Assembly: GCA_027579435.1 (NCBI GenBank)
Contig: JANBPK010001196.1
Coordinates: 1 to 64,000, forward strand
From: Candolleomyces eurysporus
Lineage: Eukaryota > Basidiomycota > Agaricomycetes > Agaricales > Psathyrellaceae
DNA: 64,000 bases
Reading direction: 5' to 3'
The notes under the pieces are model-generated. The model saw only the letters and a list, made by a program, of their open reading frames with translations. It was not told the DNA's origin and did no database searches. The translations under genes were made by a program, and so were the position numbers. This document shows, piece by piece, positions 1 to 64,000 of this stretch; within the stretch, counting starts at the first letter, position 1, and each line of letters opens with the position of its first letter.

Positions 1-3000
1 TCAAGAAAAGGCAGAATCACAGCCCAGCCCTTCATACTTCTTACTCCCTGGTCTCATCTTGGGCTTAGCGCACGACCCCATGAAGTATATCCCTATTCAG
101 CTGTCGTGGGCTTTGCTGTTAAAGTGGTGCGCAACACACGCCAAGGACGATGCTCTGAACGGATCTGGTGGTGGATGTGCGGCTTGCGGCGTACGTGTTC
201 ACCTTTCCTCTCATTACTCTCATGATGCTCACTCATGCGCAGCAAAATCCCCGCCCATAGCGTTTGGAGGATGTGCAGTCATCAAAGGACTGCTCTGGCC
301 TGCTCCCTGGGGACCAGGAATACGTCCTAAACGGTACTCGGGCTGACGCTACGCGATTTCGAGACCACACCAAACTGGCTCCGGATTCACGGTCATAATT
401 TGCCAGAAATGTGAGTGCAGCGAGCAATTCAGATATACGAAGCACTTAACAAGCATCTCCATCTCTCACACCCACCTCTTTACGAAAGATTTGACAGGTC
501 ACCCTTTCAAACTGAAACATCGCTGCGATCCGCTCTGTCACCAGCATCTAGCCAATGCTCGCCGGCCTGGCGATTCTGGAGATGATGGCGAAGACAGCGA
601 CGAACTCGACTTTGAGCTCAAAGAGGAGCTTCAAGCACTCTTTGAGGGGCCGTTGAAATACCCTGAGCAAGCAAGTGCCAAAGGTACGCAGGCGTTATCT
701 CTTTCGTTCCTAGATCTTTCCTCCTAAAATCGTTATTAGATCAGAACATGAACGACCTGGTGGGCCTAGAACGAAAACTTGTGGAAAGCGGAGGGGCTTC
801 CATATTGCTACTGCTGCGGGTGTCAGCAACAAGGTTTATCGTGATCTCTTGGTGCGTTCCTCATTTCACTCTCTCGAGACAGAATGCTTGAGCGACCCCC
901 TTTATAGCCGACGGCTCGGAAAGGCTGGATCTTTTTGGCATCAAGTTCAAGGACACTTTCAGCCAATGAGAGCTCCTCAGAAAGCGCCAAGTAATGTCTC
1001 CTTATGTACGTTAATTACCACTTCATCCTCCAATATCCACATCAGCGGTCATCAATATTTGATTTCGATCCCCAGACGACCAAGAACTTCCCCGAGATCA
1101 TACGAAACGTCGGTATCGTCATTTAGGGCTCGTCGACGCGCTTACCCAGTACCGCTTCAGCAATAAGTGTACTGGTAAATCATCCCCGAATTCCACTGGC
1201 TATGGCTTATCTCTGTATCCATCTTCAAACTACGCTACATTTGTTTCAGATCTGCACCCACACCCTATCCCGCTCTCCCTGTATATGTTTCCTGAAATTA
1301 TAATACCTGGATTATACTGTGATATTTCGTGGGTTACCAGGCAACTACGCCCGGAGATGCGGTGGTAATGCCATGTGCATGAACCTGAAAGTCCAGGGAC
1401 GTCGACCAGGACAAGATTCAGTGTCAAGGTCTTCCAATTCTCTCGTTTCAGACCCTTGGTTGCCTAACTAGAATTTTTCCATGACTATGCAGATACAAGC
1501 AAGTAAAAAAGTTCCTTGACCTATACCATGACTTGGAAGGCTATTTTCATCATACCTTACAGCTGGTTGCATATCGATAGACCAGAATCGGCCACGCTCC
1601 CCTTTTGATATTTGTTTATCTGTGGAGCGTACAAATAAAATGTGACGTCCAAACGGCCTCGGTCGTCGATCTCAACGGTCACCTCCCTCACTGTAAAATC
1701 CTCTCAAATTTATTTAATTGCTGCGCCACTGCTCCACCGCTAAAGAAATCAAAGGGGAGCACAGCGGATTCTGTCTGCAACCAGCTGTACCGTGAGCCTG
1801 ACCCAAATTTGGTAATCATTCAGCGATCCAAACAACAGGAAAGTTCCTGACCTATACCAGGCATTATCAGAGTTGCCAGGTCTATCGGACTGATGGGGTT
1901 GGCAGCCGACCAGGAATCAGCTAGATGACCGTCACAGCCATGGGTGGACCCTGACTCCGGCTGTGATGGCCTCGATGGCGTCCATCGTCCAGACGGTAAA
2001 TATCTCCTTGACCCCTGCGCCTTCTATCTCTGAATCTTTTTATACACGTGTCTCCATACAGGCTCTCCAATAGCTGACGCAAGGTTATCAGATAGTTAAC
2101 GGATGTATGCTCTGGATCCTCGCGGACCTCTCGCATCATCACAGTTAACCACTTATTCTGCAATCAGTCAATGGACCCATGAACAGCGCACTCTCCTCAC
2201 AAGCAGGACCAAAGCTTACCAGCAGCAATATTTCGAATGACTTGCAATTGTTCAATCTTAATAATACCCCCTCCAGGACCTCCATTCAAAGTACAACAGC
2301 TCGCGGCTGTACTAACAGCATGACAGGTTCTCATCGCTTTCTCTGGAAATTTGCTCCCAAATTCAGGTCAACGAACTCAGCATGTCAGGAAGACCCTTGC
2401 TTGTTGGACGCGATGGTACTGGTTGATGTCGGGATGGTGTTGGTGCCCTTCGATTAGCGGCACACAGGTGAGCATCTGTCCTTTTGTTCGCTCTCTGCCA
2501 AAGGTCATAAATCTCTGACGCACAAGACCTTGAGCCTGTATATGATTTTTTTTCACACTCGCTCGGTCGGTCCTTCCCTGGTTTAACTCTTCTGACATCC
2601 CGAATTGGTGCCGTCGCTTGACCACCAAGACCGACATTCATCCCCTGCTTCGTACAACAGGGATTGCACAAGACACCCATCTCGACCATGCAGCACAATG
2701 GTGGCTTGTGGTGGAGTTTAGACGTTCAACTGTAGCAACTGTTCAAGTATTTTCTTGTATTTTCTCGGGGCTTCAACGTGATTGGTATATTCCCTACCAA
2801 CTCTGAGGAGTGCACGTCAAATCGCCGGTCACATCAACCTGTCAAACGACGAGGAAACGATTGTGCATTTTATTTTGCAAACAGCCTTTGCCCACCACAC
2901 CGGAAGGAAACTGGGATTATAGTGGCGTCAGGTGCTAAGAACGCTCCGCCAGAAACCGGTTCCAAGCCGTCCTATATGTATGTTCCTACCAACTTGGTTG

Positions 3001-3350
3001 ACTAAACTATGCTTGAACTATCGACCACGAGAAGGAATTAAGACTTTGGGCATTCAGTAGTCCAACCAGGGCTGTGCATCTGGGAGGCGTGCGGGGTAAG
3101 GTACATTCCGAACCATCACATGCATGCCAGGTCTACCTGGGATTATCAGGCATTATCCAGTACATCATCAGGCTGATTAACATGATGGAAACGAGAGGCT
3201 ATATAAGCGTAGATCAGACATTATCATTTCTTCATAGAAACCCTGATGTGTCACCGATACTAATCGACACAGGGTCTTGCCATAATGAGATGCACAGGAG
3301 TGCGGAGGGAAAGAAAGACCAAGGTTCCAAAAAGCACAACCAGCACTTAA
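1..3350. other. unresolved region, no intact gene recognised
   Basis: No long open frame and no recognisable domain is present. Between about 490 and 1160 there are short open stretches flanked by plausible intron borders (for example a GTACGC..TAG pair around 683-738), so a decayed or highly fragmented spliced gene on the plus strand is possible, but no continuous frame could be assembled. A short phrase close to aaagttccTgacctatacca recurs near 1508 and 1840, suggesting small dispersed repeats. I see no transposase, reverse transcriptase or RNA gene. Confidence 0.4.
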
Positions 3351-3370
3351 AGAGTNAAAAAAGAAAAAGN

Positions 3371-3379
3371 AAAAAAAAA
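3371..3379 (-). terminator. Pol III terminator of tRNA-Ile
   Basis: A run of nine A on the plus strand (nine T on the minus strand) lies six bases past the 3' end of the tRNA, as expected for RNA polymerase III. An N at 3370 lies at the far end of the run, so its exact length is uncertain. Confidence 0.75.
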
Positions 3380-3385
3380 TCCAAT

Positions 3386-3458
3386 GGCCAACGTGGGGAT
3401 CGAACCCAAGACCTTCGCGTTATTAGCACGACGCTCTAACCAACTGAGCTAGTCGGCC
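3386..3458 (-). tRNA. tRNA-Ile (anticodon AAT)
   Basis: The minus strand folds as a 73-nt cloverleaf without an intron. The acceptor stem GGCCGAC pairs with GTTGGCC (one G-T), the D arm is GCTC..GAGC, the anticodon stem TCGTG/CGCGA encloses loop CTAATAA with anticodon AAT (plus-strand 3422-3424), and the T loop is TTCGATC. The outermost T-stem pair (T49-C65) is mismatched. A T run follows directly. CCA is not encoded, as normal for eukaryotes. Confidence 0.93.
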
Positions 3459-3614
3459 GATATTTAAGAGGAATTGTTTTTGTATATGTAGCCAGGCTAG
3501 ACCGCTCAGCACGTGAGCGTCTTGACAAGACACGAACCAACGCGACGCAGGTTGGCAATACTCCTCTTCAACGTCTTCCAGCACGAGAATTTGTGGCCTG
3601 GACAGTCATCAAAA

Positions 3615-4507
3615 ATGGCCTCTTCAAGTCCTCTTTCAAAGTTACGAAACTCCATCGTCAATCGCTTCAAACCTCACCGTGCCGAGGCCATCCAAAGAAT
3701 ACGGTACAACGTTCTCGGCCTCGTCGTTCTCTTCACCCTGGCTTCCCTATTACCCTTTCCATCATTACCAACGGCAATTATAGCTGTTGCATCGAGAAAA
3801 TACTCGGAAAAGTGGGAGAACGACTGGTTTTATCGTTGGACGTGTCTAGTTGGTGAGTCTAACCTATTCTGGTGTCTATGAAGTGGTCGTATTAAAGTGC
3901 CGTCTTATAGAGGTTGCTCTTCTATGTATCATTGCTTTCAATATCTTTGAATCCGGGTATGCTATCAAGTACCCTCGTCCAGCACCACCCCCAACCCCGG
4001 GCAAACCAAAGAACGTGTTCACGTCGCCTACCAAAGCCTCGCAGAATACCCCTCAAAAGCCTTTCAAGATCTTCTCCCCGAACGTAAGTTCTTCCCATTA
4101 ATTGCCTTTTGAGTTGAATTCAATTTTCCGTTCGTATATAGTCAAGTCCCCAGCCACAGAAAGCATTCACGTTTTCACCGTCGGCCTCACTCTCCTCACT
4201 AGCGGGCTCGACGGGATACCAACCATCCCCAATTTCTACTCCATCGAGAGTCGTGCAATACCCGTCTATCTCGGCCTCTGGCAGCAGCATCTCCTCATCA
4301 ACATCTACTGTCGGCTACTCACCCAGCCCATCCGTCTCCGCGTACCGAGGGAGTCGTTTTAATAGTAGCACCGGCCGTATGTCTCACACCATATTGTTGT
4401 TTGATCGTTGACTAACTGTGCATCTCTCTTTCTTGTCTCCTGCAGGCGCGTTGGATGGCTCTTACCTAGGCCGGATCGTAAAGGCTGAAGAATCGGATGA
4501 GGAATAG
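3615..4507 (+). CDS. two-helix membrane protein, probable Pom34-like nucleoporin
   Basis: Four exons (3615-3852, 3911-4083, 4142-4376, 4446-4507) give a 235-residue protein; all introns are GT..AG and the phases agree. The N-terminus begins MASSSPLSKLRNS and is basic. Hydrophobic helix 1 is about residues 35-59 (VLGLVVLFTLASLLPFPSLP region) and helix 2 about 80-93 (VALLCIIAFNIFESG). After helix 2 comes a proline-rich YPRPAPPPTPGKP segment and a Ser/Pro-rich tail with many SP/TP sites ending in an acidic ESDEE. Two adjacent helices followed by a Ser/Pro-rich nucleoplasmic tail is the plan of fungal pore-membrane nucleoporin Pom34 (NPCC family). The assignment rests on this plan and remembered agaricomycete homologs, so another small ER or nuclear-envelope protein is possible. 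The first ATG with a downstream continuous frame was taken as start. Confidence 0.6.
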
Positions 4508-4851
4508 GGCAACCGTTGACGCTGACGATTCATACCTCCTTGTACGCCTATTCACGAAGGGATATTTGCTTGATTTCAAAGCCAGTGTAATTTATGGTTG
4601 CATTCACGTCGAGAGCACATTTTTGGGACTTACATCCAAGGAAGCTGTTTCGGTCTTCGGGATATGGGTGAGCAGCGTCCGTGCCGGTAAATTCCAGGAT
4701 ACATACAAGACGTGCTCTCCTCTCAATGTGAGGTTGCGATTTCCCATTCGATCCACACCTCAATATCCTATACTCGAAACGCGTTTTTGACCTTATTATT
4801 AGACTACCCAACCAGATCTACATAGATGCTTTCGCAAGCTTTGCTATGCAA

Positions 4852-4975
4852 GGGTCGATGGCGTAGTTGGTTATCGCATCTGTCTAACAAACTTAGTCGC
4901 AGTTTCTGTTCAGTTCTGGACAGAGATTGCGATTACGGCCACAGAAGGTCGCCAGTTCGAACCTGGCTCGACTCA
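4852..4975 (+). tRNA. tRNA-Val (anticodon AAC) with 50-nt intron
   Basis: A 74-nt mature tRNA is split by an intron at 4890-4939, one base after the anticodon as usual. The acceptor GGGTCGA pairs with TCGACTC (one G-T) with discriminator A. The D arm starts GCGT, the anticodon stem is TCTGT/ACAGA, the anticodon AAC is at 4886-4888, and the T arm is GCCAG TTCGAAC CTGGC. A TCTTTT tract follows at once as Pol III terminator. Confidence 0.92.
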
Positions 4976-4981
4976 TCTTTT
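4976..4981 (+). terminator. Pol III terminator of tRNA-Val
   Basis: TCTTTT begins at the base after the discriminator. Confidence 0.6.
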
Positions 4982-5245
4982 GCTTCTCAATCTGAGAATT
5001 AACCATGTTTCCTGGCTTCGACGTTTTCGCGAGTCCAAATTTTTCGTTTAGCTGCACAAGATCATCTGGATTTGTGTATGATAAGATCAGTATGATTGCT
5101 TTGACTCATCCATGATGCCCCGCATGCCAAAATGAGATATCAACGTTTTTGTTCTCAACCCTCACTGCTGTCTTAACAGCGCCCACAAGATCTAGAACTT
5201 GAAATAGCACATCCTCTCTGTCTCGATGGGGACCGACGGTCTATC

Positions 5246-8135
5246 GGCTGAGACAGTAGCCGCCATATTTCGTCGACCTGGACGCCTTATCTCCCTATAT
5301 GGACCATTTCTCGCGTTGGGAGTGCGTGCTCTTGGCACTCGAACTGAACGCCCACACATCGTATATCCTCGTTTTTGTTCTACTCATCAATGCTAGCGCA
5401 TGCCAACGAATTCGAAACAAACGCTTTTTGTTCTCAGCCCTTCCAATAGCATCTCCAAGATCTAGAGATCTCACGTAAAACTTTTCTACCGTTGGCGACC
5501 ACTGGTCTATTGGCCGAAACAATACGTCGACTGGACTTGACTGGCTGGTTGACCGCCACGGTGGCTCCGGCTCATTGTCACTGTTCCATTCTTTCTGTGT
5601 GGAGAATCCTCTTGTTGCGAAGGCGCGCTGCTGTTGTGGATTCAGTGGGCTCACACCTCGTCCAACTGAGAGTGAGACCACCGCTTTGTCCTACTCCTTG
5701 CCTACTGCCAGTGTGTACCCTGGTTGGCGTGGGGACGAGCCTTCAGGATATAAGGCCCTTACTGCAACCTTATGCTGCCATTACTCTTACCCCGCACATT
5801 CTACATATTCGACATGTCCCCGCCAGCCGCGAAGTGGTTGATCGAATGTTCTCGAGCCCTTAAGGGCATTGCCCTGAAGCTGAAAGGGACGGCAAAATCC
5901 GACGCAAGCCCAAAGCTTGACAGCCTCCCCTTCGAAATATGGCTGGAGATATTCTTGTCTGACGTGCGTGGCCTCAGAATGTCATATCTTTCCAAGTGGA
6001 ACTGACTTGTCAGAATCAGCCCGACTGGTTTGTCCCCAGCAAGCTTGGGGAGCTCCGACTAGTGAGCAAGGGTCTCTCCACCAGCATTGCGCCAATACTC
6101 TTTTCCAAAATTTACTTCAAGATTCCTTTTTTCTTTGGCAAACCTTACCACGAATACCACCAGAGATTGGACGACAAACTCGGAGTTATAGTCACAAGGC
6201 AAAGTGACAACGTTCTGCAGTTGGCCAGACATGTAGTCATTCGGATTGGGATCAGTCAGCGCTGGGAATATGCGAGAACCGACGTCTCTCAGGATGAGGC
6301 CGACCATATTGAGACCGCAGCCCAAACTTTGGCGACGCTTCTGGTCTCACATGGTCACCATGTTATCAGCATCCAGTAAGGGTTTTCTCAAAATTGTCTA
6401 TCTCCTATTGATTCTCTTCTAGTCTGACCATGAAGAAGAGTGACGGGTATGAAAAGCCGGCGGAGAATGCAGTGCTTTCCCGTTGTGAACGCATCATCAA
6501 GAACGCAATATTGGGATTACGCGGGCCCCTTCACTCAATCACCTTGCAATTCTCAAGATACATTCCCACTGAATTTCCTGCGGAGGTCGTCGACCTTGCC
6601 TTGGAGTCATTGAACGTCGATCTCGACCGTTTAGACTGGCCAAGGTACTCGAACTCTGTAGCATCAAGATCGCTTGCGCAAAGGCTTCTGGCTCCTATTT
6701 TAAGCTCCAAAGCGCTTGAAAAGCTGTCTTTGCGCTACATGGGTGGAGCCTGNTTTTTTGGCCGAAGTCTTCTCCGAGGTGCTCAAGAACACCCCAGCTT
6801 GCAGCCTTCGATCTCTCGTTATTGAACGTGATGATTTCGCAGCATTAGTTATTCCAGCATCAATGTTGACTGGGCTGAAGGGGCTAACATCTCTCGACAT
6901 TTCTGGGACGTCATACAGCGAACACTTCGACTGGTCTACCCTGACTGTAGCGAACATCTATCTGCAGAAGATCGTTACCCAAGTACCCACCAATTCAATC
7001 CTCGTGTATCTCAAAGGCTATCAAGGGCTTCACGATCTGAAGTTCGTTCGTGACCAAGATGAATGTACAGAGAAAGACCTGGAACTTGCTCGAGAATTAT
7101 TCACGACGACCCTTCCAACACATCGGGCAACACTGCGTTCCTTCGACTCCATTAGAACCGCCCCCTGTATGCCTGAATGGCTTCCTCATCTCTCGATTTT
7201 GAGCGGGATTGAATCCTTGGCTTTTAGGGTCAACATTTGTTACGGGCAATACCCAGAGCCGAGCCGGATTACCGCGTGCGTAAGTATCATTTATTTACTC
7301 CATGCCAATATTGCTCACCCACGACCATTAGGATGCAATAATGCCCGTGCTCTTATCTATGGAAAGTCTTAGGAACGTCTGCTTGGCAACGCACCAGTAC
7401 ATCAACGTTCCTCTGGCAGCCCCCAACCGTGAGGACTGGGTCTACCAGCTTTGGTTCGAATCCATTCAAGCTATTCACCGATTTTATAACGATATGCGGC
7501 GCTTCACTTTTTGTCCTGAACCTGGAAGGTCACCATTTTCTCTTAGCTTATACCCTGATCAGTCAGTGAGGTTTGAAGCCACGCCTGTGGGCAACCACCC
7601 TGGCTCCCGATCCTCGACCGTTGGCCGTTTTCGCTACGCAAACATCCCGACCCTCGATCTTTCTGCCCTATGCAAGAGATGCGGCTGTCTTTCTGTATTC
7701 GAGAAATGCCGCACGGATATGTCAAGATTAATGAAAGGCGACCCGGATTTCGTCCTCAAGCTGCATCTTAGTGGGAACGAATCCTATCCCGCAAGATTTA
7801 GAAGTAGTCATAAATGCTCTTTGTCAACGAGATCTGAGATCGCAAGTTAAATTAGATTAGACCGCTGCCATTGATTACTAGATGGGCTACAGCAGCTTCC
7901 TTTGTTCATAACGGCACACGAGGGCCAGAAAGCCTTCCCCTAACTAATCGAGGGAACGTTGGCCCAAGTTCCACCCGGCCTTCCCCAAACCTGGGGGAAA
8001 ACGAAACATCCCTCTTCGAATTCTGCCAACACACCCACCTTTGGGGCGGATTTCGACTTGATCTTGACATTTGACCTATCTCACTACGCGCTCGCTGGGT
8101 CTACTGGTCTAATTAAGGGCGTGAAAATTGAGCTT
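5246..8135. repeat. tandem duplication, copy 1 of the F-box unit
   Basis: This stretch is repeated at about 9163-11985 in the same orientation, offset about 3.9 kb. Both start near GAGACAGTAGCCGCCATATT and end in the shared tail CGCTCGCTGGGT/AATTAAGG region. Coding parts differ by scattered substitutions. The 5' part (5250-5400) carries an open hydrophobic peptide that is still open in copy 2 (9136-9366, with a segment like GGYAAAVLLAFELNAHT) but is shifted here by a deletion of roughly 14 bases, so it looks like a remnant of an upstream membrane-protein exon. Confidence 0.9.
5814..7850 (+). CDS. F-box-like protein, tandem copy A (frame interrupted by an N)
   Basis: Four exons: 5814-5963, 6014-6375, 6423-7279, 7332-7850. 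The frame closes only if the N at 6753 is treated as a spurious extra base; then the product is 628 residues. The duplicate at 9731 has no base at that point and is open, which supports this reading. Residues about 35-47 (LDSLPFEIWLEIF) followed by PSKLGELRLVSKGLS look like an F-box that would bind Skp1 in an SCF ubiquitin ligase. The rest is helical with regular leucines but no clear LRR signature, as in many agaricomycete F-box proteins. Exon 1 ends at an intron inside the F-box (after IFLSD). The substrate is unknown. Confidence 0.75.
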
Positions 8136-9730
8136 AGCATTGAGCTACTACATCTGAAAATGTGAACCGTTCTGCTCGGGGCACGGTTTTTCCCTTCGAT
8201 TCTTGTGCAGACACGCCAGTGTGAGGCTTGGCCTCTCTGGCGGTCTACGATGGTCCACCGCCGGCCAGTTTTTCACATTCCATTCACTATTTTCTCCGGT
8301 ACTATCCTAAAATACAAGCGAACTTACAAAAGAATCATGTTCACAGAGGAGATTGCATATCTGAATACGCAGAACCTTTCGTTCTTCCAGCGCACGCCTT
8401 TCCCATAAGTTTGGGTATGAGCACTAGAGCTAAAAGCCAAGCTAAGAGACTCGAGCGCAAGGCTCTCTCCGACTTTCTGCAAGTCCTATGTACCAAAGCC
8501 ATACCCTTTTTACATCGGCTGTACCCGAGCTAGTTGCCTCAGACCCTTTCCGTCTTGAATCCGACCTTTCCAAACGCCTGCCCAGTCCCCATTCCTACCG
8601 GAGCCTCAATACCTCCATGTCGCAGAAGAATTGAAAAAGGCTCTGAGAGGTACCGATGGATACTTGGACTCTAGAGCTGACACTCTCAGCCTCGACGGCT
8701 CGGAGCTGGTGTTGAACAGTGATAAAGCTAAGATTCTCATTTTTTGTACACAATTCCGTTTGAAAGACGCGTGCATCGAGTGTGGAGATTACAGCTAATT
8801 TTCAGGGTTCTGTTGGGGGATGACCCCGTACGGCAAGCCGGCAAAGCGAATTGAAGCCTACCAGTGAATACTCGGAAGCTATCTATCGACAGCGTACCTC
8901 CAATTCTATTTCATTTCCGTCGCGGATAGTCTCGAGCTCAGATACACCTAAACCAATGGACAATCTCCACAGCCTGGGCCGCATCTAAAATTTAAAACCT
9001 TGTATTCAGATGTGTTCTCAATGAGATACTCAATCACTAGCGTCCATCCTGACACATATACGCAAGATTTCTCAGGAGGTCGACACTGTTGGGCGAAGCA
9101 GCTCTCGGAAACCTTTATCTGCAGTTATCGAGAGTGTGATATGGAGGGGGTTGACTATTGGGCTGGAGACAGTAGCCGCCATATTTCGTCGACCTGGACG
9201 CCTTATCTCCCTATATGGACCATTTCTCGCGTTGGGAGGGTATGCGGCTGCTGTGCTCTTGGCATTCGAATTGAACGCCCACACATCTTATATCGTCGTT
9301 TTTGTTCTACTCATCAATGCTAGCACATGCCAACGGAACAAACCCTTTTTGTTCTTAGCCTCATAGCATCTCCAAGATCTAGAGATCTCACGTAAAACTT
9401 TTCTACCGTTGGCGACCACTGGTCTATTGGCCGAAACAATACGTCGACTGGACTTGACTGGCTGGTTGACCGCCACGGTGGCTCCGGCTTATTGTCACTG
9501 TTCCATTCTTTCTGTGTGGAGAATCCTCTTGTTGCGACGGCGCACTGCTGTTATGGATTCGGTGGGCTCACACCCCGCCTAACTGAGAGTGAGACCACCG
9601 CCTTTTCCTACTCCTTGCCTACCGCCAGTGTGCACCCTGTTTGGCGTGGGGACGAGCCTTCAGTATATAAGGCGCTTATTGCGACCTTATGCTGCCATTG
9701 TTCTTACCCCGCACATTCTACATATTCGAC
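7851..9730 (+). other. spacer between the two F-box genes, with gene and promoter relics
   Basis: 7851-8135 is the end of repeat copy 1. At 8228-8533 lies a 101-codon open frame with no recognised domain, probably a relic. 8679-8870 matches the upstream region of the FunK1-B kinase gene (see separate repeat entry). 9163-9730 is the upstream part of repeat copy 2 and includes a short open hydrophobic peptide (9136-9366). No intact gene was found. Confidence 0.5.
8679..8870 (+). repeat. relic of a FunK1-gene upstream region
   Basis: The sequence from GACACTCTCAGCCT through GACGGCTCGGAGCTGGTGTT, AAAGACGCGTGCATC, GGATGACCCCGTACGGCAAG to GAAGCCTA closely follows 17323-17520, which lies just upstream of FunK1-B. 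No kinase coding sequence follows here, so this is a displaced copy of the promoter-proximal segment. Confidence 0.75.
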
Positions 9731-11985
9731 ATGTCCCCACAAGCCGCGAAGTGGTTGATCGAATGTTCTCGAGCCCTTAAGGGCATTGCCCTGAAGCTGA
9801 AAGGGACGGCAAAATCCGACGCAAGCCCAAAGCTTGACAGCCTCCCCTTCGAAATATGGCTGGAGATATTCTTGTCTGACGTGCGTGGCCTCAGAATGTC
9901 ATACCTTTGCAACTGGAACTAATTTGTCACAACCAGCCCGACTGGTTCGTCCCCAGCAAGCTTGGGGAGCTCCGACTAGTGAACAAGGGTCTCTCCACCA
10001 GCATCGCACCGATACTCTTTTCCAAAATTTACTTCAAGATTCCTTTTTTCTTTAGCAGACCTTACCGCGGGTATCACCAGAAATTGACCGACAAACTCGG
10101 AGTCATAGTCGCAAGTCGAAGTGACAACGTTCTACAGTTGGCACGACATGTAGTCATTCGGGTTGGAATCAGTCAACGCTGGGGATACGCGAGTACCGAC
10201 CTCTCTCAGGATGAAGGCGGCCATATTGAGACCGCAGCCCAAAATTTCGCGACGCTTCTGGTCTCACATGGCCACCATGTTACCAGCATCCAGTAAGGAT
10301 CTTCCCTAAATTGTCCGTCTCCTATTAATTCTCTTCTAGTCTGTCCATGAATAGAAGTGACGGGCCCAAAAAGCCAGCAGAGGATGCACTGCTTTCACGC
10401 TGTGAACGCATCATCAAGAACACAATTTTGGGATTACGCGGGTCACTTCATTCAATCACCTTGCATTTCTCGAAATACGTTCCCACTGAATTTCCTGCGG
10501 AGGTCGTTGACCTAGCCTTGGGGTCATTGAATGTCGATCTCGACCGTTTAGACTGGCCATGGGACTCGAACTCTGTAGCATCAAGATCGCTTGCGCAAAG
10601 GCTTCTGACTCCTATTTTAAGCTCCAAAGCGCTTGAAAAGCTGTCTTTGCGCTACATGGGCAGAGCCTGTTTTTTGCCCAAAGTCCTCTCTGAGGTGCTC
10701 AAGAGCATCCCAGCTTGCGGCCTCCAATCTCTCGTTATTGAATGTGCTGATCTCGCAGCATTTGTTATTCCAGCATCAATGTTGACTGCGCCGAAGGGGC
10801 TAACGTCTCTCGACATTTCTCGGACGTCATACAGCGGTGACTTCGACTGGCCTACCCTGACTACCGCGAACATCTATCTGCAGAAGATCGTTACACAAGC
10901 ACCCACCAATTCAATCCTCGTGTATCTCGAAGGCTATCAAGGGCTTCAGGATCTGAAGTTTGCTCTTGAACAAAATGAATATACAGAGGAGGATCGGGAA
11001 CTTGCCCAAGAATTATTCACGACGACCCTTCCAACACATCGGGCAACACTGCGTTCCTTGGACTCCTTTGGAACCGCCCCCTGTATGCCTGAATGGCTTC
11101 CCCATCTCTCGAATTTGAGTGGGATTGAATCCTTGGCTTTTATGGTCACCATCTGTGGTGGGCGAGACCTGGAGCCGAGCCGAGCTACCGTGGGCGTAAG
11201 TATCATTCACTTACTCCATGTCGATATCACTCACTCCTGAGACGATTAGGATGCAGTAATGTCCGCGCTCTTATCTATGGCAGGTCTCAGGAAGGTTTGC
11301 TTGGCAGTACACCAGTACATCGACATTCCTCTGGCAGCACCCAACCGTGAAGACCTTCTCTACCAGAGTTGGTTCAGATACGCTCAATCTATTCAACAGT
11401 TTTATGACGCTGTGCGGCTTTTCACGTTTTCTCTTGAGCCTGGAAAGCTACCCTTTTCTCTTGGCCTATCCCCTGATTCACTGATCTTTGAAGCCACGCC
11501 TGTGGTCAACCGTTTTGGCTCCCGATCCTCGACCGACGGCTGCTTTCGTTACGCAAGTTTCCCGATACTCGATCTTTCTTCCCTCTGCAAGAGATGTGGC
11601 TGTCGTTCGGTATTCGAGAAATGCCGGATGGATATATCAAGGTTAATGAAAGGCAGCCCCGATGTCGTCCTCGAGTTGCATCTTAGTGGGAACGAATCCC
11701 ACCTCGCAAGATTTAGAAGTAGTCATAAATGCTCTTTGTCAGCGAGATCCGAGATCGCAAATTAGATTATATTAGACCGCTGCCATTAATTATTAGCTGG
11801 GCTACAGCAGCTTCCTTTGTTCATAACGCCACGCGAGGGCCAGAGAGCCTTCCCCAACTAACCGAGGCAACGCAGGCTCAAGTTCCGCCCTGCCTTCTCC
11901 AACCTACCTAAGGCGCCAATTTCGACCGACCTATTTCACTACGTACTCGCTGGGTCCATGGGTTTATTTAAGGACCCGAGGCAGG
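9163..11985. repeat. tandem duplication, copy 2 of the F-box unit
   Basis: Second copy of the unit described at 5246-8135, same orientation. It retains about 14 bases lost in copy 1 near 9238 and has a short 3' tail shared with copy 1 (GCTGGGCTACAGCAGCTTCC). Confidence 0.9.
9731..11765 (+). CDS. F-box-like protein, tandem copy B
   Basis: Four exons (9731-9880, 9937-10292, 10340-11195, 11250-11765) encode 625 residues. It has the same plan as copy A: F-box-like LPFEIWLEIF near residue 40, then a long helical, leucine-rich region. The 3' splice site of intron 1 differs: the AG used in copy A is AC here (9929-9930), and the next AG, six bases downstream, restores the frame with loss of two residues (Asn-Gln). 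The remaining exon lengths match copy A except for three bases in the last exon. It probably acts as a substrate adaptor of an SCF complex; the target is unknown. Confidence 0.78.
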
Positions 11986-12660
11986 TAGAAATCGCCCCAG
12001 CCCAGTACCCGAACTGCACTGCCAGCTGCGATGGAACTTCGACGTACTTACACTTCGCCCCTAAGGACCATCGTCTGTGCACCATCTCCGGAAAATGAGG
12101 GAATGTGACAAGTGATGATTTGCCCTGAAAAACCCATTGCATCGGTTGTTCGTGATCTTCTGCGCTTTGGAAGTTCGCTCAGGGATGGCTTGCTAAGTAT
12201 CTCGCTCGAACTCAATATCCTCATCTCTTCGTACGTGACGTTGGGGTACCATCCACCGAGCATCCCTGTACAACTCGACGAGATCGATCCAAGATTACCT
12301 TCCTGTGATTCCCGGGAAATGCAAAGAACAATCGAACATCGCCTCCAGTTACACCCTTCCTACCACCAAAACTCTTCCAATTAATCTTCTCAGCCTCCCC
12401 CGCCCTCTTCCAATCGGGATATCTTTTCGAGCTGATAGTACCTCAATCAGAATTCATACGGAGGAGACCATGCTCGTTAGATATCGAAGAATCGTAGATA
12501 CATGCCAGTGTGCTACTAGAGTTGTTATATATTGGAGATACAACTTGGGGTGTGCGTCAACGCGAGGAGGCTTTCTTGGTATTTCGGAGATGTAGCTACT
12601 GTAGGCTCAGCTCACACGTAGCGAAGACCGACTAAGTTTCATTCAGCTACACAACGGAGA
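11986..12660. other. intergenic, no feature recognised
   Basis: About 670 bases between the F-box duplication and the FunK1-A pseudogene. Short open frames on both strands lack domain or splice support. Confidence 0.4.
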
Positions 12661-13408
12661 TCAATCCTGCATGTCAAACGACTGAGAAAGGGCGGATGGT
12701 CCAATTCCAGCTTGCTGCCGACGGCGCTTGGGCTCTGAAGCCTCATCAACCAAGAAATCTCGAGAGGTACGCTTCTTGACCGTGTTTGGGAGCTCAATGA
12801 GAGGCTCCTTTCCCTTTTGCGACCGAGTCCTAGGTTGAGTCGAAATAGGAGGCGGAGGTGGAGGTTCCGTGGATGACTCTCTTTTTCTCAGACTTGTCTG
12901 CAACCGAGTCTTGGGGAGTCTCGACAAAATTGGAGCCGGAGGAAGATTAGGAGGTACCGTCTTGCCTTGAGATTGAGTCCGGCGTCGTGGAGCAGCCGGA
13001 AGCGGTGGCTTTCCTCTCGGAGACATATGAGGTGTGCCAACTGTAGATGCAGTGACGCTAGCTTTAGATCCCTTTTTACCTTGGGATTGAGCTCGAGATC
13101 GTGGAGCAGCCGGAGGCGGGGGAGGACCCATCGGAAGTACATGGGCCGTGCCAGGTGCAGGAACGCTTTCAGCAAGCGGAGATCGATTGGCTTCTGCTTC
13201 TTCTACCTTCTTTAAAGCACTATCGAACAGGCCCAAGATATAGTTGTAATGTTTGTCTACCTCGAGTAAAGGATCGGCGAATCGGTTTGCAACGGTACCA
13301 TCCGCGTTGGGCTTTTTGCCGAGGCATTTTGCCGAGGGTACTTAAGGGGGCCAGTTGGGGGCCAAGAACGAAATCCATCATGCCACCGGCTTCTTTCCGT
13401 CCATCGGC

Positions 13409-13718
13409 TGTTTCCGCTATCAACGTCCGCCTTTCCTATCTCCGCTCCATTTCCATTCTTCCACTCTCTCCGTTTCCTTCGCTCCCCTTTGTTCCTGCCC
13501 TTGCCTTCATGCCTTCCCTCATGCCGTTGTCCATACTTCGCTTATGCCGCGTCTGCCGATAGTTGTTTCCGCTATCAACGTCTGCCTTTCCTATCTCCGC
13601 TCCATTTCCATTCTTCCACTCTCCGTTTCCTTCACTCCCCTTTCTTCCGGGCCTTTGGTTTCATCCCTTCCCTCATGCCGTTGTCCATACTTCGCTTGTG
13701 CCGTATCTGCCAATACCC
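13409..13718 (+). repeat. two-copy tandem repeat, period 155 bp
   Basis: TGTTTCCGCTATCAACGTC.. at 13409 recurs at 13564, followed in both copies by the same C/T-rich stretch and CTCATGCCGTTGTCCATACT. It lies upstream of the gene carried by the insertion and may be its duplicated leader or promoter. Confidence 0.85.
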
Positions 13719-13830
13719 CCTCTTTTACCAACCTTTCACTGTCCGCCCCTCATAAGCACCAAGACCGTCTCAAGGAGTATAATAACCTCCGTGCCTCGTG
13801 CCTACATCGTCGTTAAGGCAATGGCGTACC

Positions 13831-14458
13831 ATGCTGCTGTACGGACCTATTACACAGGCCACTCATCCAGATGTCACTGGTGAGACAATGATAATTCACT
13901 ACTTTCATATCGACTGACCCCTCACGCAGACAAAGCAATCACTAGAAAAGCTATCGAAATAGTCATCGCTGAGTTCGGTGTCGTGCTAATTGAAATTTGG
14001 TCCGCAATACATGGCTCGTTTGATCCGGAAAATCGGGATTTGACATGGTTTGCCACTCCTTTCAACTACTTTCAAATTTGCTAACATGCATCCCTTAGGG
14101 TCAAAGCTGCCATTTTGGAACGAATAGCGGTCTTGATGAAGAATGGGTACCCATACTCAATGATGGAAGACAACGATCAGTATCACGATTTCATCCGTGA
14201 GTTAATAATTGTTAATAATTGGTATCATCCTTGCTCATCTTGACATCCCTATTTGCTAGGGTACATCATCCATTGTCGCGCTATGGATGTCGTAGCGGCA
14301 GAGGAAGGCATCACCACCCAGGAACTCAATGCTCGTCTCTGGAGCCAACCGATGAAAGCAACCTGTTCCACCGTCCACGGGATAAGGTAAGTCGTCTCGC
14401 AAGTTCCACTCTCAATAGCGATCTCACACACTGCAGGTTGCTACCACTCGCGTTCTAG
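13831..14458 (+). CDS. hypothetical protein carried on the insertion
   Basis: Five exons (13831-13879, 13930-14047, 14099-14196, 14260-14386, 14437-14458) join in frame into about 137 residues, with GT..AG borders throughout. The core reads as helical segments such as KAITRKAIEIVIAEFGVVL, WVKAAILERIAVLMKNG and ELNARLWSQPMKATC. I recognise no family. After the last intron a second frame stays open to 14664 (from GTTGCTACC onward, about 75 codons), so either the last splice is alternative or the gene carries a frameshift. It lies on the opposite strand to the kinase it interrupts. Confidence 0.45.
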
Positions 14459-17322
14459 AGGAAGAACGCTATCCATACACTGGATTCAAATCCTCTCGTA
14501 GGGTCAGGGAAGAGGTCGGTCACTCTTCATGGAAGCAGACCCATTTTACCGACGTACGGCCCGGCCTGTTCGTGCAGAAGCAGAATCGCATCGTAGTTTC
14601 CACTAGTCCCGCCATCAGTGGATCGCTACGCAGAGACGGCATCGAGATATCTGATATCATTTAAGTAATTGTTGTTGTACATTACGACGGCACGTTGGCC
14701 CTGGGCCCAAAGCAATAGGCGCCCACAAGCAAAAGGAACGAGGGAGAATAGGCTCTCACTCTGCCCGCCAAAATGCCTCGGCACCTGCCGTGCGCAGCAT
14801 CGGCCGCTTCCCACAGGTTCTTTTCTTCGAGGAGCATGTCCTTCACAAAGTAAATGTCGTGCATATACTTCCGGTAGCTAACAAGCAAATCCCAGCAAGG
14901 TTTACGCCACGATTCATCCAGCTCTTTTTTAGCCAATCTAATGTCAGAAGGGAGAGCAAGGAAAGTATACTTTTTGCCAGCCGCCAAGTCAAGGTCGCCC
15001 CAAGAAGCAGCAATCTTCTTTCCTAGAGCATTCTCGTAGATCTCCCCATTGGCTTTGAAGGTGAACAAAATCCAAACAAAGACCCAGAAGAATGCCCTAC
15101 ACGTCATCCAGGTAGTCATGTGCCGGCGTCATTGCTGGGTCTAGCTTGCGGCTCTGCAAAGCAATCAGAGGGTAGAAAATAGGTGTTCCCTAGCAATCGT
15201 ATGTTGAGAGTCATTATCGCACCAGCAAAACAGAGATAACTTGACTCACACTTCTCAAGTCTTGACATATTTCATTGACGGGCCTGTCAGATTTAATAGC
15301 CATATGCAGGTCAATCAATACACCGCGGAAGCCCTCTAAAGCCTCTCCCAAGCCCAGCAAGATGTTGTCAGGGGAGACGTCACGATGGAGGAGGCCTTTC
15401 CCAATCAAGGTCGAATGAGCTGTTAAGTCAAAGCTCATAAGTCAGAAACAAGCAATCAAACCAAACTTCACGGGAAAATAGAACACACCTGCAATTGCAT
15501 CACGAAGTGCCGCGAGTAGCTGCTTTGCCGACTTGAACTTGTCGATCGTTGATCCATATGACTTCAAGACAATCCGGACAGCAGTTCGGTTACGAAACAG
15601 ATCACCATGGGAGTAAGCGTTCAGTCTGCCGCGGTAGTCCTTTGTCTTCGCTCTCTGTGCTTTGTAGCATACCATTTTGCAGACTCCAGGTACCTCCTTG
15701 ACCTCGCTGAGCAGCTCGAACTCGGGTTTGCGGCCGTCAGACACCCAATAGTCCTTGATCAGGAAGCGATTTCCCTGTTGATCTTCGACAGCCCAGCAAG
15801 TTGTGCCGCGACCACGGAGTGTATACCGGATGTAAGGATCAATGTTCATGAGCTCGTAGCTCACAATTGTATTGTCAGGGCCAACGGTTCTGAGGGTGCC
15901 ACCTGTCCTGGCACCTGCCGCATCGACAGTCCATTGTACCGAGTCGTCAAGCCCCAATTCACGTTCATTGATTGTACAGAGCCCAACAATCAAACGAACA
16001 AATAGCTCGGGATTGTCGTGTATGTTGAACAAAGGGGAATATTGTGCGCCACTCCGGTCAAAATGGAACAGGCGGGCTCGGTGCTCCGTGACAATGAGGC
16101 AGCGAACGAAACATCAGTTTGGTTGATGGATAAACATTTGTCTATGCAGAAATTAATGAACAAGTCAAGGTTGAGGACAGCAAAGAAATGGCTCACCTCG
16201 CGTAGCCTGCTACTTGGGCAATATGATTGTCCTCTCTCGTAACTTGCGGGTCTTTCTTTCCATCTATAAATCCGACAGTGTTGGAGTAACTGACAGGATG
16301 AGAGGGCGTCACAAAGAAAGAAGGACCAGTTCCCTTGATAGAGATATCCAGAGAGGAAAAGTGTGAGGTGGGGCTAAATCTGCTAGACTGATGATTGAAC
16401 CGCGTGGTATGTGTGTCCACAGCCTGGCGCACATTTGCCGTTCCAGGCGGAGCCACATTTACGAGAATGGAGTTGATGAGGTTGCATAAGGGATCATAGA
16501 GCTCCACCTCCAACTGTGGACTGGCAGGAATTCTAGTCCAGCGACCACTCTTGAAATTCCCAGAAGCCTTTATAAACTTCTTGATTTTACGCTCCTCCAC
16601 CAGGTTTTTGTAGAGCCCATGGACCCAGTGTTCGTCAGTGAGGACAATTGGACCCAGTTCTTTGACAAGTATTTTGGCAAGGTCTTCAGATTTGGCGCCC
16701 TCGTTTGCAGCATGAGTTGTCGTCTTATATGGCGTAGATTGGTCCTGTGTTTGGGTGAAGCTTTTGATACTATATGTGGCTTTCTCGCGAAGGAGTGATT
16801 GGTGTGCTCCCTGGCGGTGCAGTGCTATGGGAGACGGCAGCTGCACCGGTCACAGACAGAGATGTAGGGTTGACTATCTTCTGAGAAGATACTCTTGAGT
16901 ATTCTGGATCATTAACGGAGAGGACAATTGGAAGGACATCAACACCCTGTGCTGGGCTTTCATCAACGACAGGAATGATATTGGGGGAGAATGGAATCAG
17001 AGGTTCCGAATGATCAGCAGAAAAACCAACGAGAGTCTTGTGAGTACTTTCGAATTCTTGAAGCTGCTTCTGTGTATCAAGACAGAGCTCTTTGGGGGCA
17101 TCTGAATCTAACATTGCCTCCCCTGGTGGGCGATCTTGGCCAGCAAGTTCGCAGCTTGGCTCGGAGGATTCGGTAGGCTGATGCATTGGTTGGGAAAGAA
17201 ACGTGGGGAATGCGACCAACATATATTTTATATACTGACGCAAGGCTCGGCGACTATAGAAAGGATATGGCCCTCAAGACAAAGGTTGTCGCGCAACACC
17301 CTGTTTGGGCATCAATGCCCGT

Positions 17323-17520
17323 GACACTCTCAGCCTCTGATGGCTCGGAGCTGGTGTTGAACTATGAGAGAAATAAGATTCTGATTTTGCGTATATGTTT
17401 CCATTTAAAAGACGCGTGCATCTAGTGTGTAGGGCAAATTGCAGCGATTCTTCATATTTTTGCTGGGAGGATGACCCGGACGGCAAGCCGGCAATGCGAA
17501 TTCAAGCCTAAATGGGGAAT
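17323..17520 (+). repeat. upstream segment of FunK1-B, also found at 8679-8870
   Basis: Shared block GACACTCTCAGCCT..GGCTCGGAGCTGGTGTTGAA..AAAGACGCGTGCATC..GACGGCAAGCCGGCAA. It lies about 180-380 bases upstream of the FunK1-B start, between two divergent kinase copies. Confidence 0.75.
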
Positions 17521-17702
17521 ACAGGCCGCCGGTTTGTGTGATGGGACACGGTCACATGTCGGATATTCTCGCCGAATTTGGTTGATGGCCCCTGACTGCC
17601 TTCTCCTCTTACCACCACCACTCGCCCGACATCCGCCAACTGCCACCACCAGTCCCGCCATCTACTCCATCCAGCAAAACCTCCTAGAAAAAACTCTCTA
17701 CG

Positions 17703-20038
17703 ATGAGTCTGAGACACATTAAATTAGCGCGCTTGGCTAAGGAAAAGCAAGAGCGAAGCATGGAAGAAGTTCTGAAGGACCTCCTTACTCAAGAGCTGGG
17801 GAACCACACACCGATGACAGATGATTCCTGGATATCCTCTCTATATCTGGATACCGCTACGCCAGCAGCCATCGACAAGTTCTTGAAGGATTCGGGGGAG
17901 TACGAGAACGGTAGATGGACTAGAATTCCGGAAACGCTTCGCACTCTGTCTAAGCTCAACGAGTCCCTGTGCAAAGTCGTTAACTCCATCCTCGACCGAT
18001 TCCTCCCTTCCAGATCGGACACGTCCCGTGTTGCTGTTTATGCTCATGCTCATCAGTTCAAAGCCGAAGTCATCGAGGGGTCTCAGTATTACTGCTCGCC
18101 TGATGTTGTCGTCAAGGCGTCAGGTCCCTCTTTCTCTCTTCCAAAAGGCTCTTCGTTGGGATTTTCCAACATCGCTACATGCTTCAATACCAGGTGGGAC
18201 AATGAAGCGGAAGAATACTCGCGTCATCTTGCTTATTTCACAGCGTGTGCAAAGTGAGTAATTGTCTCCGATCTTACCTACCACGGTTCCTTATGATCAT
18301 GCCCGCGAATCAGGCATATGTTTACTCAACAGCCCAATCGTCTATTTCTCCGGTTCCTGGTGATCACGGAGAGTCGAGCAAACCTTTTCCATATCGACCG
18401 GAGTGGCGCCCAATACACCCCCTTGTTCAAAATCCATGACGATCCCCATATGTTCGTGCGTTTGATCCTTGGCCTCAGCTCAGTCGATGAACGGACCCTC
18501 GGGCTCGATGATAGCATCAAATGGATTGTCGATGCGGATGGTCAGACCAGACATGGTACCGTCAAGACTATGGGTGCTGACAACACCATTGTCACATACG
18601 AATTGGTCGCAGGGGAGGATCCTTTTGTTCGTACGACCCTCTGTGGTCGAGGCACAGTCTGCTGGACGGCACGGAATGCGGAAGGTGAAAAGGTCATAGT
18701 CAAGGACTATTGGTCGTCGGGCGGTCGGACGCCTGAGTTCGAATTGCTTGACGAAGCCAGAGACGTCCGTGGAGTTTGTCAGATGGTGTCTTATGAAGCG
18801 AATCGTTTTCACACCAAAGACTTGCGCGGAAGCATGAAGGACAGCGAAACAGCTATGTTTCAGAATCGCACAGCAGCTCGCATCGTTATGAAGGTGTATG
18901 GTCTGAGTATTGAATGCTTTTCTTCTGTACAAGAAGTTCTCGCAGCACTTCGTGATGCAATTGCAGGTGAGCCCTCGTCACAGCCAGACTCTCTTGGTAC
19001 TCACTCTAACATTGATACAGCGCACAAATCGCTACTTGGCCGCAACATTATCCACCGTGACATCTCTCCCAACAACATCTTGCTGGGCACAGCTGGGGCC
19101 CAACCCGGCGAACGGGGTATTTTGATTGACCTCGGTATTGCCCTGAGAAGCAACGGACCTGGTGCTCAGAACCGTGCCGATCCCAGAATTGTGAGTTGCG
19201 ATCCTTGCTTGCCATCTCCTTCCTTACTCACCTCCCCATCTAGGGTACTCGTATGTTCCAGGCCCTCATCATATTGAACACTGTTAAGCTCGAAGAGGAC
19301 GAAATCTCGGCGTACGACTTTCTCGACGACCTCGAAGCATTTTTCTGGGTGTTTGCCTACCTCATCTGCGTTTACCGAGCCGACGGTCAGCCAGCTCCGA
19401 AAAGTCCTTTCCAAGCGTACCCATCATCCTGGCAGGATTCCGATCCTGTTGAAGCCCACTCTGCCAAATATTGCTTCATATCCTTGCCCGGTGTAGCCGG
19501 CAAAGCAAGGCGGTCCATGGACGAAGGCTGGCGCTTCGCTTGTGCCGACTTATTTGTTGATTTCAGGAAGTACGTGTGCAAGCTCGCAGAGGAGAAGGAG
19601 GAACTTGCATTCGGTGAAGGTGATCGAGAATTCGCGACGGAACACTCTTTGCCCAATCGATTCGCTCCGTTGCTGGAGGACGTCGATAAGCACTATGCCT
19701 ACATCCTCGGTCTTTTTGATAGGGCCTTGAGGATGGTTGAGGCTGGCCAAGCCGAATCAACCTCTGCAGGACAGGCAGACATCTCACCTCCTTCCTGTCC
19801 TCCATCGGCGTCTGGCCCCTTGGCCGTTTCAGTCAACAAATCCCCCGTCACTCTTTCAAGGGAAGTAATTTCCTCTTCTTCCATTGGTTACTTGTCCACT
19901 GCCGCCACATCTTCAACCACCCCTACCGATCCCCCGTCCCTCCCAGCATCATTGAATCAATCTCGAGGCTCCAAACGCCAATCTGGAGAGGCCGAGCTGG
20001 AGAACTCACCCACGGACGTCAAAAGGCGATGCGTCTGA
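17703..20038 (+). CDS. FunK1-type protein kinase, copy B
   Basis: Four exons (17703-18253, 18314-18966, 19021-19190, 19244-20038) encode 722 residues. The N-terminal region has ENGRWTRIP and a GPSF motif, as in the other copies. The kinase core shows GRGTVCWTA, the catalytic-lysine strand VIVKDYW, HRDISPNNILLG (catalytic loop, residues about 412-424), a DLG in place of DFG in GILIDLGIAL, then GTRMFQALIIL and the C-lobe DDLEAFFWVFAYLICVYRADG. The tail is Ser/Pro-rich and ends in a basic RGSKRQ / VKRRCV stretch that could act as a nuclear signal. It is divergent from pseudogene A, with about 0.85 kb between. This is the first intact member of the A-D cluster; the substrate is unknown. Confidence 0.9.
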
Positions 20039-20570
20039 CCGGTTCGCGGCCGCTGGGGGTCACTGCCTTTTGTAGAGCACGCAAAGTAGCTTTCAGTAAT
20101 TGAATTTCAACGTTGGCTCGTTCTATGTAGATTATTAATTCTCATGCCTTATGCCATCAAACTTCCTCCGCTTTGTAGGATACCGAAAATATGAATTCGA
20201 TTATGCTTTACTCAACCCTCAGCAAAATTTGATTGAGTCGTGGCGGTAACAGTTAAGGAGGCTTCAAAAATATGTCGCAACGGGCTCAAAATACGCTATT
20301 ATGATACACTTACCAACCTGTTCTGGCTGGGGCTGGAAATCAAGCCTATGGTGTCATCGCAGAGGACCTGCATCCATCAATGCTGGGGACGTATTTCAAT
20401 GCTTTGTCCCTTATTATGTTTGTGGCTGTTGTCGTCTTCATCCTTGTTGGCCCTTGAGGGCAGCTCATTCAATTTTTCCAGGGCTGCTGGTAGAAATAAT
20501 TGGGAAGTAAGTACACGACCCCTCCCAACTCGATCCACCAGCTACCTTGGGCCGCTGAACGAGCCGCAAT
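20039..20570. other. intergenic downstream of FunK1-B
   Basis: About 530 bases without a supported gene. The stretch around 20175-20235 resembles the segments after copies C and D (ACCGAAAATATGAATTCG..), a shared 3' flank of the kinase unit. Confidence 0.4.
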
Positions 20571-21083
20571 TTAACTAAGCCAACATGCACTGCTTGAGGA
20601 GTCACCGAGGAGCGGTGTGTGGCGGGTGACGCATCGGTAATAGAAACGGAAACAATATTCCCGTCGCAATCGCTGGGTGCACTGTTTTCTTGAAAAGAGA
20701 TACCTGAGGAGTTTGTAGTAGCATTTGCGGCATTCCCAATAGGACCGATAGGCGGTGTTCAGGGACGACTCCATCACAAAGAGCTGCTTTTCAAGGGTAG
20801 CTTTACTGTCGGCGTCTGAGCTAGTGGTGTTATTCAAGCGCTAAAATCAACCAGTGATATCGCATAGCCCCGAAGGCTCGGAAGGATGCGTTTAGACAGA
20901 TGAGGGAAAGGTGACTTGCTCAACAACATGTGGGCTGAAGNTTTTTTGATATGCTGCAAGCTTGGCGCTAATACTGGAAACAGGGCTTTCGAAGACAGCG
21001 CCCATTTGGGCGTCAAACACTACTTGGTACCGGATTAAGAGAATCTCAAAGGTAGATACTGGGCGCTGAGCGCGTGTGGCCAT
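20571..21083 (-). CDS. possible small hypothetical protein
   Basis: Two exons on the minus strand (20916-21083 and 20571-20840; intron 20841-20915) would encode about 145 residues starting MATRAQRPVSTFEILLIRYQ. The frame needs the N at 20941 to be a real base. The second exon is rich in Tyr, Cys and Arg (for example YRSYWECRKCYYKLLRYLF). No family is recognised, and a chance arrangement cannot be excluded. It lies between FunK1-B and FunK1-C. Confidence 0.35.
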
Positions 21084-21352
21084 GGTGCATTCTTCGACCT
21101 CCAATGAAGCGCTTCGGCTCTGCCTTTGTCCGGCAGGCCGGCGATCAAACTGTTGTAGCCCAAATAGGTGTCCAGATTCCGTTTCGGGTGACGCGACACG
21201 GTCAGATGTCTAGATAACTGCTTCCAGGACCCGGTTGGTCGCCAACAACTTTGCCTCATAGTCACCACTATCCCACTCGCGAAATCCTCTCCCATATCAT
21301 CGAGCCCATCATCTGCACCGTATGAAACAATACTAAACCCTATTCGATTATT

Positions 21353-23711
21353 ATGAAACCCACCCAACTCTCCGCGTGCTCAACGGACGACTGCCAGGAC
21401 CCAGCAGCAGGCTTGGGGGACCTTCTTGCCCTAGAATTGGGGAAGAACACACTGTTGACGGATGACAGCTGGACACAATCTCTATATCTCGACGTTTTTA
21501 TACCTCAAAAAATCGAAAAATTCCTGGAGAGTTCTGGAGAGTACGAGAATGGTAGATGGGTTAGGCTTCCAAGAGCGCCTAGTACATCGTCTGAACTCAA
21601 TGAACCTTTCTGCAAACTCATCAACTCCATCCTCGAGCGACTTCTCCCCTCTAATGGAAGCACCTCCCGCACCGCCGTCGACACCCATGCTCACCATTTC
21701 CAAGCTGAAGTAATTGAGGGAACCTAGCGTCACTGCTCGCCTGAGATCGTTGTCAAAGCATCAGGCCCTTCGTTTTCGTGTCCGAAGGGTTCTTCCCTGG
21801 GATTCTCGAACATTGCCACTTTCTTTGATACCAGGTTGGACGATGAGGCCGAGGATTATTCGCGCCATCTTGCCTATTTCACCGCCTATGCAAAGTCAGT
21901 GATTTATCTCTCTTGTGTTGTTCCTTCGGCTCACACACTGCAATTAAGGTGTATATTCGTTCAACAACCCAATCGCTTCTTTTTCCGCTCTCTGGTAATT
22001 ACTGAGAATCGGGCCAGCCTCTTCCATTTCGATCGCAGTGGCGCCCAGCACACTCCCTTGTTCAACATCCACGACAAGCCCGGCACATTTATTCGACTGA
22101 TTCTCGGTCTCTGCGCGGCCGAAGAACGCACTCTCGGTCTTGACGATACCGTCCAATGGTCTGTTGGGGCTGATGGGAGGAGGGAACGGGGTACTGTTAA
22201 AACCTTCGGCCCTGAGCAGTCCATTGTCCTGTACGACCTGGTGATGGATGAACAACCTTTCGTTCGCACTAATTTGCGCGGCCGTGGCACAATCTGCTGG
22301 TCTGCGAAGAATGCAAAGGGTGAACGCTTCATAATAAAGGACTATTGGGTGTCTGGGGACCAGGCTACTGAATTTGGATTACTCGAGGAAGTCAAGGGTC
22401 TGCGTGGTATTTGCCAAATGGTGTCTCATGAACCGAGCCGTGCTCAAACAACCGATTTCCGTGGAAACATGGATAGGTTCGAGCAGAGCGCTTTCCGCAA
22501 TCGCACCGCGACTCGCATCGTGATGAAAGCGTATAGTCCCACTATCGAGAACTTTTCCTCCGTGGAACAAGTTCTTGCCGCGCTCCGAGATGCGATTGCA
22601 GGTATGGAGGTTTGTCCTGTTTTGATCTACCTTTCACTGATTTCATTGTAGCACACAGACTATTGCTCTCCAAGAACATACTTCACCGCGACGTTTCTCC
22701 GAACAACATACTCTTGGGTATACCCGGATCAGACGATGGCGAGCTAGGAATTTTGATTGACCTAGATCTTGCCCTCAAGATTCACCAACTAGGAGCCCAG
22801 CACCGGGCTGATCCCAAAATAGCGAGTTGTCTTTGAATGTTCCTCTAACAACTTGTAATGCTAATTCTCAGTGGCAGGGTACTCGGATGTTCCAATCTCT
22901 GATGGTTTTACGAACCGCCGAGATGAAGGAAAAAGAAATTTCAGCGCACGATTACTTGGACGACCTCGAGGCTTTTTTCTGGGTCTTTTCGTACCTCGTC
23001 TGCTTTTACAGAGCCGACGGCACGCCTGCTCCCAAGAGCATTTTCCAAGCACACCCGCAGTCGTGGCTGAAAGCCGATCCTGTCGACGCCCATCGAAGAA
23101 AGCTGTGCTTCCTGTCATTGCGCGGTATCGTTTGCGAGGCAAAGCTCTACATGGACGACGGTTGGCGTTTTGCTTGCGCCGATTTGTTTTTCAAGTTCAG
23201 GGAGTATATGTGGAAGCTCGCGGACAGGAAGGAAGAACTCGCGTTTGAGGACATCGAAGGAGAACCAGACGAGTCAGGTCCGAATAAGTTCGCCTCGATG
23301 CTCAAAGATGTTGACGAACACTACAATCACATACTCGGCCTCTTCGATGAGGCGCTAAAGAAGACGAGGGCGGCTGCCAGGGCAACATCGTCCTCACCAG
23401 ACCCTGCAACTCAGCCTAAGTCCAGCTCATTGTCTGTTTCACAAGCCGTCCATGTCTCTGTGGCTGCTCCAGCCAACGAATCGCCCATCTCTCCTCAAAG
23501 GCGTGCGACCTCCTCCTCTTCCACCGATGATCAGCCCACTGTCGTTACGCTCTCACCTTCCACACCATCCGATCCTGCAACCCTCATAGTGACCTCAACT
23601 TCATCTCGAGGCTCCAAGCGCCGATCCCATGAGGCTCACTTGAAGGACTCGCCTACGCAGGTCAAGAGGCAACGTCCGGCCAGTCGGCGACTGTTGAAGG
23701 CGACTCGCTAG
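21353..23711 (+). pseudogene. FunK1-type kinase, copy C, with premature stop
   Basis: Four exons (21353-21894, 21949-22601, 22652-22821, 22878-23711) line up exactly with copy D. An in-frame TAG at 21725-21727 replaces the CAG (Gln) present in copy D, so only about 124 residues would be made. The third intron begins GC (gcgagt at 22822) where B and D have GT. Otherwise the kinase core is intact: GRGTICWSA, FIIKDYW, HRDVSPNNILLG, GILIDLDLAL, DDLEAFFWVFSYLVCFYRADG. The tail is Ser/Thr/Pro-rich with RGSKRRSHEA. It is either a very recent pseudogene or one needing stop readthrough; start ATGAAACCCACC is shared with D. Confidence 0.85.
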
Positions 23712-23806
23712 GTTTTCAACTAGCAATAACAGCATTGCACGAAGTAATTTTATTGGCTTTGAAGTCTCGTTGTCTCGTATCAATCTGATTCGTATTACAT
23801 CCATTA

Positions 23807-24103
23807 TCAAGTCTTCTGCCTTGTAGAATATTGAAAATACCAATTCGTTTGTTTTCCGTTATTCACCACCAAGTCCTCGAGAAATGCTTGAAGTGGCATC
23901 TGTGAGAGGATCTCGGGCAAACATAACCAACAAAGAGCGCAGTTAGATCTGAGCACGTTTGACCCTTGGGCAAGCGTACTCGTAATCGACTGCGGTGGGA
24001 ACTGAGTCAAGCAGACGGTGTACCCTGAGTCACCGCCTTGGTATCTTCCCTGCCCGTCTTCTTCGAAGAATCGAGTGTTCACGTCTATTAAAGCTTGGAC
24101 CAA
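23807..24103 (-). other. fragment repeated after FunK1-C and FunK1-D
   Basis: A minus-strand open stretch (with FLEDLVVNNGKQTNWYFQ) is clearly related to one after copy D (26731-27084, with FLENLVRRNQDQTKSYFQ). It may be the remnant 3' end of a convergent gene that was duplicated with the kinase. No domain is recognised. Confidence 0.45.
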
Positions 24104-24369
24104 TTTTTGAGGTTCTGTTTTCTAGTAGGTACTGTATAGAGCTCGGAAAACCTGCGAAATGATTCAACGGTAAGTTGACAAGTTCCTCACCGAGCTTCTT
24201 TTTGTTTGGGCCCGTCGCGACACGGTCACATGTCTAGATAACTGCTTCCGGATGGCCCCAACCCACTTTGTCTCTTGACCACAGCCATTGCACTCTCATA
24301 ATCCTCTGCCACACGACCAAACCCGTTGTCTGCGCAGCTTTTACCAACATTAGACCGTGTTCAATTATC

Positions 24370-26719
24370 ATGAAACCCACCCGCCTCTCATCATACTCAA
24401 CGGACGACGACAAGGACCCAGCAGTAGTCTTAGGAGACCTTCTTACTCAAGAGTTGGGCAAAAACACACCGATGACGGATGGCGGCTGGGCATCCACCCT
24501 ATATCTTGACGTTTCGATACCTCAAGATATTGAAAAATTCTTGGAGAACTCTGGAGAGTACCAGAACGGTAGATGGACCAGGCTTCCAGGAGTACCTAGT
24601 GCTGCATCTGAACTTAATGAACCTCTCTGCAAGCTCTTCAACTCCATCCTCGAGCGCCTCCTGCCCTCCAATGGAAGCATCTCCCGCATCGCTGTCGATA
24701 CTCATGCCCACCGTTTCCAAGCTGAAGCCATTGAGGGAACCCAGCGTCGCTGCTCGCCTGAGATCGCTGTTAAAGCATCAGGCCCTTCGTTTTCGTGTCC
24801 GAAGGGTTCTTCCCTGGGATTCTCGAACATTGCCACTTGCTTTGATACGATTTTGGACGATGATGCCGAGGATTACTCGCGCCATCTTGCCTATTTCACC
24901 GCCTATGCAAAGTCAGTGACTTCTCTCTCTTGTGTTGCTCCTTCGGCTCACACACTGCAATTAAGGTGTATATTTGCTCAACAGCCCAATCGCTTCTTTT
25001 TCCGCTCTCTGGTAATTACTGAGAACCGGGCAAGCCTCTTCCATTTCGATCGTAGTGGTGCCCAATACACTCCCTTGTTCAACATCCACGATGAGCCCCG
25101 CACCTTGATTCGACTGATCCTCGGTCTATGTGCGGTTGATGAACACACCCTTGGTCTCGACAACACCGTCCAATGGTCTGTTGGGGCTTCAGGGAGGAAA
25201 GAGCGAGGTACCTTGAACACTGTCGGCCTCGACAAATCCACCGTCTCGTATGACCTGCTGATGGAAGAACAGCCTTTCGTTCACACTAGTTTACGTGGCC
25301 GTGGCACCATCTGTTGGGCTGCGAAGAATGCAAAGGGTGAAAGGCTCATTATCAAAGACTACTGGATGTCTGGAGACCAAGCTACTACTGAATTCGAATT
25401 ACTCGAGGAAGTCAAAGGTCTCCGCGGGGTATGCCAAATGGTGTCGTATGAGCCGAGCCGTGCTCAAACGAACAATTTCCGTGGAAATACGGATGCATTC
25501 GAGCAGAATGCTTTCTGCAACCGCACCGCCATTCGCATCGTGATGAGGGCTTATGGCCCAACTATTGAGAGCTTTTCTTCTGTGGAACAGGTTCTCGCCG
25601 CGCTCCGCGACGCAATTGCAGGTACGGAGGTTCACAACTCTTGTTACGATCTACTTGTACTGACTTCATTGTAGCCCACAGATTGTTGCTCTCCAGGGAT
25701 ATACTTCACCGTGACGTTTCTCCGAACAACATTCTCTTGGGGGTACCTGGATCAGAAGACGGGGAGCTAGGGATTTTGATCGACCTAGATCTCGCCCTCC
25801 GAATCCACCTCATTGACGCTCAGCACCGGGCTGATCCCAAAATAGTGAGTCGCCTTCGAATGCGCCTGCAGCGGCTGGTGATGCTAACTCTCGGTGCCAG
25901 GGTACCCGCATGTTCCAATCTCTCATGGTCCTGCGAACTGTTGAGATGGAGGAAAAAGAAATCTCAGCGCACGATTATTTGGACGACCTTGAGGCTTTTT
26001 TCTGGGTCTTTTCGTATCTCGTCTGCTTCTACAGAGCCGACGGCACGCCTGCTCCAAAGAGCATTTTCCAAGCCCATCCACAGTCATGGTTGAAAGCCAA
26101 TCCTGTCGATGCCCATCTAAAGAAGCTATCCTTCATGTCGTTGCGTGGCATTGTTTACGAAGTGAAGCGTTACATGGATGAGGGCTGGCATCTTGCTTGC
26201 GCCGACTTGTTCTTCAAGTTCAGGGACTATATGTGGAAGCTCGCGAACAGGAAGGAAGAGCTCGCTTTCGAGGACTTCGAAGGCGAACCAGACGAATCCG
26301 GTCCTAATAAGTTCTCCTCTATGCTCAAAGATGTTGACGAACACTACGATTACATACTTGGCCTCTTCGATGAAGCGCTCAAGAAGACGAGGGAGGCTAC
26401 CAAGGCAACATCGGGCTCATCGAACCCTGCGACTCGGCTCAAGTCCAACCCTGTGTCTGTTTCTCAGGCCGTTCCTGCGCCTGTGGTCGCTGCAATCAAC
26501 GAGCCTCCCATCCCTCCTCCAAAGGGCACAACCTCCTCTGACAACCGGTCCGCTGTCATGACACCTTCCACTCCATCCGATCCGTCAACCCTCGTAGCGA
26601 CGTCAACTTCCTTTCGAGGCTCCAAGCGCAGATCTCAAGAGGCTGAGTTGAAGGATTCACCTGTGCAGCTCAAGAGGCAATGTCCACCCAGTCGGCGACC
26701 GTTGAGGGCGACTCTCTAA
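24370..26719 (+). CDS. FunK1-type protein kinase, copy D
   Basis: Four exons (24370-24911, 24966-25621, 25675-25844, 25901-26719) encode 728 residues. The start ATGAAACCCACC matches copy C; an upstream in-frame ATG exists but lies in sequence not conserved as coding. N-terminal region with NGRWTRLPG and KASGPSF; kinase core with GRGTICWAA, LIIKDYW, HRDVSPNNILLG, LIDLDLAL, GTRMFQSLMVL and DDLEAFFWVFSYLVCFYRADG; Ser/Thr/Pro-rich tail with FRGSKRRSQEAELKDS. Intron 1 is 54 nt and lacks an in-frame stop, so its retention would add 18 residues. It is tandem with C and about 3 kb downstream, with a shared upstream block (CGACACGGTCACATGTCTAG). Confidence 0.92.
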
Positions 26720-26730
26720 GTTTTTGAACG

Positions 26731-27084
26731 TCATATGAGCATTGCATTATGTGATTTGTTAAGAATATGAACAAATTCCTTCTTGTATGTACCTAACTTA
26801 TTCAGACCCCATACATTATGAAATCGCATGCCTTGTATCCACTGAAAATACGACTTCGTTTGATCTTGGTTACGCCTCACCAAATTCTCGAGAAAAGTTT
26901 GATTGAATGTAGTGTCCGCGAAAGGTCTCCCAATGTACTCGAGGGAACATAACTTCAGCCAACGAAGAGCGCGATGAGGTCCGAGCGCTTTTAGCTGGGC
27001 GAGCATACTCATAATCGATGTAAATGGAACTACATGACGACTGTTCAATATGGCGATTTTTATTGGGCAGTGCGACTCAGGCAA
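26731..27084 (-). other. fragment repeated after FunK1-D (see 23807)
   Basis: Open for 117 codons. It shares MLAQ..ALRWLKL and the FLENLVRRNQDQTKSYFQ-like end with the stretch after copy C. It is convergent with FunK1-D and probably marks the end of the duplicated kinase unit. Function unknown. Confidence 0.4.
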
Positions 27085-27165
27085 AGGGAAGATCTGAAAT
27101 TACTCAGCGCTTCAGCAGGAGAACGTAAAAAATCCATTATTGCTGATCATTCGCCCGACTCACAG

Positions 27166-28413
27166 TCAAGGCTGCAAAGCATACATGCTAGTCGGCCTCA
27201 GCGCCAATCCACTCGTCCTATATATTTCATCAATGGTCTTCATCTCATTGATACTGTCATCCCCAGGAATCCACCAGACAGGTTCCCGCCCTCTGACCTT
27301 ATCCGCAAACGCCTCAAGTTGATACCGATACGTCGACCACCACGTCTCTCCTCTGTCCTTCCACATCAGCCCACCCTTGTATACCTGCTCGTACCTCGTC
27401 TTCCTGGTTTTCTTGTCCGTGATTCCGATGTAATGATACAGATGCGGGAGCATGGCGTTATAGAAATAGACCTCCGCATGTTCAGTCTCGACCTTGATGG
27501 AGGGAAACTCCCAGAACCTGGGGATAATTCCATACAACCACGGCCTCGCCAAATCCGTATAAGTGGTGCTATACACATCGCTCTCTCCGCTCCCTTTGAA
27601 CCTCAACGTGGCGTGCATCGAACTATCAACCCTCGGATCATGCTTCGCCGGGTGGGCTTTAGCGTACAAAATTGCGTCGGGGGTACGAGCGTGTAGCGCG
27701 AAACGGGTGAACGAGACGGTGTATGAGGCGTCCATCAGGCTCCCACCGCTCAGCTCGTATTTCCACCTAATGTCGCCTGCGGGGACGGAAGGGGTAGAGG
27801 TCATCCTAGAGTCGGTTTTGAGGATGTCACCCAATTTCCCGCTGTCCAGGATTTCTCTGAACCTGTGTGCGGCGGGGTGGAACTGCCAATGAAAAGCTTC
27901 CAGCAAGACTTTATCCTCCTTTTTCGCTAGGTCGACGAGGATTTCAGCTTCCTTGGCGTTGGATGTAAACGGCTTTTCGAGTAAGACGTGTTTGCCCGCT
28001 TTCAGCGATTTACACGCCCATTCAAAGTGGAGAGAGTTAGGGAGGGAGATATAGATAAAATCAATCTGGGGGTCGGCGAGGAGTTCGTCGTAGGATCCGT
28101 AGGAGACTTTGAAGCCATGCTTAAAGGCGTATTCGGAGGCGGTTTCGGCATCGTGGGATGCAATTCCCCACAGAATAACATCCTCGTGCGTTTTACAGGG
28201 TTCGATAACTATACGTGAGGTGTACCCTTTGTTGTTAGTTACCCAAAGAGTATGATAAGGCCTGTAGATAGTATGCGCACTTCCACCAATGTTGATCAAC
28301 GCAGTGGACAGCACCCCGACCTTCAGTGCATTGTCCTTCTTCTGTGGAACAGTGTGCAGCCATGAGTAGGCGTATTCATGAAGGAAAGTCAATCCTTCGA
28401 GGAGTAAAGCCAT
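27166..28413 (-). CDS. Gfo/Idh/MocA-family NAD(P)-dependent oxidoreductase
   Basis: Two exons on the minus strand (28287-28413 and 27166-28208) give about 389 residues. The 78-nt intron (28209-28286) has GTGGAA..TAG borders and a GTAACTAAC branch-like site, contains no stop and is a multiple of three, so the unspliced frame is also open (415 codons). Seen motifs: an N-terminal Rossmann start (LKVGVLSTALIN), YGSYDELLADPQIDFIYISL, the EKPF catalytic motif (AGKHVLLEKPFTSNA) and LLEAFHWQFHPAAHR. These are typical of fungal trans-dihydrodiol / D-xylose 1-dehydrogenase-like enzymes, which oxidise cyclic polyols or sugars. The exact substrate cannot be told. It looks single-copy, unlike its neighbours. 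Confidence 0.9.
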   Translation of the reverse strand: MALLLEGLTFLHEYAYSWLHTVPQKKDNALKVGVLSTALINIGGSAHTIYRPYHTLWVTNNKGYTSRIVIEPCKTHEDVILWGIASHDAETASEYAFKHGFKVSYGSYDELLADPQIDFIYISLPNSLHFEWACKSLKAGKHVLLEKPFTSNAKEAEILVDLAKKEDKVLLEAFHWQFHPAAHRFREILDSGKLGDILKTDSRMTSTPSVPAGDIRWKYELSGGSLMDASYTVSFTRFALHARTPDAILYAKAHPAKHDPRVDSSMHATLRFKGSGESDVYSTTYTDLARPWLYGIIPRFWEFPSIKVETEHAEVYFYNAMLPHLYHYIGITDKKTRKTRYEQVYKGGLMWKDRGETWWSTYRYQLEAFADKVRGREPVWWIPGDDSINEMKTIDEIYRTSGLALRPTSMYALQP

Positions 28414-29273
28414 ATTATCTCAGAACGGAGAGCGAGAGTTTGTGTTTGTCGAGTGTAGGGTCTTAATGGGAGGCGGAAGGCTATATAGATCGAACTCTGC
28501 ATGGATGACGTCACCTTGCGTATCATTACCACCGGCATGCAACAGTGGATGGAAGGTGCACGGAGCTACAGTCCTCCTTCAATGTGACTGGTGGGCTTCC
28601 TTGGAGAAATGCAGAAGCTGCAGTGGCAGCGTGACTATCTCAAAAGCGCTGAGGCGATGATGTAATGGGTGAGATAGGCGCCGTCCGGAGCCTCAGTAGG
28701 TTCGAACCTCGGTTTCTCCTCTGCTTCCACGATGGCTTGAGTCAGTATGTAACGGGAAAGAGTAGCGCTTGCTAGGGAGATGGTACGATCAGCCTCATGA
28801 CGACCACGAGTCGCCCACATCACCCTCGGAAAAGTCTAGAACGAAGGGAATTAATACAAGGCTTCTTCCGCACCACAAACAAGTACCCACAAGAGGATAC
28901 CATAGATACCGTGCTTCCCGTGTTCCACCTCCCTCAGGCTTGAAGCGAAGACTGTGCGAGTCGAACATTGGAACAGTGCCATTCGACCGCGTAGTGTTCC
29001 CTTTACCGGATCGGTGTGCCTATCAGCTCTTTCCTTCGGAGAGTCGAGAATGCTCGTACACCGGTGCTTCTCCCACCGTTTGACAAAGTCCTGCTTCCAA
29101 GCGAGCATCGTTAAGGCATCTGCAGTTCCGAGAGTTTGGTCAACGGTGAGTTCACAAGAGCTTCAAAGGAAATACCTTCCGGCACAATTTGAGGAATTTA
29201 GACTGACGCAGTGTCTTCTGGCATCCCTCCCCGATCTTTTTGTCACCCAAAGTGGATCGGCTACGCCCGCAGG
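28414..29273. other. upstream region of HVNLVDL copy 1, repeated elsewhere
   Basis: No gene. The stretch 28570-28910 is similar in order and wording to 32895-33310 and in part to 36190-36385 (CTACAGTCCTCCTTCAATG, GATAGGCGCC, GGTTCGAACCTCGG, ATGGCTTGAGTCA, AACAAGTACYCAC), so it is a duplicated long 5' flank of the type I members of the array. Confidence 0.55.
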
Positions 29274-29952
29274 ATGTCAAGTTTCAGCAAACAAACAGAC
29301 CCTCTCGCTGCCTTCTTCGCACAGTATCCAGCCTTCCCCTACAACAAATACCGTTCCCCGACAAACGAGTTTCATCGTCTATGCCGCCATCAACGCTGGA
29401 AACGTGAGGATCCAGTCCGAAAGGACGCATACAGATCGTTCGGAGACGCACTAGCGAAGCAGTTCAACGCCAATTTCGGACACGATGCCGGAAACTTGAG
29501 CTCATGGCAGACTCTATGCCGCACGTTGGGTATTCCTGCACCGAACGACCTTGTCGAAGCGAGAAAGGTGAGTGCTAAGCCTAATTGCAGTTGTTGTGAC
29601 TTTACTTCTATTCTGCAATGAGAGAGCGTATCACTTACCAAGACGCTGACATGGATATCGATTCTTGTAGGCTGTCTTTAATACTCACGTTAACCTCGTC
29701 GATCTGACACAGGGATACGGCCGTGCCGAGAAGATTAAGAAATTCCCGACAGAAGCTGCATTGAGCAACTATTCGCTCAATCAGTGCCGTCCTAAAAAGA
29801 TTTTCCCCCCATCCAAGGTTGCTGGAACATTATTACAGGCCTTACTTCGAAAGATCCTTCAACCTCCTGATGAGTCGTCGGTAAGGGATGCATTCAATAA
29901 AATTGTAAACGTTCATCCAGGCAAGGGAAGGAAGAAGAGGAGAAGGAGTTAG
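29274..29952 (+). CDS. HVNLVDL family copy 1 (small protein of unknown function)
   Basis: Two exons (29274-29567, 29671-29952), phase 0, 191 residues. Module 1 (exon 1): FFAQYPAFPYNKY..NEFHRLC..FNANFGHDAGNLSSWQTLC..GIPAPNDLVEARK. Module 2 (exon 2): AVFNTHVNLVDLTQGYG, FPTEAALSNYS, then AGTLLQALLRKI. The C-terminus is strongly basic (GKGRKKRRRS), which could be a nuclear or nucleic-acid-binding tail. No known domain is recognised; the split of the two modules by one phase-0 intron is the same in every copy of the array. The start was chosen at the ATG just before the conserved module; an earlier in-frame ATG exists at 29211 region. Confidence 0.8.
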
Positions 29953-30260
29953 AGGGCCTTCGACGTACATATATATATCGACTACAGTTTAGATTTTCTT
30001 GAAAGTTATCGCATCGCATCTGTACCCAATTTCGAATCGTTCAGTCATCGCTGCGAGGCCTTGCTTATCTGTACACACGAAAGAATGCGCCATCACGTCG
30101 TTGATAAGTCCGCAGCCTCTTTGACCGGGCTTCCCGCTAAAAAGCTGTCTAAATGCGATCAGGTGTCCACCACTTCTTCCGCTTCAGGAAGCTGCACAAA
30201 CAAGCGACCACTAGATAACACGGTATAAATACTAGGCATTCCGGCACAATGGACCCCCAC

Positions 30261-30280
30261 AAACGAAGACCGCGTTGGGA
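30261..30280 (+). promoter_or_regulatory. conserved upstream block I (copy 2)
   Basis: AAACGAAGACCGCGTTGGGA, about 117 bases before the copy 2 start, is shared with 34381-34400 (copy 4) and 36423-36442 (copy 5). In all three a TATAAATAC/ATAAATAC box precedes it by roughly 35-40 bases, so it probably lies around or just after the transcription start. Confidence 0.6.
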
Positions 30281-30396
30281 ACTCCTACATTGGCTTCCCT
30301 TCCTCGTCTTGGTATCTCCCAGCCCCCTTCTTGAATTGCGATCCCTACAGTGTCCTTCCTCCCTTGAGTTCAAAGATTTCATAACTTCTGCGAAGG

Positions 30397-31137
30397 ATGC
30401 CTAAAGGAAAGTCCAAGGTTAGCTTCTTCTCGCCAAAATTCGAAACTGAGCCAGAAGCTCACTGGCTGAAACCCGTAGACCACCCACTTGACCAAAAAGA
30501 AAAAGAAGGCCCGCGACTCGAGGCCTCTTGAAAGCTTCTTTGAGAAATACTCGCATACGTTCACTTACGACCCCACCGAGCCCGCAACATCAGAGTTTAA
30601 CCGTCTCTGTAGGGCAATGTCATGGCGCCGTGACAACCCTGAACAGGAAAAGGCTTATGAGAAATTCCGGGATGCCCTCGTTATAGAGTTCAACAAGAAC
30701 TACGGGACGGATGCGAACGATTTGAAGTCGTGGAAGACGTTGTGTGATGCAGTCGGGATCAATCCTATCCCGGACAACCTGGCAGAAGCGAGGAGGGTGA
30801 GTGCACTCGTACAATGGTATAAATGAATCAACTGTACTCATAGATTTACATTGCGTAGGCGATGCTGGGTGTCCACGTCAACTTGGTTGATCTGACGTGC
30901 AGGATTGGCCAATCTGAAATTCCCATTTTCGCGACTGAGAAGGAGCTCAGCGAGTACACACTCGACACGAACAAGATCTTCCCCAGGGAGAACATCCATT
31001 CTGGGAGTTTGCTGAAAGAGTTGCTTCGCCACATTTTCAACCCGAACGCCGCACGTGGACGCGGGAGTGGACGATATCGTCATTCTAGATCCAAGGCCAG
31101 TCGCAAGGCGCCTCCTGCGATGACGACGAGCGGATGA
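30397..31137 (+). CDS. HVNLVDL family copy 2
   Basis: Three exons (30397-30417, 30479-30796, 30859-31137), all phase 0, 205 residues. Exon 1 is only 21 nt (MPKGKSK). Module 1: RPLESFFEKYSHTFTYDPTEPATSEFNRLC..FNKNYGTDANDLKSWKTLC..INPIPDNLAEARR. Module 2: AMLGVHVNLVDLTCRIG, FATEKELSEYT, KIFPRENIHSGSLLKELLRHIF, then a basic Ser/Arg tail. It differs from type I copies by the short first exon and AMLGV at the module junction; copy 4 shares both. The function is unknown. Confidence 0.82.
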
Positions 31138-31344
31138 AAGAAAGCAACGATTTGGTCTTGTGTCTGCTGTTCGTGATTTTGTGGGTTTGGTTAGTCAGGT
31201 ATTTACTTGAAAGACAATGTGTATGTACATACCACGACGTGCCCGATTATTTGATTAGCCATTCGAATGCCACTCTTCTTCTTGGGCCCTACGCTGCGAT
31301 GTCACTCTTCTACGAAGTCAGGTAGCCAGGCCTTTGAATCAGCT

Positions 31345-31824
31345 CTACAGAACAAATTTACCACAAAACAAAGGGCAACGTGTACGTGGTGCAATAGACG
31401 ACGTCCGAAAGCCAAATCTACTTGCATCGCATCTCATCGTGCCACCAGATCTGAAGTCATAAAGAAATCGGCGAAAGTGAGTGGTCAAATCGTTGAATCT
31501 ATATAACCGAACCTGTGCACCGTTTCCCTCAAGCTGGCTTTGCCCTACAGGAAAGGGATGTGTTGGGTGCCGCGGCTCAGAAAGAGCTTGACGGAAAGGT
31601 TCGGAGTTGCTCAAGGTGTTTGCGCGCCCAGATCCGACGGCAAGGTCGTCAATTTGGCTTTGGAAGACTTTCGTATCCCTCAAGCTCTGGCATTTATAGC
31701 TCGCGTCAATTCCTTGTTCGAGTTGTTCAAGGAAAAGCTTGCTTTTTTGGAGCTCATCGCTTGAGCGACTGCTTGACCGTTCGGTCATTTCGTCAACCTT
31801 TTTCAACTCCAGTCCAGGATGCAT
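31345..31824 (-). CDS. weak candidate ORF, 159 codons
   Basis: Uninterrupted minus-strand frame whose first half reads like a charged helical protein (LKKVDEMTERSSSRSSDELQ, LFLEQLEQGIDASYKCQSL). No domain, no intron and no paralog in the window. It overlaps the orphan promoter block, so it may be a gene fragment or chance. Confidence 0.25.
   Translation of the reverse strand: MHPGLELKKVDEMTERSSSRSSDELQKSKLFLEQLEQGIDASYKCQSLRDTKVFQSQIDDLAVGSGRANTLSNSEPFRQALSEPRHPTHPFPVGQSQLEGNGAQVRLYRFNDLTTHFRRFLYDFRSGGTMRCDASRFGFRTSSIAPRTRCPLFCGKFVL
31361..31382 (+). promoter_or_regulatory. upstream block II, orphan copy
   Basis: CCACAAAACAAAGGGCAACGTG is the same block that precedes HVNLVDL copies 6-9, but no family member follows it. 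It suggests a lost or deleted gene. It contains an ACGTG core. Confidence 0.55.
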
Positions 31825-33561
31825 ATGTTCGTCGATAGATGATCATCGAGATTTGAATGAGTCTCAGTATCTCCTAAATACCAGAGTAGTATAGGGTACA
31901 GCGCACGTTCAAGAATAATCTCGCTTTGACTGCGGTGCAACGTTCAGTCTCAAATGAGTTCAGTCAAAGAGTCGGACTCTGAGAGTGTCAGAAAGGATGG
32001 CAGTACTGTCTGGGTCAAGCAACGACGAGCGTCGTATCATCAATATCGTCCACCGTCTTCAACGATGAGCACACTCTCAATTATTCGTCTCACTCTCGGA
32101 GACGCTCTCCTCATTATGCATACCGAATGTTGAATGATGGTGACGCTCCCGAGATAATGGTGAAAGAAGGATTGGTCACGGATCTATTCCGAAAGAAGCT
32201 TTCTCTGCACTCTCCAAAGCCATATGACGCTCTGGATATCCACGATTTCGGAAGTACCGATGGACGAAGCGGAAGGAAGGGACAAGATCAACGACACGTC
32301 TTCCCTCGATGTTCACAACCCTCCAAGTCACGCCGCCCCGTCGCCGCTCTCCCTGCAGATTGCTCGAACTGACGTCGAGCTCACCGAGCATGGTTGAGGA
32401 AGTTGGGGTGATCGGGATGGAGGCTGGGTGCTCCTTCCTCTTCCCCCTCGCTCTGCTTCAACTGCGGGTGACGCCACCTTCAGACTTTGTCTTCGCTCCG
32501 TCGCTTGTCCCGGCCATCTGCCAACGAGGAATGCGTATTCCTCAAAGACATGGTTCATGAGCGCAGTTGAAGAGGATTGAGCGAGCCCGAGAACGTTTTA
32601 TTTAATTCTGCGCTATGCCCCACTCTTCCTAGACTCGTCGAACTCCTCGACCCGAGTTCGCCCATAGAATTGTGGGTACTGGATACAACATCTGCGCTAT
32701 GCAACTCGATCCAAAGCTCAAGATAAGCTCATATGACGTGTCAGCTACCTAAAAATTATCAAATTGATTTCTTTCTCAATCGTAATGGGTTTGGGCAGTG
32801 CTAGTGTTAGACCGAATCCCGCGGTGCAGGGGTATTGACCCACTCGTGAAAAGAACGACGAAAATCCTGTCCTCGGCATGCTGGAGGTAAATAGAGCTAT
32901 AGTCCTCCTTCAATGAGATTGGTTGGGCAAATTGGTGGTCTCCTTGGAGTGATGAAGGAAAGCCTGTATCACAAGCCACTTCCTCGAAAGTGGAAGTTAC
33001 GTGATAGGCGCCCATTGTGGAATTTGGTGCCCAGCTTAGAGCCTTTGGGGCTTGTGTTTACGTGTGCTTCCGCAATGGCTTGAGTCAACATGTGAAGAGA
33101 AAGTGTAGAATCCGGTGGGGAAAACAGGAATGTGGGATTCCACCAGTCACTCCGCCTCGTGGTCTTCACTTGCTTGGGAGTATATCAGCCTCATGACCAG
33201 CTCTCACCCACATTGACCTGTGCACGTTGCTGGAATAGTCTATAAAGAAGGGGTTTGAACACGTAAGGCTTTTTCCGTTCTCCAAACAAGTACTCACACG
33301 AGGATGCCATGCTCGACGAGATCTTGAGATCGAGGCATAGACCTCGTCGAGAATCGCCACTCGACGTGCCTCCATCGTCCGGAATCTTTGAGGATTTGAG
33401 CAATGCTCGTCAATCAGCCTGTACTCCATCGATTGTTGAGGTCCTGCATTCGAGCAGGTACCTCAATTGATCCTGTCCAGATATCGCGGAACTCTCGAAT
33501 CGGGTCAAAGGCGAGCCTGATTGCGAGTGTACGAGATGCTGACTGACCGTTTCTTCAAGCC

Positions 33562-34160
33562 TTGTTTGAAAAGTGCCAGCTGACGGTATTCGTTCTGTGG
33601 TTTCTCTTCCACACATTCTCGCAGTTCATCCACAAGAGGAATGCCCATAGAAGGCCGAGTTCCAACAGGAATGAAACAGACTATCTCGCCGACTTCTTCG
33701 CCCGATACCCAACGTTCACCTATAACAACTATAATTCCGCGACATTCGAGTTCCATCGTCTATGCCTCCACCAAGGCTGGAAGCGTAGAAATCCAGCGAA
33801 AGAGGCGGCATACAAGGCTTTTGCACGTGCCCTCGCGATGAAGTTCAACGCCAAGTACGGACATGACGCAGGTGACTTAGGGTCGTGGCAGAACTTATGC
33901 CGCACGTTGGGTATTCCTGCCCCAGACAACATCACCGATGCGAAGAAGGTAACTGCTAGGTCTAGTTCCGATCGCTCCAGTCAAGTTCCCATTACCACGG
34001 GAACGCCGCCATTCTGCGATGTCAGTCTTCTGGCACTTACGAGAGACGCTGACCTGGATTCCTTTAGGCTGTCTTCAACGCACGTTAATCTTATCGACCT
34101 GACAGAACGAAAGCCTGGTAGTACCCAGGAACTGCATCTGTATCTTATTTGGAATCGTTC
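33562..34160 (+). pseudogene. HVNLVDL family copy 3, decayed
   Basis: Module 1 is complete and open up to the donor at 33949 (DYLADFFARYPTFTYNNY.., EFHRLC, FNAKYGHDAGDLGSWQNLC, GIPAPDNITDAKK). Module 2 begins at 34068 (GCT GTC TTC AAC) but lacks two bases relative to the family (AACACGCAC expected), so it hits TAA at 34086; the HVNLIDLTE words continue in another frame and are then truncated. There is no clear start codon at the usual place. The following sequence (TCGTTCAGTCATCGCTGCG) matches the 3' flank of copy 1, so copies 1 and 3 are duplicates. Confidence 0.8.
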
Positions 34161-34380
34161 AGTCATCGCTGCGGGGACTTGCTTATTTTGTACTAGCGAA
34201 AGATCACGCTATGTGACGTGGTTGATATGCCTCCCTGGGTCTGTAGTCGCATGACCAGACTGCGGGTTAGTCAAATTGAGTGTCCAAACTTTCTTCCGCA
34301 TCAGGAAGCTGTGCCAAAAGGCAGCGACACCACGAGGATGAAGGCATAAATACCAGCCTTCCCAGCTCAATGGTCCTCAG

Positions 34381-34400
34381 AAACGAAGACCGCGCTGGGA
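34381..34400 (+). promoter_or_regulatory. conserved upstream block I (copy 4)
   Basis: AAACGAAGACCGCGCTGGGA, 115 bases before the copy 4 start, with GGCATAAATACC about 40 bases upstream as TATA-like box. Confidence 0.6.
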
Positions 34401-34514
34401 ATTCCATAGTAGCTTCCCCTCATTGTCTTGGTATCTCCCTACAGCTTATTGAATTTTTATCCCTCCAACTTTCTTCCTCCTTCGAGTTCAAAGAGTCTAC
34501 ATCTGCGGTGAAGG

Positions 34515-35003
34515 ATGCCTGGAAAAAAGTCCAAGGTTAGTTGCTCCCCTGAGCTGCGATATTCACTAGAAAATTACTGACTACAATCAACTACTTCGCT
34601 CACCCACCCAGTCGTTCAAACACATAGGGGCAGTCAAAGACCTCGAATCTCTCGAGGACTTCTTTAAGCAAATGCCTAGAAGAAAGTCCAAGGTTAGTTG
34701 CTCCTCTGAGTCGCGAAAATCACTAGAACTTTACTGACTGAAACCAATTACTTCGCTCACCCACCTAGTCGTTCGAACAAAGCGCGATAGTCCAAGACCC
34801 TGTGCGTCTCGAGGACGTCTTCAAGCAAATACCTGGGAAAAAGTCCAAGGTTAGCTGCTCCTCTGAGTCGTGAAAATCACCAGAGAATAACTGACTGGAA
34901 CCAACCACCTCGCTCATACACCCAGTCGTCCGAACAAAGCGCGATTGTCCGAGACCTTGGGTCTTTCGAAGGCTTCTTCGAAATGGGTGGAAGGAAGTCC
35001 AAG
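34515..35003 (+). repeat. tandem exon-plus-intron repeat, period 154-157 bp
   Basis: The KSK-encoding segments end at 34535, 34692, 34849 and 35003. Each is followed by GTTAG(T/C) donor sequence, a CTGACT branch-like site and CACCCACC(C/T)AG-type acceptor, so the repeated unit is one 78-81 nt exon plus one ~76 nt intron. Confidence 0.92.
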
Positions 35004-35890
35004 GTTAGCTGCGCCTCTGAGTCGCAAAAATCACTCGAAAATCACTGACTGAAAACGACCACATCGCTCACCCACCCAGTCATTCAGACAGATAATGAGG
35101 GCCCCAAACCGTAGGCCTCTCGAAAAGTTCTTCAAGAAATACTCAAGAAGCTTCACATACGACTATACCGAGCCCGCAACATCGGAGTTTCAGAGGCTCT
35201 GCGAGGCCGTGCGATGGTATCCCAACAGTCCCAAGCAACAAGCAGCATATGAGGAATTCCGAGATGCGCTCGTCATGGAGTTCAACAAGAACTATGGGAC
35301 AAACGCCAATGACTTGAAGTCGTGGCAGAAGCTGTGCGCTGCGGTTAGGATGGATCCTATCCCCAACAACTTGGCTGAGGCAAAGAAGGTGAGCGCACGG
35401 ACAACACCGCTTTCATCCCACAAAAAGTACTCACTGCTTCATCATCTAGGCAATGCTGGGTGTCCACGTCAATCTGGTTGATCTGACGTGCGTGGCTAAC
35501 CCATCTGGGATACGCCTTTTCCCAACTGAGAAGGCGCTCACTGAGTATACGCTTAGAACGCAAAAGATCTTCCCTATGGGGAATGTCTACTGTGGTGCTT
35601 TGCTGAGAGAGCTGCTTCGCCACATTTTCTCTGAGCCGACTCGAGTTGAACGTAGGCGCGAGAGCGTAAGCTATCGTCGCTCTAGGCACACCTTGCAAGG
35701 TGTGCCTTGGGATGACGAGTCGGAGTATGGCGAGTCGGAGGATGACGAGTCGGAGTACGGCGAGTGGAAGTGGAAGTATGGTGAGCCGGAGTATGACGAC
35801 TTGGAGGATGACGAGGATTGCATGAAAGGAGACAACGATCCGTACCCTATGCCTGCGATGCACGATTTCGATTGGTTCGTTGATTACTGA
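34515..35890 (+). CDS. HVNLVDL family copy 4 with repeated N-terminal exons and acidic tail
   Basis: Six exons, all phase 0: 34515-34535, 34612-34692, 34769-34849, 34926-35003, 35080-35388, 35450-35890; 336 residues. Exon 1 encodes MPGKKSK. Exons 2-4 are near-copies of each other (27, 27 and 26 codons; pattern S-F/S-E-Q-S-A-I-V..L-E-D-F-F-K-Q..R/K-K-S-K), each ending in the KSK peptide of exon 1. Exon 5 is module 1 (RPLEKFFKKYSRSFTYDYTEPATSEF.., FNKNYGTNANDLKSWQKLC). Exon 6 is module 2 (AMLGVHVNLVDLTC, FPTEKALTEYT, KIFPMGNVYCGALLRELLRHIF) followed by an acidic repetitive tail (DDESEYGESEDDESEYGEW..) not found in the other copies. Function unknown. Confidence 0.82.
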
Positions 35891-36723
35891 GAGACAACGA
35901 GTATGTACATACCACAAGTGCTTGGCCTTTGATGAGTCCACTGTAATGATAGCTCTTTCACAATGACGGCAGTGGCCCAAACCCCCGCCGCCGCTCTTGC
36001 TTGGTGCTCTTGAAAGTCGAAGTGTCGTCAGGCTTTCGCCGTAGCTTCTTCAGTTTCTTCAAGGAGGGCACCATGTGCCCATCCGAACCCCGTCCGAGTG
36101 GCACGAGGCGAGTTTCTTCTTATACCACCGGGACAAGATATACCTTTGCTGGGGCTCCGTGGATTCGGATTGTGGCGACCCCAATTCTGGCTGGAATAGG
36201 CGCCTGCCACGTTTGGGGTTCGAACCTCGGTGCTTCCGTAACGGGAAAGGATATCAGTCAATCAACTTCGCGGTCTTCCTTTGAAAGGATGTCCATCAGT
36301 CTCATGACCAGGATACGGCCAGAAGGAATTTAGCTATTGTCAAAGGCTTCTGCGTCTCCAAACAAGTACTCACACAAAAATGCCATAAATACTCTACTTC
36401 CCATGTTCAACAGGTTCCCAAGAAACGCAGACCGCGCTGGGAAGCCCATCCTCAAGGAGTTCCCTACATCGTCTTCGTGGGTCCGAGCACACTGTCAGTG
36501 TCGGAGTCTAAGGAAGACGCACTCAATCCAGTATGCATTCTTTCTTGCAGGTTTCTGCTTTAGGACGTGGTTTCAATTCGTCGCCCTTTGCTCTGTCGAT
36601 TACAGCTGTTCTTAGTACGTTGAACAGGCCTGCATCGCGAATAGGTGAGTGTTCAAACCTTGTGGCTAGGAAAGAGTTGGCAACTAACCGTGCTGCCCTC
36701 CCGCACTCAAGACAAGGACCAAG
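35891..36723 (+). other. spacer between copies 4 and 5
   Basis: No gene. 36190-36385 resembles the long 5' flank of copies 1 and 3; a TATA-like GCCATAAATACTC at about 36383 and block I at 36423 precede copy 5. Confidence 0.5.
36423..36442 (+). promoter_or_regulatory. conserved upstream block I (copy 5)
   Basis: AAACGCAGACCGCGCTGGGA, one base different from the copy at 34381. It lies about 280 bases before the copy 5 start, farther than in copies 2 and 4. Confidence 0.55.
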
Positions 36724-37387
36724 ATGGCCCGCCCTGGTCCGCTCAGGTCGTTCTTCGAACGATATCCAAGCTTCGACTACGATGCTTTCGAGCCTTCCAC
36801 GTCGGAATTTCGCCGTTTATCCAAGCTCATGGGTTGGAGACGAGAAGACCCAGAGCAGAAAGCGGCATACGAAGCGTTCACCGACGCGCTCTCAAATCAA
36901 TTCAACTCCAACTACGGCTCTGACGCTGAGAACTTGGAGTCTTGGCAGAAGCTTTGCGACAATCTAGGCATCAGTCCCATTCCAGACGATCTAATCGAGG
37001 CAAGGAAGGTCAGGCTCTCTCTTCGCTTTGCCTTGTTCCGTCAACCTATCCCCTGCATTAGTTTTTTATTTATTGTGAAGCAAAGAGCCTCTCACTGACC
37101 TATGATCATCTGCTGTGACTTTACAGGCCGTCTTCAATACGCATGTCAATCTCGTCGATCTGACGGAAGGTTTTGACGGGGCGAAAGAGATAGATGTCTT
37201 CCCGACTGAAAAGGAGCTTAGCGATTACACCAAGGTGACAGGGAAGTACTTCAGCTCGTCGTCAGCCGCGGGGACATTGTTGAAGGCGTTACTCCGCAAT
37301 ATCCACCATCCGCCTTCCACGTCGTCCAGGCGAAACGAGTTTGGCAGGATTGTAGGGGGAAAGAGGAGGGGCAGAAGGCGAAATTAA
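36724..37387 (+). CDS. HVNLVDL family copy 5
   Basis: Two exons (36724-37008, 37127-37387), 181 residues. Module 1: GPLRSFFERYPSFDYDAFEPSTSEFRRLSKLMGW.., FNSNYGSDAENLESWQKLC, ISPIPDDLIEARK. Module 2: AVFNTHVNLVDLTEGFDG, FPTEKELSDYTKVTGKYF, AGTLLKALLRNI. The C-terminus is basic (GGKRRGRRRN), like copy 1. This is the cleanest representative of the family in the window. Confidence 0.85.
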
Positions 37388-37893
37388 TGGCGGCTGTCAT
37401 TAACAATGAGTGAGAGCTTCGATGTATCTATCTGCTACGATTGGTTTGTACTATAGTTCTTGTTCCACGAGACCGTGGGTTCACCTGAAAGATATTGCAC
37501 CTGTACCATGGTTAGACGGGTTTTCACTGAGAACGTTGCTCAAAAACGATCACAAAGCTCCCCGGGTCTGCAGGCTTATGGCCGAACTTCTGGATGCGGA
37601 GAGGTCCAAACGGGACTATTGCCAGTACTAAAACCTTCTTCCGTGTCAGCAAACATTCTAGGGACTAGGTGACCCGCGAGACGTACCTCGTAATCGCGAA
37701 GAGTGGATGAAACAACCAAAAGGTTGTTTGGGCGGGAATTCCTCTGACTTTGACGAGTTGAATGCAATATGCATGTACATACCACAAAGGGCATGGCGCC
37801 TTTCCGACCCCATTGTGGGAATACCTCTTTCACAATATGAGCAGGCCCATACCCGCCGTTACTCTGCCACAAAGCCAATTCGATAGAAGTTGG

Positions 37894-37916
37894 CCACAAA
37901 AACAAAGGGCGACGTG
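37894..37916 (+). promoter_or_regulatory. upstream block II (copy 6)
   Basis: CCACAAAAACAAAGGGCGACGTG, 50 bases before the decayed copy 6 start. Confidence 0.6.
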
Positions 37917-37965
37917 TATCGTGGTACTATGAGAGCCCTTACCTCGCTTCGTTAGCACCTGCAAC

Positions 37966-38529
37966 ATGTCTCGCCCGGTCCACTCTCGTCATTCTTCGAG
38001 CAATGCCCAGTGTTCGACTACCATGATTTCGGGCCGGCTACTTCTGAGTTCCGACGTTTGTCTCAGCAGAACGGTTGGGCGCGACAGCACCCAGCGCAGA
38101 ACGCGGCATACCGGTCGTTCACCGACGCGCTCGCCATGCAGTTTACGGTGAAGACGCGGGGAACTTGGAATCTTGGCAGAGCCTTTGCGAGAATCTGGGT
38201 ATCAAGCCCATTCTGGATGATCATGCCGAGGTGAGGAGGGTGTGTCAGATTGTTTTCGTTTCTCGTCAAGTGAAGGACAATTAAATCTCACTTCATACCT
38301 CCTGCTGCTGCCACTTCTGGGCAATGTCTTCGACCTGACGGGGCGAGGAAGATTGAGGTTCTCTCGAGTGAGGCGGCACTTAGCAAGTATACCAAGAAGA
38401 CGGGGAGGTACTTTAGCTCGTCGAGGGCTGCGGGTACCTTGTTGAAGGTTGTTGCGCAATATTGAAGATCCGCCTGAGACGTCGTCCAGGGGAATGAGTT
38501 TGATAGGATTGTAGGGCCGTGGAGAGGGA
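37966..38529 (+). pseudogene. HVNLVDL family copy 6, decayed
   Basis: The start ATGTCTCGCCC is present but one base is missing within the first codons, after which the family frame (FFEQCPVFDYHDFGPATSEF, RLSQQNGW, AYRSFTDALAMQF) continues in another frame. A deletion removes the NYG..D segment near 38150, and module 2 (RKIEVLSSEAALSKYTKKTGRYFSS) has lost its HVNLVDL start and ends in shifted frame. It is the close duplicate of copy 8. Confidence 0.8.
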
Positions 38530-38739
38530 GACACACCAGGCGCCGGCACTGGCAACATGGATCTGTAACGGGGTTCGATCAGTTTGACGAGATTGTGTCA
38601 TTGGGTGTACGTACCTTCTATAAGTAACTTGCTCGTCGCCTATGTCTTCTCCATTGAATCCACTTCATAGTCACGACGCACATACACACGCATACAATCA
38701 TAGGAAGACAGTCCTTGGAATTCTATAGAACAAAGTGAG

Positions 38740-38759
38740 CCACAACAAAGGGCAACGTG
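38740..38759 (+). promoter_or_regulatory. upstream block II (copy 7)
   Basis: CCACAACAAAGGGCAACGTG, followed 12 bases later by ATTATAAGAACC as TATA-like box. Confidence 0.65.
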
Positions 38760-38914
38760 GACGATGAATTATAAGAACCCCGCCTCGCCTCGATCGTACC
38801 TGCGGTCTTCCTCTCGGCGTTCATCTGCACTCGCTGTCACCGAAGCTCATCCCAGAGCCAAAGAAAATCCACTCCTAGCCCATACCGCCCGCGTGAATCA
38901 TACCCAAAAACGCG

Positions 38915-39496
38915 ATGCCCGGTCCTTTACAAACTTTCTTCGACGGCTTCCAACCCCAGTTCCAGTACAACCCCCTCCAACCCGCGACCTCAGAGTTCCG
39001 ACGCCTCGCCCAAGCGCAGGGGTGGCACACGGACGACCAAGAGTGCCGCCAAGCGCGGGGGCAGTTCAAAGACGCACTGGTCGATCAGTTCAACTCCAAT
39101 TACGGGATGGACGAGAACAGTTTGACGGGGTGGCAAGCGCTGTGCGAGGCCCTGGGGATCGAGCCTATCCCGGACTCGGTGAGGGAGGCGAAGAAGGTGC
39201 GTTTGAGCAAGGTCTTCAGGCGGCGTGTGTGTCTGGTCTGACGCGTTAATGGCGAACTCAACCTCAACCCACATACGCACTGGGTTACTGGTGGTGCCGT
39301 ATGTTAGATCGTGAAGAATACGCACGTGAACCTCGTCGACCTCACAGAGGGTCGAAGGAACGGGCAGAGCGTCAGGACCTTCAATACCGTGGCGCAGCTG
39401 AGAAAGTATACGAAGAAGTCAAACAAGGTGTTCCCGAAGAGGAACGCGAAAGCAGGAGGGTTGCTGAAGCATTTGCTTAGGCCGATCTTCTCATAG
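38915..39496 (+). CDS. HVNLVDL family copy 7
   Basis: Two exons (38915-39196, 39308-39496), 156 residues. Module 1: GPLQTFFDGFQPQFQYNPLQ.., ATSEFRRLAQAQGW, FNSNYGMDENSLTGWQALC, GIEPIPDSVREAKK. Module 2: IVKNTHVNLVDLTEG, FNTVAQLRKYTKKSNKVF, AGGLLKHLLRPIFS. It has no basic or acidic tail. The start chosen is ATGCCCGG next to the conserved module; an upstream in-frame ATG at 38764 in another frame set is less likely. It is duplicated as copy 9. Confidence 0.84.
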
Positions 39497-39721
39497 TTTC
39501 CGGTTGATGTCTTGTCTGAGGCTGGAGTGCTTGGTAGCCTGAAAAATTCGTCGACGTGCAGACGCAATTCGATTGAGATAAATGTACAATGATGATACAG
39601 AATGCAGGTCGCACTTGAATTGTAAAGCAGAGTTAAGCAGAGTGTTAGAGCAGGTAAACTTTTGCCGGAGCCAAACAAGGACAAATCGTAGGTCCTGGTA
39701 ATCAATATAATCGATACGGAT

Positions 39722-39940
39722 TCATATCAAACGCTGTATAGACTCAGGGAGCACTATTGTACATGAATATCGGGTGAAATGATATCCACAATACCGGAGT
39801 TGCGTGGCGCGACGCGACCGACGCGTCGGTCGCGTCGTGCCTGCCCTTGCACTTCCCCTCATGCCCGAAAATCCTAGAGACGGTGATCCTAGAAACTCAG
39901 CGAGCCTGGAGATCGGACGTATGATCTTATCTCCATAATC
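39722..39940 (+). repeat. spacer repeat R, copy 1
   Basis: From AGACTCAGGGAGCACTATTG through GAAATGATATCCA, GGAGTTGCGTG to CCTAGAAACTCAGCGAGC and ATTGGACGTATGAT-like words, this matches 44940-45140 in the same orientation. The pair flanks the two lectin genes. No gene; the remaining spacer to 40239 holds the FunK1-like scrap at 40044. Confidence 0.8.
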
Positions 39941-40043
39941 CCGCCCTTCTCCGATTTCAGGTTCGGTGTTTTCTGCTTCCAGCTCCCCAGAAAGCCGGGA
40001 AGTCAGCGCTCCGGTCATCTAGTTGCCTGCATAACAGTAGAAG

Positions 40044-40090
40044 ATGCCTCGGGACTTGCCATGCGGAGCATCGGCCGCTTCACATAGGTT
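40044..40090. repeat. FunK1-like scrap
   Basis: ATGCCTCGGGACTTGCC..AGCATCGGCCGCTTC..AGGTT matches 14774-14819 (the border of the insertion and the adjacent FunK1-A coding sequence) with about five differences over 46 bases. Confidence 0.6.
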
Positions 40091-40239
40091 GGAGTAAAGT
40101 TAGCAGATGTTTTATTCCCTACCGTCGCCCGTGTTCCCTCGTTGGGACCCGGAGCTTTGCGTGTTTTGAATGCCGGTGCCAACTTGATCGCAAGTATCTA
40201 TCCCTAGCCATCGATATCAACCACCCGCCCTTCAGATAT

Positions 40240-42044
40240 ATGGATCCTCAAGACACTGCTGATAAATGGGTATGTCGTCTCATCTATGAAGCCAACTGAC
40301 GCAACGGGACTCAAAAATGCGTAGGTTCAGGTCTATGGTGGTGATCTGGTCCCCGTAATCCTCCAGCTCTTCAAGGACCCCACGTTAGGACTGATTGAAG
40401 GAGGGAAAGATGGAGATGACTCACGCCCGTTGTACGTTGCCCGAGCCGTATCCTCGGTAGGTTGCGCTCACTTAAGTCACCGACAAGCGTCTGATGTTAG
40501 CTATAATCACACTTGGCAGGACGGCTGCTGTAGGTTTCTCCATTGTTTCGACTGAGCCCACTATCAATCCTCACCTAAATACTCAGACCCTGGAGAATGC
40601 GGATTTCATATCCCAGGAGCTCAAATACCTCGCGATGGGGCCGTCCGTATTGTAAGGACATCATGCTTACAGTTTCTCTGGCGGTTTCTCATTGCTTGAG
40701 TGCCAGGAACCCATGTTTGAGGTCCTACTTGGAAATCGTGCGGATTACGAGTGGCGATCGGTAGAAGGGCCGTTTGATATTTCGAAGATCAATAAGATGC
40801 AGCCCGTGCTGTGAGTTTTCTTCTTATTTTTACCTGATACACATCCTGAGCTGTATCGTCCAGGGGCGGTCATCACTACCATGACGGAGCCATAAAAACC
40901 TTATATATCGCAAGGGCGACGACAGAAGACGGAGGAATCCACTTTGGAAATGTTTTAGCTGAGACCTGCGGTGCGGGGACATATCTTTCTGTTCTCACTT
41001 TAACCTTGAGTACTGACAAAATGATTGTAGCATCTATTTGCTATCAAGAGCTCGTCCAGGAGACCGAAAGGTTTGAAGTTCTAGTTCACGCTAATTCCAA
41101 CGTTGTGAGTTCCTCTTGATCTCTCTCTTCTTCCCACTGCGCACTTCTAACGATGAAGCCAGCGCGGAGTGAAGGTCCTGACAGGAAGGTACCCTGTCAA
41201 TAGCGATTGCGGGTGGACAGGGAAAACTAAACGTTACTCAATTGCCGTCAAGTTTGCACAACCCCTCGTCAACGTACCCCGCGTTGCAGTGGGTCTCAAC
41301 AAGATTTACATAGGGCTAACGGATACGAGGTCTGTCCGCGTTGAATCGTTCGCCTCCAGCATCACAAGGGGCGGATTTACATGCAATGCAGTATCCTGGA
41401 AAGATGGGATACTGCACTGCGCGACCGTTGACTGGATAGCCATAGTAGACGAACCTACCTGGCAAAAGGGCCTTTTCAAGTCATCGAACTTCATGATCAA
41501 GAAGTGGGGTTTGGAGGAACGGGTCCAATTTGACGAGCCATTTGCAGACGGCCCTCCGATCCTTTTTGCATGTCTGAGCAGCATCGAGATGGTAGGAAAA
41601 TGGAGCGTCCGGATATACACCACCGACATAGATCACACAGGGTTCACTGTTGGTATTGTGAACAGTGGGGAGGAAGGCGGGTCATCGGAAAACCTGGTCT
41701 CTGCCTCTGTCACTTGGATTGCCATTCCAGTGAGCGAATTCATGAAGAAAAAGAATGCTTGGATTGGGGCGTTCACCACCGATATCGGGAAGGCTTTTGA
41801 TTTGGACAAATGTGGTCCTGGTGGATGGCGAGGCCATGTCGAGTTTGGGTTCGAGTTCCGCAGGAGGCCGAAAATCTTCGTTGGATTTCGTCAATTTTGC
41901 GTTAATAATGACGTAAACCTTCGCCTGGAGACAAGCACTTCAAACGTGACTACCTCTGGGATGGATTGGGAGCTCGGGAAGTGGGGCGACACTAATTTAC
42001 TCAGTGCCGGAGTGAACTTCCTGGCGATCGATGCAGACACATGA
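40240..42044 (+). CDS. DM9 (DUF3421) plus H-type lectin fusion protein, copy A
   Basis: Eight exons (40240-40269, 40325-40456, 40520-40529, 40587-40651, 40707-40810, 40864-40970, 41031-41104, 41163-42044), 467 residues. Residues about 11-170 resemble DM9/DUF3421 repeats (VYGGDLVPV, PLYVARAVSS, FEVLLGNRADYEWRSVEG, VLGGHHYHDG, TLYIARATTEDGG, CYQ..FEVLVHA), a mannose-binding fold known from animals. The C-terminal exon holds three H-type lectin-like repeats (VKFAQPLVNVPRVAVGL..VDWIAI; VQFDEPFADGPPILFACL..VTWIAI; VEFGFEFRRRPKIFVGF..VNFLAI). No signal peptide is seen, so a cytosolic or non-classically released sugar-binding protein is likely. Exon 3 is only 10 nt. Ligand and role unknown; defence or self/non-self recognition is a guess. 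Confidence 0.85.
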
Positions 42045-42682
42045 AGGACATCGAGATTCAAGGGNTTTTTTGATAGCTCTCTTATCGGACTAAACGAGCC
42101 AGTGTCCTAGTACGTTGGATGGGGTACCTAGAAGTAGCAGTAGGAGCCCTTACCGTATCGCTATCGTGATTTTGTCCCCGACCTCAACAAAGGTGCCATT
42201 TCGAGGCAATCCTTAATAATTACCTCTACTACTACTACTACCTTGGGGAAGCTGTTGTTTGCTACACTGATGTCAGTAATAGCCCAACAGCCTTGGAAAC
42301 TTACACAGCGGGTTAGCAACTGATCGCTACCCTAAACCTCGCCGTCTCGAGTGCGAACGAACAGACCTAGAAATTCAGGCTCCTCGCCTAGTATGCTATT
42401 GAAGCTGATTTCTCCTAAGTCCGATCCATCGAATATCCAATCCCTCACTTTCCATGCTCCCGCAGACGAACCCAATCACATCACATTTGACGATAAGTGT
42501 GACGACGATATTCATTATGCGCGGTCACCACGCGGACTCGGAGCTTTACAGTCATATGGTGTTTTGAACAGCTGCTGCCAGCTTATTTGGGTTACTGAGT
42601 TTGCCAGGCTGCATCCTTTCATGAACGTGGCTCTTCTGTAAAGTATCTATCCCCCCCATCGATATCGACCACCGTGCCGTCC
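42045..42682. other. spacer between the lectin genes
   Basis: No gene supported. It begins with 3' sequence also seen after copy B (ACTAAACGARCCAGTGTC, GTACGTTGGAT), includes an N at 42065, a short CTA microsatellite near 42228 and a 96-codon frame at 42351 without a domain. Confidence 0.4.
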
Positions 42683-44482
42683 ATGGATTCTCAAGACACG
42701 CCCGGTAAATGGGTACGCGCTCTCTATGAAGCCAGCCGCCGATAAACGACTCAGAAATGCCCAGATTCAGGTCTACGGTGGAGATCTGGTCCCAGTAATC
42801 CTCCAGCTCTTTCAGTCACCCATGCTCGGACCGATTGAAGGAGGGAAAGATGGGGAAGACTCAGGCCCGTTGTACGTTGCAAGATCTGTATCCTCGGTAG
42901 GTTACGCTCACTTGAGCTACCGACAATACGCCTAATGCTAACTATGATCACGCTCGACAGAATGGCTGTTGTACGTTTCTCGATTGAACCTGCTATCGTT
43001 CCCTCAACCAATTCTGCAGACCCTGGGGAATGCGGATCTCACATCTCCGGAGCTCGGGTACCTCGCGATGGGGCCAGCTGTTTCGTAAGGACACACTAAT
43101 TTCTCTGGTAGCTTCTCACTTATCGCTTGAGCGACAGGAACCCAAGTTTGAGATACTAATTGGAAATCCCGCGGACTACGAGTGGCGACCGGTAGTAGGG
43201 CCGTTCAATATCTCAAAGATCGACAACATGCAGCCCGTGCTGTGAGTTTCGAATCTTTCTCCTGTTTTTATCAAATATTCATCTGGAGCTACGACGTCCA
43301 GAGGTGGTCATGACTGCCATGACGGGATCGTGAAAAAATTATACATCGCAAGGGCGGCGACAGAAGACGGAGGAATTCACTTTGGAAATGTTTCAAACGA
43401 TAGCTGCGGTACGGGAGCACATTTTCCATTGTTTGGGCTTGAACACTAAAACATGAATCGTAGCATCTATCTGTTATCAACGGCGTGTCTGGGAGACCAA
43501 AGAGTTTGAGGTCCTAGTCCACGCCGATTCTAACGTGGTGAGCTTCCTTCATGATCGTTCTCTTTCTCCCTCCGTGGAATCCTAACGATGAATCCAGCAC
43601 GGCGCGAAAGTCCTTTCAGGAAGCTACACGGTAGTCAACGATTGGAGGCATACCAAGCAAGCTGCACGTTACTCCACTGCCGTCAAATTCGCGCAACCCC
43701 TCGTCAACGTACCCCGTGTTGCAGTAGGTCTCAGGATGCTTGACATAGGGTTGGCGGATGCCAGTAGTTGTATTCGCGTTGAATCGTTCGCCTCCAGCGT
43801 CACAAGCCATGGATTTACGTGCAACGCAGTATCCTGGGCCGATGGAATACTGCACTACGCAGCTGTTGACTGGATGACCATAGTAGACGAACCTACCTGG
43901 CAAATGGGCCTTTTCAACTTCAAGGCATCGTGCTTCAAGAAGTGGGGCTCGGAGGAACGGGTCACATTTGACAAGCCCTTCTCAGATGGCCCTCCGATCC
44001 TTTTCGCATGTCTGAGCGGCATCGAGGCCGCAGGAAATCGGAGCGTCCGAATTTATACCACCAACGTAGACCATAGCGGGTTCACTGTTGGCATTGTGAA
44101 CAGCAGTGAGGAAGGCGGGTCGTCAGGGAACCTCATAGCTGCGACTGTGACTTGGATTGCTATTCGAGGCAGCGAATTCATGAAGAAGAAGACTGTGTGG
44201 ATGGGGACATTCACCACGGATATGGGGAGCAGTTTCAATTTGGACAAACATGGTCCTGGCGGATGGCGAGGCCATGTCGAGTTCGGGCTCGAGTTCCGCA
44301 GGACGCCGAAGATTTTCGTTGGACTTCGTCAATTTTGCTGTACCGATGACGGAAACCTTTGCCTCGTGGCAAGCACGTCGAGCGTGACTACTTCTGGGAT
44401 GGATTGGGGACTGGAGAAGTGGTCGTACACCAAGCTACTCAGTGCTGGGGTGAATTACCTTGCAATTGATGCAGATCCATGA
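42683..44482 (+). CDS. DM9 (DUF3421) plus H-type lectin fusion protein, copy B
   Basis: Eight exons (42683-42712, 42765-42896, 42961-42970, 43020-43084, 43138-43241, 43302-43408, 43464-43537, 43598-44482), 468 residues; the first seven exons have exactly the same lengths as in copy A, including the 10-nt exon 3. DM9-like part: VYGGDLVPV, PLYVARSVSS, NGCYPGECG, FEILIGNPADYEWRPVVG, LYIARAATEDGG, FEVLVHAD. H-type lectin repeats: VKFAQPLVNVPRVAVGL, VTFDKPFSDGPPILFACL, VEFGLEFRRTPKIFVGL. It is a recent tandem duplicate, same strand, about 0.64 kb after copy A. No signal peptide. Confidence 0.85.
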
Positions 44483-45777
44483 GGAGCATCGAGATTCGAG
44501 GGTCTTAGCTGTCTCGTGGGACTAAACGAACCAGTGTCGTAGTACGTTGGATTAAGGTACTTAAGAGTAGCAATAGCAGCCTTTACTATGTCGCCAGCGC
44601 AATTTCGTCGCCAATTCCAACAAACTTGCTATCTCGAACTTCGAAGCGACCTTTGATGTATTAAATGAATTACCCTGGGGAAACTGATATTTGCTTCATA
44701 GCCCCTCTAATCGATACCCTCTAGGTCGCACCGCAGCACCAAGCCCTTGAACGAATGGAAGAATTTATCATAATTCCGGACGCGGTGTGGATGATGTGCT
44801 TGACCCCAGTGCGACCGAATCAAGTGTCGCTTTCTGATTACTGCGAAGCGAGCAATCTGTATAAGAGGTGCGCAAATCGTAATACCCCTAGGTCCTGGTA
44901 ACATATCGGCGCCATTGCTCAACGTAATCGATACAGATTCATGTAAAACGCGGTAGATAGACTCAGGGAGCACTATTGTACATAGATGTTGGGCGAAATG
45001 ATATCCATAATAGAGGAGTTGCGTGACAAGATCGTGCCTGCCTTTGCACTTCTCCCCGTGGCACCATACCCCAAAATCCCAGAGGCGGTGGTCCTAGAAA
45101 CTCAGCGAGCAGCCGACCTGCTCTTGGCGATTGGACGTATGATGCCAGTGCGGATTTCTTGATCTCAACCGCTGAACTTGGAGTCAATGGCTCTGTATGA
45201 GGCTCCCTGCGAGTGGAAAATGTTCTCTTTGCGATTCTATGATGCTAAGAGACACACTCGGTAGTGATATAATTCAGAGATCGTGCTGTACACGCTGTCG
45301 GGCTCGCGAGAAATGCTCTGTCTGCTTTAAAATCAAGAAAATCATCCATTTCCAGAAGACAGACCGTGCTCCAGCTCGAGAGAACATGAATGCGAGCCTA
45401 TTTAAGTCATGAAAGCAGTAGAGATTGCGATATGGCGAAAACAGTTGCAAGAAAGCAAAGAGCAGCTGACAGAGGTATGTGCATGCTCTAATGGCGCGTA
45501 AATCTCACCGATTACAATGAAGCCCAAGGGGCTTCTTTCGTCTTCCCGTCACCTCGAAGCCACTTCTGCGTGAAATATTCGAAGTCAGAACTGTGTGGAA
45601 GAACTAGGATCGAGGCCGACGCAGCGGCCCAAATATCTTGTAGACGCGACCAGCAAATTGCGGGCTAGGTGACCCGCGAGACGTACCTCGTAATGGCGAA
45701 GAGTGGAAGAAACAGCTGATAGGTTGATGGGCGGGGATGTCTTTGATGAGTTGAATCTACCTCTGTCACAAAGTTGG
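44483..45777. other. spacer after the lectin genes
   Basis: No supported gene. It holds spacer repeat R copy 2 (44940-45140), a 71-codon Cys-rich frame at 45197-45412 (CSLCDSM.., CCTRCRAREKCSVC) that might be a zinc-binding fragment, and from 45655 the duplicated 5' flank of copies 6 and 8 (GGTGACCCGCGAGACGTACC, also at 37670). Confidence 0.4.
44940..45140 (+). repeat. spacer repeat R, copy 2
   Basis: Matches 39722-39940 in the same orientation. Copy 1 has an extra GACGCGTCGGTCGCGTCG-like insertion. Confidence 0.8.
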
Positions 45778-45800
45778 CCACAAGAACAAAGGGCGACGTG
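45778..45800 (+). promoter_or_regulatory. upstream block II (copy 8)
   Basis: CCACAAGAACAAAGGGCGACGTG, followed by GGCACTATAAGAGCCC as TATA-like box. Confidence 0.6.
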
Positions 45801-45869
45801 TGTCGTGGCACTATAAGAGCCCTTACCTCGCACATCGCAACAGCCCTCGCCCTTGTGCAAAAGCCTTGC

Positions 45870-46430
45870 AACATTTCGACTACAATGATTTCGAACCTGC
45901 CACCCTCTGAGGAGTTCCGACGTTTGTCTCAGCAGAACGGCCGGACGCGACAGCACCCAGCGCAGAACGCGGCATACTGGTCATTCACCGACGCGCTCGT
46001 AATGCAGCTTACGGCGAAGACGCGGAGAACCTAGAGTCTTTGGCAGAGCCTTTGCGAGAATCTGGGTATTAAGCCCGTTCTGGATGATCTTGCTGAGGCG
46101 AGGAGGGTATGTCAGATTTTCGTTTCTCGTCAAGTGCAGGACGATTAAATCTCACTTCATACCTCCTGCTGCTGCAATTTACAGGATTCAACACCCACGT
46201 GAATCTCGTCGACTTGACGGAAGGCTTTGACGGGGCGCGGAAGATTGAGGTTTGCTCGAGTGAGGCGGCGCTTAGCGAGTATACCACGAAGACGGGGAGG
46301 TACTTTAGCTGCGGGTACCTTGTTGAAGGCGTTGTTGCGCAATATTGACGATCCGCCTGAGACGCCGTCCAGGCGAAATGAGTTTGGTCGGATTGTAGGC
46401 CCGTGGAGAGGGAGGCGCCGGCAACATTGA
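45870..46430 (+). pseudogene. HVNLVDL family copy 8, decayed
   Basis: Relative to copy 6, the start codon and about 45 following bases are deleted (GCAACAT joins TTCGAC near 45872). Two extra bases near 45905, a deletion before GAAGACGCG and later shifts break module 1. Module 2 is better kept (FNTHVNLVDLTEGFDG, RKIEV, SSEAALSEYTTKTGRYF) up to a shift near 46312. Promoter block and flanks are shared with copy 6. Confidence 0.8.
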
Positions 46431-46608
46431 TCTGTAATGTTATTCGATCAGTTTAGGGAGATTGTCATTGTGTGTACACACCTTCCATCATTAGTCTTTC
46501 CTTGTCAACTATGTCTTCTCCATTGAAAGCAATTCATAGTCACGACGCGCACACACACGGACACAATGATAGGAAGACATCCCTTTGAATTCTATAGAAC
46601 AAAGTGAG

Positions 46609-46628
46609 CCACAACAAAGGGCAACGTG
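46609..46628 (+). promoter_or_regulatory. upstream block II (copy 9)
   Basis: CCACAACAAAGGGCAACGTG, identical to the block before copy 7, followed by GTATAAGAACC. Confidence 0.65.
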
Positions 46629-46770
46629 GACGATGGAGTATAAGAACCTCGCCTCGCCTCGGTCGTGCCCGCGGTCTTCTTCTCAGTGGTCATCTGCACC
46701 CGCTGTCACCGAAGCTCATCGCAGAGCAAGACAATCCCATATCGCCCGCGTCGTTCATACCGAAAACGCG

Positions 46771-47313
46771 ATGCCAGGCCCTCTGCAAGTCTTCTTCGAC
46801 GGCTTCCAGCCCCAATTCCTGTACGACCCGCTCGAGTCGGCTACATCAGAGTTCCAACGCCTGCTCCAAGTGAAGGGGTGGCATTCAAACGACCACCGGT
46901 ACCGCGCGGCCAACAGAAAGTTCAAAAACGCGCTGATCGCCCAGTTCAACTTTAACTACGGGATGGATGAGAATAGTTTGACGGGTTGGCAGGCGCTTTG
47001 CGAGGCTCTGGGGAAGCCTGTGCCGACCACGGTGGCTCAGGGCAAGAAGGTGCGTTTCTCGAGACCATCTGTGTTGGTCTGACGTTGACGCCAACCTGGG
47101 TTATGTTATTGGTGCGGTATGTAGATCGTCAAGGGCACTCACGTGAACCTTGTAGACCTCACAGAGGGTCGTAAGCACGGGCGGAAGATTAAAACTTTCA
47201 AGACCATAGCGAAGCTGAAGAAGTATACGTGGGAGACAAAGAAGATATTCCCAAAGGACGATGCGAAAGCGGGAGGGTTGCTGAAGTATTTGCTTAGGCC
47301 GATCTTGACATAG
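46771..47313 (+). CDS. HVNLVDL family copy 9
   Basis: Two exons (46771-47049, 47125-47313), 155 residues. Module 1: GPLQVFFDGFQPQFLYDPLE.., ATSEFQRLLQVKGW, FNFNYGMDENSLTGWQALC, GKPVPTTVAQGKK. Module 2: IVKGTHVNLVDLTEGRK, FKTIAKLKKYTWETKKIF, AGGLLKYLLRPILT. It is the duplicate of copy 7, with shared 5' and 3' flanks. The frame is open upstream to 46585, but the ATG at 46771 sits at the family's start. Confidence 0.84.
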
Positions 47314-47518
47314 TTTCCGGTTGGTGTCTTGTCTGAGGCTGGAGTAGCCAGAAAAATTCGTCGACGTGCAGATGCGATTCGATTGAGATGAATGTACAAT
47401 GATGATACAGAATGCAAGTCGCATTTGGATGGTAAGCTGAACAGAGAGGGTTAGAGGAGGTAAAAACGGCTTGGATTGTGCTTGCCTCAAAGATCTTGTG
47501 ATAGACGCGACCAGCAGA

Positions 47519-47785
47519 TTATCTACCAAAAAGTATATTTATCTGGAGGACCCGGGTGTCAATTTGGGCAAATGAAACGCACCATTTGTTCTTCCTCTCC
47601 TCGTGCAGGGCATCTTTCAGCTTCTTCAGCTGAACCGTTGCTGCCGCATTTCCACTCAGCGAAGCGGTACCACGGTTCTGAAAGTCTTCGATAAAGGCCT
47701 CCAGTTGTTTTTCGGCAGATTTTGTCGAGATGGGAGTCGCCGAGATGGGTACGATCCGCACTGGTGGATTGAGTGGCGGGTCCAT
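47519..47785 (-). CDS. short conserved-looking protein, divergent from ERG9
   Basis: The minus-strand ATG at 47785 opens an 88-codon frame. Residues about 22-67 (KSAEKQLEAFIEDFQNRGTA, QLKKLKDALHEERKNK) read as a compact charged helical pair, and a GTGCGT donor-like site follows directly at KNKW, so the coding part may end there after splicing. I do not recognise the family with certainty; it resembles small helical subunits of larger complexes. It starts 369 bases from the ERG9 ATG, so the two may share a promoter region. Confidence 0.5.
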   Translation of the reverse strand: MDPPLNPPVRIVPISATPISTKSAEKQLEAFIEDFQNRGTASLSGNAAATVQLKKLKDALHEERKNKWCVSFAQIDTRVLQINILFGR

Positions 47786-48154
47786 GGTGGTTCAGAGAAA
47801 ACTTGTGAGGCGGCCCGGTCTCGGTTACATGAAAGCAAGGCGGGTCACGTCACACATGCGTCGCATTCATAAAGTCTGGACTCGTCGAATTTCCTGTTCA
47901 CCGTTGCTTGCCCCGGACTGCCATTCTGTCCTCCTCTGAGCTCTCAGATCTCAGACACCCCCGAGCATTCTCCCTGCCAGACTCGATCCCAGCGGCCCGG
48001 GCGGCTCGGCGTAATTAACCCCATGCGTATTCCACGATCAGACTCGTACGAGTGTCAAAAAACGCGACACTGCTCCACGTCAATTATTTAGGATTCTGCG
48101 GCCATCCGTAGACGATTATTCCTTCTCCCAACATCCCCCAAAAGTGCACACGAA

Positions 48155-50023
48155 ATGGCCGCCGTCAACTGGCTCGTCCTGCTCCTAACACACCCTCTCG
48201 AGTTCAGGACCCTCCTGCAGTTCTGGCTCTACCACGAACAGAAGCGCGATATCAAGGCCATTAAGGAGCACCCGACGTCGGGATGGGACAGGGAGAGCAT
48301 GCAGCGGTGTTGGGCCTTCTTGGACAAGACCAGTCGAAGCTTTGCTGCCGTCATTAAGGAGCTGGAAGGGGATTTGGCCAGAACGGTGAGTGATTCACCA
48401 CTCCCCACCCCCCCCTTTACGTCTTTTTCGACGAGGAACGGTCCTTTTATGTGTACTGATTGTCCCCCCTTCAGATATGCCTGTTCTATCTGGTGCTGCG
48501 GGGGCTGGATACCGTGGAAGACGACATGACGATTCCGGACCACATCAAGCAGCCCATTCTGCGCAACTTCCACGTCCATACCGTCACGCCCGGATGGAAC
48601 TATGACGGGTGCGGTCCCAACGAGAAGGACCGACAGCTGCTCGTCGAGTACGACGTCGTGGTCGAAGAGCTTAACCGTCTCGATGCTCGGTGCGTTTTAC
48701 CCCACTCCACGACCCATCCTTGTACTAAATTTATCACTAGCTACCGAGACATTATCGTTGATATTTGCCACAAAATGGAGAACGGCATGGCCGACTTTGC
48801 GCACAAGGCGGCTACCACCGGCAGCATCTACCTCGAGGCCGTGTCCGACTACGACCTCTACTGCCACTACGTTGCCGGGCTCGTCGGCGAGGGCCTCTCG
48901 CGCATCTTTAGCGCGTCAGGGAAGGAGGCTCCCTGGGTCGGCGACCAGCTCGAGCTCTCCAACTCCATGGGCCTCCTCCTGCAAAAGACCAACATCATCC
49001 GAGACTACCGGGAAGACACGGAGGAGCAGCGGTACTTTTGGCCGCGCGAGATTTGGGGCAAGTACGGGTTCAAGGAGATGAAGGAGATGTATGAGCCGGA
49101 GAATGCGCAGCGCGCGCAGTGGGTGCAGAGCAACATGGTGTTGGACGCGTTGCGCCACACCGTCGACTCGTTGGACTATCTCAGGTTCTTGAAGAACCAG
49201 ACCGTGTTCAATTTCTGTGCTATCCCTGCAACCATGGCCATCGCCACCCTCGAGCTGTGTTTCATGAACCCTGCGATGTTCCAGAGGAACATCAAGATTC
49301 GCAAGGCTGAGGCTGCATCGGTGAGTAGCTTTGCTCTTCCATATCTAGGCTTGGGGGATGCTTATTGTGTGGATAGTTGATCATGAAATCGACAAACCCC
49401 CGCGAAGTAGGCCTGATCTTCCGCACCTACGCTCGAAGAATCCACGCGAAAGCCGTCCCCTCTGACCCCAACTTCCTCCGCATCTCCGTCGCTTGTGGCA
49501 AGGTACGTGTCGCCATCCTCGGACTATCAAGTGGGCTGACCTGATTCTGCCTCTATAGATCGAACAATGGTTCGAGCACAACTACCCGTCGTTTGTGAAG
49601 ATCGTAGATGGGAATAGCGGACCGAGGCCTGAGATCGACGGGTCTGATGCGCGCGCGAAGATTTATAGCCTTGAGCGGGCGAGGGACCAGCAGTTGGCGG
49701 TGAAGAAGAGGCAGCAGGATGGGTCTTCGTCGAATGGGAGCTCTAATGGCTTTAATGGTATGTCACCTCGCATACCAACCAATCCAGGACTGGTTCTAAC
49801 GACGATGATTCTGTTTTTTTTTAATGCAGGCTTGGGCGGCCAAGAAGAGACTTCTGTGAAAGAGATCATCATGTACCTCGGCGCTGCTATGGGTGTCATC
49901 CTGGCGTTCTGCGGTACGGTGATTTATGTTATCATCAAGTTTACGGGGGAGACGAGTCCGGGGTATCGAGGTGCTGTCAAGGCGATCTCGAGTACGCTGG
50001 GGTTGGAGAAAAACGAGCTTTGA
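48155..50023 (+). CDS. ERG9: squalene synthase
   Basis: Six exons (48155-48385, 48475-48689, 48741-49320, 49377-49502, 49559-49757, 49830-50023), 514 residues. It joins two farnesyl diphosphates head to head into squalene, the first committed step of ergosterol synthesis, at the ER membrane. Seen: SRSFAAVI, the first Asp-rich motif DTVEDD in LVLRGLDTVEDDM, the YCHYVAGLVGEGL motif, the second Asp-rich motif in NIIRDYREDTEE, RYFWPREIW, FCAIPATMAIATL, and a C-terminal membrane helix (EIIMYLGAAMGVILAFCGTV) of the tail-anchored type. Length fits fungal enzymes. Introns 2 (51 nt) is stop-free in frame, so retention would insert 17 residues. Single copy, the clearest housekeeping gene in the window. 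Confidence 0.98.
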
Positions 50024-53000
50024 TTAAGCACGATGGGAATGGGATGGCGCACAGTGTGGTGCGGGCATGAGATGTGGGATGGGCTGCATCTACCAGGTAC
50101 TCACCCGTCTTCGACGCTGTTGTTTGTCCGTCTGGGCCTAGAGTTCGTTGGGCAGCATGGGTTAGCTGTGCTGCTTGCTCCCTCGGACTCTAGCTNCGGG
50201 GACGGACTCGNCATTTTTTCCTTATTATTTATCCTTTTTCTTATGATCTGATCGAAGTAGTTAGTTTTACTTATTTGGATGCCCATGATTTGACGATTCG
50301 GATAGACGCTCCTCGACGACCTCACGATGTCGGTGTATTTACCTACCTACCCAACCTAGCCTACCAGCATAGCCTGCTTGCTTCGAGATATATACCTAAT
50401 TCATGCTGGGTTCTGGGGGAGCTTGTGATGAGCATTGCGCGTGCTATCTGTTGGATCATGCTAACCGATAGTTGGTCTCCCGTAGCCAGGCCAACGACTC
50501 CTGCCAGTGTGTCGTTACGATTAGCAGGTATGAATTTGAATGGATAGATTCTTATAATGTCCGATGCCTGAAGTGATTAAGATGTCGTCGTGCGTCAAGG
50601 TATGGAGGCACCGTGCCCTAGTGGAATCTGTGAAAACCCTCCCAAGTTTTCCTTTCGCACGTCGGTGCCTACCTTACTATCCTGAGGACAAGTTGAGGGG
50701 AGGGGAGGCTTACCTCGCATATCGAATGAAATGTGATATATATCTCTGAGAAACGCAATTCAATGGACGGGGAAGGAGGTGGAGAGTGAGGGCCGGAGAA
50801 AACTTCCAGTAAGTATTAGGCAAGTTGAAATAACAGTAGGTCGGTACTAGTTCTGTGCGCGATTTATAGAGAGGGAGGCGTACCTAGGATATTTCTGAGA
50901 AACGAATAGACGGGGGCAAGGTGGAGAGCGGGGGGTAGCATAATCCACGTTTTTTCGAACCTCGGAAGACGTACGTATAGGATTTTTGACAGTTTCAGTC
51001 ACGAACCCATGTCCATCGACATTGGAATGATGCGCGGAGAACCAAGTGGGGGCTGTGAAATTTGAAGATGGAGAGAACGTCCTCCGACGGTGGGTGTATA
51101 ATCCAGGCTTTCGGCGGATGAGTCGCCAAACAGAATGGGGAACTACGATGAGTGGTAAGCAGATTAATTGTTTCGGCTCGAACATCTTTGTGTCTGCTAG
51201 CAGGCCTTTGAACCACTTTTGGAGTTGGTTTCACGAACATCTATAAGTAGATTATTGGTAGCGAATATGGCTGTCGCTAGGTCGTGACTAGTCAGGACTA
51301 CAGAGGGCGGGAAGTTTCATTTTGCTAAGCGACGCAGTGACCGGGGAGCTTGGGCCAAGCTCTGAACGCAACGCCGCCCTGACCCACCGACACTCTACAT
51401 ACCAACCTATACCCGCCCACCCCGACTTTCTGGTACTTTCACCGCCCAACTTGAAACGATCCTGAGCGCCACCGGGCGCTGTACGGTGCGACTCATAGGC
51501 GCTGGCTTTCGGGCTTTGTTGCAAGTACGTACCTTCACTCGGAAATTCTTCGGCCGATCGTAAAGGGTTGGTGTGCTGCCTGAAATCTTATCAGATGCGA
51601 TTTTGTCGCAGAGTATCCTGTTAAAGACTCTGAGCGCTCGAGCTCCCAGCTCTGAATGGTGGGAGTTAACGGCAGGTGCCTCAAACATCGGTCCGTCCCA
51701 AGAGTGCGCGCAGTTAGACCTCCACAGCACTTCATGCCGGGTGTGTACGTTACCCAGTTGCCAATCACTACTACTATCACTTTTAGGCTTGCTGGGGTTC
51801 TTACACCGTCAGTAGCAACACGCAGTGACTGTCAACTGTCATCACTACGCTGGAGATATGATGATGGGCTTGAAACTATGGGAGGATAGCTCATTTTTGA
51901 AATCGGAACAGTTCCAGGGCCGGCCGAGACCATTGGCGTTCTTGGTTAGCGTTCAGCATCGCATGATAATGTAGTGCATCTACGCGAGATCGGCTGAAAT
52001 ATCCGCACTTACTATCCGTTATTTCGGATTACATTTCTCGATTTCTCAGTAGTTTCGGAAATCTCGCATCCATCCGTAGGTGTACGTACAGAGGCATTTT
52101 GAGAGTGCACAGCGTGAGTCGAGCGCTGCGGTCGATGAGCTAAGATCAGTCGGTCTCTTACAAAGGTGTGACATGGTTTCGCTGGGTACTACTCGTTACC
52201 TGGGTCCTTGAAGTCTCTGGGAAGATGAACGGTGGTTTTCTCTTGCCCGGCCGAGATGCCAACGGCTCATTTGTTGCAGTCGTGCAGTTGCGAGGAGCTC
52301 AAAAATTTTATGATGACAATACGATTTCACTGTAGTCAGTGCGCGTCCAGTCAGCTCACCTTTGCACCCTCCTATGTCTCCAGAACGAGGAATTTCCTTT
52401 CGCTGCAGTAAGCTCGGATCAGTGACGAAAGCCACAGAAATAAATAATGACAATCATCGCCATCAACGTTGATCGTCATCCGGATGTGGACGGAACATGT
52501 TGTCCTCTCCACCTTCTGACGCGGCGACTTGAACCCTGTATCGTTCGTCCGTGTCCGCAGCAAATCAAACGAGGATATTCGATGGAAGCAAATCTAAGTG
52601 AATCTCGCTTATGGGTCCGGGGAGCAGCCCTGGTCGTGCGGTATGTCGGCCCTTCAGGGCCTGGGGCCATTCTTCCTGCTGTCTCGCCTCCATTTTTGTT
52701 GATGTATCTCATTCAGGCAGGATTTCATATCTTTCAAGTTCTTCTCTTCTATTATCTACTGAAAATGGTACGTAAAATATTGTCGTACAATTCTGATTGG
52801 AACTTGGAGTCATGAGGCTTCAACTTGGCCGGATAACTATCTACCTGCTTTCAGCCTTCCGATTATTGGAAGCCAATACGGCTTGAGTGCGACGATCGGC
52901 TGCTTCTGACGGCCATTTGACTCCGTGCACTGCGAGTATCCCAATGGCGGCCTGCACTTTGCTTCCCAAGGCTGTCGGGTCCAGACTCCGAGAGGGATTT

Positions 53001-53252
53001 TCCTTCCACACCTTACCCAACCAGCGAGCTACAGACTATTCTACTTCGCACAGCGTCAGTCAGTCTTCGTTCAATCGGAATTTCCTCTCGACTATCACGG
53101 CGTTGTGCCGTAGCTGCAACTTTACGTTTTGTTCGTTTTCCCATCCCACTCGTTTCAACTTCATCAGGCTAACGTACTCCAAGAAAATCATTGGCAACGA
53201 TCACGTTTTATGAAGACGTTACATTCACAGAATCTTTAGTACAGTAACTATT
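50024..53252. other. long intergenic region, no gene recognised
   Basis: About 3.2 kb with only short unsupported frames on both strands. Two N (50196, 50211) lie just after ERG9. The stretches at 50697-50790 and 50870-50940 resemble each other (GGGAGGCKTACCT.., TTTCTGAGAAACG), a local duplication. 52447-52815 is open for 123 codons with a hydrophobic end but lacks other support. Confidence 0.45.
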
Positions 53253-53586
53253 CTAAGCAGACCCCACAGTGTCAGGGATAGGTGTTGGTGCCGCTGTTTC
53301 AGTGATAGTGGTGCTTTGGCTACGTACGCGTTGAGCATCGGGAATCTAAACGGCAAAAACTCAAGACTTACGTCCAAGTAACCGTGGTGGTCCTCTCTAC
53401 GAGGTAAGGTGACTGCTGGATGACGGTGTGGAAAACTCGTGGCGCAGTGAGGACCTCAGCTGCGAACGCTTGAGTCTAGGAAGAATAGGACTTGGTAAGT
53501 GTCTGAGCACATCATACGATGGGAGCACTAACCGTGAAAGAAGCCAGGACTCCGGCGAGAGCGATGAGGGTGTATTTGAATTGCAT
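53253..53586 (-). CDS. small secreted protein 1, paired with laccase 1
   Basis: Three exons on the minus strand (53533-53586, 53372-53475, 53253-53319; introns 57 and 52 nt) encode 74 residues. It starts MQFKYTLIALAGVLASF, a clear signal peptide ending near AFA-AE, leaving a mature chain of about 50 residues without cysteine, with a TTTVTWTQS stretch likely to be O-glycosylated and the end PTPIPDTVG. No domain is recognised. Its paralog at 60930 has the same exon plan and conserves SP.LVE.TTTVTWTQS and AAPTPIPD. Both stand divergently upstream of a laccase, with about 525 bases between start codons here. Confidence 0.8.
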
Positions 53587-53642
53587 AGTGGGGGCGAGGT
53601 GAAAGTTGAAAGTGGGGGGGGGATATTCCAAAGTCTTCAAGG

Positions 53643-53648
53643 TATATA
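53643..53648 (-). promoter_or_regulatory. TATA box of small secreted protein 1
   Basis: TATATA about 57 bases upstream of the minus-strand ATG; matched at the same place before the paralog (61326-61332). Confidence 0.55.
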
Positions 53649-54052
53649 TGAGGTTCGTTCGCTACCCCGTTTGATATTTATATTTCGTGACTTTATCATC
53701 TGCAGATTTGCCTCCTCATGAGATTTGTTTCGGAGCCGACATCTGCGTCTCAGGATCTTGGTTCTCACCAGTCCTGTGCTTCGATCAGCCGTTCCTGGTA
53801 CAACGCCTTCCATTTCGGAAAGGATCTATGTCCAAGGACGAACGGCGCGTAGGCCATTGTTCCAACGCCCCTGGCGAGATGGCCAAATGACTTGAATTCT
53901 CAGGCCGATTACATGAACCCTGGCCGCCATGGAACCAAGGCACTGCCCGATCCTGTCTCATCCTCATGGTTCAATTTTCGCTCGGACTTCAGGTGTCCGT
54001 CCGAGGTGACATAAAGATATTCATCTAGATTCTAGATCACTGGGACGAGGCA

Positions 54053-54058
54053 TATAAA
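54053..54058 (+). promoter_or_regulatory. TATA box of laccase 1
   Basis: GAGGCATATAAAA about 60 bases before the ATG; the same word GAGGCATATAAAT precedes laccase 2. Confidence 0.7.
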
Positions 54059-54112
54059 ACCTCTTCTGCCTCGCCCTGATACCTCCAACGAACTTCTGCG
54101 ATTCTCCCATCC

Positions 54113-56401
54113 ATGGCGATTTTACTCGCTTCTGTCCTCACCCAGTTGGCGGCCATTGCGCTTGCCATTGGCCCCAACTCCAACCTTCATATCGCCAACC
54201 AAGCCGTCTNCCCCCGATGGCTTCAGTCGATCGTGCGTCTCTATACAACTTGCTCGCGTTTCACTGTTCATGCTTTGCTTGTAGAGCCGTTCTTGCTGGA
54301 GCCGACGCTAACTCGTTGGCCTTCCCTGGACCTATCATCACAGCCCAGAAGGTCAGTCATCGTATACTCAGAGACACAGAAATCAAGCCCTGACTCGAGG
54401 CGACACTAGGATGACACCTTCAACTTGAATGTTGTCGACGCGTTGACCGACACCACCATGCTGCGAACTACGAGTATTGTTCGNTTTTTTTCCTCATTTC
54501 GCCTTCCGATGTCNTTTTTTAANTTTTTCGTTCAGCATTGGCACGGTTTCCTCATGGCAGGAACAGCATGGGCTGATGGTCCAGCCGGCGTCACCCAATG
54601 CCCGATTGCACCGGGAAACTCCTTCATGTACAGGTTCCAAGCTAAGAACCAGGCAGGAACATTCTGGTATCACTCTCACCATCGTGAGTCTTTGAGTCCT
54701 GCCTTCCTCGGTCACTCACTCAATTGACGGTTATAATAGTTTCACAGTATTGCGATGGCCTCCGTGGTGCTATGGTTGTTTATGACCCTAATGATCCCCA
54801 CCGTTCTCTGTACGTATTTTGTATCCCTGCGTTTCGCCTCTCGTATCTAACGCATTCCAACCTCCACAGGTATGACGTCGATAATGGTATTTTTTCCCGC
54901 TCTTTTTCAAGTCTAGATGATTTCTAACCCTATGAACAGAGGACACGGTTATTACAGTCGGTGACTGGTGAGTGTTCCTCGTCTTCATGCTCACAGCATC
55001 ACCTACTGATTGTTGTATAGGTACCATGTACCGGCCCCCTCTGCTGGTCTTGTTCCAACGCCTGATGCGACGGTCATCAACGGCAAGGGTCGCTATGCTG
55101 GCGGACCCGCTGCTCCCCTCGCAGTCATCGTCGTGAACGAAAACCGACGCTACCGATTCCGACTGGTTGCCATCTCTTGCGACCCCAACTATGTATTCTC
55201 TATTGACGGTCACACCATGGTAAACTTCTTTTTTTTTTATCTCACAATCCTCTATGCTAACTGGGATTTTTCAGACCGTCATTGAAGCAGATGGTGTAAA
55301 CGTTCAGCCCTACACCGTCGACAATCTCCGAATCTTTGCTGGTCAGCGTTATTCGTTCGTCCTTAATGCCAACCAGGCTGTCGCCAATTACTGGATTCGC
55401 GCAAATCCCAACGTCGGTAGCACTGGTTTCGCTGGAGGCTTGAATTCAGCTATTTTGCGCTATGTCGGGGCACCCGATGCGGACCCAGTGTCTACTCAAA
55501 CTCCATTCAGCAACCCTCTCGCCGAGACGAACCTTCACCCTCTCAGCAGCTCCGGAGTTCCTGGCCTTCCTCAGCCTGGAGGCGCCGACGTCAACCTCAA
55601 CCTCAATATTCTGTTCGACTTTGCCTCACTCAAATTCAAGGTTAACGATGTGACCTTCCACGAGCCCTCCGTTCCCGTCCTTCTCCAAATTTTGAGTGGC
55701 GCACAGACTGCCCAAGACCTCCTCCCTGAAGGCTCCGTTTACGTCCTCCCTCCCAACAAAGTCATCGAACTGTCATTGCCTGGAGGTTCGACTGGTAGCC
55801 CTGTGAGCCTTTTCACGCTTTTTCGTATGAACCAATTCTGATGCAGTGTTTGCCATCCCCGTTAGCATCCTATGCACTTGCACGGTGTAAGTCCTGCAGC
55901 ATCACGATGATATATATCGATCTGTCTAACTTTTCCATCAGCATACCTTCCATGTCGTCCGCAGCTCTGGAAGCACCACTTACAACTACGTCAACCCTGT
56001 GGAGCGAGACGTTGTCAGCATTGGCCAGGCCAACGATAACGTTACGATTCGATTCGTCACCGACAATGCTGGTCCCTGGATTCTTCATTGGTACGTCTGA
56101 TTCCCCCCTTTGCAGAGCCATTTTCATGCTGACTGTTCCCATAGCCACATCGATTGGCATCTTGTCTTGTAAGCACCGTGTTCCATTTTTCGCACTGTCT
56201 CGCAAGTTGCTTACACCCGAGCTCTAGGGGTCTCTCTGTTGTCTTTGCTGAAGACCCCGCTACTATTGCGGCCGGCCCACATCCTCCCGGTATGTGCTCT
56301 CTAATGAGTTCTGTCATGACGATGACCTGACCGCTTCCTTACTAGCCGCTTGGGATGACCTCTGCCCGGCTTACGATGCCCTTCCTCCCGGTACCAGGTA
56401 A
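54113..56401 (+). CDS. laccase 1 (secreted multicopper oxidase)
   Basis: Fourteen exons: 54113-54232, 54285-54351, 54410-54478, 54536-54683, 54740-54809, 54870-54886, 54940-54967, 55021-55219, 55275-55802, 55866-55886, 55942-56090, 56145-56168, 56228-56289, 56346-56401. The frame closes if the N at 54210 is dropped; product then about 518 residues. Signal peptide [18 protein letters not shown]. Copper ligands are all there: HWHG (L1), WYHSH (L2) before [16 protein letters not shown] (L3), LHCHIDWHL (L4) with Leu at the axial position, which usually goes with a moderate redox potential. It oxidises phenols with reduction of O2 to water outside the cell (lignin breakdown, pigment or detoxification). 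Exons of 17, 21, 24 and 28 nt are unusually small. Three N (54484, 54514, 54523) fall in intron 3. Confidence 0.95.
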
Positions 56402-58270
56402 TTTATTTTCGTAAGAGCGATGAGACGCTACGAGAGCCAGAGGGCGGTTAATGTTGGATGGTTATTTATATTGCACTATTTCACTCTCACCAAACGGACA
56501 TTCCATTAAGGTTATGTCGAAATCAATGAGAACGTAGTTGTTCTACAATCACAATCATTATTGATACACCCAGTGCCCCACTCACCTTGCGCTACATACC
56601 TGCTTTCATGAGTCCTTTTTCAGAACCCTGAAGCAATACGCCTCCCATCGTCGAGAAAAGTTTCCTCTGTACGGCTGCCGGTAAAGCTGATTAGCAGGGT
56701 ACTCCAACATTCTAGATTTCTCAGTGAAGACAGCCTCGAACCCCGTTGGCTTCCCTTCCCGAATCCTTCTGCTTTGGGGTATGCGTTGGCTTCCCTTCCC
56801 GAATCTTCTGCTTTGGGGCATGCGGACATGCGGGCCATTGGAAGATACGATGACCAACCAGCGTGGGACCCAATGGTCAGGAAGAGGGTCTGATAAATAA
56901 GCCACAGCGCACACGAAAGCGGAGAACGATCTGTCCGGTTCACTTCAATCCAAACTCGACGGTACTTTCTACGAGTCTGTAATGTCCCCAAAGCGCCTAT
57001 GTGACCTTTCGGTGTCTAGACCTCGACCGGCACAGCGACGTGATAGGATGGCCAGACATAGAAACCCATCCTGGATGACCTGCTGACATCCACTGCACAA
57101 AAGAAATGATGATCAGCAAGTATCGTGATTTACCTTAAAAGCTATGAACCTAATGCCCAATTACAAGGGGTTCATCGTAACATGTGCGGTGATCGTCGGT
57201 GCCACTGACGTACTTATCAGGAAACGAAGTTCGGGAACTGTTTCCGTTATTGAGCTTCTTAGAGGTCCAAGGACCCACCCCTGCCATTGACACATGGCCT
57301 ATCTCGAATGACTTTCTGTCAGTCAACAATTGACAAATTCGCACACCGTTTCGAGTACATGGGCGGCCTCTATTTTTTTTTCATCAAATGACATCAACGG
57401 CCCGTCGAGCTGGATAACAAGGCTATTGCTTGAAGCACTCATCGAGTCGGAATTGGGTATGCCAAGCCTTAAAGGCTTGAACGGCACATTGACGTTATCT
57501 GGGGTATGCTTCCGAATGTAGCTCTTCATTCACGGCGGTGAAAGCCCTTGTGAAGAATTTGACAAACTAGCGTTCGTTGTACATCAGTGGTGTGCTGCTT
57601 CAGGTCGATCTAGATCAATTGTGAGTCGCAGACGCTGAGGTTGTGAAGAAATACCTCATATGTGTTCCAAAGAACATGTATGAGGCATATGTCGATGTGA
57701 ACAGAAGGAGAAAGAATGTAATGAATCCTTCATTTGCGCAGTCTGCGTGTCGTATGGTATGATATGTCCTCATCTTTTTTGCTGTGGTTTGAACGTAAGT
57801 GGAGTACAGTATTCGTAAGTGTCTCCCTTAAAGGGGAGTTAAAGAGCTCGTGTTCATGGAGAACGGCATCGCCCACACTGCCCAGAACTTCGATAGTGAT
57901 CACAGTCGGGGTCCATGGTTCCTAACTGATGATGGAGATATCTACATCCAGGTCCGAGTTGCTCGCAAGTTGTGAAATTTGAGCCCCGACCCCGATCTCC
58001 TCAAAAATTATCATACTTAGAATATTACAAGATTACCAACACAGAAATTCAAGCCAGTGTCCATTTTTGTTGAGTAGCATAAGAGAGATTTGTCGACGTC
58101 CTGCATACACCCCGATCAAAGAATCTTATCCGCATACCCGTCCGGTGGTCTGATTCTAACACNAAAAAAACGCGGAATGACGGGCTGAAAAATGATAAGC
58201 ATCAGAGGAACGAGTAACAAATGACAACCGCTTACCAACGTTTGAAGGATCGAGGGTCGATTTGGTTCTG
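56402..58270. other. intergenic, with possible gene relics
   Basis: No intact gene. A 39-40 bp direct repeat lies at 56744-56822. A minus-strand frame at 57323-57529 (68 codons) and plus-strand pieces at 57610-57975, ending in a stop after a GDIYIQVRVARKL-like reading, may be scraps of a lost gene, but no family could be named. An N at 58163 precedes an A run. Confidence 0.4.
56744..56822 (+). repeat. two-copy tandem repeat, 40 and 39 bp
   Basis: CGTTGGCTTCCCTTCCCGAA.. occurs at 56744 and again at 56784, each ending CTGCTTTGGGG(T/C)ATG. Confidence 0.9.
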
Positions 58271-59953
58271 TCACGATGGAACGTACAAGCCCAGGTCGGG
58301 AGAACGAATGTCAAACTCCTCGAAGCGGATAATCTGGACCCGCCTATTCAGCCAGTCACTTCCGCTTTCCACATCATTAGGATCACGTTCACTGTCCTTG
58401 GCCTTTAGGGCGTCCCAATCGTTCTTTCTGGTATAAAAGTTGGTGTAGAAAAAGGTATTCGTTGACAGACGTCGCTTGACGCTGTTAAAGAGGTGACGGC
58501 GAGCCGGAACAGACAGGCACACTGTTTTCACGTTCGGACTGCTCGATATGTAGCCGCAAAGGTTCACGAGATCAGTTGCGACCATGGAGTCGATACATAT
58601 CGTCTCCAAAATTGGCCAGGTAATCTGTGCGTCCCTGGAGGATGACGCAGCGTGAGCGCCTGGAGTCATATCTTCGGGCGGCTCTTCGTGCCGAGCATTG
58701 GTACGTAGCTTTTGAAGCATTCCTTCTAGGGTGCGACTCATTTCGGTTATCTGAGGTGATATGTCGGCCCGGGGAACGCGTCCAAGCGATGGTCTTCTGG
58801 GTCGCGAGGACGGCGGAGGCGAGTCTGGGCGCAATAGGTTTCCAGTCGGGGTAGCGATCAGTTTGAGCTGTGTGATGGTGGAAAGATTGTGAAGTAAGCG
58901 GATGTCGTCCCATGTTGTATCCGAGGCAGAATCGAGAGAGAAGCGCACGAAGTTACGCAATGTGAGGCAATTGAGAGTATTTAACGATGCTATGAAAGCG
59001 ATATTGAAACATGAACTGATCGGTACGTTCGTCCTGCCGTCGAGCTCTAAGGTGCGAAGATTGGGCAGCCTTAGATGGGCAACAGGATAAGGGGAGGTGG
59101 AGTTTAGAGGGCGCCGATGAAAACTGAGAAAAAGATAGGAAATTGACAGAACAGTAATTGAATCCGTGTTCCTGGTTGATTCCAGTAGCACATGGAGTTG
59201 AGGAAGGGAGAGCCTCCGAAGGAAAGGGAGTGAGGCGAATGCATCGCGAAATTCATCTAAAGTGACTTCCAAGCGCGCAATCGTGAGGGATACCAGATTG
59301 GGGAAAAAGGAGGGAGAAAAGCGTATGCCTTCCACAGAAAGGGACGACGTCATTATCGAGGGAGGATTAGTGGGAGAGAATTCCCAGTCTCGATCGAGCA
59401 GGGCTTGGTTGACCGCCATACGCGTGGAACCTCGGGCTTGAAATCCCAATGAGAGCGTGTCCACCTGAGCATCGCCATTGGTCAGGTTAGTCGAAATCAA
59501 TGCAAGGGTCCCTCTAACATTGGCGAAAGGCATTTCTGCCGTATCTCCAAGAAGGATGAGAGTTCGCAAGCGGTGTTTTTGCTGTAATACTTTTGGCAAA
59601 AGGACATCCACCGACAGGTCATATGCCAGCGGAATGTTTGGAATGGCCAGATAGATATCGAGCGGTGCCTCCTTGGATCGGGTCAACCAAATGGAAGTAA
59701 ACTTGGCGGCGTCGAACAAGAGTCTGGGATGGGATTCTGAGGAAAACAAAGGAACACAAATGGAGCTCCAGAGATCAGGAGAGTTGAGCGCGACCTGGCG
59801 CCAGTGTTGGCACACTGCGCAAACGACCATGGGTAACGGTAAGGGTATAACCGTTGCAAAAGGGGCAACCTTCCACTGCTCCAGGGTCGTAGCAGCACCA
59901 GTGCGAAAAATACGAGCCAGCAGCTCATTCGGAAACTCGTGAAGTGGATTCAT
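58271..59953 (-). CDS. F-box domain protein
   Basis: Single exon, 560 residues. It begins MNPLHEFPNELLARIFRTG and continues VVCAVCQHWRQVALNSPDLW, the two halves of a typical agaricomycete F-box, so it should bind Skp1 and bring a target to an SCF ubiquitin ligase. The middle and C-terminal parts carry repeated hydrophobic strands (FPNLVSLTIARLEVTL, LRLPNLRTLELDG) like irregular leucine-rich repeats; a Ser/Pro/Arg-rich linker is near residues 385-425. It is unrelated in detail to the F-box pair at 5.8-11.8 kb. It lies between the two laccase modules, antisense to them. The target is unknown. Confidence 0.88.
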   Translation of the reverse strand: MNPLHEFPNELLARIFRTGAATTLEQWKVAPFATVIPLPLPMVVCAVCQHWRQVALNSPDLWSSICVPLFSSESHPRLLFDAAKFTSIWLTRSKEAPLDIYLAIPNIPLAYDLSVDVLLPKVLQQKHRLRTLILLGDTAEMPFANVRGTLALISTNLTNGDAQVDTLSLGFQARGSTRMAVNQALLDRDWEFSPTNPPSIMTSSLSVEGIRFSPSFFPNLVSLTIARLEVTLDEFRDAFASLPFLRRLSLPQLHVLLESTRNTDSITVLSISYLFLSFHRRPLNSTSPYPVAHLRLPNLRTLELDGRTNVPISSCFNIAFIASLNTLNCLTLRNFVRFSLDSASDTTWDDIRLLHNLSTITQLKLIATPTGNLLRPDSPPPSSRPRRPSLGRVPRADISPQITEMSRTLEGMLQKLRTNARHEEPPEDMTPGAHAASSSRDAQITWPILETICIDSMVATDLVNLCGYISSSPNVKTVCLSVPARRHLFNSVKRRLSTNTFFYTNFYTRKNDWDALKAKDSERDPNDVESGSDWLNRRVQIIRFEEFDIRSPDLGLYVPS

Positions 59954-60929
59954 CGTCTATCGATCCAACTGATGAGCCGTTCCTGACGACAATTGAACGA
60001 TTATCAGGCACGAGGAGTTTAATATGACCCACTTTGCTTAAAGTCACTGTAAAAGCGAGCCTTAATATACGAGCTTTCGTCCACGTCTAGGCTGTGGTTG
60101 CTGAAGGTTCTGGTTGAGGTGGTTGCCGGCGAAACCATGGAAGATGTTCGGGAGGGCTGTCAATTTGGTTTTGACACTTGGTCATTACAGCAACAAACAT
60201 AGCCAACCCTATGCATAAACCTGAACGGCGCTGATGGTCGCACAATCTTTGACAGCTCCCTCCATATCGTTGACAATGACACCGTTTGCTGTATATCCGT
60301 TGAGCGTTTCAGCTTTTACCTCAAAGTGGTTACAAATGAAGATCAACCGAGGACAGCTCCTTGAACCCAGGTGCAAGATCAGGCGTATGGTCAGGTCAGA
60401 CCGAATCGTCCCCGTTTTGGCTTCAAGCCGTAATTGTTATCGCTGATACATCCTTCAGTTACACTATTCGAACCACAGCAAACCACTACTGTTTGGGATG
60501 GGGGGATTTCGATCTCGTGTTGACTCATTGCTAGGGAGGCCAAGTCTCCGTATCAGCGGTACCAGCCATCCGTGTGTATCGCGGATGGAGGTACATAGCT
60601 GCTGCGTATCACCGAGCCTCATGAGGTCTGCGCAGGTCTCGTAAGTCCTGATACCGAGATGGGCACAGGAGTTTTTTGCTTCTCGGGGCAGGCTGTGTTC
60701 ATTGTGAGCTTCAGCGATCGTCCTCGTTTTGTTGCCGCCATCATTGCCAGTACAGTACGGCAGCGCCGAAGAATGTTATCCCGTACTTGGTGGACATAGT
60801 AAGTCAATTTCGCTCGCTTCAACCGTAATTTACTTGTACTTTACAACTTGCGCATAGGGTACTTTGGTCCTCAATCCGAGACAACACTGGTGCATAAACA
60901 TAACGGAAGGCATGATAGACGAGACGTGT
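59954..60929. other. intergenic, no feature recognised
   Basis: About 975 bases between the F-box gene and small secreted protein 2. Only short unsupported frames (such as 60234-60446) are present. Confidence 0.4.
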
Positions 60930-61277
60930 TTAGGACTGCAAGGCTTCCCCAACTTTGTCGGGAATCGGAGTAGGGGCCGCGGCTTCGGTGACACTGGCAC
61001 TTTGACTAGCTCCGGTGAGCATCAGTGTTTACGCTGGAAGGTCGAGGAAAACTTACGTCCAGGTGACTGTCGTCGTACTTTCGACAAGCCAGGGTGATTG
61101 TCTGATGATGGTGTGAATGACTCTGGTCGCCCTGAGGACGTCGCCTTCAGCGGCAAGAGCCTGAGGCTGTCAGACATAGGTGTTAGCGAGTAATCATCCC
61201 CAGAGCCAGCCATTATGACCGACCATGTGAAGTGCCAACATTCCGGCGACGATGAAGAGGGCCGATTTCAACTGCAT
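60930..61277 (-). CDS. small secreted protein 2, paired with laccase 2
   Basis: Three exons on the minus strand (61224-61277, 61057-61166, 60930-61005; introns 57 and 51 nt) encode 79 residues. Start MQLKSALFIVAGMLAL is a signal peptide ending near ALA-AE. The mature part has QSPWLVESTTTVTWTQS and AAPTPIPDKVGEALQS and no cysteine. Exon 1 is 54 nt and intron 1 57 nt, exactly as in paralog 1; the donor GTCGGT is weak. It is divergent from laccase 2 with about 560 bases between the start codons. Function unknown. Confidence 0.8.
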
Positions 61278-61325
61278 GATGTGGGGAGAATGAAGACCTG
61301 GAACTTTGGGATTGACCGTCCGTGG

Positions 61326-61332
61326 TATATAT
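61326..61332 (-). promoter_or_regulatory. TATA box of small secreted protein 2
   Basis: TATATAT about 49 bases upstream of the minus-strand ATG. Confidence 0.55.
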
Positions 61333-61769
61333 CTGATCTGCCTCTTTCGCTTTCTTCTGTTTGCTGATGCATAACTTCTCATCTGTAGATTCGATTTTTC
61401 AAAGAGGATTAGACAGCCGAACATCGGGCAGTACCAGGACACTGGTTCCGCAATCCGATTTCGACCATTCGGAATGAAATCCGTTCCTGGTGCAGTGGAT
61501 TCCATTCGTGGAAAAGATCTATATCTCTTTCAGCGAAACAGTCTACACGACCCGTTCCTGGTCAATCCACGAGTGAGTCTTTCCATCTCACGATTTTGAC
61601 AATCGGTTTTGAAAGTTACGTACCGCAGATGGGCAACCCGATCCATACCTCTCTGCTATGCACAGTCGTACTTCCGATAATGTCGACACTTCAAGTCTCC
61701 TCATGATCTCTTGTTCGCACGACAGGATATCGCGATGCACGTCTCGATTTGGATACATCGCATGAGGCA

Positions 61770-61775
61770 TATAAA
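61770..61775 (+). promoter_or_regulatory. TATA box of laccase 2
   Basis: GAGGCATATAAAT about 60 bases before the ATG, the same word as in laccase 1. Confidence 0.7.
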
Positions 61776-61835
61776 TCCACTGTAGAAACACTCTCTTGAA
61801 GGCAAACGGGCCTCCCGGTTCTCAACTTTCGCCTT

Positions 61836-63969
61836 ATGCTTCTGCTCGCATCCGTTCTCTCCCAGTTTGCGGCTCTCGCACTGGGAGCGATTGGCCCCGT
61901 AGCCACTGTTCATATCGCCAACCAGAATATATCACCAGATGGTTTCGCTCGATCGTAGGTCTTGCCCTCTTACGGTAGGACGCCTTCTGAGACTCTTCCT
62001 GTAGAGCTGTTCTTGCTGGGGCGACCCCAAGCACGCTGTCCTTCCCAGGACCAGTTATCATAGGAAACAAAGTAAGCGCTTCTGCTAGTCTTGTAGGCGA
62101 TGCTGCTGATGCATTCACTCTCGCAGGGATCTACATTCCTGCTGAACGTCGTTGACGCTCTGACGGATGCCACCATGCTTCGTACCACGAGTATTGTGAG
62201 TAGCTTTTGGATCACAAGATTTCCCGTGCTGAATTCGATATAGCACTGGCACGGTTTCTTCCAAGCTGGAAGTGCCTGGGCCGATGGACCTGCCGGTGTT
62301 ACACAATGCCCCATCGCTCCTGGCCATTCGTTCTTGTACAAGTTCCAGGCTAAGAACCAAGCCGGAACTTTCTGGTATCACTCTCACCACTGTAAGTTTG
62401 GACATATTGTCGTCGGATTCCGCCCTGATGATCGTGACAGTATCTCAATATTGTGATGGCCTTCGAGGTGCTATGGTCGTTTACGACCCTGCGGATCCCC
62501 ATCGCTCCCTGTACGTTCTCGCACCTTGTTTCGTTTTCTCATGGGACTGACACCCGCGCTTCTCCCAGATACGATATTGACAACGGTGACTTTTATTCTG
62601 TCTCAGTGCTGAACTCCGTCTGACGGCATTTTCAGAATCCACTATCATCACTCTCGCGGACTGGTATGGCTTTCGTTCGGAGCCGCAGAAATATGTGCTC
62701 ACTCACGCTGCCATAGGTATCATGTCCCTGCTCCCTCTGCGGGACTTGTTCCAACGCCTGATGCCACTCTTATCAACGGAAAGGGTCGCTATGCTGGGGG
62801 CCCAACTTCACCTCTCGCTGTTATTACCGTCACGCGGAATAGGCGCTACAGATTCCGACTCGTCTCGATCTCATGCGATCCTCACTACGTCTTCTCTATT
62901 GACGGTCATACTATGGTAACTTTGATCACTGTCTGCAAACAGTTCAATCTAATTCACATCTAACGTAGACTATCATTGAAGTCGATGGCATTAACGTCCA
63001 GCCTCTCAACGTCGACAGCATCGAGATCTTCGCTGGTCAACGATACTCGTTCGTTTTGAATACTAACAGGCCGGTTGCGAATTATTGGGTTCGAGCAAAT
63101 CCGAACGTTGGAACCACAGGCTTTGCGGGAGGTGTCAACTCGGCCATTCTGCGATATGTGGGAGCTCCAAACGCGGACCCAGTTTCGACGTCGACTGTCA
63201 TCAATCCGTTGTTGGAGACAAATCTTCACCCCCTCACTAGCCCCGCTGCCCCTGGACTTCCGACGGCCACCGGTGTCGATGTCGATATTAACCTCGATAT
63301 TGTGTTCGACTTTGCGTCTCTCACATTCAAGGTCAACGGCGCGACTTTCGGCGAGCCGTCTGTCCCAGTATTGCTTCAGATTCTCAGTGGAACGCCTCCT
63401 GCGAGCCTTCTTCCCGCTGGCAGCATCTACACTCTGCCAGCCAATAAAAATATCCAGATTTCGATGCCTGGCGGTTCGACTGGCAGTCCTGTAAGTTCTC
63501 CGTCACAGCATTCCAAAATTTTCGTCTGATCTGGTTCTACACGATTCTCACAGCACCCGATTCATTTGCATGGTGTAAGTCTATCTGCGCTCTTCCGAAA
63601 TTGATGTTCTGAACACAGCTCCATTAGCACGCCTTTAGCGTCGTGCGCAGTGCTGGCAGCTCGACCTACAACTATGCTAACCCTGTCAGGCGAGACGTGG
63701 TCAGCCTCGGTGGTGCTGGTGACAACGTTACGATCCGTTTCCGAACCGATAACGCTGGTCCTTGGATCATGCATTGGTGCGTCTTTCTTTCGGTCCTTGC
63801 AGGCTTCCGTCCACTGACTTCTCGACATAGCCACATTGATTGGCATCTCGTTTTGTAAGTGACACTCGAATCTAGCTTCTTTGTTTTCCTGCTCACGCCC
63901 AATAAACCAGGGGTCTGTCTGTCGTCTTTGCTGAAGACGTTCCGACCATCGCAACTTCTGACCCGCCTC
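61836..63969 (+). CDS. laccase 2, 3' end beyond the window
   Basis: Thirteen exons are seen: 61836-61954, 62005-62071, 62127-62195, 62244-62391, 62441-62510, 62569-62585, 62636-62663, 62717-62915, 62969-63490, 63554-63574, 63628-63776, 63831-63854, 63911-63969. Lengths match laccase 1 exon by exon except exons 9 and 13. A last short exon (about 18 codons in laccase 1) should lie past 64000. Signal peptide [17 protein letters not shown]. Copper ligands: HWHG, WYHSH before [25 protein letters not shown] with axial Leu. L1 reads [17 protein letters not shown], closer to the common laccase form than laccase 1. It is a secreted phenol oxidase, tandem duplicate of laccase 1. Confidence 0.95.
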
Positions 63970-64000
63970 GTGAGCACCCTTCCAAAGCATATGCTCTGAC

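What the first reader, a model, noticed from the sequence alone, without database searches (positions are those of the whole stretch)
29274..47313. Nine-member local array of an uncharacterised two-module protein family
Seen: nine related loci (starts near 29274, 30397, 33562, 34515, 36724, 37966, 38915, 45870, 46771), all on the plus strand, each with module 1 (..ATSEF.RL..GW, FN.NYG.D..DL.SWQ.LC, GI.PIPD..EARK) and module 2 (HVNLVDLT, ..ELS.YT..T.K.F, LLK.LLR.I) split by one phase-0 intron. Six look intact, three are decayed. Tails vary between strongly basic, acidic and absent. I know no named domain for it. Rapid local copy gain and loss with variable tails is the pattern of genes under recurrent conflict or recognition roles, but that is inference.
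Basis: partly seen in the sequence, partly recalled or inferred. Interest (0 to 1): 0.85.

Follow-up and report, generated by a model that had tools for sequence, protein, structure and literature searches.

The report
Mushroom array of unnamed helical-domain genes
A mushroom genome carries nine neighbouring copies, six intact and three decayed, of a gene family found in both large fungal phyla for which we found no name and no known function; some of its relatives carry an RNA-binding-type zinc finger that these copies lack.

Summary
Nine homologous loci, all on the + strand, fill 29.3-47.3 kb: six intact, three decayed, and no other found in the window. The genome is Candolleomyces eurysporus: two GenBank proteins match copies 4 and 9 letter for letter.

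The family is not local. Profile searches returned 118 and 460 homologues; the named ones listed are Dikarya fungi. No Pfam or NCBIfam model reached its cut-off on the domain, and no PDB match was convincing. The 'two modules' are predicted as one compact helical domain (pLDDT 94.6), split by an apparently ancestral phase-0 intron.

38 of 201 held homologues have a CCCH finger; none of 20 Psathyrellaceae proteins or six window copies does. Most tails are basic. Best guess: an RNA-associated adaptor family that lost its finger here and multiplied by birth and death.

Silent divergence is large, dN/dS about 0.3, and congeners hold orthologues, which argues against rapid positive selection. An exception is copies 7/9, whose silent sites diverge three times more than their flanks. 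Function is unproven.

The parts
29274..29952 (+). copy 1 (type A), 191 aa: exon 29274-29567, intron 103 nt, exon 29671-29952; basic tail
   Evidence: spliced model; tblastn; groups with C-half of C. efflorescens P0010
30397..31137 (+). copy 2 (type B), 205 aa: putative small exon 30397-30417, intron 61 nt, exon 30479-30796, intron 62 nt, exon 30859-31137; basic tail
   Evidence: the 5' exon is inferred from homology with copy 4 and splice signals
33685..34188 (+). copy 3 (type A), decayed: exon 1 open and 61% identical to copy 1; the second exon keeps an HVNLIDL motif but not the rest
34515..35079 (+). copy 4 five-prime part: exon 0 (34515-34535) and three candidate 26-27-codon phase-0 exons (34612-34692, 34769-34849, 34926-35003), with four 76-nt introns having GTTAG(T/C), CTGAC and (C/T)AG; a 157-bp tandem repeat
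   Evidence: coding status not proven
35080..35890 (+). copy 4 (type B) domain: exon 35080-35388, intron 61 nt, exon 35450-35890; acidic tail; 336 aa if all mini-exons are used, 244 aa in GenBank
   Evidence: (P0015 identical)
36724..37387 (+). copy 5 (type A), 181 aa: exon 36724-37008, intron 118 nt, exon 37127-37387; basic tail
   Evidence: P0001 of C. aberdarensis 91% identical, its neighbour in the tree
37983..38490 (+). copy 6 (type A), decayed: frameshifts, start of second exon damaged
   Evidence: the C. aberdarensis relative (N-half of P0011) reads through both exons
38915..39496 (+). copy 7 (type C), 156 aa: exon 38915-39196, intron 111 nt, exon 39308-39496; no tail
45875..46424 (+). 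copy 8 (type A), decayed: frameshifts and stops; duplicate of copy 6
46771..47313 (+). copy 9 (type C), 155 aa: exon 46771-47049, intron 75 nt, exon 47125-47313; no tail; duplicate of copy 7
   Evidence: (P0017 identical)

Best explanation
SHOWN (calls): the array belongs to an unnamed Dikarya family built on one conserved ~150-residue domain, predicted to be compact and helical. Some members carry an N-terminal single C-x8-C-x5-C-x3-H finger, and most long tails are basic. INFERRED: the ancestor was a small RNA-associated adaptor. The finger or basic tail docks on RNA, and the helical domain, with its near-invariant R31, W74, C78, H101, N103, D106, Y129 and R152 (P0001 numbering), binds a protein or small-ligand partner. 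In mushrooms, and in the Psathyrellaceae above all, the finger was lost and the bare domain multiplied in tandem by birth and death, with tails diverging from basic to acidic to none. The window shows one such array: three older subtypes (A, B, C), segmental duplications, six working-looking genes and three pseudogenes. Sequence identity, family membership and birth-and-death history are near certain (about 0.95). The RNA-adaptor function is a guess at about 0.35.
For: Nine loci. Homologues: 118 and 460 at E<=0.01. Two AF2 models, from different query proteins but overlapping alignments, give the same order of eight helices: pLDDT 94.6/pTM 0.87 and 86.5/0.75 for an Aspergillus member. CCCH finger in 38 of 201 held proteins, 22 of 36 named Ascomycota, 0 of 20 Psathyrellaceae, 0 in the reversed-sequence control (lineages assigned by me from the species names). 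Pfam zf-CCCH (PF00642) above cut-off in P0018, P0019, P0039, P0045, P0051 and P0077, and PF18044 in P0060, of ten scanned. The profile with the finger hits tristetraprolin (E 0.0006) and butyrate response factor 2 (E 0.0024) in the PDB. One member carries the RNase H1 N-terminal domain (P0026). C-tails net +3 or more in 99 of 120. Inserts that look like retained introns at the junction of the halves in 19 of 171 proteins, Ascomycota and Basidiomycota. Old subtypes with orthologues. dN/dS 0.31-0.32.
Against: No binding, localisation or expression datum was available. The core's own net charge is not basic (median -0.5, range -15 to +13, 162 proteins), so the domain itself need not touch nucleic acid. 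163 of 201 held proteins, and all six window copies, show no finger; copies 7 and 9 lack a tail and copy 4's is acidic, so an inherited RNA role may not apply to them. The near-invariant polar residues could equally mark an active site.
Confidence: 0.4

Rival explanations
1. Recognition or conflict genes: the array diversifies under recurrent selection (allorecognition, anti-mycovirus or anti-transposon defence), with gene conversion reshuffling copies.
For: Clustered copies and pseudogenes here; at least two members on a contig of the same length in 13 of 20 multi-member genomes, with 0 of 36 ascomycete genomes having more than one listed member. c7/c9: four-fold sites 19/51 and intron sites 22/75 differ, against 106/918 in flanks plus c6/c8 (Fisher p 4.6e-6 and 8.7e-5; 114/959, p 6.6e-6 and 1.1e-4 with all flanks). 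Other clustered families nearby: three FunK1 kinase ORFs and two H-type lectin genes.
Against: dN/dS 0.31-0.32, upper bounds 0.48-0.49; orthologues in congeners; no NLR or HET domain on the six copies in Pfam; the core is strongly conserved across Dikarya. The excess is in silent sites too, which points to mosaic history and not to amino-acid selection as such. dS for the other pairs is 2.1-3.6 or not computable, and site-wise positive selection was not tested.
Confidence: 0.2
2. A small enzyme or ligand-binding domain: near-invariant R31, H101, N103, D106, Y129 and R152 form a pocket, and the finger and tails only localise it.
For: H101 90/91, N103 91/91, D106 88/91, Y129 88/90, R152 88/88, R31 79/82; 21-22 residues between C78 and H101 in 148 of 171 proteins.
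Against: No convincing PDB match; the only enzyme-like Pfam hit of any note on a window copy is a sub-threshold match of copy 9 to the end of Sulfotransfer_4 (E 0.0011, 19.3 bits, cut-off 22.8, profile positions 161-203 of 215).
Confidence: 0.2
3. Neutral multigene family: copies arise and decay by unequal crossing over, with no special role for copy number.
For: Three of nine decayed, segmental duplication that takes in non-coding flanks, neighbouring H-lectin pair duplicated too, mini-exons of copy 4 diverge as fast as or faster than their introns.
Against: Purifying selection on the two measurable pairs of intact copies and long-retained subtypes suggest that at least some copies are useful.
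Confidence: 0.2

Closest known systems
Unnamed Dikarya 'C3H1-type domain-containing protein' / 'hypothetical protein' family (e.g. Neonectria AK830_g8804, Fusarium redolens BKA55DRAFT_586389, Laccaria LACBIDRAFT_313400, Coprinopsis cinerea CC1G_03981)
   Same: same whole domain and same invariant residues; apparently the same intron between the halves in other members
   Different: window copies lack the N-terminal CCCH finger that some relatives have, and form a nine-member array
TTP/TIS11-type CCCH proteins (tristetraprolin, butyrate response factor 2)
   Same: the finger of family members resembles theirs
   Different: the match covers the finger alone; the window copies have no finger
FunK1 (Pkinase_fungal) kinases and H-type lectins
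   Same: neighbouring families that are also locally clustered
   Different: unrelated proteins; context only

Membership tests
Unnamed Dikarya HVNLVDL-domain family | HVNLVDL motif with F60, G65, W74, P87 and R152 in register | tested here: met
   six intact copies aligned with five homologues, these columns invariant; conservation counts on 91 of the 118 hits
Unnamed Dikarya HVNLVDL-domain family | phase-0 intron between the two halves | tested here: met
   all six intact models; read-through inserts at the same place in 19 of 171 relatives
Unnamed Dikarya HVNLVDL-domain family | one compact helical domain | tested here: inconclusive
   predictions only, of P0001 (orthologue of copy 5) and Aspergillus P0064; no window copy itself was folded
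CCCH zinc-finger proteins | C-x(5-9)-C-x(4-6)-C-x3-H motif | tested here: not met
   pattern absent in all six intact copies and in 20 of 20 Psathyrellaceae homologues; no zf-CCCH in Pfam scans
NLR / heterokaryon-incompatibility (conflict) genes | NACHT, NB-ARC, HET or HeLo-type domain on the protein | tested here: not met
   no such Pfam match on copies 1, 5, 7 or 2, 4, 9
NLR / heterokaryon-incompatibility (conflict) genes | positive selection between paralogues | tested here: inconclusive
   whole-gene dN/dS 0.31-0.32 for the two unsaturated pairs; site models not run; c7/c9 mosaic
Transposon-borne gene | flanks repeated across the genome | tested here: inconclusive
   two flanks of copy 7 tested: the 237-bp one occurs at the two array places plus a 34-bp match elsewhere, the 144-bp one at the two array places only; other flanks not tested
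Sulfotransfer_4 (Pfam) | score above the family cut-off | tested here: not met
   copy 9: 19.3 bits against 22.8, profile positions 161-203 of 215 only; P0039: 12.1 bits
Any fold in the PDB | structural match to a solved fold | tested here: inconclusive

The most novel reading that the evidence does not exclude
A fungus-specific helical domain of undescribed fold, originally coupled to an RNA-binding CCCH finger, was freed from it in agarics and turned into a locally diversifying array. Gene conversion homogenises flanks while old, divergent coding alleles are kept (copies 7/9), and one copy grows a tandem array of symmetric mini-exons (copy 4). Together they would act as a variable recognition layer on RNA or on foreign nucleic acid.
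Probability: 0.12. Interest if true: 0.8.

Novelty: new variant of a known kind. Interest (0 to 1): 0.42.

Why it matters
Hundreds of fungal proteins across two phyla share this domain, yet no Pfam or NCBIfam model reached its cut-off on it and no solved relative of the core was found. A high-confidence predicted fold without a convincing PDB match, a likely RNA link through the CCCH finger, and a contrast between ascomycetes (never more than one listed member per genome; 22 of 36 proteins with finger) and basidiomycetes (20 of 75 genomes with several; 9 of 104 named proteins with finger) make it a defined target. The array gives natural variants (tails, decay, mosaic pair) for testing what the domain does.

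Tried and rejected
Pfam on the six intact copies: sub-threshold hits only, all rejected: FAD_SOX on copy 5 (E 0.12), HemY_N on copy 4 (E 0.22), Sulfotransfer_4 (E 0.0011, 19.3 bits, cut-off 22.8) and Fip1 (E 0.12) on copy 9. The Sulfotransfer_4 match covers 43 of 215 profile positions near its end; P0039 shows a trace of it too (E 0.17). I read it as a shared short helical motif, but this was not tested. NCBIfam on six family proteins: none. PDB sequence profile of the 91-member alignment: only E 0.33-0.47. Foldseek against viral structures: best E 1.4. The PDB fold searches gave nothing convincing, which does not show a new fold. No relative confirmed in viral contigs (4 pattern matches, 0 confirmed) or prokaryote genomes (7 matches, 0 confirmed); each scan used one short motif, so distant relatives could be missed.

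NACHT fusion (P0006) rejected as a likely chimera: the joining stretch looks like read-through intron, though its NPHP3_N match is above cut-off. The WD40 fusion (P0031, one metagenome contig) and the RNase H1 N-terminal fusion (P0026) are single cases among the proteins scanned.

Mini-exons of copy 4: I first thought them clearly coding. Against it: exon identity 69-76% is below intron identity 78-84%, differences are even over codon positions, and three open units have P 0.36 under neutral substitution.

Papers: the peptide motif HVNLVDL, four further peptide strings, six locus tags and PTHR38846 (a recalled lead) found 0 papers. Three keyword searches listed 1, 10 and 7 papers, none concerned with the family by title or abstract start. 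I saw search listings only and opened no paper.

In one search, 15 of 35 inner branches are well supported, the deeper order is open, and the C. aberdarensis copy-7 row is 49% filled. Ends of the alignment fade into noise. One search left out 41 aligned sites just upstream of copy 7 (8 differ); one search adds them. The family tables are capped: one search scored 7994 candidates, one search lists 120 of 460.
Full report
WHAT IS THERE. Forty-four family proteins, the window's own six intact copies among them, searched against the window give twelve plus-strand intervals that fall in nine loci, and nothing else. The reversed window gives no hit. Copies 1, 5, 7 and 9 are clean two-exon genes with a phase-0 GT-AG intron. 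Copies 2 and 4 share a likely small first exon (MPKGKSK / MPGKKSK) and a further intron. Copies 3, 6 and 8 are broken. GenBank proteins H1R20_g12026 and H1R20_g12029 of Candolleomyces eurysporus equal the copy 4 domain model and copy 9 letter for letter, which names the genome. At least four further copies lie on other contigs.

COPY 4. Each unit contains a 76-nt stretch with GTTAG(T/C), CTGAC at the same place and a CAG or TAG end. These would be phase-0 introns around candidate exons of 81, 81 and 78 nt, which share the domain's own LEDFF-like start. Skipping or including such exons would keep frame. The case for coding is weak, however: the candidate exons are less alike (69-76%) than the introns (78-84%), the differences are even over codon positions, and three open units have probability 0.36 under neutral substitution. 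The GenBank protein begins after them.

FAMILY. Copy 5 alone finds 8 relatives. An 11-member profile finds 118, with only the 7994 best candidates scored, and a 15-member profile built from the distant ones finds 460, of which 120 are listed. The named ones listed are Basidiomycota and Ascomycota. Of 140 named proteins in 111 genomes (two strains or assemblies of a species counted apart), 20 genomes have two or more listed members. None of these is among the 36 ascomycete genomes, and 13 of the 20 have at least two members on a contig of the same length. No Pfam or NCBIfam model reached its cut-off on the core; the nearest was Sulfotransfer_4 on copy 9, below cut-off and over 43 profile positions.

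ARCHITECTURE. A CCCH finger precedes the domain in 38 of 201 held proteins: 22 of 36 named Ascomycota, 0 of 20 Psathyrellaceae, 0 of six window copies, 0 in the reversed control (by a pattern in the first 150 residues, lineages assigned by me from the names). Pfam confirms zf-CCCH-type fingers in seven of the ten proteins scanned (six by PF00642, P0060 by PF18044), and the profile that includes the finger hits tristetraprolin and butyrate response factor 2 in the PDB. Presence in both phyla suggests that the finger is ancestral and was lost in this lineage (inference). Of 162 proteins that could be measured (39 of 201 could not), 120 have a C-tail of 10 or more residues; 99 of these are net +3 or more and 3 are net -3 or less, so copy 4's acidic tail is unusual. 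The core itself is not basic.

INTRON. In 171 proteins with both motifs, 148 have 21-22 residues between C78 and H101. Twenty-two have more than 28. Three of those are an artefact of the pattern catching an earlier tryptophan, and 19 hold an insert at the exon junction, 18 starting with V (GT donor) and 17 ending in Q (CAG acceptor). They include Peltigera (Ascomycota), Amanita, Lactarius and Candolleomyces (counted by eye). I read these as retained introns, which would make the junction older than the split of the phyla.

HISTORY. In the tree, type B (copies 2 and 4), type C (7 and 9) and type A (1, 5 and the C. aberdarensis relative of 6) are separate supported clades, each with members from congeneric species; the deeper order is unresolved. 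Pairs 2-4 and 7-9 have dN/dS 0.32 and 0.31 with dS 0.91 and 0.65; the other pairs have dS 2.1-3.6 or not computable. The segment with copies 6-7 is duplicated as 8-9. Within it, pseudogenes and flanks differ at 106 of 918 sites, but copies 7 and 9 differ at 19 of 51 four-fold sites and 22 of 75 intron sites (Fisher p 4.6e-6 and 8.7e-5). Adding the 41 sites next to the start codon, which that count left out, gives 114 of 959 (p 6.6e-6 and 1.1e-4). Sites are treated as independent. Selection on protein sequence alone would not be expected to raise silent and intron divergence like this. Conversion of the flanks, or a divergent donor for one coding block, could. The two flanks tested are not dispersed repeats.

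MECHANISM. I favour an RNA-associated adaptor that lost its finger here. The support is architectural and indirect. The conflict, enzyme and neutral readings are listed as rivals. No expression, localisation or binding evidence could be obtained, and my paper searches (listings only) showed nothing on the family.

Noticed in passing
34515-35139: 157-bp tandem repeat, four units, made of candidate phase-0 exons alternating with 76-nt introns; an exon-intron minisatellite.
   Followed up: partly
38915-39496 and 46771-47313: Coding exons and intron of copies 7/9 are far more diverged than the flanking segment and the neighbouring pseudogenes 6/8 of the same duplication.
   Followed up: partly
46771-47313 (copy 9): Sub-threshold Pfam match to the end of Sulfotransfer_4 (E 0.0011, 19.3 bits, cut-off 22.8); a weaker trace in P0039.
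   Followed up: no
41157-42041 and 43592-44479: Two H-type lectin genes (three PF09458 stretches each), tandem duplicates 2.4 kb apart, lying between copies 7 and 8.
   Followed up: partly
18297-25671: Three ORFs matching the fungal FunK1 kinase family (PF17667), another local cluster upstream of the array.
   Followed up: no
48460-49377: Squalene/phytoene synthase domain ORF just downstream of the array.
   Followed up: no
P0026 (Galerina marginata): Family member with an RNase H1 N-terminal (Cauli_VI) domain and repeated short RLEQI/RFEQI-AAL stretches; UniProt calls it Ribonuclease H.
   Followed up: no
P0009, P0119, P0120, P0121: Predicted proteins with two or three domain copies in one chain in Amanita, Rickenella, Pleurotus and Hypsizygus; some may be fused gene predictions.
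   Followed up: no
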